A program made the translations under genes and the position numbers. The notes below the pieces were generated by a model, which saw only the letters and a program-made list of their open reading frames with translations, did no database searches and had not been told where the DNA came from. From contig NZ_LXYR01000034.1 in assembly GCF_001650195.1 (NCBI RefSeq), positions 1 to 56,001 on the forward strand: DNA of 56,001 nt. Direction: 5' to 3'. Each line of letters begins with the position of its first letter. Positions within the stretch are counted from its first letter, which is position 1. Source of the stretch: Phormidesmis priestleyi BC1401. GTDB taxonomy: Bacteria > Cyanobacteriota > Cyanobacteriia > Leptolyngbyales > Leptolyngbyaceae. This document shows positions 1 through 56,001 of the stretch, piece by piece.

Positions 1-1
1 A

Positions 2-247
2 GCAGCCGATGCCTTACTAGGCGATCAGCCAGCAGAGAGCGAGAATCAACCACCGCGACCCGCGAGTGAAGACCCGTATGGCGATCCGGCAAATCAAGCG
101 ACCGATGCTGGGCAGTTCGGCAATGTGCAACCTGCGAGTGAAGATCCGTATGGCGATCCTGCTAACCAGGTCGCTGAGTCTGGGCAGTTCGGCAAGGTGC
201 GACCTGCGAGTGAAGACCCGTATGGCGATCCCGCTGACCAGGCATAG
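2..247 (+). CDS. 3' end of a repeat-containing hypothetical protein (partial, 5' end outside window)
   Basis: An open frame enters from the left edge and stops at TAG 245-247. It encodes 81 residues, most of them 2.6 copies of a 24-residue repeat whose core is PASEDPYGDPANQ followed by a less conserved stretch ending GQFG(N/K)V. The repeat is acidic and rich in Pro, Asp, Gly and Gln, with no membrane segment or known motif, so it looks like a low-complexity linker or surface tail. Family and function are unknown because the N-terminal part is missing. A strong hairpin terminator follows 50 bases downstream, supporting this as the real end of a transcribed gene. Confidence 0.65.
   Translation, partial: AADALLGDQPAESENQPPRPASEDPYGDPANQATDAGQFGNVQPASEDPYGDPANQVAESGQFGKVRPASEDPYGDPADQA
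59..244 (+). repeat. 72-bp in-frame tandem repeat, 2.6 copies
   Basis: Units begin at 59, 131 and 203. Each is 72 bp (24 codons) and opens with codons for PASEDPYGDPA. The copies differ at scattered positions (for example AATCAA against AACCAG), so they are not a recent expansion. Confidence 0.8.
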
Positions 248-295
248 CACCTGATACAGGGTGAATATATTGAGCGAGCCGTGAATCGCCAACAC

Positions 296-336
296 AAAAG
301 CACCCTAACCAACGATTGGCTAGGGTGCTTTGTTTT
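296..336 (+). terminator. Rho-independent terminator
   Basis: Arms at 299-312 (AGCACCCTAACCAA) and 316-329 (its reverse complement with one mismatch) form a 14-bp stem with a 3-base loop, followed by TTGTTTT. It lies just after the repeat protein reading frame. Confidence 0.8.
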
Positions 337-419
337 GAATCCAATTTGGCATTCCTGTAGCTTTTGAACCCAAAAAGACTCTAAGCCTGAAAGCCTCTCT
401 AGGACTGACTTGCGATGGT

Positions 420-521
420 TATAGCCGTCGCCGAGTGTATTAGGACAGATTGGTGATGGACATCATCACCCGTGGGCTTTGTGGATTGACCGTTGTCCTA
501 AGTCTTCCGTCCGTTGCTATA
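420..521. mobile_element. MITE-like element, relative of the one at 15667-15761
   Basis: The left end reads TATAGCCGTCGCC, then TTAGGACAG at 440-448. The right end, read on the other strand, begins TATAGCAACGGACG and also reaches TTAGGACA. The same outer sequence and the same inner TTAGGACA box occur in the element that interrupts the peroxidase gene. The length is about 100 bp, there is no coding capacity, and TA lies at both ends, as in elements mobilised by IS630/Tc1-type transposases. The right terminal repeat is degenerate. Confidence 0.5.
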
Positions 522-875
522 ATTTCTCGGTTTCCCTAAAGCCAGAAACCGCTCGACGCATCAGGTTTCCAAATACCTCGATTAGACTTGGTTCTCTGCA
601 CCGGCAGCAGAAGTTCCACGCAATAATGGGAGCTTTAGCCATTACAAGGAACGAGTGAATTATGGTTTCAGCTCTTTGTAGTGCAGTGTAACAGTCCAAA
701 ATTAAGCCCGTCCTGTAGTATCGGCGAAAATGGACTTAATCAAACCTTATCAATTGTCTGGCTGAAATTCCCTAACGATTTCTCTGACCCGAAAGCTACG
801 GGAACGCCGGATAGGGCTTTCAGAGGCTTTTGTTTTTCTCTGACCAATTCAATAACAGGATTGTATCCTGTTCAA

Positions 876-900
876 TCCCTATAGCTGAAAACTATAGGGA
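876..900. repeat. Stem-loop
   Basis: TCCCTATAG (876-884) pairs perfectly with CTATAGGGA (892-900) around a 7-base loop. No T-run follows, so it is not a standard terminator. It abuts the inverted-repeat arm beginning at 901, suggesting the structured end of an element. Confidence 0.5.
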
Positions 901-953
901 GAAAGCCTTTCAGCCGAAACCGTAAATTTATGTTCAAATGCGCCCGCCGGTCC
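901..953 (+). repeat. Left arm of a 53-bp inverted repeat (partner 5561-5613)
   Basis: This 53-bp stretch matches the reverse complement of 5561-5613 at 49 of 53 positions. The first 25 bases are identical, beginning GAAAGCCTTTCAGCC. The two arms face each other across the hydrolase and katG. Confidence 0.75.
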
Positions 954-1022
954 TTGATCGTCAGACCATCTGATAAAGTAGTGGCAAATGTACTAAAGGC
1001 ACCCATTGCCGACTACTTCTAA

Positions 1023-2111
1023 CTACCGCACAGTTCTACCTACAAATCCAGCCCGAAGTCCGGCTGCTGCTTCACTCACTGCTTTTTTTCCTTTGTCAAC
1101 AACTGCTCCAGTGCCAAAGAATTCGTGGGTCACCCCGGTGTAGTTGGTTGCCTTGACGTTGACTCCGGCTTCTCGAAGTTTTTGCGCGTAAGCTTGTCCT
1201 TCACTGCGAAGCGGGTCAATATCGGCAGTGATCACCGTCGCGGTTGGCAGTCCGCTCAGATTTCCTCGTAGCGGAGAAGCATAGGGGGTTTGACCGTCTG
1301 CTTCGTTTCTCAGATAATGACTCCAGAACCACTGCATCATGGCTCGATTGAGGGGTTTAGCATTTGCGTTCTCTTGATAAGACTGCGTATCAAACGCGTA
1401 ATTTGTGACTGGATAGATGAGCATCTGATGCACCGGCAGTTTGCCCTTACGATCACGCGCCATCAAACACGTCACAGCGGCTAGGTTTCCCCCTGCGCTC
1501 TCGCCTCCTACAGCCACTTGGTTAGGATTGCCTTTAATTTGAGCTGCATTCGTCATCACCCACTGCGTCGCTGCGTAAGCATCTTCGGCGGCGGCAGGAA
1601 ACTTAGCTTCGGGTGCTTGTCGATAAGCAACGGATACGACAATGCAGTTTGCTGCATTCGTGAGCGCACGGCACGAGGCATCATAAGTATCGAGATTGGC
1701 AATCACCCAACCGCCGCCGTGAAAGTACACCAAAACAGGAAACGACGAACCATTACCTTTTGGCTGATAAATGCGAACTAAGAGGTCGCCTGCAGCTCCA
1801 GGAATCAGTCGATGACTGACCGCTCCGACAGCTTCCACTGTGGGTCTACCTCGCTTCGACAAAACGCCCATTACGGCGTTCGCGATCGTCGGATTATTGC
1901 GGGCATTAAATGGGGTTTGTTTCTCGATCGGGGGTGCCCCAAACGATGTTAGTTCATCTAACACCGCTTTCATTTGAGCATCTGGTGCCGACGCTGCCTC
2001 AGCAGTTGGAGTCAAAAACGAGTTGCCCAGTGCGATTGTAGTGACTCCTGCTCCGGTGAGCATCAGTGCGTCTCTTCTCGATAGCTTATAATTCAAAATC
2101 CCTCCAAACAA
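1023..2111 (-). CDS. Alpha/beta hydrolase, hormone-sensitive-lipase type, Tat-exported
   Basis: The 362-residue protein is an esterase/lipase-like hydrolase acting on short acyl esters; the exact substrate is unknown. The family signature is clear: the oxyanion-hole HGGG at residues 131-134, nucleophile Ser205 in GESAGG, and probable acid Asp299 (DIDPLRSEG) and base His329 (THEF). The N-terminus has a twin-arginine signal (SRRDAL, then a hydrophobic stretch, ending at AEAA near residue 40), so the enzyme is probably exported folded to the periplasm. Length is normal for the family with an added signal. The gene stands alone, divergent from katG, inside the 53-bp inverted repeats. Family assignment is firm, substrate not. 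Confidence 0.9.
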   Translation of the reverse strand: MFGGILNYKLSRRDALMLTGAGVTTIALGNSFLTPTAEAASAPDAQMKAVLDELTSFGAPPIEKQTPFNARNNPTIANAVMGVLSKRGRPTVEAVGAVSHRLIPGAAGDLLVRIYQPKGNGSSFPVLVYFHGGGWVIANLDTYDASCRALTNAANCIVVSVAYRQAPEAKFPAAAEDAYAATQWVMTNAAQIKGNPNQVAVGGESAGGNLAAVTCLMARDRKGKLPVHQMLIYPVTNYAFDTQSYQENANAKPLNRAMMQWFWSHYLRNEADGQTPYASPLRGNLSGLPTATVITADIDPLRSEGQAYAQKLREAGVNVKATNYTGVTHEFFGTGAVVDKGKKAVSEAAAGLRAGFVGRTVR

Positions 2112-5022
<2,911 letters not shown>

Positions 5023-5811
5023 TCTCAGCGCAAAGGTCTTTGAGGGTTTCTCAGCGTCATTTCTAAGATGGGTGATCGCAGATCGAGGCGACGCAAATCT
5101 GTAGAAATCCTGAACGCAAGTGAAAGCCAGTGACAAAAATGAGGGCGGTGTTTCAACTTATCTTGAAACACTGCCTTATCTTTAGGCTCTTGCATCAACC
5201 ATCTAATAAAATCTATGAAACCGTCAGAATTCAACGCAGACACATATCCGCCTAGTACGCCAGGTGCATATTACTACTCGCCTTGAAGCCTAACGGCGAA
5301 GTTCAACGGCTGTAGACCAACCCTAACTGAGACAAGTAGAACGAAACAGTCTGTTGTAACGATCTGTCAGACCGCTGCTTCGGCTTGAACAATTAAACTG
5401 GATGCGCCGCCATACCCAACGATCAACACGAAGCAGATAAACGCAAGACTCGAGATGGAGCAATAGAGCGCGGAACTATGCAATGAATGTGATCGACGAG
5501 AGGTGGGATAACGGCTCAAATCAGCGGCAGCTAGTGACTTTGGCAAGGGTATGTCAACTAGGAACGGCGGACGCATTTGAACAGAAAGTTACGGTTTCGG
5601 CTGAAAGGCTTTCGCCCCTCGTTCGTACAAGGCTCATTCTAGAAGTCATCAAAGTAGTGGCTCATTACCGAGCAGATAACTGCTGGAAGCAGAATGAGCG
5701 AGCAGATCGGAAGTAGCTCAGAAAACTATTCCTGCTGGGGCACGAAATCGAGATGTATTTGATGGCAAGTTAATCAGGTCACTGTTTCGTTTCAACTAGA
5801 ACTGATAACTC
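5023..5811. other. Intergenic region with right arm of the 53-bp inverted repeat
   Basis: These 789 bases between katG and the GST gene contain the inverted-repeat arm at 5561-5613. A 77-codon plus-strand frame (5483-5716) spans that repeat but has no recognisable product or Shine-Dalgarno, so I do not call it a gene. Confidence 0.4.
5561..5613 (-). repeat. Right arm of the 53-bp inverted repeat (partner 901-953)
   Basis: Reverse complement of 901-953 with four mismatches. Together the arms bracket 4.7 kb carrying the hydrolase and katG. Confidence 0.75.
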
Positions 5812-6444
5812 ATGCCTAAAATCACCGTCTATGGAACACCCGTCAGCACCTATGTCCGCACAGTGCGACTGCTGCTAGAGGAAGCGAATGCAGACTATGA
5901 CCTCAAAAGCGTTGATATCTTTAACGGCGAAAACACGTCAGCCGAGTATCTAGCCAAGCACCCATTTGGCAAAGTGCCGACGGTCGAGGTCGATGGAGAA
6001 GTCATTTACGAAAGCGCTGCCATCACAAGCTATCTAGATACGACTTTGGCAGGTGGGAAATTCGGACCTGCTGAGCCGCTGCTGCGATCACGAATGCATC
6101 AGATTGTGGCGATTATAGACAACTATCTCTATCCATCGGCAATTCTGACCATTGTGATTCAGCGCTTGATTGTACCCAGTCAGGGCGGACAGACCGATGA
6201 GGCTGCGGTGAAAGCGGCGGTTGCGCCTACGCAAAAAGCCATCTCTGCGATCGAAACGCTGACGGTTGGCAGCCCATATCTACTCGGCAGCGAGGTCAGT
6301 ATTGCCGACTTCTACCTGATTCCCATCTTTATCTACCTCTCGAAAACTCCAGAGTTTGATCGCATCATGGCTCAGGCTCCAAAGCTGCAAGCATGGTGGC
6401 AGACCGTGCGCGCACTGCCCACCGTGAAAAAGGTGTGCGGCTAA
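5812..6444 (+). CDS. Glutathione S-transferase family protein
   Basis: The 210-residue cytoplasmic protein has a thioredoxin-like N-terminal half (about residues 1-80) and an all-helical C-terminal half. The N-terminal half shows the GST pattern: an early strand, the cis-Pro segment GKVPTVEVDGEVIYESAAI, then the conserved ESAAI glutathione-contact turn. The C-terminal half includes SIADFYLIPIF, a variant of the conserved GST N-capping box. The likely role is conjugation or peroxide reduction with glutathione; the substrate cannot be read from sequence. Its position after katG is compatible with an oxidative-stress cassette, but nearly 800 bases and a repeat arm separate the two, so no operon is implied. 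Confidence 0.88.
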   Translation: MPKITVYGTPVSTYVRTVRLLLEEANADYDLKSVDIFNGENTSAEYLAKHPFGKVPTVEVDGEVIYESAAITSYLDTTLAGGKFGPAEPLLRSRMHQIVAIIDNYLYPSAILTIVIQRLIVPSQGGQTDEAAVKAAVAPTQKAISAIETLTVGSPYLLGSEVSIADFYLIPIFIYLSKTPEFDRIMAQAPKLQAWWQTVRALPTVKKVCG

Positions 6445-6591
6445 CAGTATTCGCAGTGGATCAGCCAGCAGTTGGTCTCTTTGGCGATCAGCTCTAGAGT
6501 TAAGCTTCGGATTTGAGCTGATTGAGTGCGGAGTATCGAGGATCAGCGGTCGCAGACAGGGGTTGAGTGTCTATCGGTTAAATAGTAGACG

Positions 6592-7315
6592 TGTTGGGAA
6601 ATAAAACTGGCTTCAAGACAGGGTTTTCCAATTCTTCTCCCATCTATGCGGCATCTAAATAGAAGTTCCACAAGCCTGCTGCCGTTAACATCAAACGGTC
6701 ATCGAAATCAGGCACACGATTCCTATACACCTGTGTTACGGCATTGTATCGCTTGATGCCCGCGTGGGCATGTTCACATTTGACTCGTTGAGCACTAAAT
6801 TCTCGGTTTTCTTGCTTCTGTTGTGCGCTCAATTCTTTGCCTCTCGGCTTTTTGTGCGGCAGATGAATGTTATCAAACTCATTTTGTAATCCCTGAAATC
6901 CTAAATCTCCCTCGACAGCCACTTCATCCGGGATGTTGCCCACCAGGTCTTCTTCATCCAATTGCCGCTTGTCATGGGTTTTGCCCGGTCTTGCCTTGGT
7001 TAGGAGGATCACTCGCTTTTCTCGCGTCGTTGCGGTGATGTGCTTCCGGGTATGCCGCTTCTTTTTGCCGGAATAATGCTGCTTCTGGCTTTCTGAGTCT
7101 TGGGGACGCTGCACTGGACGTTCTGTGCCGTCCAAAATCACTGCCTTGACCTCGGGAACGCCGTTCTGGAAAACCAACAGATAAAAGGGTTGTTGGGTAA
7201 TAAGCTCGAAAATTCTTGAAATCCTTTTGTAGTAAACTTTTCAGCGATTTTACGGCAGAATCCTTGAAACTCAGTCTACTCAGAGATTCCAGCAATTTTT
7301 CACTATTTCCCAACA
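6592..7315 (-). mobile_element. Deleted IS5-type insertion sequence
   Basis: Terminal inverted repeats of 12 bp (TGTTGGGAAATA at 6592-6603 and its complement at 7304-7315) bracket 724 bp carrying the C-terminal part of an IS5-family transposase. Full elements of this kind are longer and encode an N-terminal region that is absent here, so this copy has an internal deletion and cannot move by itself. No clear target duplication is visible. Confidence 0.75.
6644..7177 (-). pseudogene. IS5-family transposase, C-terminal fragment
   Basis: The open frame encodes the catalytic part of a DDE transposase of the DDE_Tnp_4 type. VILDGTERPVQRP carries the first Asp, the EGDLGFQG segment the second and the KCEHAHAGIKRY segment the Glu. 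In-frame sequence continues a few codons upstream (QQPFYLL) before meeting a stop, and the usual N-terminal helix-turn-helix part is missing. The overlapping frame 6972-7322 is in a different phase and is not the true N-terminus. I regard this as a dead copy. Confidence 0.8.
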
Positions 7316-7545
7316 GGCTCAAAGAATTGGTAGCTAGTAAGTAGAACTCAAGTTAGATAGAAAACTCTAAAACCTCTATCCCGTAGAGGTTTGTATGATT
7401 ACTTTTAAGACGTATTTCAGCACGATGTCATTAATATTGTCTCGGTGAGCTTGGTAATTATACTGACGACGTTCCTATCGCAAACAAATATGGTGCTTTA
7501 TATAGTCCTTTATTGTACTTGTTAAATTCAGCGTTTCTAAGAACC

Positions 7546-7773
7546 GTGATTGAACCGCAAAACATTGCAGAGTTGGTTCGGGAATTTCGGCTACGGTTAG
7601 GTTTAACTCAAGAGGAGTTTGCAGCCAAGCTGGGCGTTACTTTCCCGACTGTCAATCGTTGGGAGAATCGCCGTGCTAAACCGTCTCGAATGGCAATAAA
7701 GCTGATCGAGGGGCTGCTTCGGCAGACCGGTGAAAGTGCTCAAGATTTACTGACTAAGTATTTTACGAACTAA
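7546..7773 (+). CDS. Small XRE-type helix-turn-helix regulator
   Basis: A compact DNA-binding protein with the classic XRE fold: LRLGLTQEEFAAKLGVTFPTVNRWEN is the helix-turn-helix, and RRAKPSRMAIKLIEGLL the following helices. I place the start at GTG 7546, giving 76 residues beginning VIEPQNIAEL; a TTG at 7513 would add 11 residues and is possible. It lies 47 bases upstream of the tubulin-like gene, same strand, so it probably controls that gene and itself. The family is common as a transcriptional autoregulator or as the antitoxin of toxin-antitoxin pairs, but no toxin gene sits next to it. Confidence 0.75.
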   Translation: MIEPQNIAELVREFRLRLGLTQEEFAAKLGVTFPTVNRWENRRAKPSRMAIKLIEGLLRQTGESAQDLLTKYFTN

Positions 7774-7820
7774 GAATTCAGAGCTAACGCTACCCTCTCC
7801 ACCCCACTTACTGCAAATCT

Positions 7821-10800
7821 ATGTCTGATTACACTGGCATGACTCCCACCGTCATTATTGGATTGGGGGGCACTGGAAAAGAAGTCTTGCTCAAAATTCG
7901 GCGAATGATCGTGGAGACCTATGGCTCTCTAGAGAGTCTGCCGATCGTGTCTTTTCTGCACATCGACACAGAGCAGAATGCGAAAGCGACAGAGTCACAG
8001 GTTGTCCTCAAGCAAGACATCTCTTTGAGTCCGGTTGAGCAAATTTGGGCAAAAGTCGAGAATGCTAAACCCATCCTCAACAATCTTTCTTCCTACGGCT
8101 ATCTGTCTGAGTGGTTTCCGCCGCAGCTAAAAGGAACCGATTCGATTTTGGCAGGAGCAGGACAGGTGCGGGCATTAGGTAAATTCGCCTTCACAGCTAA
8201 CTATCCGCAGATTAAAACCGCTTTTCAGTACGCAAAACAGAAGATCGTAGGGCATGAGAAATTTATGCTCGATCGCTGGCAAGTCGAGCTAGACAAAGGT
8301 ATCAACATCTTTGTCGTCTGCTCCTTCTCTGGCGGCACCGGGTCTGGGATGTTTCTTGACCTTGCCTATAATCTACGCGACTGGATACCCGCTTCTGAAA
8401 TTCCGCAGAGTTCCGCTTATCTGATGCTACCGGGCGCATTCTCAGGCTTAGGCGATCGGGTGGTTGCCAATGCCTATTCCGCGTTAATGGAACTGAACCA
8501 CTACTCCCGCAACGACACCCGATTTGAGGCACAGTATAGCGTCAGTGGCTCTGATCGCATTAGCAGCAATAGCGGTCAAGACGTGCCCTTTAACTTCTGC
8601 TATCTGGTCGGCAACAGCAACGACAAGGTGACACTGCCCACAATCGGATCAGTGTTAGAGATGGTGTCTCAGAATATTTTTCTAGACTTCAGTTCTGGGT
8701 TTAGCCAATACAAAAAGCTGGTGCGCGACAATATTCGTAAACACTGGTCTAGTCCTGATCCCCTCGGTTTTCCGCAAAACTACTTGACCTTTGGGCTTTC
8801 TAGCATTCAGTTTCCGGTCGATCGGGTCCTCAACGCTTGCGCGGCTCGTCTTGCCCGTCATGTGGTTTCCTGGTGGCAAAATCCTACACCCTCGCCGTCT
8901 GCGATGCGGGACGTGATTAAGACCGAAATTCTGCCCAGCTTAAACTTGGCGGAGTCGGAAAACGATCACCAACTGCTCGACAGCATTAGCCTGGGTGACA
9001 ACCTGAAACCCTACAGCAAAGAAGTTGCCGATTGGGTTTCTAGCATTCGCAAAAAGCGCAACGATCTGAACATTCCGTTTGAGAATTTGCAGCGCTTTGT
9101 CTCGGTCGAACAAGAGAAATACGCTCCTCACTTTAACGATAGCCATCCTGACCCTAAGCATTGGAGCGACTACTTCCAAAAAATGTGGGATAACCTTCAG
9201 AACTTAATCCCACTGAAGCGTCAGGAACTGCGTCAGACTGTTTATAAATTGATGGAAGATCGCTTCCGGGGACCTAAATTTACCCGTCAGTTTCTCGAAG
9301 TGCTGCAAGAAGTCTTCACCGACTATCGCAATCAGTTTGATCAAGCGCGCCAGAAAGATTGGCTACCCAAAGAAAAGTCTACTACCAATGCCCTGCAAGC
9401 GTTGCTGAAGCAGATCGATGACCACGCCAAGCAAATGCTAATGCTCAATCGGCGGGGCGTGATTGACGAAGAGTTCAAAAATATCTTGCAAGCGCTAGAG
9501 CTAACCTATGCCTCCAAAGTGGAGGTCAAAGCCCGCACACTGGGAGTCATGCTGCTGGATGAGTTGAAGCAGGAAGTTGATTTACTACTGGCGGACCTGA
9601 CTGGTTTTGATCGCGTCCTAGAAACCCTCCAAAACAACATTGCCGAGCGAGAAAATGTCTACGTCCAGGAAACCGGAACTCTGACCGTCAACGGTATTTT
9701 GCTCTATGACGCGAAAGACATTGATCATGTTTATGGTCAAACCCTGGCAGACCGAGAAGATATCATTTGTCAAAGCGTTTCTCAGTCGATTTTGACTGCT
9801 GTAAACAGCCGACTGTTTGACTTACATCGCTTTAATCCGCTCCGCGTCAAAGATTTGCAAGAGCGTCTCCTCGTGCGGACTCAAGACGAATTCAAAGCCA
9901 GCACTCAAGTCCAAATTTCAACCGCGCAAAAGTTTCTAGAGCGCTACCAAACGCTAGAAGAACAGGAGGCACAGATTAAAACCACCTTTCAAAAAAGTGA
10001 GCCGTTCCTGCGGTTTAGCAAAGAACAAATGGGACTGGGCTGGAATGATATAGCCGAAAAACGACAGAAGTTAGTGGGCATTCAGGGCGGCACCAAGCCC
10101 ACCGATCCGGCTGTAGAGGCTGTTCTGCCCATTCTGCGAAAAGTCAGCGCTTTAGATGACAAAAACATTAAGCCGCTTAATGACCCGCATCGCATCTACT
10201 TCATCCATGAGGTTGGAGCCTTTCCCCTGCGATTGATTGAAGGCATGGAAAAGATGCGATTAATCTATCGATCGGTTTCCCAGTCAGATAAAAATCCACT
10301 TCACACCCATCAAGACAACCGCCAGTTCAAAGACTTGCTGCCCGCACCTCAAGAAGAAGCACAGGTAAAGCAAAACCTGCTGCTGGGTGTCGCGCTCGGA
10401 CTGATTACCACCACTGAAAACAAAGCGACAGGCTTTTCTGAAGTGCGAATGCAGTATCAGGACAAGCAGACCGGACGGGAAAAAATGCAGACGATCGGGG
10501 CTGATTTACGTGAAGCCGAGGAATATTTGCTCGGTGATGCCAATAATAGCGCCCGAAATATCTTGAGCGATGCGCTGAACAACATTGGCAAGAGTGTAGT
10601 GACAAAGCCTGATAAGCAAGCTATGCACCAGCGCTTGATCACTTACTTGCATCAGTTTGAAGCGACGCTGCCGCACGGCAAAGACAGCCCAGAGTATACG
10701 CTCGTTGAGACGGCGATCGACGGATACATCAAAACTCACAATCTGTTTATTGCTACAGCTACAGCAACCGTTTCCCCAACCACTACAACGCCAGTAGTTA

Positions 10801-11168
10801 ACACCAAGGTAGTCACCAGCACTAGCACTGAGAATATCGAGAAGTTTCGTAAGCTGGCACAGACTTGTTATCGTCGCGGCAACCCATCAGCAACAGAAAT
10901 GCAGCTTTTAGAACGCTTGCGCCAGAAACTCGGCATCACGCAAGAACAAGCTGATCAAATCATCGCAGAGGTAGCGCCTCAACCAACGTCGAATGAAGCG
11001 ATCGAGGAATATACCTTGATGTTTAAGGCATTCATTGGGAATGACGGCGAGATCGACTTAGAAGAGCAGGCGCAGTTGATGGATCTTCAGGAAGAACTGC
11101 ACTTGACGGAGGCGCAGATTACGGCGATCGAGACCAATGTTCGAGACGAACTGGGCTACAGCACCTAA
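7821..11168 (+). CDS. Tubulin/FtsZ-superfamily GTPase-like giant protein (Tubulin_2 type)
   Basis: The 1115-residue protein opens with a tubulin-type nucleotide-binding domain. GLGGTGKEVL near residue 14 is the first glycine loop, and SGGTGSGMFLDLA (residues 170-182, GGTGSG at 171-176) is the tubulin signature loop that contacts GTP phosphates. The long middle region (about 350-900) is helical, rich in charged residues and probably coiled coil. After a Thr-rich linker near 970-1000, two helical modules follow: LLERLRQKLGITQEQADQII, and an acidic TerB/EF-hand-like one with GNDGEIDLEEQ. Such bacterial tubulin-like proteins are mostly uncharacterised; polymer formation or partner binding gated by GTP is inference. 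It sits between an XRE regulator and a PstS-like protein in one orientation. Confidence 0.85.
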   Translation: MSDYTGMTPTVIIGLGGTGKEVLLKIRRMIVETYGSLESLPIVSFLHIDTEQNAKATESQVVLKQDISLSPVEQIWAKVENAKPILNNLSSYGYLSEWFPPQLKGTDSILAGAGQVRALGKFAFTANYPQIKTAFQYAKQKIVGHEKFMLDRWQVELDKGINIFVVCSFSGGTGSGMFLDLAYNLRDWIPASEIPQSSAYLMLPGAFSGLGDRVVANAYSALMELNHYSRNDTRFEAQYSVSGSDRISSNSGQDVPFNFCYLVGNSNDKVTLPTIGSVLEMVSQNIFLDFSSGFSQYKKLVRDNIRKHWSSPDPLGFPQNYLTFGLSSIQFPVDRVLNACAARLARHVVSWWQNPTPSPSAMRDVIKTEILPSLNLAESENDHQLLDSISLGDNLKPYSKEVADWVSSIRKKRNDLNIPFENLQRFVSVEQEKYAPHFNDSHPDPKHWSDYFQKMWDNLQNLIPLKRQELRQTVYKLMEDRFRGPKFTRQFLEVLQEVFTDYRNQFDQARQKDWLPKEKSTTNALQALLKQIDDHAKQMLMLNRRGVIDEEFKNILQALELTYASKVEVKARTLGVMLLDELKQEVDLLLADLTGFDRVLETLQNNIAERENVYVQETGTLTVNGILLYDAKDIDHVYGQTLADREDIICQSVSQSILTAVNSRLFDLHRFNPLRVKDLQERLLVRTQDEFKASTQVQISTAQKFLERYQTLEEQEAQIKTTFQKSEPFLRFSKEQMGLGWNDIAEKRQKLVGIQGGTKPTDPAVEAVLPILRKVSALDDKNIKPLNDPHRIYFIHEVGAFPLRLIEGMEKMRLIYRSVSQSDKNPLHTHQDNRQFKDLLPAPQEEAQVKQNLLLGVALGLITTTENKATGFSEVRMQYQDKQTGREKMQTIGADLREAEEYLLGDANNSARNILSDALNNIGKSVVTKPDKQAMHQRLITYLHQFEATLPHGKDSPEYTLVETAIDGYIKTHNLFIATATATVSPTTTTPVVNTKVVTSTSTENIEKFRKLAQTCYRRGNPSATEMQLLERLRQKLGITQEQADQIIAEVAPQPTSNEAIEEYTLMFKAFIGNDGEIDLEEQAQLMDLQEELHLTEAQITAIETNVRDELGYST

Positions 11169-11253
11169 GCCAACTTGTGCGTCGTGATCTCACCCCACAT
11201 CAATTCACTGCATTGCGCCCAAACAATCAAACGATTCCAACCAGTAAAGACTC

Positions 11254-12456
11254 ATGACCACCAACTTTAATTACGTCAAATGTCCGAAATGTGGACACGA
11301 TCGCAATCCGTCTACTGCTACTAAATGTGAAATCTGCGGGACTTCTTTGCGAAAGACCGGTTCACCTGTAGCGCTGATTGGAGCAGGAATCGTCACGATC
11401 GCCCTTCTAGGAGCGGGAGCCTATCTCTTAAAAGACAAAATACCAGGATTAGCACCTCAAGCAACAAAATCTCCTGATACTACAGCAGTTGCCCCAAATC
11501 AACCCACTCCATCGGCCTCCCCATCTTCAGTTGCGATCGCCCCTAACAATGTTCCACAGGTTCAGGGTGCCGTTGTTTCTACCTATCGCAGCCTTGCAGA
11601 GGTGCCGAATGTGCCTCAGGGCGTGTTCAATTACGGGGGATCGACCACATTTGCGCCATTGCGCTCTCCGGCTGTGGTCGGCACAATCAATCAAGCTCAC
11701 CCGCAATTTCAAGTGCGCTACACCGAGCCAACCACAGGCAAACCGGGTTCGGGCAGCGGCATTGAAATGCTGGTTGGCGGGCAACTGAGTTTCGCGCAAT
11801 CTTCACGGTCGCTCAAAGATGAAGAATATGCGAAGGCAAAGAATCGAGGGTTTGCTTTAGAAGAGGTTCCGGTAGCGATCGATGGCATTGCACTTTATGT
11901 CAATCCTCGACTGATTAATCAAGGGGTCAAAGGTCTGACTCTGGCTCAAGTGCGAGATATCTTCACAGGCAAGATCAACAACTGGCAAGCAGTCGGAGGA
12001 CCTAATCTCGCCATCGCTCCGTTTAGCCGCAACTTGCAATCGGGGGGCACCGTCGATTTCTTCCATGAGAACATTATGGAAAAACAACCGTTAGGTGCCA
12101 ATGTGAAAGAAGTGCGAAACACAACCGAATCTATTCGGCAAGTCGCCACAGCTGAAGGGGGCATTGGTTATGCAACCGCAGCAGAGGTGATTAATCAGCA
12201 ACTGATTCGTCTAATCCCAATTGCTAAAGAAGATGGTAGTCAGGCATTTGTGTCGCCTTGCGCTGACGCTACTTGTGCAGCCATCAACGAAAAAGGGTTT
12301 GCAGACAGCTCTTACCCGATCACCAGGCGGCTATTCGTCATTATTAAACGAGATGGTAGATTTGATGAGCAAGCGGGAGTCGCCTACGCCAATATGCTTT
12401 TAAGCGATGAGGGACAAAAGCTGGCAGAGCAGGCAGGTTTTGTGCCGATTCGTTAG
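11254..12456 (+). CDS. Zinc-ribbon, membrane-anchored PstS-like substrate-binding protein
   Basis: A 400-residue protein with an unusual build. An N-terminal zinc ribbon (CPKC at about 10-13, CEIC at about 27-30) is followed by one membrane helix (about 40-62), then a Pro/Ser/Thr-rich linker to about 110, then a PstS/phosphate-binding-type domain starting GVFNYGGSTTFAPL. The domain runs to the C-terminus with the usual PstS-like segments (GIALYVNP, IFTGKINNW, GTVDFF). Orientation predicts a cytoplasmic zinc ribbon and an external binding domain. It begins 85 bases after the tubulin-like gene, probably in the same transcript. No ABC permease or ATPase genes accompany it, so a sensing or scaffolding role is more likely than transport; this is inference. 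Confidence 0.85.
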   Translation: MTTNFNYVKCPKCGHDRNPSTATKCEICGTSLRKTGSPVALIGAGIVTIALLGAGAYLLKDKIPGLAPQATKSPDTTAVAPNQPTPSASPSSVAIAPNNVPQVQGAVVSTYRSLAEVPNVPQGVFNYGGSTTFAPLRSPAVVGTINQAHPQFQVRYTEPTTGKPGSGSGIEMLVGGQLSFAQSSRSLKDEEYAKAKNRGFALEEVPVAIDGIALYVNPRLINQGVKGLTLAQVRDIFTGKINNWQAVGGPNLAIAPFSRNLQSGGTVDFFHENIMEKQPLGANVKEVRNTTESIRQVATAEGGIGYATAAEVINQQLIRLIPIAKEDGSQAFVSPCADATCAAINEKGFADSSYPITRRLFVIIKRDGRFDEQAGVAYANMLLSDEGQKLAEQAGFVPIR

Positions 12457-12481
12457 AAAAGTAGTTGGCTATGACTCACCC

Positions 12482-12685
12482 CTACCCAAAGGGGTCGAGT
12501 CGCCAAACCACGATCGTGTCTTCTTTTCGGGCAAACTCAAAGGCTTGTTTCAGTCCAGGGCGATCGGCGTTTGCTCCGCTCATCTTGTCTGAGAAGATTT
12601 TTTCACAATCGGCAGATTGCAAAGCATCATGTTGCAGTGCCAGATTTTGGTCGTCTGTAGAAACTCGTTCGTAGCCAATCAGCAT
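12482..12685 (-). pseudogene. Serine recombinase (Tn3-type resolvase), N-terminal fragment
   Basis: Encodes the first 67 residues of a resolvase/invertase: MLIGYERVSTDDQNLALQ with the catalytic Ser10 context (RVST), then IFSDKMSGANADRPGL and VVWRLDPFG. Intact relatives read WRLDRLGRS and continue for over 100 more residues with a helix-turn-helix. Here the frame stops at WRLDPFG, so most of the catalytic domain and all of the DNA-binding domain are lost. It is a remnant of a Tn3-like transposon or plasmid resolution system. Confidence 0.85.
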
Positions 12686-12901
12686 CGTTGAGGATTCTAG
12701 TGTCCTGTTATTGTCTCAGAACTCGTTAAACTTGCCACGTTTTGAGACATAGATTCATTAACAAGTTGATTGACACGTTGGTGAACCTGAAAGCCTCGTT
12801 TTGGGAAAGCGCGTTCCACTGTAAAACAAAGGAGCGTTTAAGACAGATGTCACGATCGTGGTCAGCGGCTACTAAGATCATTGCAACTTCACCAACGGTC
12901 T
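12686..12901. other. Possible resolution-site remnant upstream of resolvase fragment
   Basis: TGTCTCAGAAC and TTTTGAGACA (about 12713-12750) form an imperfect inverted repeat just upstream of the resolvase start. Resolvases normally bind such sites next to their own gene (res), so this could be the remains of one. No gene is evident. Confidence 0.3.
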
Positions 12902-13486
12902 TCAACTGCTCGGTGCACCACGGTTGTTATACAGTGGCGCGATGCGATGATCCCACTGCTCCTGCGTGATTCGCCAATCTACCTCGTTCCACCCTCGCTC
13001 AGACATCCACGAGGAACCCGGACGAATGGCAACGACTTCTGCACCAATCCCCTGAGCCAACCGAGCGATCCGCTCGTTCGCGCTCACGGTGGAACCGGAA
13101 ATGACATCCAGCTTTAATTCTCTAAATCCAAAATTGAGCAGGGCACGCCCCACTTCAATCGCATAGGCATAGCGGCCCCAATAGTTCGGTGCAAGTTCGA
13201 TTCCCAGTTCCATTTCACCCCCTGGGCACTGTGCTCCCCGCAGTCCACAGCAGCCGACGAGTACTTTAGGTTCTTGTCGTTGCACGATCGCGAGTTGGTA
13301 GTTAATGCGGGGGCGATCACCAGCCCACCTCAAAAATGTTTCAAACAAACGTGTTGCTTGTTCAGGGTTAGCATCTCCTGGCTTGTAGAAGGTCTGGCTG
13401 CGTGGATCAGCTTGATAACCCAAAAATGAAGGGCGATCCGACTCAACGAAATCCCGCAGTAGAAATCTTTTGGTCACAATTTCCAT
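12902..13486 (-). CDS. GNAT family N-acetyltransferase (RimJ/RimL-like)
   Basis: A 194-residue acetyltransferase that transfers acetyl from acetyl-CoA to an amine. It opens TKRFLLRDFVESDRPSFLGYQADPRS, the usual start of RimJ/RimL-type GNATs. The core strands follow (ELGIELAPNYWGRYAYAIEVGRALLNFGF), but the pyrophosphate-binding RGxGxG loop is a variant (WGRYAYA). The end, GTVSANERIARLAQGIGAE, corresponds to the S..N...A...GF segment of this family. The substrate (ribosomal protein, antibiotic or small amine) cannot be told. It is a single gene downstream of a deaminase on the same strand, 198 bases apart. Confidence 0.85.
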   Translation of the reverse strand: MEIVTKRFLLRDFVESDRPSFLGYQADPRSQTFYKPGDANPEQATRLFETFLRWAGDRPRINYQLAIVQRQEPKVLVGCCGLRGAQCPGGEMELGIELAPNYWGRYAYAIEVGRALLNFGFRELKLDVISGSTVSANERIARLAQGIGAEVVAIRPGSSWMSERGWNEVDWRITQEQWDHRIAPLYNNRGAPSS

Positions 13487-13684
13487 ATCAGCAAACGACC
13501 CAATCGAGAGCTAATGATTACGCCCTACGAAGGCGAAGTGCTGGGGATGCTAGTGCACTACCTGGTGCTGTAGGTAAGTGAGGGGCAATCACTTCTATCG
13601 GGGACCGCCCTCTCTTCCATAACCCTACTGTGTATACACAAGCGATGTGAAATCGGGGATAGGCGCGTACTGAGCCGCCCCAGA

Positions 13685-14185
13685 CTACACGCTTGAAGAT
13701 GAGCTGTGCCGACGGCGGTGTAGCTCATGCACTTGCTCCGCGAGTTCAGAATAGGGACCCTCTACCACGAGATCGGGAACAATCTCTCGAATCGGCAGAG
13801 TTCGCACAGGCGATGCGGGAACCCCCAAATCGGCAAGCCAGGCTGCCAGTTGCTCGCAGGAACTGACATACACGATGCGACCCAGCCCAACCCAGCCGTG
13901 GGCCGCCGCACACATCGGGCAGTGCTCACCCGACGTGAAAACGGTTGCTCCAGCTCGTTCTTCAGGCGTCATATTCGTTGCCGCCCAGCGTGCCAGCGCA
14001 AACTCAGGATGCTGGGTGAGATCGCCAGAAGCGATACGGTTGTAGTCCTCAGCCAGGACAGTTCCGTCGGCACCGACCAACACAGAGCCAAAAGGCTCGT
14101 TACCAGATTCTAGTGCCTCGGTTGCCAGTTCTACACAGCGGCGCAGATGCCGCAAGTCGGCGTCATTCATTCTGATGGGTTCCAA
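13685..14185 (-). CDS. Nucleoside/guanine deaminase-like protein (CMP/dCMP deaminase fold)
   Basis: A 166-residue zinc hydrolase of the cytidine deaminase fold. The zinc ligands and the proton shuttle are visible: His59 and Glu61 in HPEFA, Cys89 and Cys92 in GEHCPMC. The N-terminal EPFGSVLVGADGTVLAE is typical of the guanine deaminase/TadA-like branch. It probably deaminates a purine or related base in salvage. GEHCPMC replaces the common EPCPMC, a conservative change. The C-terminal tail ends in five Ser. An internal Met6 is an alternative start. It is transcribed towards the acetyltransferase gene but with a wide gap. Confidence 0.85.
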   Translation of the reverse strand: MEPIRMNDADLRHLRRCVELATEALESGNEPFGSVLVGADGTVLAEDYNRIASGDLTQHPEFALARWAATNMTPEERAGATVFTSGEHCPMCAAAHGWVGLGRIVYVSSCEQLAAWLADLGVPASPVRTLPIREIVPDLVVEGPYSELAEQVHELHRRRHSSSSSV

Positions 14186-14275
14186 GCATTGTCGCCTATC
14201 TTACCGCAAGCCCCTCGTGAACTAACCCAAACCACTTCAACCCTTGGGGATCCGCAAAAAAGGGAATTGCTGACC

Positions 14276-15666
14276 TTATCGATAAAACGTCACCTTGTAG
14301 GGCTGATCCTTTTGGGGAGTGTTGCGATTGACCAGGTCAGAGATGCTATTCGTGCTGCTAATCACCTCCCAACCCACCTCAGAAAAAGTCTTTCCATTAA
14401 AAATATTTTCTGCTAACAAAGGCTGCGTCAAAGCCTGAGAAAAGGCATCAAGCCCGACCAGTCGTTCAATCAGAGGCGCTAACGCTGCATTGTCTGGTAC
14501 ATCCTCCGCACAAAGCCCGACATAAAACTCAACCTTATCTACATCACCGTATAGCTCTTGCAAAAGTTTTTGAGCCTCGCGATCTCCCGTAATCTGGTCA
14601 AAATCAGTAACCCGTGGATAGCCAGACATTTCTCGATAGTCGTTATAGCTTGCCATTTGAGAGACTCGCCCCAGGTTAACGGTCGCCAGCTCTGTGAGCT
14701 TGACTAAGAAATCAGCCGTATTGAACAAACCAAGACGACTTGCGGGTTGTGAGCAGGTTTCCTCAAATAATTCCCCTAATCCCTTATTAATTAGCATCTG
14801 GTTATTCCACAGGCTGGTGATCATGGGGACTTCTTTACCGTCATAGACCAACGTATTGGGAAGGGCACTGTGCCAACGGTAAACCAGACTAAATTCCAGG
14901 GTCATCCAGTTGGTGCGATACCACTTTTCTTGGGTGAAGGAGGGAGGATCAACAATGACTTTGAAATGGTAAGGAGTCAGGTGGTTAACATACTCCTCCA
15001 CCACAATTTTCATAATTACAACCATTAGAATGTTTCTTGCCGTTTGAAAGAGGCGTTCATCATCCCAATCTGGATATTTTTCTGCCATTAACTTGCACAG
15101 GCGATTGTGTTCTCTCAAGCAGAGAACATTCAGCATGACATAGCCAACCTGTACATTTGCCCGCTCAACTCCCATCGCAAACAGTTGAGATTTTACCGCT
15201 GGAGGGAGTCTTTTCTCATCATTGAGGGGTTCATAAAGCCCTGCGAATTCTGGTTTAACAATCCCCTGTTCAGGGTCATCGTAATAAAACAGTGGATACT
15301 CTTCACCATTAATCATTTGGCTCTTAAGCCTACCCCCCTTGAATGATCGCAACAGATGAGTGGATTTTGGAGTTAATCCATAAACCGGACTCAGATCAAT
15401 ATGGTGATTGGAGGTGTTTTTGAGGGGATTGTCGCGATCTTTGCGGAGAAACCCATCGGTGAACCACTGCACCCAGTAGGGAAACAAGAGGGAGGATTTT
15501 TCTGAATGGATCGTAATGGACTTGCCGTTTTGGTCTCTTCTTTTTTCAAATAAAACAGCCAGGTCTTCGAGTTTAGGTAAATTTCCTGCCTGATTGAAGA
15601 CCGGATCGGGGGGAAGATGGCGACCAATATAGGTGCGATCAATCAGCGAGTCCCATGACGTATAGG
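14276..15666 (-). pseudogene. COX-like animal-type haem peroxidase, C-terminal part of a gene split by a MITE
   Basis: The frame encodes most of a cyclooxygenase-type haem peroxidase/fatty-acid dioxygenase. It starts inside the MITE and runs through SWDSLIDRTYIGRHLPPDP, HIDLSPVYGL, REHNRL and YRWHSALPNTL to a natural C-terminus VTFYR. The YRWH segment matches the COX YHWH motif, which holds the catalytic Tyr and the proximal haem His; LREHNRL is the family's conserved Arg-Glu helix. The longest conventional start is TTG at 15487, but homologous sequence clearly extends further upstream to 15660. The N-terminal part lies at 15743-16042. If intact, the enzyme would oxidise fatty acids; in this window it is interrupted. 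Confidence 0.85.
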
Positions 15667-15761
15667 TATAGCCGTCGCCACTTTGCTTAGGACATTTTTG
15701 GCAGTGTGCTTCGCGTGCTGCCGAAGATGTCTCTGTCCTAACCTATGTGGCGACGGCTATA
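15667..15761. mobile_element. 95-bp MITE inserted in the haem peroxidase gene
   Basis: Perfect 14-bp terminal inverted repeats (TATAGCCGTCGCCA at 15667-15680, complement at 15748-15761), extended inwards by TTAGGACA boxes on both sides. TA at each outer end fits the TA target preference of IS630/Tc1-type elements. It has no coding capacity. A diverged relative lies at 420-521. Insertion brings a stop codon and separates the peroxidase N-terminus from its body. Confidence 0.85.
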
Positions 15762-16042
15762 TCAGTTTTCTTAGGAATTCCCTTTCCCGGAATATATCCC
15801 TCGATCGATTGAAATCTCTCATCCTCTGTTCCTGGAATAAACGGCTCTAGCGTCATCATACTGAACGCATAAGGGCGAGTCGGAACTTTGTAGACGACGT
15901 TGTTGATCAGCAGCTTATTGGCTTGACGCTTGAAGAAATCGTTGCTTTGAATCAAAGCCCAAAACCACTGAAAGTGAGTTAAAGCAAAGGTTTGAAGCTT
16001 ATTACCAAACCCATCTCTGGATGTATCTCTGCCTGTAGCCAT
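15743..16042 (-). pseudogene. COX-like haem peroxidase, N-terminal part (99 aa), cut by a MITE
   Basis: The gene's true start is kept: MATGRDTSRDGF, then KLQTFALTHFQWFWALIQSNDFFKR and the membrane-proximal helix region, up to IPKKTDIA. At that point the reading frame enters the MITE and stops after AVAT. The next expected residues (TSWDSLIDR) appear on the other side at about 15660, one frame out of register even when the element is removed at TA. So either excision scars or an extra small lesion are also present. Confidence 0.8.
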
Positions 16043-16220
16043 TTGATTGCTTCCCTCTCAATAACGCCTCAAGCCTGTTCGCACCCATCTCAAGCACGAA
16101 AATAACATTCCGGGAGAGGAACTCCTAGAATGTAATACTTCTTCTCAAGTAAAAATACGTTCAATGGTTCGGCATTTGCCTGTTTTGATGGGAGAAGTAA
16201 GGCGATTGTTCTTTGCGTTT

Positions 16221-16358
16221 CTAAAATTGATTAAGCAGCATGTCGTATTTTGCGTGAGAACCAATCCAGAACCAGATGATCGTGTCTTCATTTAATTGAC
16301 CGACTGCTCGATAGTTTCTGTTGATCTGCGCAGAATAAATTGAAGTGCACACGCCCAT
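16221..16358 (-). pseudogene. RelE/HigB-type toxin remnant (C-terminal)
   Basis: A short minus-strand frame (45 residues from ATG 16358) encodes YSAQINRNYRAVGQL, then DTIIWFWIGSHAKYD. This matches the C-terminal part of RelE/ParE-superfamily mRNA-interferase toxins, where the Y-R motif and the W-I-G-H-Y segment form the RNase core. The N-terminal half is absent and no antitoxin gene is adjacent, so it is a relic. The frame is too short for routine gene calling. Confidence 0.65.
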
Positions 16359-16437
16359 TGCAGCAGCGACCCTAGCACTCACTCAGATGCTGACCAATGA
16401 AGGAAGAAGACTCTATTGATCATCCCCTTTTTCCACT

Positions 16438-16471
16438 GACTAACTATTGACGAATAGTTAGTCAGTGATAA
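16438..16471. repeat. 34-bp perfect palindrome
   Basis: CACTGACTAACTATT and its exact complement are separated by GACG. No T-run follows on either strand, so a terminator role is doubtful. It could be a regulator-binding site or the end of a mobile element. Confidence 0.6.
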
Positions 16472-16556
16472 AACAAAGCCTCTTGAGCGATCGCATTTTC
16501 TCATCTTGGTCTTAGAACTCAAGTTTGACTCTTAATCAAGGCAGCGCTAATCATTT

Positions 16557-16588
16557 ATTCTGTTTATTGCGTTGAAAATCGACAGAAT
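16557..16588. promoter_or_regulatory. Palindromic site 1 (imperfect 32-bp)
   Basis: ATTCTGT at the left and AATCGACAGAAT at the right match the half-sites of sites 2 and 3 with identical overall length. The left half is degenerate after ATTCTGT. It lies 250 bases upstream of the 110-aa gene. Confidence 0.55.
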
Positions 16589-16757
16589 TGACAAAGGTTG
16601 AATGTGGAGTGGTGAAGAAGACAAAATCGTAAACCGCGAATCAATTAGAGGGGCAGAACGTTTAAAAGCAAGGCTCACGAGATCCGAATGATTAGGCGTG
16701 CGGTTGCATCACCAATTTAACGAGGGGTCTTACAAGTCCTGGATTGAGCAGCGTCTT

Positions 16758-16789
16758 ATTCTGTCGATTTGAATTTCAATCGACAGAAT
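16758..16789. promoter_or_regulatory. Palindromic site 2 (32-bp)
   Basis: Half-site ATTCTGTCGAT and its complement ATCGACAGAAT flank a 10-base, A/T-rich, nearly symmetrical centre. It shares arms and length with site 3, whose start is 46 bases further right. Confidence 0.7.
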
Positions 16790-16803
16790 AATTCACCCTT
16801 ATA

Positions 16804-16835
16804 ATTCTGTCGATCTAGATGCAAATCGACAGAAC
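16804..16835. promoter_or_regulatory. Palindromic site 3 (32-bp), overlapping the ribosome-binding region
   Basis: Same 32-bp format with ATTCTGTCGAT and ATCGACAGAAC. It ends 3 bases before the ATG at 16839, so as DNA it would be a repressor site covering the transcription/translation start, and as RNA it would form a hairpin burying the Shine-Dalgarno region. Either way the downstream gene is likely tightly controlled. Confidence 0.7.
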
Positions 16836-16838
16836 AAA

Positions 16839-17171
16839 ATGAGCAGCCCTCATCTGGAAGCCGAGCGCGAGCGCCTTCTTCAACTCATTCAATCCATCCG
16901 CAACTCTGGCAGTGTGGCTCCGATAAACGTCTGGATCAGCCCTGCACCAAAGGGTGAACGCCTCTATTACAAACTCAGCAGCAAGAATCCTCAGCACAAA
17001 AACCAGCATTTAGGTAAAGCAGGGAGCGAGAAGTATCGTGACTGGAGAGCGAGGATACAACGACGGGAGGCGATCGCTGAGTTGGAGCAGCAGCTTTCTA
17101 TGCTGCAAGCTTTGATCGATCGCCAAGAAACTTCAGCCGGAATCCTGGATGTAACTAAAAACACAAACTAA
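16839..17171 (+). CDS. Small charged protein of unknown family, behind palindromic operators
   Basis: The 110-residue protein is very basic and helical. It has an N-terminal helix (EAERERLLQLIQSIR), a central β-like stretch (INVWISPAPKGERLYYKLS) with YYKL-SSKN..HKNQHLGKAGSEKYRDW resembling the YLGK..S..Y pattern of small HTH or relaxase-accessory proteins, and a C-terminal leucine-repeat coiled coil (AIAELEQQLSMLQALI). I do not recognise the family. The three 32-bp palindromes upstream suggest it may bind them and repress itself. It converges with pglZ, the stop codons lying 12 bases apart, so it could affect the end of the Pgl operon. Confidence 0.6.
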   Translation: MSSPHLEAERERLLQLIQSIRNSGSVAPINVWISPAPKGERLYYKLSSKNPQHKNQHLGKAGSEKYRDWRARIQRREAIAELEQQLSMLQALIDRQETSAGILDVTKNTN

Positions 17172-17183
17172 AGTCAGTTTCTC

Positions 17184-19874
17184 TTATTCCTTTTTCAAGC
17201 TGAATTGTTGGTGTAATATGTCGCGATCTAATTTGGCAATATCTAACATTGAGTCAAGCGCTACCACTACATAGCCATCAATATTGAGAATCCGTTGCAT
17301 GATGATTAAAAGGCTGCGAACGCGCGCAATCGGATAACCAATGATTCGTGACAGTGCATTCAAGGTAATCTTGCCGCCGGAGTCATCCATTGCTAAGAGT
17401 GCTCTAGCTAGTACATCGTCTCCTGGAAGCGTTCGTCCTGCTACTTTCTTGCGTGATTTGTAGATGGGCGAAGCTAGTAAATCAATGATCCACTGCGAGG
17501 GTTGCTGAGTAGAGTGTGGCACCTCGAACTCTACTTTTACTGAGAATAAGGGTCCAAAATCAGCTTGGATAATCGGTTGAGGCGACACCATCAATGGGGA
17601 AACATTTTCTATGAATGCGATCTGTTCCTCCCACCAGAGCGGCGTATCAACGGGTGCCTCAATCCATCCGGCAGGATAGGTAGTGGACGAGCAAAGAACA
17701 GCAATCGGGACAATCATTTCTTGAGGCGAAATCCCACCATGATATCCATTGTTTTTAGACCGATACCGAAGTCGCTCAGTCCAGGGGGCAATGAGAGAGT
17801 CTAAGTTAGGCAGTGCCACTCGTGAACCTTTAATCCGCAGTTCCCCCTCTTTAGGGTGACCATCATCTAACCGCCATCTTTCGCCACCCTCAGAAGATTT
17901 CTTGACCATCTTGTCATCGTCCATTTGATGATCAAAAACATGCCCATGATCGCTGAGTAGAATGACGAGGCGATTAGAGGCTTTGGCTTCGTAAAGCAGG
18001 ATCGATAGTACCTTAATTTCGTCTTGTGACCATTGAACATCAAGTTGATCACCCTTCGCTAGATAATCATCGATCGCGTTGATCACAACTCCAACAATCC
18101 GGTTTTGAGGAACCTTGACTGCGTTTCTCACCACATCTGCTAACACTCCATCTTGCTCACGGAGCGCATCCTTATGAAACAAAATAGGTGGAGAACCGTG
18201 GCGACAGTGTGCCAGAAGGGATGGTAGTGCTGCAAATCCTTTTTTCTCGTCAGGCGACTTACCCTGTCTTAAGTGCCCACAGAGCAAGCTGGTACGAGAG
18301 ACTTCTGTAGTAGAGGGGATAGCTGCTAGACCTGCGGTAACGGCTGATGTTTGTTCGTTCTGACACAGGGAAACCCAACGTCGTTCGGCTGTGATGTCTG
18401 CTACCAGTTCGCGACAAGCTGCCATACTCATCCCGTCCATAACAATGACAAGCACTGGTGCGTGGGATGCCAGAGGCGCAACGATCGCTTCTAAAATGTG
18501 TTCCACAGGAAGCACGGCTTTTCCAGTAGAACCCACTTCTACCCAGTTTTGTAGTAAGGTAGCAAACTGAAAAGCTTGCTGTTCCCGGAGCGCAGTAACT
18601 TGGTTAAAGAGGATGGCATAGGCTTCAGATAACTCTCGAATTGACTCACTCCATCGCAGTGAAAGCCTTGCCCAATCGACAAATCCCCCTTCAGTTTGAT
18701 AATTCATCATGGCTTCGGCCAAAGATTCAGTGGGCTTTGGCATTTTTTGACTAGCCATCCACTCCATCAAGCGAATTGCCATAGCAATACGGTTTAGTCG
18801 GCGACATTCTGAGGGAGCTTTGGCTCGGTCATGATTGAGAACAGATTCATGAGCCATGTGAATTGGCTGGATGAAATCTGTTTTTTTTGTCTTCAGAGTG
18901 TCTCCCAGACATTTTCCTAAGGTAGCTAGCCGTTGTTCAAAGCCTGTAGGAGAGGTATCGCTCAAATAAGCAAACGATTCTGCACCTATTTCCAGCAAGA
19001 TTTTATCTGTACGCTGTAGGAGCTGATGCTTTTGGTCAGAATTAAATTGCTGCAAACAGGCTGTTGCAACCTGTCCCCACCGAAATACTGAATGGGAATC
19101 AATTACCGTGCCACCGAGATAACGTTCCTCAAGTTTGCCGATCGCTTTGTCCAGTCTCCCATTCACATCGGGATGTAAAAGCACCTCAAGCGCTAATCCA
19201 ACGGGTAGCGCATCTGGGCGCTCACTACTCAAAACACAATGAAGGACAGTTCTAGTTGCTGAACCCGCTGTGGATGTCAACCAATCAACCGCAGACTTGC
19301 GAAATACATCGGGTGCTGCTTTCAATTTTGCTACATTGTCTGCATCAGTTGACCAGTTAAGAATTGCCAGGAGATCGGGGCGGTGATCCGTCAACCCAAT
19401 TCCCTGGTTTGTGAGAATGAACCAAACGGTTTCGGCATCAAGAAATCCTCCACTAACTGACGGATAACCACCGGAGGGAACCCAATCCATCAAGTAGTCG
19501 GCAATCCAAGGAGCTTGCATGAGCCGCGGATCGATTGAATTTGCCCGAAACAACGTTTTGATAATTTGCCAACTGTCAATCAGATGCAGTTTTCGTCTCG
19601 CTAATCGCAGCAGAACATCATCGCCCAAATCAGCTTCATCAAGACTTGTCAGAAGCACTGTAATGGTTGGATCGCTGTGAGTTTCACGAAGCGCAAGCCG
19701 CATGGCTAGAGGCGAGTCGCACTGCTCAATTCGGTAGGTTTCTGAGCCATCGTGTTTAAGGCGATCGCCTGTCCAACGTCCTTGAGCGCGAATTCCAATG
19801 ATTTGAGCGTCAGGAGTTTTCTGCCGGATGGCAGCTATTTGAGCTTTGATTTGGCTAAAGGTAGGTGCTGTCAC
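17184..19874 (-). CDS. pglZ: BREX type 2 alkaline-phosphatase-fold protein PglZ
   Basis: The 896-residue protein belongs to the PglZ family of the Pgl/BREX phage-defence systems. The PglZ domain of the alkaline phosphatase superfamily begins at about residue 473: VLVIVMDGMS holds metal-ligand Asp480, and LLSDHGHVFDH holds Asp642 and His643. The long N-terminal region (1-450) is helical, and the C-terminal 150 residues form a separate domain. PglZ is the one component found in all BREX types and is needed for protection; its phosphatase or nuclease substrate is still debated. It is the last gene of the operon and overlaps pglY by four bases (ATGA), indicating translational coupling. Confidence 0.92.
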   Translation of the reverse strand: MTAPTFSQIKAQIAAIRQKTPDAQIIGIRAQGRWTGDRLKHDGSETYRIEQCDSPLAMRLALRETHSDPTITVLLTSLDEADLGDDVLLRLARRKLHLIDSWQIIKTLFRANSIDPRLMQAPWIADYLMDWVPSGGYPSVSGGFLDAETVWFILTNQGIGLTDHRPDLLAILNWSTDADNVAKLKAAPDVFRKSAVDWLTSTAGSATRTVLHCVLSSERPDALPVGLALEVLLHPDVNGRLDKAIGKLEERYLGGTVIDSHSVFRWGQVATACLQQFNSDQKHQLLQRTDKILLEIGAESFAYLSDTSPTGFEQRLATLGKCLGDTLKTKKTDFIQPIHMAHESVLNHDRAKAPSECRRLNRIAMAIRLMEWMASQKMPKPTESLAEAMMNYQTEGGFVDWARLSLRWSESIRELSEAYAILFNQVTALREQQAFQFATLLQNWVEVGSTGKAVLPVEHILEAIVAPLASHAPVLVIVMDGMSMAACRELVADITAERRWVSLCQNEQTSAVTAGLAAIPSTTEVSRTSLLCGHLRQGKSPDEKKGFAALPSLLAHCRHGSPPILFHKDALREQDGVLADVVRNAVKVPQNRIVGVVINAIDDYLAKGDQLDVQWSQDEIKVLSILLYEAKASNRLVILLSDHGHVFDHQMDDDKMVKKSSEGGERWRLDDGHPKEGELRIKGSRVALPNLDSLIAPWTERLRYRSKNNGYHGGISPQEMIVPIAVLCSSTTYPAGWIEAPVDTPLWWEEQIAFIENVSPLMVSPQPIIQADFGPLFSVKVEFEVPHSTQQPSQWIIDLLASPIYKSRKKVAGRTLPGDDVLARALLAMDDSGGKITLNALSRIIGYPIARVRSLLIIMQRILNIDGYVVVALDSMLDIAKLDRDILHQQFSLKKE

Positions 19875-22800
19875 GACTCAGTACTACTTTCCTCAACAAC
19901 CCAACTGATGCTCAAACGAAGCGTTTGGTCTGCTTTTAAGTTTTGCGTCAGTTCTGACAGCAGACCCTGAGCGCTATTGATTTCCAGGTTTTCCTTTGTA
20001 CCTTGACTTATGACTTGTTTACCACGCTTTTGAATGAGACTTGGCGTTAAGGTTTGGACAGGTTCAGGTGTTGATCTGCCTTCACCCATAGAGTTTTTTT
20101 CTATGGGAATGGAAACAGATGGAGTTGGAATAGGTTTTACGGTTAGTTCCCGTGCTTTTGTCTGGGCAGTTCTCAGGGTTGAACTCAAGGAGATGACATA
20201 TTCATCGCTGCACAAGGCTTGTCTAACCGTTTTGCAGATTTTGTCTGCTGACTGTTTGCGATCGTCAGCCAACGTCGCAATAAACTCAAAAACTCCCCAG
20301 TCTGTCTGTTCTAAAATAGTAGTCAGCATGGATGCTTTACTGAGGCATTCTTTCATTGCAGCTTCGGTTGTCGCGATCGTTGCCTCAGCTAAAACTTTCA
20401 CAACGCTGTTCGCTTGATTGGAACCAATCTGCTCGACTAGCACAAGGGTTGCAGTTGCCGTTTTGAGGCGGTCGCTCTCAGTGTTTAATTCAAACCGATC
20501 CAGCGCGGTGCTGAGAGTTTCAGCATAAGTGTGAATAGCATTGCGACAGGAGAGCGATCGCTGCGTCACTTTAGACTCGATATCTGCGACATTATTGGCT
20601 TTCCGCAAAGGAGAAATCTGAACTCCAAAAATGCTGTCTGCTCGCTCAACTGCCGTTTGCCACTGTAACTCATCTGGCAATTTCTGCTCTCGCAGTTCGC
20701 ATTCACTCCAGATCTCCTTCAGCGTCGGTTCAACAGGGGTATTGTGCCGAAAGAAGGTGCGGTTGGTCTGTGCAGCAAACGTCAGGATGATCAGATTTTG
20801 CACTTCTTTGGGTAAGCCCATCGCTTTGGGTTGATCGATCCATTCCCGTAACTGACTGACAGTGATAGGGCCGCCTTCGGACTTGCGGATAAAGTTCGTT
20901 TTCCAATGCTGATCGAGAACCAGGTGAGTGGCATCGTGTCCCATTTCCGCAAGTCGCAATGGATTTGCAATTTGCCGCAGTAACAATCGGCTGGGTTTCT
21001 CAACGGGAACGCGATGATCGGAAGCTAGGGCTGCTGCATTAAGGATTTGATAGACCTTCTCTAAGTCATTCAGCTTGATAGTTTTGCCTTCATCAATTGG
21101 AAAAATTGGAGCGGCGGGAAAATCAAATATGAGGGCTTGCTCTAGAAGATTGAGCATTGCTCCTTCTAGGCGAGCGGCAACGGGGGGCTGTAAATCAAAG
21201 CCAGGATAAAGCGAGACAAACCGTTCATTCAGTTCTAGAGGATGGGTCGTGTCTAGAGAATTGGGTGAGAGGGCTTCTAATCCGTAGGCAGCATCCAGAT
21301 GGTTTTGGACTTGCTGCCGCAGCATACTGCACTGGTTCTCTAACAAGGATTTTGCAGCTTGTCGGTCTTGAGGGGAGAGGTGATTTGCGTACTGGGAAAA
21401 GCGATCGCCCGTCAGAATGTGTTCTAGAGTCACCAGTGAGCCGAGATCTTTTTGGGCTTCAGCACTGAAAAAGGCAGGCACCCAGCAAAGCGTTTTTGCA
21501 CCATCGGGAAAGGATGCTTTAAACAAATCAAGGCGGCTCAAATCGTCACGGGGACTATGACCCTCTTCAAAGGGAAAATCAATAATTAGTTTCCATCGCT
21601 CACTGTCATTCTCTAACGAGGCATCCGGCAGTTCTCGGATGTTTTTGAACAGAACAACGCATGATCGCTTGGTGCCTCGCCAGTCAAAATTACGGTATTG
21701 CTCGAACTCGTCCTCGCCTTCAACCTTGAGTTGTTGAAAGACCATTTGCCGCAGCAAGCGGATGCGGTTGCCTCGGTTATCAACTTCTCCTTCGGCTTGT
21801 TTGAAAATCCGTTCTGTATCAACGCCAGAGAGTTGAATCGAGATGGAAGGATTTTGTTCTTCGCTGATGCGGATTTCGCCAACGCTCGCGGCCCAAGTTT
21901 TGCAAAGGGTTAAGACCATAGAGCCTTCTCGACCCGCGATCGGAGTTTTGATCGTGCCATGATTGAGCGCTGCTAGACGTTCGGCGTTTAATGCCCGCAG
22001 GGATTCGACTTCTGGCACTAAAGCAGAGAGCAGTAAAGTTTTAATCAGACGATCGTGATTGCGGAATGCGGTCAATCGCGGGTCTTGGGGAGATAATGTT
22101 TCTAATTCTTCTCGGCGGATGCCCTGTTGCTTTTCAAGTAAAGGCAGCAATTTCTGGTGATAGAGGCGTTTTGCATTATTGAAATGGATTGCCATCTCTG
22201 GACTAAAGGCTTCATCGCCATGAGCAATGACATCAAATAAATCCCCGACCGGAACGATATCGCCTAGCGCCAGAGTTTCTTGCTGATCGACTAGAAGTTG
22301 CATCATGACTTTGAGGGCGGTGCGCTCCCGTTGAAGCACACTGGAGACGGCAATCAGCGTTTGTACTAAGGCAGGACTAAACGGGTAAACCTTGCGGAAC
22401 ATCTCCCGATCGCCTTCGCTGGTCAGGAGCGTCGTCATGACCGTGTCGCGTATTTTTGTTTGCTCGAAAGCGGTATTGAGTTCTAATCGAGCGGCAGGGG
22501 TTTTACATTTGAGAATGCGTTCGTGGGCGATCGCGGGCAGGTTACGATCTTCTAAGTTAATGCGATCGAATCGTCCTTCCCAATGTTTGAGGGCATCGCT
22601 AAAGTTGAGCCGTTCTGCACCGGGAACTGCGTCACCAATCAGTTCGCTCAGGTCGCGCTGACGGGCGACAAAGCTGATGATCGGCACGGGTCGATCGGGC
22701 GTTTGGGCTTCGACTAATTTTGCAAGTTTCTGCCCTTCTTGGTGAACAAACTTCAAATCGGTGGCACGGCTAGCCAGCCAAAGAATCAATTCATCCAGAA

Positions 22801-23644
22801 ACAGAATGACGGCATCGTAGCCGAGGCTTTTAGCGTGTTGACTGAGAACCGATAAGCCCTGATCGAGAGAAACGTATTTTTCTTGATTGCCATCTGAGAT
22901 ATTTTGATACGATGCAAAAAAACTTTTTACTAACGCTCCAATTAAGCGTTGCCGCTCCTGAAGTTTCACAGTTTCATCGTGGGTTAGCTGCTTTCTCTCA
23001 TTCTGGTCAGAGGGCATTGGAGGAGTGAGCACAGCAGCCTCAAACCGCTCCGCATCCCAACCATTTTCTAATTCTCCCCAGCCGCCCTCGCTTTGCTCTT
23101 CAGCCTGGTTGAGTTTGGTAAAGAAGGCTTCATCTCCCATACCAACACGAATTACTTGGGCATCGCGAAAAAGTCCTTCTCCTAAATAGACACCAGGAAT
23201 TGAGGCATTGGGATGAGTTCGGCGTATAAAGTCGGCATAACCGCCCAGAATCCCTGATTCCATATCGTGGGCACCGATCATGTGATAAGGCACCAATAGA
23301 AAGCGTTTACCCTCAATCCATTCGTTGTGTTTGGTGATGACAGGGGCAAGTTTTTTGAGTTTACGGGCTTCTAAGTTGCCTTGCAGGATGAGGTGCAAGA
23401 CTGCCATGAAGTGACTTTTACCGCTACCAAAGCTGCCGTGTAGGTAGGTGGCTTTGCTGCTGTTGGCTTGTAGGGAACTGCGGATAAAAATCAGGGCAGT
23501 ATCAAAGCATTCTTCGAGTTCTGGGGTGACGACGTAGTCGCGGAGGGTTTCGGTTGCACGAATTACGCCTTCGGTGAGTCGCAGGACAAAATCGCCCTTC
23601 TGGACTCGTTCGGGGATATGAATCAGATCTTTGATCAGCGTCAT
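19871..23644 (-). CDS. pglY: BREX type 2 P-loop ATPase PglY
   Basis: The 1257-residue ATPase corresponds to PglY of type 2 systems and is analogous to BrxC of type 1. A Walker A motif lies near the N-terminus (HGSFGSGKSHF, Lys76), and VILFLDELILWL near residue 273 is the Walker B strand. The rest is a very long helical body typical of DUF6079 proteins, probably forming a complex with PglZ and PglX. The start MTLIKDLIHIPERVQKGDFVL agrees with the conserved N-terminus of the family. It ends overlapping pglZ and starts 53 bases after an inserted Uma2 gene. Confidence 0.92.
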   Translation of the reverse strand: MTLIKDLIHIPERVQKGDFVLRLTEGVIRATETLRDYVVTPELEECFDTALIFIRSSLQANSSKATYLHGSFGSGKSHFMAVLHLILQGNLEARKLKKLAPVITKHNEWIEGKRFLLVPYHMIGAHDMESGILGGYADFIRRTHPNASIPGVYLGEGLFRDAQVIRVGMGDEAFFTKLNQAEEQSEGGWGELENGWDAERFEAAVLTPPMPSDQNERKQLTHDETVKLQERQRLIGALVKSFFASYQNISDGNQEKYVSLDQGLSVLSQHAKSLGYDAVILFLDELILWLASRATDLKFVHQEGQKLAKLVEAQTPDRPVPIISFVARQRDLSELIGDAVPGAERLNFSDALKHWEGRFDRINLEDRNLPAIAHERILKCKTPAARLELNTAFEQTKIRDTVMTTLLTSEGDREMFRKVYPFSPALVQTLIAVSSVLQRERTALKVMMQLLVDQQETLALGDIVPVGDLFDVIAHGDEAFSPEMAIHFNNAKRLYHQKLLPLLEKQQGIRREELETLSPQDPRLTAFRNHDRLIKTLLLSALVPEVESLRALNAERLAALNHGTIKTPIAGREGSMVLTLCKTWAASVGEIRISEEQNPSISIQLSGVDTERIFKQAEGEVDNRGNRIRLLRQMVFQQLKVEGEDEFEQYRNFDWRGTKRSCVVLFKNIRELPDASLENDSERWKLIIDFPFEEGHSPRDDLSRLDLFKASFPDGAKTLCWVPAFFSAEAQKDLGSLVTLEHILTGDRFSQYANHLSPQDRQAAKSLLENQCSMLRQQVQNHLDAAYGLEALSPNSLDTTHPLELNERFVSLYPGFDLQPPVAARLEGAMLNLLEQALIFDFPAAPIFPIDEGKTIKLNDLEKVYQILNAAALASDHRVPVEKPSRLLLRQIANPLRLAEMGHDATHLVLDQHWKTNFIRKSEGGPITVSQLREWIDQPKAMGLPKEVQNLIILTFAAQTNRTFFRHNTPVEPTLKEIWSECELREQKLPDELQWQTAVERADSIFGVQISPLRKANNVADIESKVTQRSLSCRNAIHTYAETLSTALDRFELNTESDRLKTATATLVLVEQIGSNQANSVVKVLAEATIATTEAAMKECLSKASMLTTILEQTDWGVFEFIATLADDRKQSADKICKTVRQALCSDEYVISLSSTLRTAQTKARELTVKPIPTPSVSIPIEKNSMGEGRSTPEPVQTLTPSLIQKRGKQVISQGTKENLEINSAQGLLSELTQNLKADQTLRLSISWVVEESSTES

Positions 23645-23697
23645 GGAGGAGCCAAGGCGATTAAGTTACCTTATGTTATAACCTGAGTTGCTGTAGG

Positions 23698-24309
23698 CTA
23701 GGAAATTAGAAGGTTGAAGCCAGGTAAAACGTCTTCACCAGAGAGGGTAGCTGGATAGGGCAGCGTCTCGACGGGTCGATTGAGTCGGTAGATTTTGACT
23801 TGAAGATCTTGAGGGTTAATTAGCCATCCGAGACGTAGGCCGCTTTGCAGATATTCCTGCATTTTCTCTTGCAGTGGGATGAGTCGTTTAGCGCTTTGCG
23901 CAACTCCCCAGGAACCGGTGCGTGAACGCAGTTCGATCACAAAGTCGGGGCAGAGGGGCGGAAATTTTTCTCGTTCTGTTTGGGTCAACGATTCCCAACG
24001 ATCGCGCTTTACCCAAGCCACATCGGGAGAGCGGCTGCTATCGCACACTGCGTGACCGCCGCCACCCGGTAATTTGAAGACGGTGGAAGAGCTAAAGACA
24101 ACTCCAAGCTCGGTCTGCTCATTCCAGCCCACAACTTTACTGATTAAGCTGGCTTCCTGGATGCCGCTTTCACCTCCGATCGGGGTCATGATGATTAACT
24201 CTCCTTTGGGCGATCGCTCCATTGCGACATCGCGGTTTGCCATACACAGTTGGTAGAACTGCTCATGAGTAAGTTGAATAATGGGTGATAAATCAAGGAC
24301 AGTTGCCAT
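23698..24309 (-). CDS. Uma2 family endonuclease (between HepT and PglY)
   Basis: A 203-residue protein of the Uma2 family, a PD-(D/E)XK-like nuclease fold very common in cyanobacteria, of poorly known role. Motifs: GELIIMTPIGGESG after the first helix, SPDVAWVKR carrying the active-site Asp, and CPDFVIELRS carrying the Glu. The C-terminus GLRLGWLINPQDLQVKIYR is the family's usual last strand pair. I start at ATG 24309 (MATVLDLSP) because the 22 residues of the longer frame lack family character. It sits between core defence genes in the same orientation, so it is co-transcribed. Confidence 0.88.
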   Translation of the reverse strand: MATVLDLSPIIQLTHEQFYQLCMANRDVAMERSPKGELIIMTPIGGESGIQEASLISKVVGWNEQTELGVVFSSSTVFKLPGGGGHAVCDSSRSPDVAWVKRDRWESLTQTEREKFPPLCPDFVIELRSRTGSWGVAQSAKRLIPLQEKMQEYLQSGLRLGWLINPQDLQVKIYRLNRPVETLPYPATLSGEDVLPGFNLLIS

Positions 24310-24387
24310 ATTTCTTACCGCCGAATCGTTCAGATAGATAGACAAAACCAAGACGTGATTTGAGAATGAACTCAAAGAACAGAGGAG

Positions 24388-24741
24388 CTATTGATGATTT
24401 GCAATATCGTTGAGAATTTGAACAATGACGGGTCGGAGGGTGGATAAATCTTGTTGAACGGTGTCCCACACGACCTCAAGATCTACACCAAAATATCCAT
24501 GAATTAGTTTATCTCGCATTCCTGTAAAGCCTCTCCAAGGAATTTCGGGGTACTGGTCGCGCAAGGGTTGCGGGATGTTTTTAGCTGCTTCTCCGATTAC
24601 TTCAATTGCCCGAATAATTGCAAACACTGTCTTTTGATCGTTTTGGAATTCGGTAAAGGTCAAGCCACCTAAAAAATTTTCGGCAAGGTCGATCGTCTCC
24701 AAAATATCTTGAAGAGAATCTCTAATATCGCGCTGAGTCAC
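24388..24741 (-). CDS. hepT: HEPN toxin HepT (DUF86)
   Basis: A 117-residue, all-helical HEPN-domain RNase. The active motif Rx4HxY is present as RDKLIHGY (Arg76, His81, Tyr83). In characterised HepT/MntA pairs the nucleotidyltransferase antitoxin adds AMP to this Tyr and silences the RNase; that is known for the family and inferred here. The gene overlaps mntA by four bases (ATGA), the standard layout. It lies within the Pgl operon, suggesting either addiction of the island or an abortive back-up if the defence is blocked. Confidence 0.9.
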
Positions 24742-25037
24742 AGGTAAACGACCTCTCGTAAAATTTGTTCACCAATGTAGGGTTTTAAGCCTTTCTTCAT
24801 GACTAAATCGACTTTCAGCTCTAACAGATCGCTCAAATGATTTTCTAATTCACAAAATGTGAGTAAGCCAAACCGAAATCCTGGCTCAAATTCTACTAGC
24901 ACATCAATATCGCTTTCTTGGGTTTGTTCTCCACGCACATAGGAGCCAAAAACACCAAGCTGGGTTACATGATACTTCTGCTGAATGAGCGGTTTAGCGC
25001 GTTCTAGTTGTTGCTTGATTTCTGCTAAAGATTTCAT
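24738..25037 (-). CDS. mntA: MntA-type nucleotidyltransferase antitoxin
   Basis: A minimal 99-residue nucleotidyltransferase. [20 protein letters not shown] contains the GSxxRG nucleotide loop (31-36) and the two metal-binding Asp (43 and 45), so it should be active. It is the antitoxin partner of the HEPN RNase encoded next. Its start lies 32 bases downstream of the pglX stop, same strand. Confidence 0.92.
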
Positions 25038-25069
25038 CGGTTTCTCTCCTCTTAACTGTCGGTACTAAG

Positions 25070-28000
25070 TCATCGACGGCGATTGGTTCGGGTGGGAGGT
25101 TGCCACGATCGTACTTCGTCTAGGGTTTTGTCGATTTGGCGGGCTTCGTCTTGAATGAAGGATTCAAAGTAGTCGCCCATTGATAGGTCGTAAACGGGAT
25201 CGAGGTCGTTGTGCCATTGTTTGAGCCAGGGGAGGAGTTGGAGGAGGTTGGCAAGTAGGGGAGGCAAGCGGGGATCTTCGCGTCCGCCGAGGCATTCTTG
25301 GACTTCGACAAAGTAGGCGCTGATGGCTTGGGCGAGTTGGAGGTGGTTGTAACCTGCCCAGGCGATCGTCATGGTTCCGTCTTCGGCGTTGCAGTGGGGG
25401 AAGCTGACCCAGCGTTCTTTGGGGACATCGAGTTTGCCGCGCAGTTTCCAGTAGTGGGGTTTTTGAAAGTCGGTGTTGGTGTATTTGGGTGGGACGGGGA
25501 TGGTGCCAATTTCGTGCTGGGTGACTTGTTTTAGGATGGCTTGGGGCAGGTAGTCGGGATGGTCTTTGTCGAGTTTGGTACGATCGCTAATTTTGTCTTC
25601 TAATCGTTGCAGGTTCCAGGTATGTTCCCATTCGGATCGTTTGCGAAGTCCGGTGGGCTTGTAGCGAAGGATGGGCAAGAGGGGGACGCTTTCGGCTTCG
25701 ACGAGTTCGGTGACAAGTTTTTGGACGTTGAAGGTGGAGTCGTTGCGGTAGAGTTCGCCGACTTGCAGGAATTCGGGGTCTTGTCGGGCGAGGTCTGCGA
25801 GTTGGGCGATCGACACCAGAGATATCTCAATTTTGGCGGTGGGTTTGCCGTCGTCGTTCATGCGTCCGTCGAAGTCGAAGTAGGTTTCGAGGCGATCGAA
25901 CAACCATCCTCTTAAAGCGCGTTCTAGCTGAGAGTCCCAGGGTTCGGTGTTCCAACGACGTTTGTATTCGGGTTGTTCGATGAGGGCAATGTTACGATCG
26001 CGCTCAATAATTTCAATACGTCGCTGTACGAGTTGTTTGTAATCGTCTGACCATTCGATCGGGAATTTGGTAATGGGTGTGGAGTGGTGGCGATCGAACC
26101 AGGTGGTTTGCAGTTCGCCTGCTGCCATTTTGCGAGCCATGACGATCTCGAAGGCGCGTTGACCGAGAGCGATCGTAGGCGGATCGGAACAAGTGAGATC
26201 TTCGGTAAGGAGACTATAGAGTTGATAGCACTGCCAATCAAGTTCTTCTTGAAGAGCGATCATTTGGTCGATCGTATGTTGCCAAACTGAGCGATCGGCA
26301 TTCAGATTTTTTGCAGGTAATAGATCACTTAACTTTGTGGCTAGTTGATCAAGCTTCCTCGACAATTCAACCGGACGTAATTCTGGCAGGGGAAATAGTT
26401 TTAATCCGGTGCTGGCATACTCATATGTATTGAACTCAACCTCTCCCGTTGTCCGTGCCCCTTTTTGGTCAGTTGAATCACCTTTATTATGAAAAATCTG
26501 TTTCATCCAAAAGCAAGCAAGTGAACTATTCAATAGTCCAAGTAGAACTAAATAATCACCTTCAGTTGCATCACTAGGAAGCATAACGATGGGAGCATGA
26601 CGATTGAAAGCGTTAGTACCTTGATCAAGGGCAAAATGATTATGGGTAGCAACAAACGCTTGAGCAATCCGAAATTTTGCTCTGTATCGTTGATGAATAT
26701 AGCGAACCCAAGTGTAGTAGGATAAGTTCTCTTCTTCAATAGTCTTACCGCCAATGAGAACGCGAGATTGGAGGTGAGATCGGTTTCTCCACCAAGCTTT
26801 TATGCAATTTGTGATACCGTCAACCTGAAACAAATGTCCGTTACTTGTGTACGGAATCGCAATAATTTCATCGGGTGAGATAGCCCAATTACGGATAACA
26901 TCTCCAGGAACAAAGTTTCTGATTAAACTCTTTTCCCAATTTTTTCGACAGGCAGTAGCACGATCACTCACAAAAACTTCGTCTAGTCCAGCCCAGCTTG
27001 CAACACCAATTTCATCAACGACATCATTAAGTAAGCTTGTTGATGATTGATCTAAAAATTCTTTGAGTTCTGATGCGCCACCGCCACCAATTGACCAGGG
27101 ATGCTTACAGAAACTCTCCCGCATTGAATCTGTAACGCTAATGAATTCATTCCGTGTCCCAGATTGATCAATGTAATTTACGATAGCCAACCAAACTAAT
27201 CCCTGGGATGGGTCATTTGGTGAACTTGGTTCTCCTCGAATTCCCATTACAGTACGGATTTTACTTGAAATTGGTTTACGATTTCGCCCAAATAAAATTA
27301 CTGTTGGTGTTCCATGTCCTGGAATATAAGCGCCACTCGTATCAATAACGTGAGTCAGATCGATATTTGGGATAAAGTTTTCAATTAATTTTTTCCCGAA
27401 CTCCCGTTTCATAAAATTGTTTGCAGTAATCTGCCCAGTGAAACCACCCACAACAGCAAGTGAATAAATTCGCTGCATAAACGGCACTGCTAACGAATAC
27501 TGCCGATAGCAAGTTTCTTTATATAGGTTCCGATATGCCACATTCAACGCTCGATCTTTTGGCGTGATGTAAGGCGGATTTGCCACAACCGCGTGATAGT
27601 GTCCTGGAATCAAAGTTCGATTCAGTTCTGCAACATCTTCACTCTTGTAGTGATGATCCTTGGGTGACACACCCTCAAAAGCTAACTGCGTCCCTTCCCC
27701 ATGCAGCAGCGAATCTCCACACACCACCTGAATCTTAAACGCAGGCGCATCCCGCAACCGCTCAATTCCACTCGATCTCATCGCCGCTAACAACAACCGA
27801 AACCGAGCGATCGCCACCGCATACGGATTAATATCAACCCCGTGAATGCTATCGAGCGATCGCTGCGCTAACACCCGCACATTCGTCCCCGGCTCCTTCT
27901 TTAACCAGCGATCGAGCAACCGAGCAAACGCACCCAGCAAAAAATGCCCACTGCCACAAGCCGGATCAATCATCCGAAAATCGCTCAAACCAAACTCAGC

Positions 28001-28672
28001 GATCGCCGGATCTAACGTGCGATCGAGAATAAACGACTCCACAAACTCCGGCGTTTGCAACAGCGCATACTTCTTCCGTGCCGCCTCCGACAAATCCTGA
28101 TACAAATCTCCCAAAAACCGCGTATCCCAATGCTCATCGCCAAAGTCATGCACCAACAAACCCGTCGATGGCTCCACCCTCTGAAAAAACCTGAGCAACT
28201 CCCCTGCCGCATCCCCGCTCAACCAATTTGGCAACTCTCGAATGCGGTTATTCGTGCCAAAAATCTCCCGCGTTCCCGGCAATTTCGCCAATCGATCGAA
28301 CACCATCAGCCAATACTCACGATCGGTTTCCTGCGGATGTTGACGAAAATAAACCTCATGCTCATCGCGCGATCGCTGTAGTCGCTCCCCCGCTCCCGAA
28401 ATCATCGGCGGATCAATCAGTTGATTATCTTCAAGAAACCGGACAAACACGCCACTCAGCACCCAAGCCGAAGCCATCTGAGTAATCGCATCCGATCGCC
28501 ACTCCTCAAAACTCTGCGCCGTTCGTTCAGCCTGCTTTGCGCGATCGTAGTCTGATCGCAGCATTTCCCCAACTTCTGGCACATCAAAGGAGTCACTGCG
28601 CTCTAACAGATCTGTTTCCAGTGTGCGAAGTAACTTCTGTAAATCACTGAGGAGTTTGGCGCGATCGATCAT
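25070..28672 (-). CDS. pglX: BREX type 2 adenine-specific DNA methyltransferase PglX
   Basis: The 1200-residue methyltransferase of the Pgl system, which methylates adenines in the host to mark self DNA. The AdoMet-binding motif I is MIDPACGSGHFLLGAF (about residues 235-250), and the catalytic motif IV is NPPY at 365-368, as in N6-adenine methyltransferases. A target-recognition-like region follows (about 500-800), then a long C-terminal region rich in Trp and Asp. Length and order match type 2 PglX. The start at ATG 28672 lies 18 bases after the xisI stop. The protein appears intact. Confidence 0.94.
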   Translation of the reverse strand: MIDRAKLLSDLQKLLRTLETDLLERSDSFDVPEVGEMLRSDYDRAKQAERTAQSFEEWRSDAITQMASAWVLSGVFVRFLEDNQLIDPPMISGAGERLQRSRDEHEVYFRQHPQETDREYWLMVFDRLAKLPGTREIFGTNNRIRELPNWLSGDAAGELLRFFQRVEPSTGLLVHDFGDEHWDTRFLGDLYQDLSEAARKKYALLQTPEFVESFILDRTLDPAIAEFGLSDFRMIDPACGSGHFLLGAFARLLDRWLKKEPGTNVRVLAQRSLDSIHGVDINPYAVAIARFRLLLAAMRSSGIERLRDAPAFKIQVVCGDSLLHGEGTQLAFEGVSPKDHHYKSEDVAELNRTLIPGHYHAVVANPPYITPKDRALNVAYRNLYKETCYRQYSLAVPFMQRIYSLAVVGGFTGQITANNFMKREFGKKLIENFIPNIDLTHVIDTSGAYIPGHGTPTVILFGRNRKPISSKIRTVMGIRGEPSSPNDPSQGLVWLAIVNYIDQSGTRNEFISVTDSMRESFCKHPWSIGGGGASELKEFLDQSSTSLLNDVVDEIGVASWAGLDEVFVSDRATACRKNWEKSLIRNFVPGDVIRNWAISPDEIIAIPYTSNGHLFQVDGITNCIKAWWRNRSHLQSRVLIGGKTIEEENLSYYTWVRYIHQRYRAKFRIAQAFVATHNHFALDQGTNAFNRHAPIVMLPSDATEGDYLVLLGLLNSSLACFWMKQIFHNKGDSTDQKGARTTGEVEFNTYEYASTGLKLFPLPELRPVELSRKLDQLATKLSDLLPAKNLNADRSVWQHTIDQMIALQEELDWQCYQLYSLLTEDLTCSDPPTIALGQRAFEIVMARKMAAGELQTTWFDRHHSTPITKFPIEWSDDYKQLVQRRIEIIERDRNIALIEQPEYKRRWNTEPWDSQLERALRGWLFDRLETYFDFDGRMNDDGKPTAKIEISLVSIAQLADLARQDPEFLQVGELYRNDSTFNVQKLVTELVEAESVPLLPILRYKPTGLRKRSEWEHTWNLQRLEDKISDRTKLDKDHPDYLPQAILKQVTQHEIGTIPVPPKYTNTDFQKPHYWKLRGKLDVPKERWVSFPHCNAEDGTMTIAWAGYNHLQLAQAISAYFVEVQECLGGREDPRLPPLLANLLQLLPWLKQWHNDLDPVYDLSMGDYFESFIQDEARQIDKTLDEVRSWQPPTRTNRRR

Positions 28673-28690
28673 AATTCCTACTTCTAAAAA

Positions 28691-29047
28691 TTAACCTGCA
28701 ATTGCTTCACTCGTGCCAAAGTCAGTAAACTGACGCACATAAGGCTCATGGAACGCCAAAATGATGTCTTGTTTGGGCACCCCCATTTCGACTAGCCGAT
28801 TGGCAATTCCTTCTTCTGTCCCATCATGCTGAACCCAGATCTTTCCGTCTTTAATATCAAGGTGCAAAATGCAGCCAAAATCACGCTTATTTCCACGCCA
28901 ACCGACATAGAGCAGTTGATAGTGATCGTGTTCCGCATCAAAAATCGTCTGCACCTCATACTCTTGAGCATTTCGCTGCATCGAAGCCCGATCGCGCCGC
29001 TCTGATAAAAGATGTCGAATATACTGCCGGTATTGTTCTACAGCCAT
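28691..29047 (-). CDS. xisI: XisI family protein
   Basis: A 118-residue member of the XisI family, first known as an fdxN-element excision controlling factor in Anabaena. Segments typical of it: MAVEQYRQYIRHLL, VQTIFDAEHDHYQLLYVGW, IWVQHDGTEEGIANRL and DIILAFHEPYVRQFTDFG at the C-terminus. ATG 29047 is the family start; the eight residues before it in the open frame are not conserved in character. Its usual partner XisH (a PD-(D/E)XK-like nuclease) is replaced here by a Uma2 nuclease gene ending two bases upstream. Confidence 0.92.
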   Translation of the reverse strand: MAVEQYRQYIRHLLSERRDRASMQRNAQEYEVQTIFDAEHDHYQLLYVGWRGNKRDFGCILHLDIKDGKIWVQHDGTEEGIANRLVEMGVPKQDIILAFHEPYVRQFTDFGTSEAIAG

Positions 29048-29049
29048 AC

Positions 29050-29730
29050 CTACCCCTGTACAGTTCGACAAAACTGTCTAACTGCCCGAACTACCGTTAA
29101 ATCTGTCCCAGTTCGCCGCACCTCCAGCCATTGGTTTAACTGCTCAGCATTCACCATCGGAAACGCCCGACTCGCCAGCGCATCCACATACGCCCCGTTC
29201 TCTAAATGCTTAATCTTGAGGCGATTAGCGCCAGACGCAACTCCGAAGGAACCACGTTGATAGAGCCATACCTCCGGCACGCCCATTGCCTGATAGATAC
29301 TCAATTTACTATCAGAACGATTGGCAATATCCACTTCCAGCGCTAAATCAGGAGGCAAGTCATTAGAGATCGGCTCACCTAACCCTTGTCCTGCCTGAGC
29401 ATTTTGAATATAAAAACAGCTATCTGGCTCGATACCTTTACTCAAGTCAGCACGATTCATCGTCATTGAACCCAAATCGTTAAACTCAAAGCCAAACTCT
29501 TCTGCTAGAGTCAACGAGATCGCTGCCAATACTCGATTCGCGGATTCATGCGATTGACCAGGCATCCTAATTTCTAATACTCCGTTCTCATAAGCAACGC
29601 GGGTCGAGCGATCGTCTCCTAGCTCCTTCAATAGCGCAACATACCCCTCCCATGTCACACCACTAATCCGAATGGCGCTACCAGGAGTGAGTTCAATTTG
29701 ACTAATCGGAGTTGCAATTGCCACACTCAT
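29050..29730 (-). CDS. Uma2 family endonuclease paired with XisI
   Basis: 226 residues from ATG 29730 (MSVAIATPISQ); the long upstream extension of the frame overlaps pglW and is not coding. Family features: YENGVLEIRMPGQSHE, then IEPDSCFYI with the active Asp, and PPDLALEVDIANRS with the Glu. VPEVWLYQRG is the usual following strand. It lies 50 bases after pglW and two bases before xisI, so it is probably translated as a unit with xisI. DNA cleavage by Uma2 proteins is predicted from fold; the biological role is not established. Confidence 0.9.
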   Translation of the reverse strand: MSVAIATPISQIELTPGSAIRISGVTWEGYVALLKELGDDRSTRVAYENGVLEIRMPGQSHESANRVLAAISLTLAEEFGFEFNDLGSMTMNRADLSKGIEPDSCFYIQNAQAGQGLGEPISNDLPPDLALEVDIANRSDSKLSIYQAMGVPEVWLYQRGSFGVASGANRLKIKHLENGAYVDALASRAFPMVNAEQLNQWLEVRRTGTDLTVVRAVRQFCRTVQG

Positions 29731-29780
29731 CGCAAATTCGACCTCAATCGCCTTCACTGAACATTGTACGCGCCATTCTC

Positions 29781-32700
29781 TTAGCCGACTGGAATCGTCC
29801 CAGCCCGATGTCGGTTGCCAAGCCAGCTTGCAGGAACTCGCGATCGCTGTCCCGGACTCAAAATCGGCACCGCTTTTCCATCGATCATCGCCTGCTGATC
29901 TCCCGGCAGCAACAGCCATAACCCCGGAATTCCACCAGAACGCCCAATGCAATCCCGCAACCGCTCCAGCATCGTCATCTGGTCATATCGAGCCAGTAGA
30001 CCGCTATAAATCAGCAGAATTGTCTGATCCATTGCGGCAAGCTGTGCCTCGACGATCGGCATCGCCCGCCCAACTAACAGCATCAACTTATCCCAGTCCC
30101 CTGTATGCGGTGTTGCATCCGTCTGCAATACTAAGTCCCAATTGACTTTGGCTTTATCTGCCACCTGACGCAACGCTTCTAGAAACAGTCCCTCAAAATC
30201 CACCAGCTTTACCGGAAAGCGATCGCATAGCTCGTGACACGCCTGCTGGTAATACTTCGGATTTACCAATAGCACTAAAAATACTCCCTCCCCAATGCCT
30301 CGCTGAAGCCGTTCTTCAAATTGACGGGCATCCGCTTCTTCAGGCGTAATGTCTCTGGCAATTCCCCCAGTTGCAGTTGATAGTCGCGCGATTGAGGTGC
30401 TATGCGTCAGATCAGAAGAACTGGCAACCAACCGATTCACGTAGCTTCCATTTTCTCCTACGGTCGAACTCCAGTGAAAATCCAATCCCACTTCATTCAG
30501 AACTCGATCAAGTGCAGGGCGATCGAGCAGAGGGGCTGCCTCTGGATATCGACTGCTGACGCGATCGCGAATCTGCTGAACTGTCAATGCTTGAACTCCA
30601 TAGAGGGCAGCCTGCGACAGCTTCAGCGCCCGCATTGCGTCCATGCCACGCGGATAGAGTTCTTGCCGACTTGAAACTGCCGCCTGTTGAGATGCTGCTG
30701 CCGCTAATCGCAAAACTCGCGTATCTGAAAAAACTTCAACTCCTGTGGGCAAAGTCACTTCGCGCAATCGCTGAATCGTTCGCACAGGTGGAACCAGAGG
30801 ATCTTCATCCGCAATTTGGTCAGCAACGTCCCCAAGCTGACTGGCGTACTCTGCAAGCTCTTGGTTCCGGGCAATCAAGAGTCGAGTTTGGTCGCGACGA
30901 ATCACAAATCGCGGCTGGCTGACCGTACTCTCAACCTCGATCGCAACGCGCAAGGTCGCGATCGCGTGTTTCGTTCTCAATGGTTCATTTTGAATCGAGC
31001 CACGAGCCAGCAAGATTGCCTCTGCCAGTTCCTCAGCCGTCATCACGCCACCGACACCCGCTAAAATCTCAACCAGATCGCTCCGCAATTTTGTCACGGC
31101 GGGTTCTTTTGCCCAACGGCTCTGAAACTTACCCACCCAATGGTTTACAATTTCTGGAGTTTGATTGAGATGCGCTGCTGCATCTGCCTGTCCTACCCAA
31201 AATTCAGTCATCGCCGGAATCAAGCCAAGTAATGCCATCTGAATTCGATGAACGTGCTCTCCCTCCTTAGAGCCTGCTCGCAAGATCTTCGGCATCAACA
31301 GATCGACACTCAGCTTTCCACCCTCAACAGACTGGCTCTCAACCGTCTTGGCGGCTTCCAACGCAGCGTCCGGTGTTCCCAATCGCTGACGCAGAATTTT
31401 GACGGCTGTAGAAATTTCGCGCCGAGTCAAATTTCCAACGCCGCGCAATCGGCTTAAAATGCGAGGCGAGATCATGAGAAGATCCCTCACCGTCAGGAGA
31501 TTCGCTCGATCCAACGCATTGGTTGCCCGTGTTCCCAACCCTAGCTCAGAGATTGAGGTATCAAACCCAGCATCTGCCAATAATTTGCGGAGTTCTGATT
31601 CATTGTCATGATCCGAGAGTGCGCCAGGGGCTTCAATTCCTTCAAAGCAATCTCGCCATGCCCGCAGCATTTCCTCTGCATTATCAAATCGCTGCCGGGG
31701 ATCACGGCGAAACGCTTTCTGAAAGAACTCTGTTAAGCTGTCTCGCAAACTGGCATCAAACAGTTCAGCATCGATCGTCATCTCAGAGTTAGAGTGAGAA
31801 GGATCGGTCGTGCCATCGCCCCATTTAGGGAGTACTCCAGTTGCCAACTCATACAGCGTTGCGGCAGCCGCATATCGCTCCGCATGAAGATCCCAGCGAG
31901 GCGGTTTACGGAGTTGAAGTAACGGATCAAGGTAGCCTGCGGTACCGACTCGAATATTTTCAAGTGGCGCTTTAGAGAGTGAGAAGTCAAACAGAACCAG
32001 ATGCAGACGATCGCCTCGCCCCACTTGCCCCACTGCAATATTGTCAGGCTTGATATCACGGTGATTTACGCCCTGCTCCTCTAAATGCTTAATTGCATCC
32101 AGCAAGTCTTCACCAAATCGCTGGAGCAAATCAATATGCAGCCGACCTTCTTTACGTAACCGCTGTCCTAACGTTTCTACCGATCGATCCGCTTTATCGG
32201 TATATACCGGACGCATCAAAAACGCCGCTCGTTTGCCAATCTCTAATACCTCGCAGAACTCCACAATGTAAGAATGGCGCAGAGATTGCAGGGCTTCCAC
32301 TTCACTTCCTAACCGGGAATTATCATCTGGGTCGTTTGCCACTTTAAGAACGAACTCTTGTCCATCCCGTTCCACTAGTAGCCCTGTCGAAGTCGCTCCC
32401 TGCCCTAATCGCCTAATCACCGTAAGATTTCCGGGCAACAAATCACCCTGCTGTGCCTGTGCTGGATTCTCAACTAGATGATGCTCTAATGCTGACAGCT
32501 TTTCCTCAACCCCATCCAAAATGTTCAAGAAGTCGGCAACGGAATCAATGCGATTTGCGACATCTGGATGGGTGCTGTACCCGATTAGAAATTGCAGAAC
32601 CTCCGGCGCTCCGTTCAACACAGAGCTAATTTGTAAGCCTTTTGTTTCACGCAATTTACTGCTGAGTTCTAATCCATTGGCTGCCGGAGCCTCACCTGAA

Positions 32701-33992
32701 AGTAAATGAAACGCGATCGCCCCCAACGAGAACACATCTAAATACTCCCCAACCATTCCTTCATCGGTTAAAGCTTCAGGTGCTAAATAAGCAGTACTGA
32801 TATCTTCAACCAGACGGTCAATATGCGAGGTCGCACTGACCTCAGAAGCGTTCGTCATAGAATCATCAGTTCTGCATCCTACCTGCCAGTTGTAGAGCTT
32901 CACCTGGGGTAGACCGTCCTTATTCTCAGTCACCAGAATGCTTTGAGGCGAAAGACCACGATGCACTACTTTTTTTTCATGGGCGAAACGGACGACTTCA
33001 GCAACTTGGCGCAGCAGATTGAGCCGCACATTCACGCTTAGTGAGTCTTTTTGCTGTGCCAAGTAGTGATCAAGTCGAATTGCAGATGGGTCATATTCAA
33101 AGATTAATGCAGGACCAAGCTCGTATTCAGTGTAATTGTCGCAGCGCAGAATACTGGGATGAGGCTGTAACGTTTCTAGCAAGCGAAACTCACGCAGTGC
33201 AGCGCGTTCGATCATTTTGCGATCAGCTTCCGCAGCTTCCGTCCGCACTAGATAGATACGCACCCGCCGCTTAGCTTTAAGATTTTGCGTATGAGTCGCT
33301 GCCCAATCCTGATAACCTGGACCGCTCTCGATCGTGTGATCAAGCTTGTAGTCACCGACCTTGCGATGCCGTTCTGAAGAGCGAATACCAGCCTGCTCCA
33401 TCGCCTGACCGATCATTCTAACCGTGGAACGGTCATAGATTCCTCTTGACTGTGGGTCTACCCCAGGGCAATCACGCTCCAGCATGGCAGCCATGATGCC
33501 CGATCTCGCTCCCCTTGTGCCAGTCGGGATCAAATCCCGCAGACAAACGCGATATCGTGCAGTTTCTTGCAATTCCAATCGAAGATCTGGAGCAGAACAA
33601 AACACAAGGGCTTCGATAAATGGAATTTGCCCTTTGCTGCGGCAGGCTCTTTGTCTCTCCAGGAGCGATTTCAACTTCTTCGCTTTGGTGTTGGTTGCAA
33701 TCAATGGGTTGTTACTGGTGTAAAGTCTCCCGTTTGTTTCCCAAGTCCAAGTTCCAGCATCACCATACAATCGTCCGGGGCGACTCTTAATTTCAATTAG
33801 AAAAAATCCCTGTGGCGTGAAAACTAGCAGATCAACCTCATTGATGCTGCCATCTGTCGCAATAAACTCAAAATTGGACCAGGCTCGATAAGGCTCCTGT
33901 GCGGGGAACTGCTGACGCACGAAATCTAGTGCTTCCCGTTCCCACGGAAAGTTTGATTCAGTAATCGTGTTCCAGTTGCTCGAATCACTCAT
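29781..33992 (-). CDS. pglW: BREX type 2 kinase PglW (NERD + two kinase domains)
   Basis: The 1403-residue first gene of the operon. Residues 15-140 form a NERD nuclease-related domain with NEVDLLVF (Glu52, Asp54) and LIEIKS (Glu67, Lys69), a plausible PD-(D/E)XK site. Next comes a kinase-like domain whose catalytic loop reads HRGLSPQS (about 343) instead of HRDLKPxN, so it is probably a pseudokinase. A second kinase domain follows with intact HRDIKPDN (about 642) and FDFS. The C-terminal half is helical, with an HhH-like stretch (SRLRGVGNLTRREI). Architecture and position match PglW of Streptomyces-type Pgl systems. Regulation of the complex by phosphorylation is known in outline only. Confidence 0.93.
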   Translation of the reverse strand: MSDSSNWNTITESNFPWEREALDFVRQQFPAQEPYRAWSNFEFIATDGSINEVDLLVFTPQGFFLIEIKSRPGRLYGDAGTWTWETNGRLYTSNNPLIATNTKAKKLKSLLERQRACRSKGQIPFIEALVFCSAPDLRLELQETARYRVCLRDLIPTGTRGARSGIMAAMLERDCPGVDPQSRGIYDRSTVRMIGQAMEQAGIRSSERHRKVGDYKLDHTIESGPGYQDWAATHTQNLKAKRRVRIYLVRTEAAEADRKMIERAALREFRLLETLQPHPSILRCDNYTEYELGPALIFEYDPSAIRLDHYLAQQKDSLSVNVRLNLLRQVAEVVRFAHEKKVVHRGLSPQSILVTENKDGLPQVKLYNWQVGCRTDDSMTNASEVSATSHIDRLVEDISTAYLAPEALTDEGMVGEYLDVFSLGAIAFHLLSGEAPAANGLELSSKLRETKGLQISSVLNGAPEVLQFLIGYSTHPDVANRIDSVADFLNILDGVEEKLSALEHHLVENPAQAQQGDLLPGNLTVIRRLGQGATSTGLLVERDGQEFVLKVANDPDDNSRLGSEVEALQSLRHSYIVEFCEVLEIGKRAAFLMRPVYTDKADRSVETLGQRLRKEGRLHIDLLQRFGEDLLDAIKHLEEQGVNHRDIKPDNIAVGQVGRGDRLHLVLFDFSLSKAPLENIRVGTAGYLDPLLQLRKPPRWDLHAERYAAAATLYELATGVLPKWGDGTTDPSHSNSEMTIDAELFDASLRDSLTEFFQKAFRRDPRQRFDNAEEMLRAWRDCFEGIEAPGALSDHDNESELRKLLADAGFDTSISELGLGTRATNALDRANLLTVRDLLMISPRILSRLRGVGNLTRREISTAVKILRQRLGTPDAALEAAKTVESQSVEGGKLSVDLLMPKILRAGSKEGEHVHRIQMALLGLIPAMTEFWVGQADAAAHLNQTPEIVNHWVGKFQSRWAKEPAVTKLRSDLVEILAGVGGVMTAEELAEAILLARGSIQNEPLRTKHAIATLRVAIEVESTVSQPRFVIRRDQTRLLIARNQELAEYASQLGDVADQIADEDPLVPPVRTIQRLREVTLPTGVEVFSDTRVLRLAAAASQQAAVSSRQELYPRGMDAMRALKLSQAALYGVQALTVQQIRDRVSSRYPEAAPLLDRPALDRVLNEVGLDFHWSSTVGENGSYVNRLVASSSDLTHSTSIARLSTATGGIARDITPEEADARQFEERLQRGIGEGVFLVLLVNPKYYQQACHELCDRFPVKLVDFEGLFLEALRQVADKAKVNWDLVLQTDATPHTGDWDKLMLLVGRAMPIVEAQLAAMDQTILLIYSGLLARYDQMTMLERLRDCIGRSGGIPGLWLLLPGDQQAMIDGKAVPILSPGQRSRVPASWLGNRHRAGTIPVG

Positions 33993-34170
33993 TCCAATTC
34001 GCCCAGCAATAAACTGTCATCCCTAAATCTACTCCCTTTAAGGGTAGTGTGCCCCGGATAATACTCGCCTTAAAAAGCACCACAAAAGACTGTTCTCCAC
34101 TGAGCGTTTAGCTTTGTTCTCAGAGCATAGCCTCAAGTTGTGAACGTTTGAGGCTAAAAAGTCTGTGGAT

Positions 34171-34544
34171 CTACGTTAGGTCTGCACTTTGATCGAACTC
34201 TTCAATAACAGCAGCCACAGCTTCTATCTCATGCTGCAAATCTTCAATAGAAGGAAGCTTCGCCTTGAATTCTTCAGGAAGCCCCCCTGTAGTACGGTAG
34301 GTCGAAACCCCAATCGGCTGATTCATGCCCCGAAGCGCGTACTCAACGATCGACTTCTTCTTAGAGCGGCAAAGGATGATTCCGATCGTCGGGTTATCGG
34401 CGGGACGGCGTAATTTGTCATCAATGACGTTGACGTAGAAGTTAATTTGCCCCGAATACTCAGGCTTGAAGTCAGTTGTCTTTAGCTCGATCGCCACAAA
34501 ACAACTCAGGGCGAGGTGGTAGAAAAGGAGATCGACGAAAAACG
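34171..34544 (-). pseudogene. DUF1016 (YhcG-type) PD-(D/E)XK nuclease, C-terminal fragment
   Basis: The frame encodes the nuclease core FFVDLLFYH, then FVAIELKTTDFKPEYSGQINFYVN and GIILCRSKKKSIVEYALRG, all diagnostic of the DUF1016 C-terminal domain with the Asp and Glu-x-Lys of the active site. The N-terminal DUF1016 helical domain is missing: sequence stops making sense at about 34545, a few bases before the IS element. The IS insertion or a deletion beside it removed the 5' half. The Met at 34497 is only an internal residue. Confidence 0.8.
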
Positions 34545-34552
34545 CCTATCAC

Positions 34553-35457
34553 TAGACCTCTTGCGCGAGTGGGAGGAAAGCGGCTACAAGTAAGGTCAAG
34601 GAGGCATAAGCATGACCTACGATCAACTGAAACACCTCAAATCCAGTGACTTTAAACGCCGATGCGGAGTCCACCCCGAGACCTTTGAGCAGATGGTTGA
34701 GATTCTGCATCCCCACCTTGACCGCCGAGGTCAGCGTGGCGGGCAGTGCAAACTGAGCGTTGAAGACCAACTCCTCCTAGTGCTGGAATACTGGCGAGAA
34801 TATCGCACTCAATTTCACATTGCTACAAGTTGGGGACTGAGTGAGTCAGCTGTTTGTCGGCTGATTCAGAAAGTGGAAGGATTGTTAATGGAGTCCGGCA
34901 AGTTTCGTCTACCGGGAAAAAAGCAGCTTTACCAAAACGCCCAGACTTGGAACGTCCTAGTCGTGGATGCGACCGAAAGCCCGATTGAACGCCCAAAAAA
35001 AACAGCGTGACTACTACAGTGGCAAGCAGAAGCACCACACGCTAAAAACACAATTCGTGGTGAATCAAGCCAACGGTCAGATTATCTGCACTGCTTTCGA
35101 GAAAGGACGTGTCCATGATTTTCGTTTATTTAAGTTGCATCGCCTTCCCCTGTCACCAGAGCAATTGTGTTTAGCAGACAAGGGCTATCAGGGCATGATT
35201 AAACACCATCCCTCCACTAGTCTTCCTACCAAAAAGCCACGCCAAGGCAAATTGGACAAAGCCGAGCGTTATCACAATCAGAATTTAGCTCGACTGAGAT
35301 TAATCGTTGAACACGTGAATCGCAAGTTGAAGATTTTTCGGATTCTAGCGGAGCGGTACCGGAATCGACGCAAGCGTTTTGGACTACGGTTTAATCTGAT
35401 TGCTGCAATTGTTAACTTTGAACTTGCACTCTCTTCTTGATTCACGCAAGAGGTCTA
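34553..35457 (+). mobile_element. IS5-type insertion sequence, apparently complete
   Basis: A 905-bp element with 13-bp inverted ends: TAGACCTCTTGCG at 34553-34565 and its exact complement at 35445-35457. The outermost TA is probably the duplicated target. It carries one transposase gene split over two overlapping frames joined at an A8 run. Gene content and ends look complete, so it may still be active. It sits next to the truncated DUF1016 gene. Confidence 0.85.
34612..35440 (+). CDS. IS5-family transposase in two frames (-1 frameshift at A8)
   Basis: The first frame (34612-35010) carries the N-terminal helix-turn-helix region (GLSESAVCRLIQKVE) and reaches the first catalytic Asp in LVVDATESPIERP. 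The second (from 34967 to 35440) continues QRDYYSGKQKHHTLKTQ, with the second Asp in CLADKGYQG and Glu in RLIVEHVNRKLK. The frames overlap at a run of eight A (34994-35001), where slipping back one base yields a continuous DDE transposase. Many IS5-group elements use programmed frameshifting at such runs, so this is more likely regulation than damage. Confidence 0.85.
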
Positions 35458-35559
35458 TTGATCGTTTCCCTGCCGCTTTTCCCAATCTTCCTGATTTCAA
35501 AGCACGACCATTCTGAGTCTCTGTTGCCGAGACCTCAAAGGGAAGGGATGATGCAAGGA

Positions 35560-35697
35560 TTAGCTTTGGCAGAAATGCCGGAGATTGATCAGCGTGTATG
35601 CCAGGGTTTTCAAGGCGTAATGCAACTTGCTGATCCGCTCGAAGCGCAGCAGTAAGCGACGGAACTTATCCTCTCAAGCGAACACTCGCTCAAATGA
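35560..35697 (-). pseudogene. IS5-type transposase C-terminal remnant
   Basis: On the minus strand the sequence reads FERVFA-stop-EDKFRRLLLRFERISKLHYALKT, then LAYTLINLRHFCQS and a stop. This is the typical C-terminus of an IS5-family transposase (FAWEDKFRRLL), with the Trp codon changed to TGA. It is a different family member from the neighbouring element. The rest is gone. Confidence 0.65.
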
Positions 35698-35975
35698 GAC
35701 AAATCATCCTGACCCAACGGAGGCTTAACCTGAATGCGACCCTACAAATCAGCAACATCCTCAACGATCACCTTCAGCAGATTCAGCAGCTCGTTATCTC
35801 AGAGCAAACTCAAATTGTTGTTTTTTGGAGCGATTTAGTTTCTCGTGAGGAACTCCGTAAACACATCTGGCTGAGGCTGGAAGATAGCTGTCTCTTGCCT
35901 GAAAATAGGCTGGGTAGTCTAACGGATCAACTCACTCAGCTTGCTGAACGGCACACTTCAAATCAGGGACAATGA
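35694..35975 (+). CDS. Hypothetical 93-aa protein coupled to a YgjP-like gene
   Basis: Not recognised. Helical and hydrophilic, with a Q/L/I-rich N-terminal half (ISNILNDHLQQIQQLVI), VVFWSDLVSREELRKHIW in the middle and LGSLTDQLTQLAERH at the end. Its stop overlaps the next gene's ATG (ATGA), so the two were translated together. It starts exactly at the border of an IS remnant, and may be the C-terminal tail of a longer disrupted protein rather than a full gene. Confidence 0.4.
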   Translation: MRQIILTQRRLNLNATLQISNILNDHLQQIQQLVISEQTQIVVFWSDLVSREELRKHIWLRLEDSCLLPENRLGSLTDQLTQLAERHTSNQGQ

Positions 35976-36652
35976 CTACGCTGACCTTTGGTGAACTCTC
36001 CTTTGAATTACGCGAAAGCGCCCGTTGCCGCACCGTTGATCGGGATGGTAGTCTTGTTTTAGCAACCCCGCCACAGGTTCCAGTAGAAGATTAGGAAAGC
36101 ATCGTCAACCAAAACCGCTTTTGGATCTACTCCAGGCTTATTAAAAAAGAGTCTTACAAAACTCCTGAAGGAACAAAAACCTACCTTCCTGGCGAAGGCT
36201 TTCATTATTTAGGACGTAGTTATCGCCTCAAACTCGTTGATGAAGCTCAAGTTCCCTTAAGCTTGTTTCAAAGTCGGTTTGAGTTGCTGCGATCTCACCA
36301 GAATCAAGGGCATGATCTTTTTATTCAGTGGTATCGGAATCATCTGAAAACGCAGCTAGACCCTTTGATCGACTCATTGACTAATCGGGTAGGAGCAAGT
36401 CCCCAAGTCATGCAAATCCGTGAGTTGGGCAATCGTTGGGGCTCTTGTAATCCCAAAGGCGACCTTTATTTTCATTGGCGTGTTGCACTTCTACCTCGCT
36501 CAATGATTGAATATGTTGCTGTCCATAAAATGGTGCATTTGGTGCAACCTGATCACAATCAGGACTTCTGGAACCGCGTCGCACATATCATTCCTGACTG
36601 GCAAGAGCGCAAATCCTGGCTTGCTAAGAACGGAGCAATTTACGACTTGTGA
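35972..36652 (+). pseudogene. YgjP/DUF45-type M48 metallopeptidase, inactivated
   Basis: A 226-codon frame with an in-frame TAG at 36092-36094 (…PPQVPVED-stop-ESIVNQNRFW…). The family is clear from LGNRWGSCNPKGDLYFHWRVALLP and the C-terminal DHNQDFWNRV. The zinc-binding HELxH of active members reads HKMVH here: the catalytic Glu is replaced by Lys. Nonsense codon and active-site loss together show a decayed gene. Relatives often lie next to type I restriction genes, and this one may be the tail of a lost restriction locus. Confidence 0.85.
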
Positions 36653-36733
36653 AACTTTACTGCTGGTGCTGCTGATTTCTCGATCTGCAAATAAAGTTGC
36701 TCAGGTGTCAAAATCCAAGTAGATTTGAGTCAT

Positions 36734-36755
36734 CTACCGAAAACGTTTTCGGTAG
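36734..36755. promoter_or_regulatory. Perfect palindrome upstream of parA (parS/operator candidate 1)
   Basis: Half-site CTACCGAAAAC followed immediately by its exact complement, 22 bp in all. It is repeated 39 bp downstream, centre to centre. The location just before parA fits a ParB-binding centromere or a ParA autorepression site. The sequence is unrelated to the chromosomal parS consensus. Confidence 0.7.
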
Positions 36756-36773
36756 ATTTAGAGAAGTCGTTTT

Positions 36774-36793
36774 TACCGAAAACGTTTTCGGTA
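36774..36793. promoter_or_regulatory. Perfect palindrome upstream of parA (parS/operator candidate 2)
   Basis: Half-site TACCGAAAAC and its exact complement, 20 bp, ending 11 bases before the parA ATG. Same core as candidate 1. Confidence 0.7.
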
Positions 36794-36804
36794 GGTTTTG
36801 AGTA

Positions 36805-37530
36805 ATGCCAAAAGCTAAGTCCAAAAAGGCTTTTAGCCAATCAAATCTGCAAGTACCTGTGATTATTGGCTTTGTAAATCAGAAGGGAGGGGCTGGCAAA
36901 TCAACGGGCGCAACGCACGCAAGCGTCTGGTTCAAACGCCAAAGTTATTCTGTTGTCCTAGTCGATGCAGACGGGCAGCAAAGTAGCTCTGACTGGATCA
37001 AACACATTAATAGTTTAAGGGAGTCAAAAGAGCTATATATTCCTTACGTGATTAACTCAGATCCCGAAGAGCTATTCAAGCTTCTGCCAGAGTTAAAGCA
37101 AAAGTTTGACGTTGTGATCGTTGATGGACCTGCAAACATTGGCGAAGTAACGAAGACAATTTTGTTTAGAAGTGACTTAGCGTTAATTCCCTCTAGAGAA
37201 TCCTTCCTCGACTTGCGAAGTACGGGTAAAATCTTGGAGTACGTTGCTCAGGCGAAAGAGTTGCGGAATGGGTCGCCTATTGCAGCAATATACTTAAATG
37301 CTGTAAAAAGCAACACATTGGTTCTCAAAGACGCACAAGGAGCTTTAACGAATGCGATCGTTCCACTTTTAGAAACAGCAATTCACGATCGTGCCTGTCT
37401 ACGTGATGCGTCAGGGCAAGCAAAGACTGTTTTTGAGATGCGAGGGAGTGGACCCGTAGCTGCTGCGAAAAGCTACGAGGCGTTGTTTACAGAAGCTTTG
37501 AGGTTATTATCCAATGGCGGAAAGACGTAA
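36805..37530 (+). CDS. parA: Plasmid partition ATPase ParA
   Basis: A 241-residue ParA/Soj-type ATPase that moves plasmid copies apart on the nucleoid. The deviant Walker A motif KGGAGKST (Lys27, Lys32) lies in VNQKGGAGKST, VVLVDADGQQSS is the A' motif and VVIVDGPANIGE the Walker B region. There is no long N-terminal helix-turn-helix, so this is a small type Ib-like ParA with only a basic tail of 18 residues before the ATPase fold. It overlaps parB by 17 bases. Two palindromes directly upstream probably serve as operator and/or centromere. Confidence 0.93.
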   Translation: MPKAKSKKAFSQSNLQVPVIIGFVNQKGGAGKSTGATHASVWFKRQSYSVVLVDADGQQSSSDWIKHINSLRESKELYIPYVINSDPEELFKLLPELKQKFDVVIVDGPANIGEVTKTILFRSDLALIPSRESFLDLRSTGKILEYVAQAKELRNGSPIAAIYLNAVKSNTLVLKDAQGALTNAIVPLLETAIHDRACLRDASGQAKTVFEMRGSGPVAAAKSYEALFTEALRLLSNGGKT

Positions 37531-38497
37531 TTTACAGGCAGCCCTTACTTCGGACGATGAAGGGCTAGCATTTGTGTTTGGTAATAAAAAAGCTTCTACC
37601 GAAGAAATTGAAACGATCATTTCACAAGTCCCGCAGCAGTCAATTTCAATAGCCCTGATTCACACCTCTTTCACGTTTGCTCCCAATAAACAGCCTTATC
37701 GACACTTCTACGATCAAACGCAAATTGAAAGCTGGGCAGAAGGGGAAATTGCTAAGAATGGGATTCGCTCTGCACTGTGGGTACGTCCTTTACCCAATCA
37801 GCCAGGTAAGTATGAGTTAATCGCTGGAATGCGCCGACTAATCGCTGCAAAAGCTTTAGGCTTACCTGAGGTCCCTGTGCGTGTCTTTGAACTCGACGAT
37901 GCCTCTGCCTATCAAGCAATGCGGGCAGAAAACCGCGATCGAGAAGAACCTACCCCCTTAGAAGACTTAGACGGCACTCTGAATTTATTAGCTATTCGCT
38001 TAGGGCGCTCTATTTCAGACGTGATCAGCTTATTGTATCGAATGGACAATGAAGCGCGAGGCAAAGTTACCAAACAGACTGTACTGGGCAGCCCAGACGC
38101 TCAAGTTGTTGAGGAAGTGTTTGCAGATTCTGGAGTGAGTTGGCAATCCTTTCTATCGTCTAGATTGCGGTTGCTCAAACTGCCTTCGGAGATCTTAGAA
38201 TCGATTCGTGAATCAAAGCTGCAATACACCAAAGCTTTGGAAGTTGCTAAGGTAAAAAACTCAGAAATACGACGGAGGTTGCTCGGCGAAGCAACGTCAC
38301 AGAACTTATCTACTTCTGATATCAAGTTGCGAGTTAGAAAGGCAAATACAAGCAAGCTTGAAGAACCAAACCTGACATCACGCTTGGATGAAGCTTACAA
38401 GCGGATTAAAAAATCCAAAGCCTTGGAGAACCCTAAAAATCTCAAGGCTTTGCAAAAAATCATTGAGCAAATGGAAATGTTAGCAGAGAAAAAATGA
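37514..38497 (+). CDS. parB: ParB-type partition DNA-binding protein
   Basis: The 327-residue protein partners ParA. The ParB/Srx nuclease-like CTPase domain spans about residues 55-150: WVRPLPNQPGKYELIAGMRRLIAAKALGLPEVPVRVF holds the GxRR box, and AENRDREEPTPLE the ENxxR box. A helical DNA-binding region follows, and the last 60 residues are Lys-rich and helical (dimerisation). The N-terminus may carry the ParA-activating peptide (MAERRNLQAAL). It probably binds the palindromes at 36734-36793. Confidence 0.9.
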   Translation: MAERRNLQAALTSDDEGLAFVFGNKKASTEEIETIISQVPQQSISIALIHTSFTFAPNKQPYRHFYDQTQIESWAEGEIAKNGIRSALWVRPLPNQPGKYELIAGMRRLIAAKALGLPEVPVRVFELDDASAYQAMRAENRDREEPTPLEDLDGTLNLLAIRLGRSISDVISLLYRMDNEARGKVTKQTVLGSPDAQVVEEVFADSGVSWQSFLSSRLRLLKLPSEILESIRESKLQYTKALEVAKVKNSEIRRRLLGEATSQNLSTSDIKLRVRKANTSKLEEPNLTSRLDEAYKRIKKSKALENPKNLKALQKIIEQMEMLAEKK

Positions 38498-38594
38498 GCG
38501 GTCAGTCGCTTACAATAGGATTCCAGGATCAAAAAAATCCCTACTGCAACTAGCTTTCTTGCCCTTATTGTCGAAGGGTATATGGCTTTTCAGC

Positions 38595-41273
38595 TTACGT
38601 TTCTGGCAAAATAACACTAATTGGTTGAAGCGAAGGCACTTTAAACGGTAAGTGTAAGTCATGAAGATGTTCTTCCAAAAACTGTTTAGCTCTGTCCAGT
38701 CGTTGACAAATTAAGGTGGGAGATGGTGCAAAGGATGGATCTAGATCAGGTATCTTCCTAGAATCTTTTAGGCATGAATTGAGTATTCGGATGAGTTCCC
38801 AATCCTTCACAATCCAGAACTTTTCTGATGAATCAATACTGAGAGCTACAACAGACTGTCGAATAACTTGAGAATCTGAGGTAGTCACTCGATCCGTAAT
38901 TAGAAAAACAAATAGTGCTTGGTCTAATCCTGGTAGTGTAGTGATGCAACTTGTATATCCGATCGCCTGTGACAAAGCAGCGTCTAGTAGCTTATGCCCT
39001 ACACCTAGAAGATGACTTAAATCCCTATGACTAGAACGCTCACGATCAAAGTGAACTTGTTCATACTCTCGCTGGATTGCAGGTTCAATGCGCCAGGGTT
39101 CTGGAGTTAAGAAAGCCAAACCCGATTCTGCTTGAGTGATGCGTCGTTTGTTCAGATGCAGCATCGATAGAAAGAATGTCTGGAGATCTTGTAAATCTAG
39201 CTGTGGAAGTAGAGCTGATGCTTGCTGAAAGTCAAATTTCTCGCAGCCCCCTACAATCTCCTGAACGGCTGAAACTGCATCTTGTCCGCCAAGCTTTGCC
39301 GTTTTCTGGTCAAACCATTGGCTCAACTGATCGGTGTGCCGATCAGCATCACTAAAGATCTCCTGAAATAGCTTGGGTGAAGTCATCCCCAAAATGAGTT
39401 GTAGCAAATCTTCAGGTTCGTCCATCACCTGTTGCAAGGATTGCATAATGCTGTCAATTTTTTGATTGAGCTTATCCCAAATTAAAGTTTCTACAGTGTC
39501 TGGGTTTCTGAGAGTGATGACCTCAACGGGCTGCTTTTGCCCATACCGATTGAGCCGTCCAACACGCTGATGCAGACGCATAGGATTCCACGGTAGATCC
39601 ACGTGAATCAGGGAGTAACAGCTTTCCTGTAAGTCAATGCCTTCTCCACCTGCTTCTGTTGAAATAAGAAATCGAACTTTGCCTTGGTTGAATTTTTCGG
39701 CAGCAGTTTCTCGTCTTTCTCTAAATCGATGGCTCTTCTGTTCAGAGGGTAAGACCACATCGTCTACTTGCTCATCTCCGTTGATAAACGTGACGCAAGC
39801 TTCGCCGTACTTCTCTATCAGCGCTGACATCAGAAGCGATTGGGTTGCCTTATACTCGGTAAAGAATAGAACTTGACGATGGCTAAATTCGTGGTCAATA
39901 ACTTCTAAAATCTTCTGAATCTTGGTTTCTTTTTGAATCGAATCAGCAGCTTCAATCAATTCTCTTAATCGAGGCTCTTCGTCCTGCATTAATCGAATCG
40001 ATTTAGTAAGCTCTGTTACCTGTTCTTCCAACTGGTTAATTTTGTCGTTTTCTAAAGCTTCATAATCTTCTAAAATCTCCAGCTTTTGTTTGAGCGTTTT
40101 TAGCTCGACGTAATTATTATCTAATCGGTCAAGGCGACCTCTTAAGGCACGCTGAATTGCTGCAACCGAGCTAGAAGCCAGCTTTTGCATACAGATTAAC
40201 GTCAGGATTACAGCCCGCTGATTGAAGTCATCTAGTCCAGAAGCATAAGTTTTTCCAGTTAAGATAAATTCTGTCAGCTTGTTGTAAAACCGATCCTCTT
40301 CAGGAGAGTAGTGATAGGTTTCCGATTTTACGCTCAAAGGAAAAAACAACTTTCTCCCCTTCATGTCTGTCACAGACTGTTTGTTATTTCGGATCATCAC
40401 ATTGCGAAGCAACGGCATTTGCTCTTCCAAGGGTTTATGAGGATCAAATAAATCTTCTCTTAACAGTTTAAGGAGTGAGAAAAATCCATAATTTTTGCCA
40501 CGATGGGGCGTTCCTGAAAAGAAGATAACCGAGTGCGCTTTTCGATGTCTGTTCACTAGTTTCTCAACAAAACTGTACCCAAGCGTTGGTCCACTTTGCT
40601 CGTCAGCGTTTAAATGATGGGCCTCGTCAACAATTAGTAAATCCCAAGGCTCTGCCTCTAGTAGCCGTTTGTGTCTATCTCGGCTGTTTTGACGCAAGGT
40701 TGGCAGCGATGCAACCACTTGGTGATGAGTATTCCAAAAGTCACTCCTAGATGTGTCTGCTTCATTCGTGTAGCGGGTACATCGAATGTCAAACATAGTT
40801 CTCAGACGATACTGCCACTGATCGACTAAAGAAGCTGGACAGATAATGAGAACGCGTTTGATAGCTTGCTTGCTCAACAGTGTCCAAAGGATTAGCCCGG
40901 CCTCGATCGTTTTTCCCAGTCCAACATCATCTGCTACAAGCCATCGAGCAGGTAGTTCTTGTACAACTCGCCGACAAACCCACAGTTGATGGGGTAGTAG
41001 AGTAATCCGTGCTAGGGAAAAGATCCCCCACACGTCATTGACCGACCGGATCGCTAACGCTTGTACCCGCATGATAGCTTCTAGCGATGGCTGCCAGTCA
41101 CCTGTCCTTATCTCCTCTTCTAGAGAAGACAAACGAATCAGTTCTTCTCTTGGACACTCCTCTAAACCGTGTTCAAAACGGACGATGATAGTGATGCCCT
41201 CATCAGCCCTAATTTCGCCAAGCCCATGCCGAGAATGTGAAACGCGATCGCCACGATTAAATGTAGTACTCAT
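38595..41273 (-). CDS. SNF2/RapA-type helicase of a candidate defence operon
   Basis: An 892-residue superfamily 2 ATPase. Residues 1-50 form a small barrel (RVSHSRHGLGEI, VRFEHGLEECP) like those at the start of other defence-linked SNF2 proteins. The helicase core has DDVGLGKTIEAG (Walker A, about 116), VDEAHHLN (DEAH box, about 216), FFSGTPHRG, a coiled coil at about 400-450, then QVLFFTEYKATQS, ISTEAGGEGIDLQ and QRVGRLNRYGQ (motif VI). The closest named families are DrmD and DpdE in domain plan, but order and partners do not match DISARM or Dpd. It is the last gene of the sacsin-like operon, 19 bases after the preceding stop. Confidence 0.88.
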   Translation of the reverse strand: MSTTFNRGDRVSHSRHGLGEIRADEGITIIVRFEHGLEECPREELIRLSSLEEEIRTGDWQPSLEAIMRVQALAIRSVNDVWGIFSLARITLLPHQLWVCRRVVQELPARWLVADDVGLGKTIEAGLILWTLLSKQAIKRVLIICPASLVDQWQYRLRTMFDIRCTRYTNEADTSRSDFWNTHHQVVASLPTLRQNSRDRHKRLLEAEPWDLLIVDEAHHLNADEQSGPTLGYSFVEKLVNRHRKAHSVIFFSGTPHRGKNYGFFSLLKLLREDLFDPHKPLEEQMPLLRNVMIRNNKQSVTDMKGRKLFFPLSVKSETYHYSPEEDRFYNKLTEFILTGKTYASGLDDFNQRAVILTLICMQKLASSSVAAIQRALRGRLDRLDNNYVELKTLKQKLEILEDYEALENDKINQLEEQVTELTKSIRLMQDEEPRLRELIEAADSIQKETKIQKILEVIDHEFSHRQVLFFTEYKATQSLLMSALIEKYGEACVTFINGDEQVDDVVLPSEQKSHRFRERRETAAEKFNQGKVRFLISTEAGGEGIDLQESCYSLIHVDLPWNPMRLHQRVGRLNRYGQKQPVEVITLRNPDTVETLIWDKLNQKIDSIMQSLQQVMDEPEDLLQLILGMTSPKLFQEIFSDADRHTDQLSQWFDQKTAKLGGQDAVSAVQEIVGGCEKFDFQQASALLPQLDLQDLQTFFLSMLHLNKRRITQAESGLAFLTPEPWRIEPAIQREYEQVHFDRERSSHRDLSHLLGVGHKLLDAALSQAIGYTSCITTLPGLDQALFVFLITDRVTTSDSQVIRQSVVALSIDSSEKFWIVKDWELIRILNSCLKDSRKIPDLDPSFAPSPTLICQRLDRAKQFLEEHLHDLHLPFKVPSLQPISVILPET

Positions 41274-41292
41274 ACTTAAAATCCCTCCTGCC

Positions 41293-43251
41293 CTAGCTCA
41301 TCCAGGAGCTAGGAATAACTTGACCATTCGACAGCGTTGCAAAACCTTCATCTTCGCGAGAAACCTCATACTGAGAATGTTCTTCATCAGAGATGCTTTC
41401 ATACCAATCAACATCATCTCGAACTTGGATGTTACGAAGATCTACTTTGGAAGAATTTTCTGCATACAACTCAAAGGGAATATCAAAGCAGTTATTGAAC
41501 GTTGGTTCATCTAGCAAACCTGATCTCATGAATTCTGTCTTCAAAAACTGGTAGATTTTGCCAGATGAGCGATGGTCTGGTTTATTTAAATCTTGGCAGC
41601 CTAGGTGTGTTAACAATCTTCTAACATTAGCTCTTGGAACAAAACAGTGTAAATGAACATAAGCATTTGAGATCGGTTGAACAACCTCTAAGCGCACCAA
41701 TTCTCTTATAATAAAATTCGCTCCGATGCCTAACGGTAATGGAGGGGCATCTGCTCCACCGCCTTGAAAGGCAGGATTACTTCTCGGTGAGGTGATAAGA
41801 TTTAGATCGAAATCATCTTGACTCTTTTCAATACTGAGGAAAGAGTCAGTATAGGCGTTGAGATAGCTTGCAATCCGGTAAATGCTTGGAAACTTTTCTA
41901 TCCAGTAGTACCAACCTGTATACTCAATTTGTTCTTCCATGTACTCATTTAGAACCCTCATCCATTGGTCAGGAGATGAGCGTGGATTCGGGCTAGAGAA
42001 TTGTTGCCACCAATCTCTATCTAAGCAAAAACGGATAAAATTCCGATGCTGTTCATGCCTAGTTCGTCCCATCCTGTGAGTCATTCCCAAGAACAAAAGC
42101 ATTAACCATGCACTTCGGTCTCGATTCCGAAGTTTTTGCTGCATTTCCTCAACTTTAAAGGGGTAAAGGCATTCATTGTATTGTTGGGTTTTAGACTGAT
42201 GGTTTGCTTGCCACCAGTTAAAGAGATCGTGAAGAAGTTCATCTGAATTTTCTGTCCTGCTTTCGGTAACGCTTGACGGTTCGCTTTCATTCCCAGTCCT
42301 GTTAACTTCAGAGCCAACGTGATTTGTCACCTGATTCCAGTCGATTTCACCTTTACTTGCTCGCTCGGCTTGCATCTGTTGAGCGTTAATTTCTAATGTT
42401 TCTCGGATACCTGGATAATTTTCCATCCATGTTCCGATGAAAGCTTCTTCTAAATAAAGTGCAAACGCTGCTTTATGTTCACCTGATACTAAATGATTTA
42501 AGACTGCTTGTCTTTGAGTGTCTGTGTTTGAATCCAGCGCCCATTCAATTAGTTTCTCAGTAGAAACTGTATTTCTTTGTTCGCGGCAGGAAAGAAAGAA
42601 TTGAAGAGCGTTTCCTGTATACGCTGAGTGAAGCAAATTTCTACAGGGAGCAAATGCTGCCAATCGCTTTTCCTCTAGGCTATTTGCGTGACTTCTGACA
42701 AGAAGTTGGCACGCAGGGGTGTATTGTCGATTGTCTTCGCTTTCAAAGTAGATGGTTTTATCTACTAGCATTGAAGAAATGTCATCTTGTTCTAATCTGT
42801 GGGAAACTTTCCATTCACGTAGTTTTTCAGGAGTGATTAATTGACCGAGTTGATTTGCTGTATCAGGCGTAATTCGGCGATCTCCTAACTCTTTACTCAA
42901 TACATCTACTAGCTTGAGGCTCTCAGGTGTAGTGATATCTGTGCCTAGGAGCTTCTTAACAGTCTGCCAGACCGTGTGGTGGACTAATCGATCGACAGAA
43001 TAATTCTGGTTGAATTGCTCCCAAGTAGCTACCTGACCAAAAATAGTGTGATTAATTAGTAATCCTTCTAGCTGATGCGTGACTCTTTCCAATCGGACTA
43101 ATCGGCGAGCTTGATCCCATAATCCGTTTGGCAAGGCAGCGCGAGAAGCGATTAGGATTCCCATTCCACAATAATCCCCTCCTAATCCTTCCTGAAGCAA
43201 TTGATTGGTTGTGCTATCGCCGTTTCGGTTTAACCAGTCTACAGCTAACAC
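41293..43251 (-). pseudogene. C-terminal third of the second sacsin-like protein, beyond an in-frame TGA
   Basis: This 652-codon frame begins with GTG directly after TGA-GAT (43252-43257) and is in the same phase as the frame that ends there, so it reads as the continuation of one protein (…FWEFL-stop-DVLAVDWLNRN…). The content is helical and Trp-rich with no motif I recognise; a Ser/Glu/Thr-rich linker lies near the middle (about residues 310-330). If separately translated it would need the GTG start, but there is no Shine-Dalgarno upstream. It ends 19 bases before the helicase start. Confidence 0.65.
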
Positions 43252-43254
43252 ATC

Positions 43255-44142
43255 TCAGAGAAACTCCCAGAATGTATATGCATCAACCTTCTCAAGATCA
43301 AGAGATTCAGAGAACGAACTCCAATTTCCTTCTGTGAGCCGAAACAGTTCACAAAGTTTCTCGCCCAGGTTTTCCCCAATTCGCTTGATTAAATCTTGGT
43401 TGTGGTTGGAGTTACGATCGAGGCTTGTACGTCCTGTCGTAATGTCAAATGCGCCATTAACGACGAACCTCAAATTTAACGATTCTTTTGTTGGAGCGGT
43501 GACCCAAAATGTCGGTAACTGTTTCAACGGAGAAGAACTCTGTAAGCGATTATCAGGAAGTATGATTGCTACATCTCCAAAAGGCAGATGAAACCGCAGC
43601 AGTTTGTGCACCTGCCACTGGTCTGAATCGTTTGGAAGCCGGATTGTCCCATACTCAACACCTTCAATGCCTAGAACAGTTGTAGGACTCCAGCTTAAAG
43701 TTTCAGTTGACGTGGATCTGTCAGTCAATTGACAGGTTTTAATACACTTTGCGAAAACCAGGAGTAAGGCTGCTTGCTGCCCAAACTCCCTGACAATTTG
43801 TTCTGCGGTTGTGTTTGAATCGAGGGGTAAATCAATTAACGTTCCACCTGTGATTTTTGAAGCTGTCTGCTGTAACTGCTTTAGGCGGTGAACCCGCTCT
43901 TCATCTGCTTCTTGGTGACCAGGGCGCGGTAGTGCGAAAGGCAGCAACCCTGCTTGAATCGTAAAATTCAAATCACCGCTGATAATGCAAGGTTCCTGGG
44001 AGATGAGATGAACTGTTTTGAAGCCCAACCCAAACTTGCCAGTCTCGCCCTCAGTCTTATCTGAGATATTAAAGTTCAACATCTTGTGCAGGTCACGATT
44101 GAAACCCGCATCCTCAAAGTTTTTTGTTTGGCACGTCTGCAT
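43255..44142 (-). pseudogene. Middle part of the second sacsin-like protein (Bergerat-fold G2 box)
   Basis: A 295-codon frame holding the second half of a GHKL/HSP90-like ATP-binding fold: TEGETGKFGLGFKTVHLISQEP is the G2 lid motif, and LNLRFVVNGAFDITTGRTSLDRN matches the strand and loop found after it in sacsin-type proteins. The first half (N box) is at the end of the upstream frame. The junction lies in an A6 run at about 44123: deletion of one A joins the frames as VPNKNFEDAGFNRDLHKML. The Met at 44142 is therefore probably not a start. Confidence 0.7.
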
Positions 44143-46822
44143 GAGTCGCGAGATTAATGGGTCTACCCCAGTGCATAACAGTTAAATGATTTGTATTCCA
44201 GTTCAAAACGTAGTGCGATCGCTCCGGCAGTTTTCGATCCAACATCATCTCAAGTTCTGCTAAGGAGTCGTCGGCGTTTTGAAATAACTCAAAAGGAATG
44301 CTATTAATACTGTAGCCATACTGTCCCTGTCCGATTTTCTTCCGTACTGCTTGAAGAACATCGCTGATAGCATTTGTGTCTGCCTCAACTAACTGACGAA
44401 GATCTTCCTTTGCTGTTTGTAGAGATTTTTTGACTTGAATGCGCCTTTCCCGCGCTCTGATATCAAGACGAAGTTCGAGTTCATGAAGCTCTTGATCAGA
44501 CTTTTCTAACTGACGCAGACATTCCTTGATGTGTTGGTTTTGTACTCCTAGCATTCTTAAGATCAAGGGCAAATTTTTAAAGGTGTAAGATCGAGCTGAA
44601 TCTACATAGATGCGTTGGGAATTCGACAAATCTTGCCACACTTCAGCTAATGATTCGGTATCCGTTCGATAGATTCTTTTAATTAGAATTGTGGCAGAAG
44701 CAAGTATGACTCTAGATAGAGACTGAGAATCCCGTTGCTGAAAATCTCGTAAAGTAATTTCTGTTGTTAGATGGTCAAATTGACCGACGAATAGATGCTC
44801 AGGTACTTGATTCTGTTGAACGTGGACATTTCGTGAATCACCAAGCAAATTCTCGACTGTTTGAAGAGAATTCTCAGATGTTTTAATCCTTACGGTAAAA
44901 TTTCGCTTTCTCAGATCCTCTGACCAGAGTAGACGCTCTCGTAACCCATCAAAGCTACGGCTTTGAAGATAGATTTGAGCAAGCTGCTGAATCGCTGTGT
45001 CTGTGCCTGCCAACAAACATAAAAAACCTCCGATCGTTTCAGAAGGCAGATAAGATAGCCAAGGGCGAAAGTATTTTTCTAATTGCTGAACACTTGTTTC
45101 AATTGCTTTGGTAGAGCCAACTTTAAATTTAGAGAGTGCTGACCGAGTCGTGATTACTGTCGATCTTTGTGCTAACCAAGAACTCAGAATCTCTCGTTGT
45201 GAACTATCTAGAACCGATGCTGGGTCAATGCCTGTATAACGTTCGCCGTCACATAGCTCTCCTGGCGAGTTCCATTGCCCCATCTGATTGAGCAGTTGGA
45301 TGTAGGGTAAAATGTCTGTGCCGGACGTTTTTTGAAAGTAGCAGGCAAGTTTAAGATAATAGTTATAAACTTCGACGACTGCTGATTGAGGAGAGGAATA
45401 GGTTGCTTTAAGCCAGTTCAGGATACTACACAACCTTTCAGTATCTTGAATAGGCTTCGATGCCTGCGGGAGAATAAAAACCTCAAATTCGTCGATTGTC
45501 ATCCCATTAGACAAAACTAAAGCTGGCGTTGCTTTACAATCGCAAAAAACCTGAATAAATTTCTCTAACAAAGCTCGATTAATCGGCAGATCGCCTAAAT
45601 GGTACTCAGGCAACTGAGCGATCGCTTCTCCAATTCGCTCAATTGCATCTTCACCGGAAACAAACAACACTTGAAGCTGAGGATTATCTAGACAAAAGCG
45701 AATGTCTAGATCTGTCCGTAATAGGTCAGGAGTAACATCATTCCAAGTTATCAGCTTCTCCAAAATTCTTGTTGTTTCAACTTGTAATGTAGGGCAATGA
45801 ATTACTTGCTGAGGTGATCGAGGTTGCCCGTTGCGATCAACTAGCCATGCTGTATTTCTAAGTCTTTCTATGTTGATATTGCTAATGGTTTGCCGTCGTT
45901 GCTCAAATATTTTAAGCAATGACAGAATGAGCAAAACTTGCTGAGATGGCTGCTGTGTTTCAGCCAGCAAAAACTCCAGAACTCTGTTTTCATACCAGGT
46001 TGGGCAAATGCGATCGAGACTCTCCTGAGCAGCTTGAACGTCTAACCTATCACGACTGATATAGGAACTATTCTCATTTTGAAAAAGTTGATCGAGACCT
46101 TTTCCTAACGGTTGAAGATCAACAGGAAAGAGAATAACTTGCTGAGGGGCTACCGTATCTCCGGCGATTGAGTTTAGCCAAGCTGTCGTCTTGAGCCGCT
46201 CTAAAAGCTCCTGATTTGATGAAATTTCTGGTGTTTCGGAAATGATCTGAAGTATCAATTTAGCAAACCGCTGCGGGTTTGGTTGATTTAGTGCTGTCTC
46301 GACCGCCGCTTTCGGTGTCCACAAAGGAATCCATTCTGGGTGATTAGTCTGGCTAATTAGTGTAATGTGAGGTCTCAACTCAGGAGAAAGTGGAAATGCC
46401 AAGTTTTCTCGATAGGTTGCCTCGGTGATGGTTACTAACTTTCCATCGTTGGCTTCGTGCAGAGCCAAGCTTTTCCAAAGAGCTTCATGCTTAGGATGAA
46501 GTGATATTTGATTTAAAACCTCTTCTCGTTCCACTGCATTAGGTAAATCTTCTCCTGTTAATGAGCCTAGAGTTAGATTGACGATTAAGCTCCGCGGCGA
46601 AATTTCATGAATGTTGAACCCGTCCCACAAGTGGCGCGGAATCCGTTCCGCTAACGTTGGAGAGATTACTTTCCATTTCTCCAGAACTCTGTCAGCTACT
46701 CTGCTCCAAACTGAGTTACTGTGAGAGGCAAGATAGAGGTGTTCAGAGTTGTCGTAATGCTTTGGGCAACCATGTAGTAGAAAGCGTATTTGAAAAAAAT
46801 GCTTTTGCGATGTTGCATTCAT
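44114..46822 (-). pseudogene. N-terminal part of the second sacsin-like protein
   Basis: A 902-codon frame. Residues 1-800 are helical and resemble the long spacer regions of sacsin-like proteins. A coiled coil (about 770-820, DQELHELELRLDIRARERRIQVKK) precedes the start of a Bergerat ATP-binding fold: IPFELFQNADDSLAEL is the N box (about 845) and VMHWGRPINL the strand before the lid. The frame then stops at PNKKL while the fold continues in the -1 frame. Its ATG overlaps the stop of the upstream gene (ATGA). Together with the next two frames it would make a protein of about 1840 residues. Confidence 0.75.
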
Positions 46823-49275
46823 GGCAGAAGTCTCTCGAGCAAGTTGATACGATTACTACAGTCAGCCAGTCTAGGTTTTTGTGTCAAAGTCATTAAACAA
46901 GCATCTCGATTACACTCTTGTACAATTTCTAGACAAAATCGCTTTGCAAACAAATCATCAATCAGCACAATTGGTCGCTCGTGTAGTGCCCCTTGTAGAT
47001 CCCGTGCGAAGTCCTGGCTACTGTCAGAGTTCAGAAACAGTTGTCCTTGCTGGCTTAACTGCCTAATCTCTTCCGGTGTGTAAAGAGAACTTTGATTTAT
47101 CTGGCAGTTGAATCCTGAGATAAATCTAATCTTGTTCAACTGATTATAGAGAATAGTCGATTCTTTTGTAGCAACTGCATTCACAATTTGAAGAATTAAA
47201 GGCTGGTTTAAGGATGAGTAATGCCTCTCAATTAACGTTGCAGCATCGTGAGCAGGTAATTTAGAAGAATTCTGTCTTAATGGCGCGAGATGGGAAGGTA
47301 GAATTAAAATCTTGATTGGTGTTTGATTGAAGAGTTGTAACAGCTTAAGGTTGTCTGAGTCTAGACAGAACCACCGCGCTTCATCCAGTAGCAAAATCGC
47401 CGCTTTTAGCCAGGTTTGTACCAGAGTTGCTGTCTCTGTCTCTGATTCGATCAGAAAGGTTTTAAGCTGTTTTTGCAAGCAGTCTTGAACAGCTCCTGAA
47501 AGTGATTTCTCAGAGCTTTGAGACGTGCTTTGTAGCCATTTGACTAAGAACTCAAATTGACTTACCTGATGAAATACCTTATGAATGTGCAGCGAATTCA
47601 GTACTTCTACAATGTCTAGGTCTTGCCACAGATCGAACGCGTCTTGTGGGATTAGGTTTGGAGCTGGTTCTAACACAATCTGCTTTGTTTCTGCTATTTG
47701 ACATAGGGCTGGGAATGCGTCCCAACCAGGAACGCTGGGTAGGGTCAAAATGGGGTTTGTATAATCAATCAATTGCCAGCTTGACTGAGCGTGTTGAAGT
47801 CGATAAACCCAGCAGTAATCTTGATAAATGCACTGTTGCAAATTTCTATTCTGAAAAATTTCAGTTTGCCGCAACAAATAACAAATCTCTTCGATTTCCT
47901 GATGACCTGGTATGTATTGCTTGCAAAACTCTTCGAGTGCAAGCAGAACTTGTGGTAATGTGCCTTCTTTTGCCAGGGTTGTGTTCCACAATTGCATCAT
48001 TTGTGTATCATTTGCAGGAACGACAACCTGCTCTATTGAACTGCTATAAATGTCGGCTAAGGCTTCTATTGATCGCCGCCCTGAATCTAGAAAGAAATAG
48101 CCATGTAGTAGTAACGTGTAGTTCCAGTCCTGTTTACTTGGAATTTGCTCAAATTCAGTGTTGCCGCTAGACTTATCATCTACGAGCGGAAGGAATACTG
48201 CCCACTGTACGGTCAAGCTACCTACATCTTGAGCAGGGCTGCGAGAGAAGATTACTCCGCAGTGAGGGATGGCTTTGTCTTTAACCGATATGGGTCTGCC
48301 AAATTCGTCCTGTGTGAAACGCTTGGGCCAATATGCTGAATCTCTCAACTGATTGAACTGAGCAACATCTAGAAGAACCTCCTTTCCTCCGTAAACGGTT
48401 TTGTGGTCATCTATATCAACCCGCCCGTATAGCAAACGATTCATCGGTTCTCCGATTTCTCCGTCTGCTTTAGGATAGATGTAGCGTCGAGCCGAACTAT
48501 CTAACTGAACTTGAAAATCTTCTATTAGACAATTGTTTTCATCAGGAAGCCAGTAGTGGACAGACTGGAGAGATCGCAGCATGGGCATCAGTGTCGCGAT
48601 TCTGCTGCTCAAATTTTTGGACAAATGCTCTTGAATGGATTGGTGATCGTAGTAGTTAGGTAAAATACAGCGATCGCTGATTGCATTCGAGCGAAGAGGT
48701 AGCCATAGAAGGAAAAACTCATCATCTAGCAAGCCTGTGCCACGCAAATACTCGACGACACGATTTCTGTCATCAAGAGTTAGTTGCTTCCAATCAGGAT
48801 GTTTGGAGTCGGGTAACGTGAGATTGGTTGAATCTGCCCAAGGATTGAGAAATCGTCCTCGGTCAGGCTCTCCTGACAGATGATGAGAATGGGCAACATA
48901 GAAAAACGCTTCACAAAAGTGGAAAATGCTTTTTTGCCCTAGACCAAATTTACCAATCTTCGCCGCGTTGCCAACATTCATGTCAGCGCCAAACCAACCG
49001 ATTGCTTGAGCATCTGAATCGCAAAAATTACCATTATTGATAAAGAATAAACCGGAACCCTTTAGCAAAGGGTGGGTGGCATTCTTCAGTCCCTGAGTGA
49101 TGCCGATGCCGAGCTGAGTTGCTCCTCCATCATTTGCATTTTGGATGATCTCTTTGATGATGGGAAAGCCTTGTTTATAGCGTTCCTTAAGCAAGGTCTG
49201 AATCTGATTGACGATCGATGCTGGGGGAAGTGAGAACCCGGTGCTTTCTTCCCAGTTTTGAGAGTCTTCTTGCAT
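46819..49275 (-). CDS. Sacsin-like protein with N-terminal Bergerat-fold (HSP90-type) ATPase
   Basis: The first gene of the operon, 818 residues and intact. The N-terminal 200 residues form a sacsin-type HSP90-like ATPase: PIIKEIIQNANDGGATQL (N box, Asn46), LFFINNGNFCDSDAQAI (strand before the lid) and NAAKIGKFGLGQKSIFHFCE (G2 box 108-113). The rest is helical with no other motif recognised. Eukaryotic sacsin is a chaperone-like protein; bacterial versions are known mainly from defence islands and are functionally obscure. Coupling by a four-base overlap to a second ATPase of the same fold suggests the two work as a pair. Start ATG 49275 has no strong Shine-Dalgarno. Confidence 0.85.
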   Translation of the reverse strand: MQEDSQNWEESTGFSLPPASIVNQIQTLLKERYKQGFPIIKEIIQNANDGGATQLGIGITQGLKNATHPLLKGSGLFFINNGNFCDSDAQAIGWFGADMNVGNAAKIGKFGLGQKSIFHFCEAFFYVAHSHHLSGEPDRGRFLNPWADSTNLTLPDSKHPDWKQLTLDDRNRVVEYLRGTGLLDDEFFLLWLPLRSNAISDRCILPNYYDHQSIQEHLSKNLSSRIATLMPMLRSLQSVHYWLPDENNCLIEDFQVQLDSSARRYIYPKADGEIGEPMNRLLYGRVDIDDHKTVYGGKEVLLDVAQFNQLRDSAYWPKRFTQDEFGRPISVKDKAIPHCGVIFSRSPAQDVGSLTVQWAVFLPLVDDKSSGNTEFEQIPSKQDWNYTLLLHGYFFLDSGRRSIEALADIYSSSIEQVVVPANDTQMMQLWNTTLAKEGTLPQVLLALEEFCKQYIPGHQEIEEICYLLRQTEIFQNRNLQQCIYQDYCWVYRLQHAQSSWQLIDYTNPILTLPSVPGWDAFPALCQIAETKQIVLEPAPNLIPQDAFDLWQDLDIVEVLNSLHIHKVFHQVSQFEFLVKWLQSTSQSSEKSLSGAVQDCLQKQLKTFLIESETETATLVQTWLKAAILLLDEARWFCLDSDNLKLLQLFNQTPIKILILPSHLAPLRQNSSKLPAHDAATLIERHYSSLNQPLILQIVNAVATKESTILYNQLNKIRFISGFNCQINQSSLYTPEEIRQLSQQGQLFLNSDSSQDFARDLQGALHERPIVLIDDLFAKRFCLEIVQECNRDACLMTLTQKPRLADCSNRINLLERLLP

Positions 49276-49672
49276 GGTTTAAGGGGCGACTAGGGCAAAT
49301 CGTCTAGATGAAAACATGAAAACATTTATCTTTTGCGGTTGGCTCCAGTTTGTTTTTTAGAATTCCCCACTTTCCCTGATTGAGACACGAGTTATAGTTC
49401 AAGCTCCATCGATTCTTGGGAGAGTGATCGAGTTTGAAGTTGCGCCAACCTTGCCTACTCACCTCTGCATGTTGGACATTCCATTGATTTTGATAAGCTG
49501 ACCGCGCCACAGCGACCACGTGAGTCTCCAATCGCTGGGGAATTGAATGGAAACGTATGTGGTATCCATGACTCAGCAGAAATTCGGAGTTTCATGTGTC
49601 AGTGGACGACTAGGGGCTATCTGCAAACTCCGCTCACCGCCTTGAGAACGGTTGAGATTCCCTAAATCCCCC
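49276..49672. other. Intergenic region with weak ORF and MITE-like half
   Basis: Upstream of the sacsin-like operon lies a minus-strand open frame (49304-49531) of about 75 codons or more, without a known product. The left part of an inverted-repeat element (49613-49739) is also here. No clear promoter could be picked out by eye. Confidence 0.35.
49304..49531 (-). CDS. Doubtful 75-aa ORF of unknown family
   Basis: Hydrophilic, Asn- and Lys-rich, with WNVQHAEVSRQGWRNFKLDHS and LNYNSCLNQGKWGILKNK. The frame is open further upstream without a better start. It lies in the leader of the sacsin-like operon. It may be a remnant of a larger protein; I recognise no family. Confidence 0.25.
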   Translation of the reverse strand: METHVVAVARSAYQNQWNVQHAEVSRQGWRNFKLDHSPKNRWSLNYNSCLNQGKWGILKNKLEPTAKDKCFHVFI

Positions 49673-49739
49673 TCAAAAATGGGATTTTGTTGAACTTCTC
49701 CCCCTTTTGGAGGGATTTTGAGCGTTTGCAGATACGCCC
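49613..49739. mobile_element. MITE-like inverted repeat overlapping the 3' end of the replication gene
   Basis: The left end GGGCTATCTGCAAACTCCG and the right end, read on the other strand, GGGCGTATCTGCAAACGC are nearly the same, with further complementary stretches inside. The element is about 127 bp and non-coding apart from supplying the last residues and stop of the replication protein reading frame. Confidence 0.65.
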
Positions 49740-52700
49740 TGAGCAGAATCCTCCCTCTTCCAATCTCGCATCGCTTCAAGGGGCGGCTCGCCGATGTTAA
49801 ACCGCTTTGCTTCAAAGCTCAAAAGCGTGGTAGTAGGATTCTGGCTTTGATCTTCCCCCTGAGTAGAAGAAGATAACGCAAGGGGCGGATCACTCATTCC
49901 CACGGCACTTTCTAATCGGTGTCGCCGCTCTGCTCGCTTCTGGAGAATCGTTTTGACCTTTTCCCAGTGCGCTTGATCGAGTCGATAGCACCACCTGCCT
50001 TTGCCATTCTCACGCACATAGCGCCGCGTAAACTTAATGCCGAGTTGGCTCAGCAGCTGGTGAATGATTTGAACGTTTGACATGCGGGGCACGATCGAAA
50101 AGCGCAGCGCTAATTTGATATCGCTAGCACACCGTCGCGCTAAGTCTGCCCGTGACGAGATTGCGTCGTCGTCCCCAAACCATTCATTCCCCGCTGCTGC
50201 CCACTCTAGAAACGCAAGTAGCCCCAGTCCTTGTCGAGCCCTCAGCCGCATCGCTGCCCCTGAGAGATCCCACGGCGTATTGCCTTGGTTCCAGGTGTTT
50301 TGTTTCTCTAACCCTTTCAGCGTGCGCTCGGTCGCCAGCTCTGGATGCAGCAGCGCTTCTAGCTCTATAATCTCGGCACGGCGTTTGCCCTCACCGTCCC
50401 ACAGCACCTCTTCTGTCGTTAACGCTTCAGGCGATAGACCATAAAAGTCTGCCAGCCAGAGTCGAGCCAGCGCCGTTTGTTCTGCTGGGGTCAAAGACAT
50501 CTTTTCTGCTTTCTCTTGAAGCATCAACACGTCTGTGTAGGTGAGCACTTCCGCCGCCACTAACGATTCTGCGGCTTGCAGCCGCACGAGGGAACGCACT
50601 GATCTTAGCCGCTCTTTGATGACCTGGTTCGCTTTGCGCTTGATTACCGAGACGCGATTGCCTTCATGCTTCAATCGCACGACCAGTGCCGCACGTAGAT
50701 GAACCATGCTGCGATTCTGCTCCACGCTGATCTGGCTGTACACCTCCACATGCGGATTCTCGCTCCACGCATAGCTATCCAGCCCCTTCGTCGGATCGAC
50801 TACATCCGGGCGCAAGCTCGAGCGAATCAAGCGCACCGTCGTCGTGGTGCGCCGCTCTAAGTCATGACGGAACGCCTTGAGCGTGGTGGCTTGACTCACC
50901 TGGGCAAAATTACGACCTGTGGGAGCACACCAAACCCGTCGCTCTACCGGTTCTCGCAGGCGCACCAGGATCTGAGCCATATCCGCGTCATTGAGCGAGA
51001 CCCCCATGAAGATGCCATAGACTCGTTGAAACACCCCTTGGATTTCAGCGGACAGACCCGTTGCGACCGAGGGCGTGCAGAGAATCACTTTCACGCCCGC
51101 CTTCTGTAGTTGAGGAATGAAAGCATCCGGCGCTTTCATAAACGCCTGCTCGAACTCCCCACCGCTGGTATCGGAGTTGATGTTGAACACCTTCTGACCC
51201 GTTACCTCTGTGATCAACTGCTCCAGGGTCTTCGCCAATGCCTTCGAGTCGGTCGCGACCCAAATCATTTTGCCAAGTTCAAGTCCCTCGATGTCCTCCA
51301 TCATGTCAGCAACGATCGCGGAGCGATCAGGGGACTCGTAGACGATTGCTGAGTAGCCGACGGGCGTGTAGTCATTGCGAATTAGAAAGACCGGAGTCTC
51401 GTCACCTCGCAGTTTGCGGAGGTAGCTCAGCGTGGCATCGTCTAAGTCAGCATCAGCCAGAATGACACGACCTGCCACCCTGAGCAGTTCCTCCAAACGT
51501 GCCAGCAGCGCCGGACGCTTGCCATTTTGGTTGCAGATGGACGATTCGATCAGACAGCGCACCAACTGTACCGCTTCATCCAGCACTAAGTCGCAGCCTT
51601 GAAACTGGTCAGGGTTGATCGCCAGCAGGGAGGGCAAACACGTCGTGATGCGAGTGGCATAACCAGAGGCACTAATATAGGTGCCTTTCGCCCTGTCGAG
51701 ATCACCCCGATAGTGTGCGGCTCTGCCTTCTTGATCAGTAAGTCGTTCTGCCAGGTTGCGGGCTAAGGAGATGAGGTTCGTGACGGCAAGGAGTTTGGGC
51801 GAGTCTTGGGTTAGCGCCGCAATCAGCTTGGTTTTCTCAGTGCCTTTGGCAGACTTAAGAGCGACGATTCCGGTTTGAGGAATCGATGAGCGATGCAACT
51901 GCGTCAAGCGAGCCATGTTAACTCGCAGCGTTGGCTTCCAGGTCAGCTTGCCCTCCAGCCGATTCCAAATCGACCACTCTTCTAGCGGTAGCGCCTGAGC
52001 CAGTGCCGCTTCCCATACTTCAGCGCCGCCGTTCACAATCAGATCATCGACCCCTTTGCCTAGCTTGCCATCCCACTGAGCGATCGTCACGGTGCAGCCA
52101 GCTGCTGAGAGTAGTCCTCCCAACCGACCAAGTGCCGCGTTGACGCGATGCCGGGTGGCGGCTTTCTCGTCTTGGTCAAAGGCAAGCGCAATAGAACGAC
52201 CCAGAACCGCAAAGCGTTGCAGGTCTACAATCAGCTCGGGCTGGAGCTTGTGAATCTTCTCGCCGGCGATGCGATCGTAGACTAAGCAGCCCCCATCAAC
52301 TCCATAGAGGGCGAGCGCCACATAGCCCTGAGTGAGAAGCGAAAGCGCTTTCTTGCCGCCCTCGGTCAAGACAATATTGATCTGAGGAAGGTGCTGCACC
52401 CACTCCCAGAAGGACTGAGTTTCGATGGGGGTGACGATCAATGAGCCATTGCCACGAGTTAGTTCTGTACCTACCTCGAACGATAAAGAACGATTCGGTT
52501 CAGCTTTGCCGAAGAAATAAGGAATGAATCCTCTCAGCCCGCTCTTGAGCGTGAATTGTCCCCTTGCCGAAGCGGCTTGCACCCAAGTTGGGAGGGCATG
52601 GGTCACGCCAAAGCGTCTGGCAACCGCTACCCAGGTCTGAACCGTGACTGCTGGTAGAAAAGCGCGTGCTCCCTGACCCACGGGAGTCTCATACTTGCGG

Positions 52701-53086
52701 GGTTTTCCCTTCTTCTTGTCCCAGAGGGGACGGGCGAGTTTCGCTTGCCAAGTGGAGCCGTCTTCATTCTCAAAGAGGGCAGCATATTGGGTTGTATGCG
52801 CCTGGTGAGGAAATCGACTGCGCTGCCAGCCGAGGGCTTCGTGAATCGGGTAATCGACTTCTCCCCCTGGCAGTAGCTCAACATCGCTGATCAGAGTGAC
52901 GGCAGCTTGATAGAGAGATGGAGAGATGGCGCTGCCTTTGCAGCACTCTTGCTGCATCTGTCGATGAAACTGATCCAGTGTCAGACTGGACTCAATCGGT
53001 GGAGCGGCTGAACTGGGACGACTGCCGACCGGTTGAGTAGGGGAAATAAAGGGTTGTTGCAGGGTCGCGATCGGGGAGGGACTCAT
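49673..53086 (-). CDS. CyRepA1-type plasmid replication protein (DUF3854 + helicase)
   Basis: A 1137-residue protein of the cyanobacterial plasmid replication family. A TOPRIM-like DUF3854 domain is seen at about 240-350 (INIVLTEGGKKALSLLTQG with the acidic Glu, and IALAFDQDEKA with Asp-x-Asp). The C-terminal half is helicase-like: LKSAKGTEKTKLI at about 415-427 stands where the Walker A GTGKT is expected, VLDEAVQLV (about 500) is the DEAD-like box, and VILCTPSVATGLSAEIQG a later motif. Ser/Pro-rich linkers frame it. The Gly-to-Glu change in Walker A is unusual. The last ~25 residues are read from an inserted MITE. It marks the replicon's origin region. Confidence 0.88.
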   Translation of the reverse strand: MSPSPIATLQQPFISPTQPVGSRPSSAAPPIESSLTLDQFHRQMQQECCKGSAISPSLYQAAVTLISDVELLPGGEVDYPIHEALGWQRSRFPHQAHTTQYAALFENEDGSTWQAKLARPLWDKKKGKPRKYETPVGQGARAFLPAVTVQTWVAVARRFGVTHALPTWVQAASARGQFTLKSGLRGFIPYFFGKAEPNRSLSFEVGTELTRGNGSLIVTPIETQSFWEWVQHLPQINIVLTEGGKKALSLLTQGYVALALYGVDGGCLVYDRIAGEKIHKLQPELIVDLQRFAVLGRSIALAFDQDEKAATRHRVNAALGRLGGLLSAAGCTVTIAQWDGKLGKGVDDLIVNGGAEVWEAALAQALPLEEWSIWNRLEGKLTWKPTLRVNMARLTQLHRSSIPQTGIVALKSAKGTEKTKLIAALTQDSPKLLAVTNLISLARNLAERLTDQEGRAAHYRGDLDRAKGTYISASGYATRITTCLPSLLAINPDQFQGCDLVLDEAVQLVRCLIESSICNQNGKRPALLARLEELLRVAGRVILADADLDDATLSYLRKLRGDETPVFLIRNDYTPVGYSAIVYESPDRSAIVADMMEDIEGLELGKMIWVATDSKALAKTLEQLITEVTGQKVFNINSDTSGGEFEQAFMKAPDAFIPQLQKAGVKVILCTPSVATGLSAEIQGVFQRVYGIFMGVSLNDADMAQILVRLREPVERRVWCAPTGRNFAQVSQATTLKAFRHDLERRTTTTVRLIRSSLRPDVVDPTKGLDSYAWSENPHVEVYSQISVEQNRSMVHLRAALVVRLKHEGNRVSVIKRKANQVIKERLRSVRSLVRLQAAESLVAAEVLTYTDVLMLQEKAEKMSLTPAEQTALARLWLADFYGLSPEALTTEEVLWDGEGKRRAEIIELEALLHPELATERTLKGLEKQNTWNQGNTPWDLSGAAMRLRARQGLGLLAFLEWAAAGNEWFGDDDAISSRADLARRCASDIKLALRFSIVPRMSNVQIIHQLLSQLGIKFTRRYVRENGKGRWCYRLDQAHWEKVKTILQKRAERRHRLESAVGMSDPPLALSSSTQGEDQSQNPTTTLLSFEAKRFNIGEPPLEAMRDWKREDSAQGVSANAQNPSKRGRSSTKSHF

Positions 53087-53424
53087 GGCTGCACCTCCAG
53101 GTGAGCGCGATCGCTTGAAAAATGGGCAGCGAAACCGAAGATGAGTGCTGCCCGTCCAAGAGTCTGTGAAGTTCCTGCCACGAAGTAGCTAGCACTGATC
53201 TGAAGTGCATGAAAGAAGTGATGAGTCAGCATGATTCTCTGTTTTTTAGGGGTAAAAACAGAGACAAAGAGCAATTGGGACCGACTCATTGAGTCAGCCA
53301 AACAGTAGATTCAAGGATGAATTTACTCAAGATTTAAAGCTCTCCGTCCCTTGTGTGGAGGGAGGGGAAGAGAGCCATGTCCTGGTATGACTTAAAACTT
53401 CTCCAAAATAAGCAACAGGAAGTG

Positions 53425-53454
53425 TTGCCATCTGGGGTAAATAAACCATACTAT
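53425..53454 (+). promoter_or_regulatory. Sigma-70-like promoter
   Basis: TTGCCA at 53425-53430 and TACTAT at 53449-53454 are separated by 18 bases. No coding gene follows on this strand, which points to a non-coding transcript. Confidence 0.4.
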
Positions 53455-53460
53455 AGACAT

Positions 53461-53579
53461 GGCACGTTGGGAGACCTAACAAGCGCCGTCCAAAGCATCA
53501 AGTTAGCGTCCCCGCCCCTCTTATTCAAACTAAATATTTAGCCTTCAAAGCCCTTTCTGTATCAGCAGTGAGGGTTTTT
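53461..53579 (+). ncRNA. Candidate small RNA near the replication gene
   Basis: About 119 bases run from a promoter-like sequence to an imperfect hairpin (CCCTTTCTG pairing with CAGTGAGGG, 53551-53574) followed by TTTTT. Plasmids often control replication with a small RNA near rep. However, this one lies upstream of and divergent from rep rather than antisense to it. The call rests only on position and the two signals. Confidence 0.3.
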
Positions 53580-53593
53580 GGCTTCTAGGGTTC

Positions 53594-53806
53594 CTAGAAC
53601 ATTGGGTTAACTCCTTTCGCTTCAAGTGGGAAAACTGAGTGGATCATAGAATGTCCTACACTGCGGTGAAGTGAGTCTAAGTGTACCAGGACATTTTCTC
53701 TGATCAAGGCTCGATCCATAACAAATATTTCTGTATTTTCGTCGAGTGAGCGCGAAGCAATCGGACGCATGTTGGACAAGGGTTGAGTGGTTAGATAGTG
53801 CTTCAC
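53594..53806 (-). CDS. Hypothetical 70-aa protein downstream of Uma2
   Basis: Unrecognised. It starts with GTG three bases after the Uma2 stop, behind a purine-rich AGAGG, so it may be translated with it. ASRSLDENTEIFVMDRALIRENVLVHLDSL is the most structured part, with a β-strand/helix look. Confidence 0.35.
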   Translation of the reverse strand: MKHYLTTQPLSNMRPIASRSLDENTEIFVMDRALIRENVLVHLDSLHRSVGHSMIHSVFPLEAKGVNPMF

Positions 53807-53809
53807 CCT

Positions 53810-54343
53810 TTACCTCTTTGCGTTGAACACTTGCTCAACCGTCAATTGCAACGCTTGGAACTGAGACTGGAGGGTTTGGCTTCCAGCATAGTCTCGTTCC
53901 TCATACAGACCCGACACCAGCGTTAGAACAGTCACCTTGCTCGCCTGTGGATTGATGATCCAATGCTCCGAGATGCCCCTGGCTGCGTACTCAGAGCGTT
54001 TGTACCGATAATTTCGGTCCTCGTTCTGAGGCATCTCTCGGGTGATTGTGCCTCGGCGGTCTCCTAACGCGGCAGCGAGTTCTTCACTCAGGACCATCAA
54101 GTCTGGGAGTCGAGTTTTTGCTCTAGCGCCCGACACTTCAATCTCGGTGTCTTTATGACAAATGAGGTCAAAGGGAATCAATTGGGCGAGTTCTAGCGCC
54201 AGAAAAAAAGAGATTCGAGAATTAATGCGCCCTCCAGGTGGCATGGCGACTAGCTCCCCGTCAATCAATTCATAGGGAGTATCTGTCCCATCGTCGTGGG
54301 CGAGATACTCTTCAAACGTCAGTTTCTTCGTTCCAATCGTCAT
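53810..54343 (-). CDS. Uma2 family endonuclease (plasmid maintenance end)
   Basis: A 177-residue Uma2 protein with the family's opening LTFEEYLAHDDGTDTPYELIDGELVAMPPG, the active Asp in RLPDLMVLSEEL and, at the end, GISEHWIINPQASKVTVL. It is the third Uma2 gene in the window and is diverged from the other two. It follows a small ribbon-helix-helix gene by 12 bases; that pairing resembles a regulator/effector or toxin-antitoxin-like operon, though Uma2 proteins have not been shown to be toxins. Confidence 0.88.
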   Translation of the reverse strand: MTIGTKKLTFEEYLAHDDGTDTPYELIDGELVAMPPGGRINSRISFFLALELAQLIPFDLICHKDTEIEVSGARAKTRLPDLMVLSEELAAALGDRRGTITREMPQNEDRNYRYKRSEYAARGISEHWIINPQASKVTVLTLVSGLYEERDYAGSQTLQSQFQALQLTVEQVFNAKR

Positions 54344-54355
54344 TGAGATCGCCTC

Positions 54356-54541
54356 CTACTGACCTTTGTCCTCGCTGGCAGAAGTTTTTTGCTTTTGCTC
54401 CTCCCATTGCTTAGCTGCATCCTGACAGATGGCATAAACCATGTTGCTCAGGGTTCTATGCTGTTCGTCTGCCATTCTTTCTAGCTTTTGCCTGAGTTCC
54501 TCATCAGCTAGAAAGCTGATTCTAGGGTGCTTCGTCGGCAT
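54356..54541 (-). CDS. Ribbon-helix-helix (CopG/Arc-like) DNA-binding protein
   Basis: 61 residues from ATG 54541 (MPTKHPRISFLADEELRQKLERMA). RISFLADEELRQKLERMADEQHRTLSNMVYAI has the β-strand plus two helices of CopG/Arc repressors. The 27 residues of the upstream extension are not family-like. It probably represses its own operon with the Uma2 gene. The GTACCC and AGTACTT-like sequences around 54560-54575 may be operator, but this is only a guess. Confidence 0.75.
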   Translation of the reverse strand: MPTKHPRISFLADEELRQKLERMADEQHRTLSNMVYAICQDAAKQWEEQKQKTSASEDKGQ

Positions 54542-54795
54542 AGGGGTACTGAAATCTTCAGAACTTAGTACCCAATTGTGCCTTAAAAGCTTTGTAAGAA
54601 GTAGATTAAAGCGTGAGTGCATCGTTAGTTCATCACTTAGATAAAAAGTGCTGAACCTATGCTACCATGCGTTCATGAAAAGAGCAGCTAGAGAACAGTT
54701 CACGAACACGGAACTTTGCGCCTAGTTTTGCCTCGAACAGCTTTCAACCTAGACAGCCCCATGCTTTGACCTACTTTTTAGGAGAAATTAGCTCC

Positions 54796-55671
54796 ATGAT
54801 CACCAGCCGAATGGCATCCCCTCTGGGGCTCCCCAACGAACAGACCCCGACCCTTGACCTCAAACGGCAAATCGTGGTCTTCGATGGCGGCAACCGCGCC
54901 CTCAAATGGATCGACCCAGACCATCAACCTCGCATAATTCCCGCCTTCATCAAGTCCTTCGAGCCAGGGTTTGATGACCCCACACCCGACGACCACAGCA
55001 TCGTCATCAGCACTGGAAATGATCACTTCTGTCTCGGTGCCGTCGCTCGCGACATGAAAGGCACCCCGGTCTTTCAAGACAACAAATGTGAGCTGGCGAA
55101 AAAGCTCGTTCTCGCCGCCCTCGAACCTCACTCCGGCAACAGCGCCGTGACGATCGACCGCCTAGTGATTGCCCTGCCCAACAGCCGCAATTCCACCGAC
55201 CTCGCAGACCTCAAGCAGATTGAAGGCACTCACCAGTTTACCCGCAACGGACAACGGATCACCGCTGTCGTGCATCACGTGCAGCCGATCGACGAAACCC
55301 AAGCTGCCTATAGCTTTGCTATGAAGCGCGATCTGTATCGCAGCAAACGCCAGCTGAATGGCGTTTTAGATCTGGGCGGCGGCACTGGCATCGGCAGACT
55401 CTACAGCGTGGGCGGTTCCTTGATTCGTGAAGCCGATGCGATTCTCCCCGGCACCTATGACCTCGCGCGACGCATCAGCGCTCGCATCACCCCGCAACTG
55501 GTCAACAGCCCTGACCTCTCCCAGATCATGGACGGCATTGAACGACAAGACTTTACCCTGGGCACCAGCGGCGTTCAGTTTCAAGACGCGTTTGACCTGT
55601 GTCGTGAGCAGTGGCTCTCTGACCGGTTGTGTCGCAAAAATAGTAAGGTAGGGAAGCTTAATTTTTTCTAG
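54796..55671 (+). pseudogene. Actin-like (ParM/Alp-type) plasmid segregation protein, C-terminus truncated by an IS
   Basis: The frame encodes an actin-fold ATPase: VVFDGGNRALKW (Asp30, phosphate-1 loop) and VLDLGGGTGIGR (Asp192, phosphate-2 loop). VIALPNSRN and VHHVQPIDETQAAYSFAM lie between them. ATG 54796 is chosen because AGGAGA sits ten bases upstream, and an earlier TTG (54766) lies before that Shine-Dalgarno. Sequence runs normally to EQWLSDRL (about 55624), then changes to CRKNSKVGKLNFF, which belongs to the IS end. The last helix region is therefore lost. In related plasmids such proteins form filaments that push plasmids apart; whether this copy works is doubtful. Confidence 0.8.
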
Positions 55672-56001
55672 CCTTGCTCTAAATGACGACTGACTCTCTG
55701 TTCAAATGGCGGCACTTCTTGCCCGAAATCATCGTGTTGAATGTGCGGTGGTATTGCCGCTATCCTCTGAGCTACCGGGATTTGGAAGAAATGATGGCAG
55801 AGCGAGGAGTGGAAGTGGATCATTCCACCCTCAATCGTTGGGTGCTGAAATTTGCCCCTGAACTGGACAAACGCATTCGACCGTTCTTGAATCCCACGAA
55901 TGACGGGTGCGACCTCTATTTGATACTATTAGAGGGCAACGGAAAAGCCGTATTGATTCAGTTTGTTCCAGAATTGATCCCAACGCGTTGAGGTCAAGAC
56001 C
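55625..56001 (+). mobile_element. IS6-family (IS26-like) element, left end and start of transposase, runs out of window
   Basis: GGTTGTGTCGCAAA at 55625 resembles the terminal repeat of IS6-type elements (GGxxCTGTTGCAAA). The transposase gene begins 58 bases further on. The rest is outside the window or missing. Confidence 0.6.
55683..55991 (+). pseudogene. IS6-family transposase, degenerate
   Basis: FKWRHFLPEIIVLNVRWYCRYPLSYRDLEEMMAERG and VDHSTLNRWVLKFAPELDKRIRPFLNPTND are the standard N-terminal part of IS6/IS26-type transposases. The expected catalytic segment (W-x-V-D-E-T-Y) is replaced by GCDLYLILLEGNGKA and the frame ends at 55991, so the first catalytic Asp is not seen. The copy is therefore probably dead or frameshifted. 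Confidence 0.75.

Follow-up and report, generated by a model that had tools for sequence, protein, structure and literature searches.

A recurrent pairing of an FtsZl1-type tubulin with a zinc-ribbon membrane protein in cyanobacteria and its possible role at the cell envelope

Could a bacterial tubulin-family protein be coupled to the outside of the cell by a membrane protein encoded next to it? A three-gene locus of the cyanobacterium Phormidesmis priestleyi BC1401 raises this question for the FtsZl1 proteins, which are known from numerous bacteria and from some archaea, and for which, to our knowledge, the literature that we found demonstrates no role. The FtsZl1 (Tubulin_2) family was described in 2010 by Makarova and Koonin (PMC2875224). 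As far as the accessible part of that paper goes, FtsZl1 partners in operons include vWA proteins, GTPases, kinases, and OmpA proteins, a vWA gene is present in the majority of the operons, the cyanobacteria form a clade within the family, and membrane partners are expected.

The BC1401 locus and its tubulin-family protein

The window, meaning the whole stretch of 56,001 nucleotides analyzed, contains an XRE gene, the tubulin gene, and a gene for a putative receptor, separated by gaps of 47 and 85 bases in the ORF listing; a first-pass annotation had likewise described a row of one orientation with short gaps. Because genes were called with a simple ORF script, small genes may be wrong. The locus and the parts of its first two genes are as follows:

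7546-12456, + strand: XRE, Tubulin_2, and receptor genes, in this order, in P. priestleyi BC1401, NZ_LXYR01000034.1
7546..7773, + strand: XRE/HTH_3 regulator gene (Pfam HTH_3, E=1.1e-12)
7821..11168, + strand: Tubulin_2/FtsZl1-family protein, 1115 aa (PF13809, E=2e-94)
7839..8711, + strand: tubulin-fold GTPase domain, residues 7-297 (low-confidence AF2 model compared with known structures)
7860..7877, + strand: T1 loop GLGGTG (from sequence; GxGGxG invariant in 7/7 aligned)
8328..8348, + strand: T4 loop SGGTGSG (from sequence; GGTGSG invariant in 7/7 aligned)
9270..9674, + strand: long helices, residues 484-618, probable coiled coil (AF2 secondary structure)
10824..11153, + strand: TerB-like C-terminal helical module, residues 1002-1111 (PF05099 matches in family members)

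The PF13809 match spans residues 11-349 and scores 317 bits (cut-off 27), and both nucleotide-binding loops are invariant in an alignment of the BC1401 protein with six far relatives (n=7), in agreement with the 1115-aa protein bearing tubulin G loops that was originally reported. Judged by its sequence, this protein belongs to the FtsZl1 family (PMC2875224), with which it shares an FtsZ-like N-terminus, a GGTGSG-type loop, a long coiled coil (probable here, based on predicted helices at residues 484-537 and 544-618), and a helical C-terminus. The T7 catalytic loop was not identified in the BC1401 tubulin sequence, and T6-H7 could not be placed by Makarova and Koonin either (PMC2875224). In the AF2 model, which is poor (mean pLDDT 65, pTM 0.37, built from 15 sequences), residues 7-297 align to CetZ (3zid) with Z 14.4 and an rmsd of 5.0 over 187 residues, and to tubulins with Z of about 13-14; Foldseek with the same model returned no match at E<=0.001, the best being TubZ at 0.012. 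Together with the kept T1 and T4 loops, these fold matches to a low-confidence model are consistent with the GTP-binding geometry on which the first-pass proposal depends.

The same annotation had described TerB-like modules at the C-terminus. Seven of ten aligned family C-termini match TerB PF05099 at E<=1 (best 3.7e-5), whereas the BC1401 copy falls below the cut-off (E=0.047, 14.4 bits against 24.4); thus, the label is plausible through the homologs but not proven. PDB sequence searches turned up a single match to the tubulin profile, at a chance-like E=0.36, and 17 weak ones to the C-terminal profile, of which the best has E=0.031 and several are EF-hand proteins. The protein is without a clear membrane segment (hydropathy peak 1.36), and a membrane partner therefore makes sense.

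The open frame of the XRE gene begins at a TTG at 7513, with 7546 an in-frame GTG, and ends at 7773. A search of 147 gene sets (E<=0.01) placed an XRE gene of the same kind directly upstream of the tubulin gene in four loci (BC1401, L090, L221, and L226), and it is therefore an optional part; its inclusion in the module holds for BC1401, but as a constant component it was rejected. In some lineages, the product of this gene probably acts as a regulator of the operon. Several features would suit a partition filament similar to TubZ, for which the XRE protein would serve as DNA adaptor: the XRE and tubulin genes adjoin each other, TubZ is the best Foldseek match, and a CyRepA1 plasmid replication protein (303 bits, above the cut-off of 200), a ParB gene, and a ParA-like gene scoring below its cut-off are present on the contig. 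We consider such a role in plasmid segregation extremely improbable, as several tubulin relatives reside on contigs that are 2.8-6.1 Mb long, ParA/ParB are already encoded on the contig itself, XRE genes accompany the tubulin in four loci only, and the partner found repeatedly is a membrane protein.

The contig, whose ends do not overlap as a circle's would, probably represents a plasmid; it also bears BREX-2, with PglZ, PglY, PglX, and PglW genes about 5-22 kb downstream of the module. The flanking genes scanned encode peroxidases, a GST, an acetyltransferase, a deaminase, and a transposase, with no vWA domain found among them. Promoter- and terminator-like sites at the locus are below the mean of shuffles, and repeats at the module are short pairs only.

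The proximity of BREX-2 would be expected if the tubulin were an anti-phage effector or scaffold, as PMC7159879 proposes for GTPase systems that contain tubulins. On the Meiothermus plasmid pMtWR-220, moreover, an FtsZl1 gene stands in a row with DUF1156, Swt1-HEPN, vWA, and BrxL genes. The portion of PMC7159879 available to us describes tubulin genes in GAP1-N2 double-GTPase systems, which resemble the BC1401 locus in having tubulin-domain, zinc-ribbon, and membrane proteins in one neighborhood but differ in that their ribbons are fused to TRAFAC GTPases, and here to a substrate-binding domain. However, the receptor is matched by no PADLOC model at E<=0.1, one weak match (PDC-S48, E=0.0019) covers the TerB-like part of the tubulin, and the recurrent clustered neighbors, judged by reading and not by PADLOC, do not look like defense genes. 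Scans of viral_contigs found 66 pattern stretches for the tubulin, none of them a relative, and only two distant PstS-type matches for the receptor, so that a phage origin was rejected and a function in conflict or defense appears distinctly unlikely.

A membrane partner with a substrate-binding outer domain

The third gene was proposed in the first pass to join a zinc ribbon, one membrane helix, and a PstS-like domain, an architecture that our analysis confirms:

11254..12456, + strand: zinc-ribbon-TM-PBP_like_2 receptor, 400 aa (PF12849, E=8e-33; co-occurrence)
11281..11337, + strand: zinc ribbon CPKC...CEIC, residues 10-28 (from sequence)
11374..11430, + strand: transmembrane helix, residues 41-59 (hydropathy 2.12 over 19 residues)
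11617..12453, + strand: type II substrate-binding domain, residues 122-400, presumably periplasmic (structure-model alignment)

The four ribbon cysteines and P11, K12, N18, A22, E26, I27, and L32 are invariant in nine aligned copies, which cover two kinds of outer domain; in further copies several residues other than the cysteines vary. The receptor structure model places the membrane helix at residues 39-58. Of 20 proteins compared, 14 have the greater net charge on the N-side of this helix, four show no difference between the sides, and two, the BC1401 copy among them, have the lower charge there, so the charge pattern does not discriminate between topologies. The modeled outer domain aligns to 4q8r with Z 24.4 and an rmsd of 2.5 over 235 residues, and to Synechocystis Sll0540 (9l8j) with Z 23.5 and 35% identity in the structural alignment. 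It thus shares the type II binding fold of PstS/PBP_like_2 proteins but differs from them in its N-terminal ribbon and helix, in one phosphate-contact loop (GSGT is altered to SGGT; GSGSG is kept), and in having no Pst genes seen nearby. In the L220 receptor, the GSGT loop is partly deleted.

The PstS-like fold also raises the possibility of an importer whose binding protein would be the receptor, with the tubulin either incidental or spatially organizing that importer. At locus L221, genes for an NMT1 binding protein (SBP), a permease, and an ABC ATPase directly follow the receptor, and a transporter link is therefore possible there. At BC1401, however, no ABC transporter gene was seen among the flanking ORFs, which were read and in part domain-scanned. 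The receptor scores 152.5 bits with the PstS model TIGR02136, below the cut-off of 206.6, and the two PstC (phosphate permease) genes that exceed their cut-off are on other contigs (C6 and C47), with none on the contig of the module among the 10 matches listed. Neither the ribbon and helix at the N-terminus nor an outer domain that differs in kind within one tubulin subclade would be expected of an importer subunit. A plain phosphate importer was rejected on the TIGR02136 score and the PstC locations, and an accessory role in transport in general is very improbable. The initial judgment that the protein is unlikely to import phosphate, made from the lack of ABC genes nearby, is thus supported by that lack and additionally by the membrane anchor, the location of PstC on other contigs, and the replacement of the outer domain among relatives, described below.

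Co-occurrence and exchange of the outer domain

Among 388 genomes of the class, subclade-A tubulin is found in 36 and the zinc-ribbon-TM type in 36; 34 genomes have both and 350 neither (Fisher p=5e-44, uncorrected for kinship and hence inflated). Matches to PF13809 with E above about 1e-10, which by score are not whole subclade-A proteins, were partly left out of these counts. The zinc-ribbon threshold of 1.1e-12 was chosen after viewing the match list; at E<=1e-5 the type occurs in 44 genomes, with the same 34 containing the tubulin. The stricter threshold is passed by 48 zinc-ribbon-TM genes, 46 of them in tubulin genomes, and the weaker matches, up to 9e-6, number 12 in 11 genomes (G069, G068, G221, G288, G148, G129, G044, G335, G104, G030, and G085). 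Tubulin without receptor is seen in G121 (83% complete) and in G101 (95% complete, with its tubulin cut at a contig edge), and the zinc-ribbon type without tubulin in G208 and G247. In family f1, with 42 genomes sampled, both proteins are in the same two genomes.

In 20 of the 34 genomes with both, the receptor gene directly follows that of the tubulin; it is near in two and elsewhere in 10, by linkage classes assigned by hand from gene listings, one of them shortened, and the remaining two, at contig edges, could not be classified. The two genes are therefore frequent neighbors, where the first-pass annotation had allowed that they might rarely be so. Five genomes keep both on one contig though 0.34-2.1 Mb apart, and as the pair co-occurs linked and unlinked, a chance neighborhood was rejected. 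Co-occurrence alone would be compatible with any shared pathway.

Behind a similar ribbon and helix, the outer half may be PBP_like_2, Peripla_BP_6 (type I), or NMT1 with OmpA, and in unlinked second genes, such as that of L202, it is a WD40 domain. Parsimony on the tubulin tree, in which 11 of 34 inner branches are weak, gives four changes among three receptor types. For this scoring, unlinked receptors were assigned to a tubulin by genome, and the genomes of family f16 were scored by their PBP_like_2 gene and not by their second gene. L234 belongs to subclade A (66%) though its tree label is "outB"; it is not counted in the changes, and the outgroup thus looks split. A further 27 loci, comprising fragments, second copies from genomes that the tree already represents, and two more Nodosilinea loci (L225 and L235), are outside the tree. 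Several receptor types occur in one genome in families f14 and f16, relatives of Gloeobacter and Gloeomargarita. That relatives keep the inner half and swap the outer one suggests that this little-studied cytoskeletal family may receive signals from the cell exterior or find attachment points there.

Proposed role and comparison with known systems

We favor, with a probability of roughly 0.55, the interpretation that the locus encodes an envelope-facing cytoskeletal signaling pair consisting of a tubulin scaffold and a membrane receptor. The observations on which it is built are the domains, the fold matches, the arrangement of the genes, their joint occurrence whether linked or not, and the swapping of outer domains behind a similar inner part. 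The FtsZl1-type tubulin would be a cytoplasmic GTP-binding scaffold composed of a GTPase domain, long helices, and a TerB-like helical C-terminus, which the cytoplasmic zinc ribbon of the receptor may dock on the inner membrane. The receptor helix would cross the membrane, with the substrate-binding domain outside, where it could close on a small ligand; in relatives bearing OmpA, a peptidoglycan binder, the outer part would also hold peptidoglycan. The state of the ligand outside might then govern the scaffold inside, through its assembly or its GTP state, and the response of the scaffold would locally remodel or stabilize the envelope. A broader version, in which the tubulin GTPase is the output of a class of single-pass receptors with one ribbon head and interchangeable sensors whose ligands directly steer the scaffold, is tentative and stands somewhat below even odds. 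Small-ligand sensing is poorly matched by the WD40 outer domains.

Alternatively, the receptor may merely anchor the scaffold to membrane and wall as a static tether, its outer head being structural or wall-binding and free of ligand switching. Such an anchor could explain why the outer domain is exchangeable, with OmpA in L221, L232, and L209 and a WD40 propeller in L202, why one membrane partner in the group C operons is OmpA/MotB-like (as read from sequence), and why the phosphate-type GSGT loop is altered in BC1401 and partly lost in L220. Most outer domains, however, are small-ligand folds (type I, type II PstS-like, NMT1, and phosphonate-type), which an anchor does not need, and we regard a purely structural tether as unlikely.

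If the signaling pair is the correct reading and the tubulin is under the control of the outer domain, bacteria would possess a cytoskeleton governed by a receptor, a type of control usually considered eukaryotic. A partner that recurs, with its inner part defined and a ligand-binding domain at its head, offers a direct handle on FtsZl1 through its ligand, its binding site, and the envelope process involved, and the modular design of similar inner and exchanged outer parts is itself testable. What seems new here is the zinc-ribbon-TM partner and not the tubulin family itself; compared with the published FtsZl1 operons (PMC2875224), no vWA gene was found among the scanned neighbors at BC1401, and the partner is a zinc-ribbon-TM-binding protein with an interchangeable outer domain. 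The PBPB-OmpA proteins, in the part of PMC11237479 accessible to us, similarly have a substrate-binding domain, are joined to OmpA as some relatives are here, and are tied to a membrane-remodeling system, but theirs includes PspA/Snf7, AAA+ ATPases, and ABC genes, and ours a tubulin and a zinc ribbon.

More distant FtsZl1 proteins, at about 26-42% identity, also neighbor binding-domain proteins, and some distant cyanobacterial loci have membrane-anchored ones nearby. Members of one type I binding-protein cluster neighbor the FtsZl1 gene in 10 loci (domain scan on L071 only), a binding-domain protein is adjacent in L242, and a PBP fragment is directly upstream in L190. Genes read from sequence as vWA-like are present, mostly at position -1, in 28 group C loci and nine further loci. 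A plasmid tblastn search with the tubulin returned nine records, all below 60% identity and one covering at least 80% of the query, and on a Cylindrospermopsis plasmid the neighbor of the FtsZl1 gene is a phosphonate-type domain protein.

A three-gene module on a probable plasmid

The three genes described in the first-pass annotation are present and are separated by gaps of 47 and 85 bases:

7513/7546-7773, XRE regulator (two alternative starts)
7821-11168, Tubulin_2 protein, 1115 aa (PF13809, E=2e-94)
11254-12456, receptor, 400 aa (CPKC...CEIC zinc ribbon, hydrophobic helix, and PBP_like_2)

Just upstream of the XRE gene, on the minus strand (6644-7322), a DDE_Tnp_4 transposase ORF is overlapped at its start by a second ORF; the two may be a single transposase gene split between frames. 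The genome also contains a second XRE copy (locus L218, G000:C73:7662-7898), which is 57% identical and has one stop codon inside the matched open frame. The window is the entire contig of 56,001 bases, which also encodes:

17184-33992, minus strand, BREX-2 set PglZ, PglY (below its cut-off), PglX, and PglW
23698-24375 and 28691-29071, two further ORFs within the BREX-2 set
29050-29952, overlapping ORF within the BREX-2 set
36805-38497, plus strand, ParA-like and ParB genes
38595-49275, minus strand, DrmD-like SNF2 helicase (below cut-off), then large proteins, including one whose ATP-binding domain is of sacsin type
49673-53086, minus strand, CyRepA1 plasmid replication protein
54766-55671, plus strand, actin-like protein (ALP_N E=1.5e-4, below cut-off)

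Based on the presence of CyRepA1, ParA-like and ParB genes, and BREX-2 PglW/X/Y/Z, the contig is probably all or part of a plasmid, and the module thus probably has a plasmid location here; no overlap between the contig ends was found. Several relatives occur on contigs of 2.8-6.1 Mb. The genes at 38595-49275 are possible further defence genes, and the actin-like protein is perhaps ParM-like.

The tubulin is a member of FtsZl1, the family described by Makarova and Koonin (2010; PMC2875224) and named FtsZ-like/Tubulin_2 in PMC9871819, and it matches the pattern published for that family: N-terminal FtsZ-like domain, coiled coil, and helical C-terminus. The resemblance of the C-terminus to TerB, proposed in the first-pass annotation, is weak in the window copy (E=0.047); seven of ten homologues show it at E<=1, the best of them at 3.7e-5. 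An AF2 model built from 15 sequences has low confidence (mean pLDDT 65), yet its residues 7-297 match CetZ 3zid at Z 14.4 (rmsd 5.0 across 187 residues) and tubulins at Z 13-14; the top Foldseek match is TubZ (E=0.012), with none of 194 matches reaching E<=0.001. The T1 and T4 loops are conserved; neither a T7 loop nor a clear membrane segment was found in the protein.

Co-occurrence of tubulin and receptor type

PF13809 was found in 112 of the 388 genomes of the class; neighbourhoods were fetched for strong matches, a few loci being classed from short stretches. Tubulins at least 55% identical to the window protein (subclade A) occur in 36 genomes, one of which (G343) is counted on the strength of a 55-residue fragment at the edge of a contig. 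Carriers include Pantanalinema, Nodosilinea, Nostoc sp. FACHB-892, Xenococcus, Gloeomargarita, and Gloeobacterales MAGs. A zinc-ribbon-TM profile built from nine stretches detects 48 genes in 36 of the 388 genomes at E<=1.1e-12. Both are present in 34 genomes and neither in 350; two genomes contain only the tubulin (G121, G101) and two only the zinc-ribbon type (G208, G247), giving a Fisher p of 5e-44 over 388 genomes, uncorrected for kinship. At a wider limit of E<=1e-5 the receptor type extends to 44 genomes, the same 34 having the tubulin. Among 42 sampled genomes of family f1, only the window genome and G011 contain a subclade-A tubulin, and the same two contain the receptor type.

By manual reading, the receptor immediately follows the tubulin gene on the same strand in 20 of the 36 subclade-A genomes, slightly further off in two (G306, G262), at contig edges where order is not decidable in two (G286, G318), elsewhere in the genome in ten, and absent in two. 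Five genomes encode both on one contig, 0.34, 0.77, 0.86, 1.24, and 2.10 Mb apart (the 0.77 Mb presumes a closed circle, and is otherwise 2.28 Mb). This retention of both genes without linkage is the strongest evidence for a shared function.

A zinc-ribbon receptor with exchangeable outer domains

The receptor contains a single hydrophobic helix at about residues 41-59 and a PBP_like_2 domain (Pfam, E=8e-33). The receptor model (mean pLDDT 60) gives the outer domain the fold of a type II binding protein. Residues 122-400 of the model superpose on PstS-type 4q8r at Z 24.4, with an rmsd of 2.5 across 235 residues, and on Synechocystis Sll0540 (9l8j) at Z 23.5. Because the protein scores below the TIGR02136 cut-off, is tethered, no transporter genes were seen adjoining it, and PstC genes sit elsewhere in the genome, we ruled out an ordinary importer subunit, in agreement with the first-pass view that it is unlikely to import phosphate. 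Whole-receptor matches at E<=1e-8 occur in 320 of 388 genomes, presumably including ordinary PstS proteins; of the close relatives lacking a zinc ribbon, the seven that were read carry a short hydrophobic stretch at the N-terminus in its place.

A similar ribbon and helix are followed (Pfam) by PBP_like_2 in the window, L079, L085, L226, and L201; by Peripla_BP_6 in L090, L091, L093, L096, L099, L195, and L189; by NMT1 and OmpA in L221, L232, and L209 (ribbon E=2.1e-6, short of the 1.1e-12 threshold); by OmpA alone in L198, from a genome without the tubulin; and by a WD40 propeller in L202:

L202 7644-8801, plus strand, zinc-ribbon-TM-WD40 propeller protein

L209 and L202 are second zinc-ribbon genes that do not adjoin the tubulin. 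A second zinc-ribbon gene occurs in six f16-family genomes, the outer domain being scanned in the L202 copy. On a maximum-likelihood tubulin tree (quick search, 37 rows, 31 scored for receptor type), parsimony requires four changes among three receptor types.

Across nine aligned copies, P11, K12, N18, A22, E26, I27, L32, and the cysteines are invariant in the ribbon region; further copies contain CSKC (L221, L226), CPQC (f16), or CEHC (L197). The charges flanking the helix point to an inner N-terminus for 14 of 20 proteins, the window protein not being among the 14. If the ribbon is inside the cell, it would form essentially the whole cytoplasmic part of the receptor. The simplest reading, which we infer, is that the ribbon docks a tubulin scaffold at the inner membrane, while the outer head may sense a ligand or, where OmpA is present, the wall; the main rival is that the protein is a static tether instead of a sensing receptor.

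Related loci and published associations

Among the literature matches listed, we recognised no paper linking FtsZl1/Tubulin_2 to a zinc-ribbon-TM-binding-protein receptor. Published work describes PBPB-OmpA proteins in PspA/Snf7 operons (PMC11237479) and tubulin genes in conflict systems (PMC7159879). Additional files of PMC2875224 list unnamed associated families, and the receptor may be among these.

Neighbour gene clustering of the wider FtsZl1 loci separated further groups. Group C tubulins (25-36% identical to the window tubulin) are accompanied, with genes labelled from sequence reading, by a vWA-like gene in 28 loci (mostly at -1), a long coiled-coil membrane protein in 27 (mostly +1), and an OmpA/MotB-like protein in 24 (mostly +2), the operon style published for FtsZl1. 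Group B comprises the ten loci of the type I binding-protein cluster, whose operons include, or have close by, a protein with a divergent Cys/His-rich head, a helix, and a type I binding domain (checked in L071; L242 was also scanned). In L190, a tubulin fragment of up to 42% identity directly follows a PBP fragment. On a Cylindrospermopsis curvispora plasmid, an FtsZl1 gene (29.5%) adjoins an opposite-strand gene whose product joins a Cys/His-rich head and a hydrophobic segment to a phosphonate-type binding domain and a staphylococcal-nuclease (SNase) domain:

L214 11653-13509, minus strand, phosphonate-type binding domain-SNase fusion

In Meiothermus pMtWR-220 (L216), an FtsZl1 gene stands in a row with DUF1156, Swt1-HEPN, vWA, and BrxL genes, a defence-like operon that includes a member of the tubulin family. 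On plasmid p2 of Azospirillum sp. TSA2s (L215), an FtsZl1 gene has two genes of the caspase family and several of the OmpA family as neighbours.
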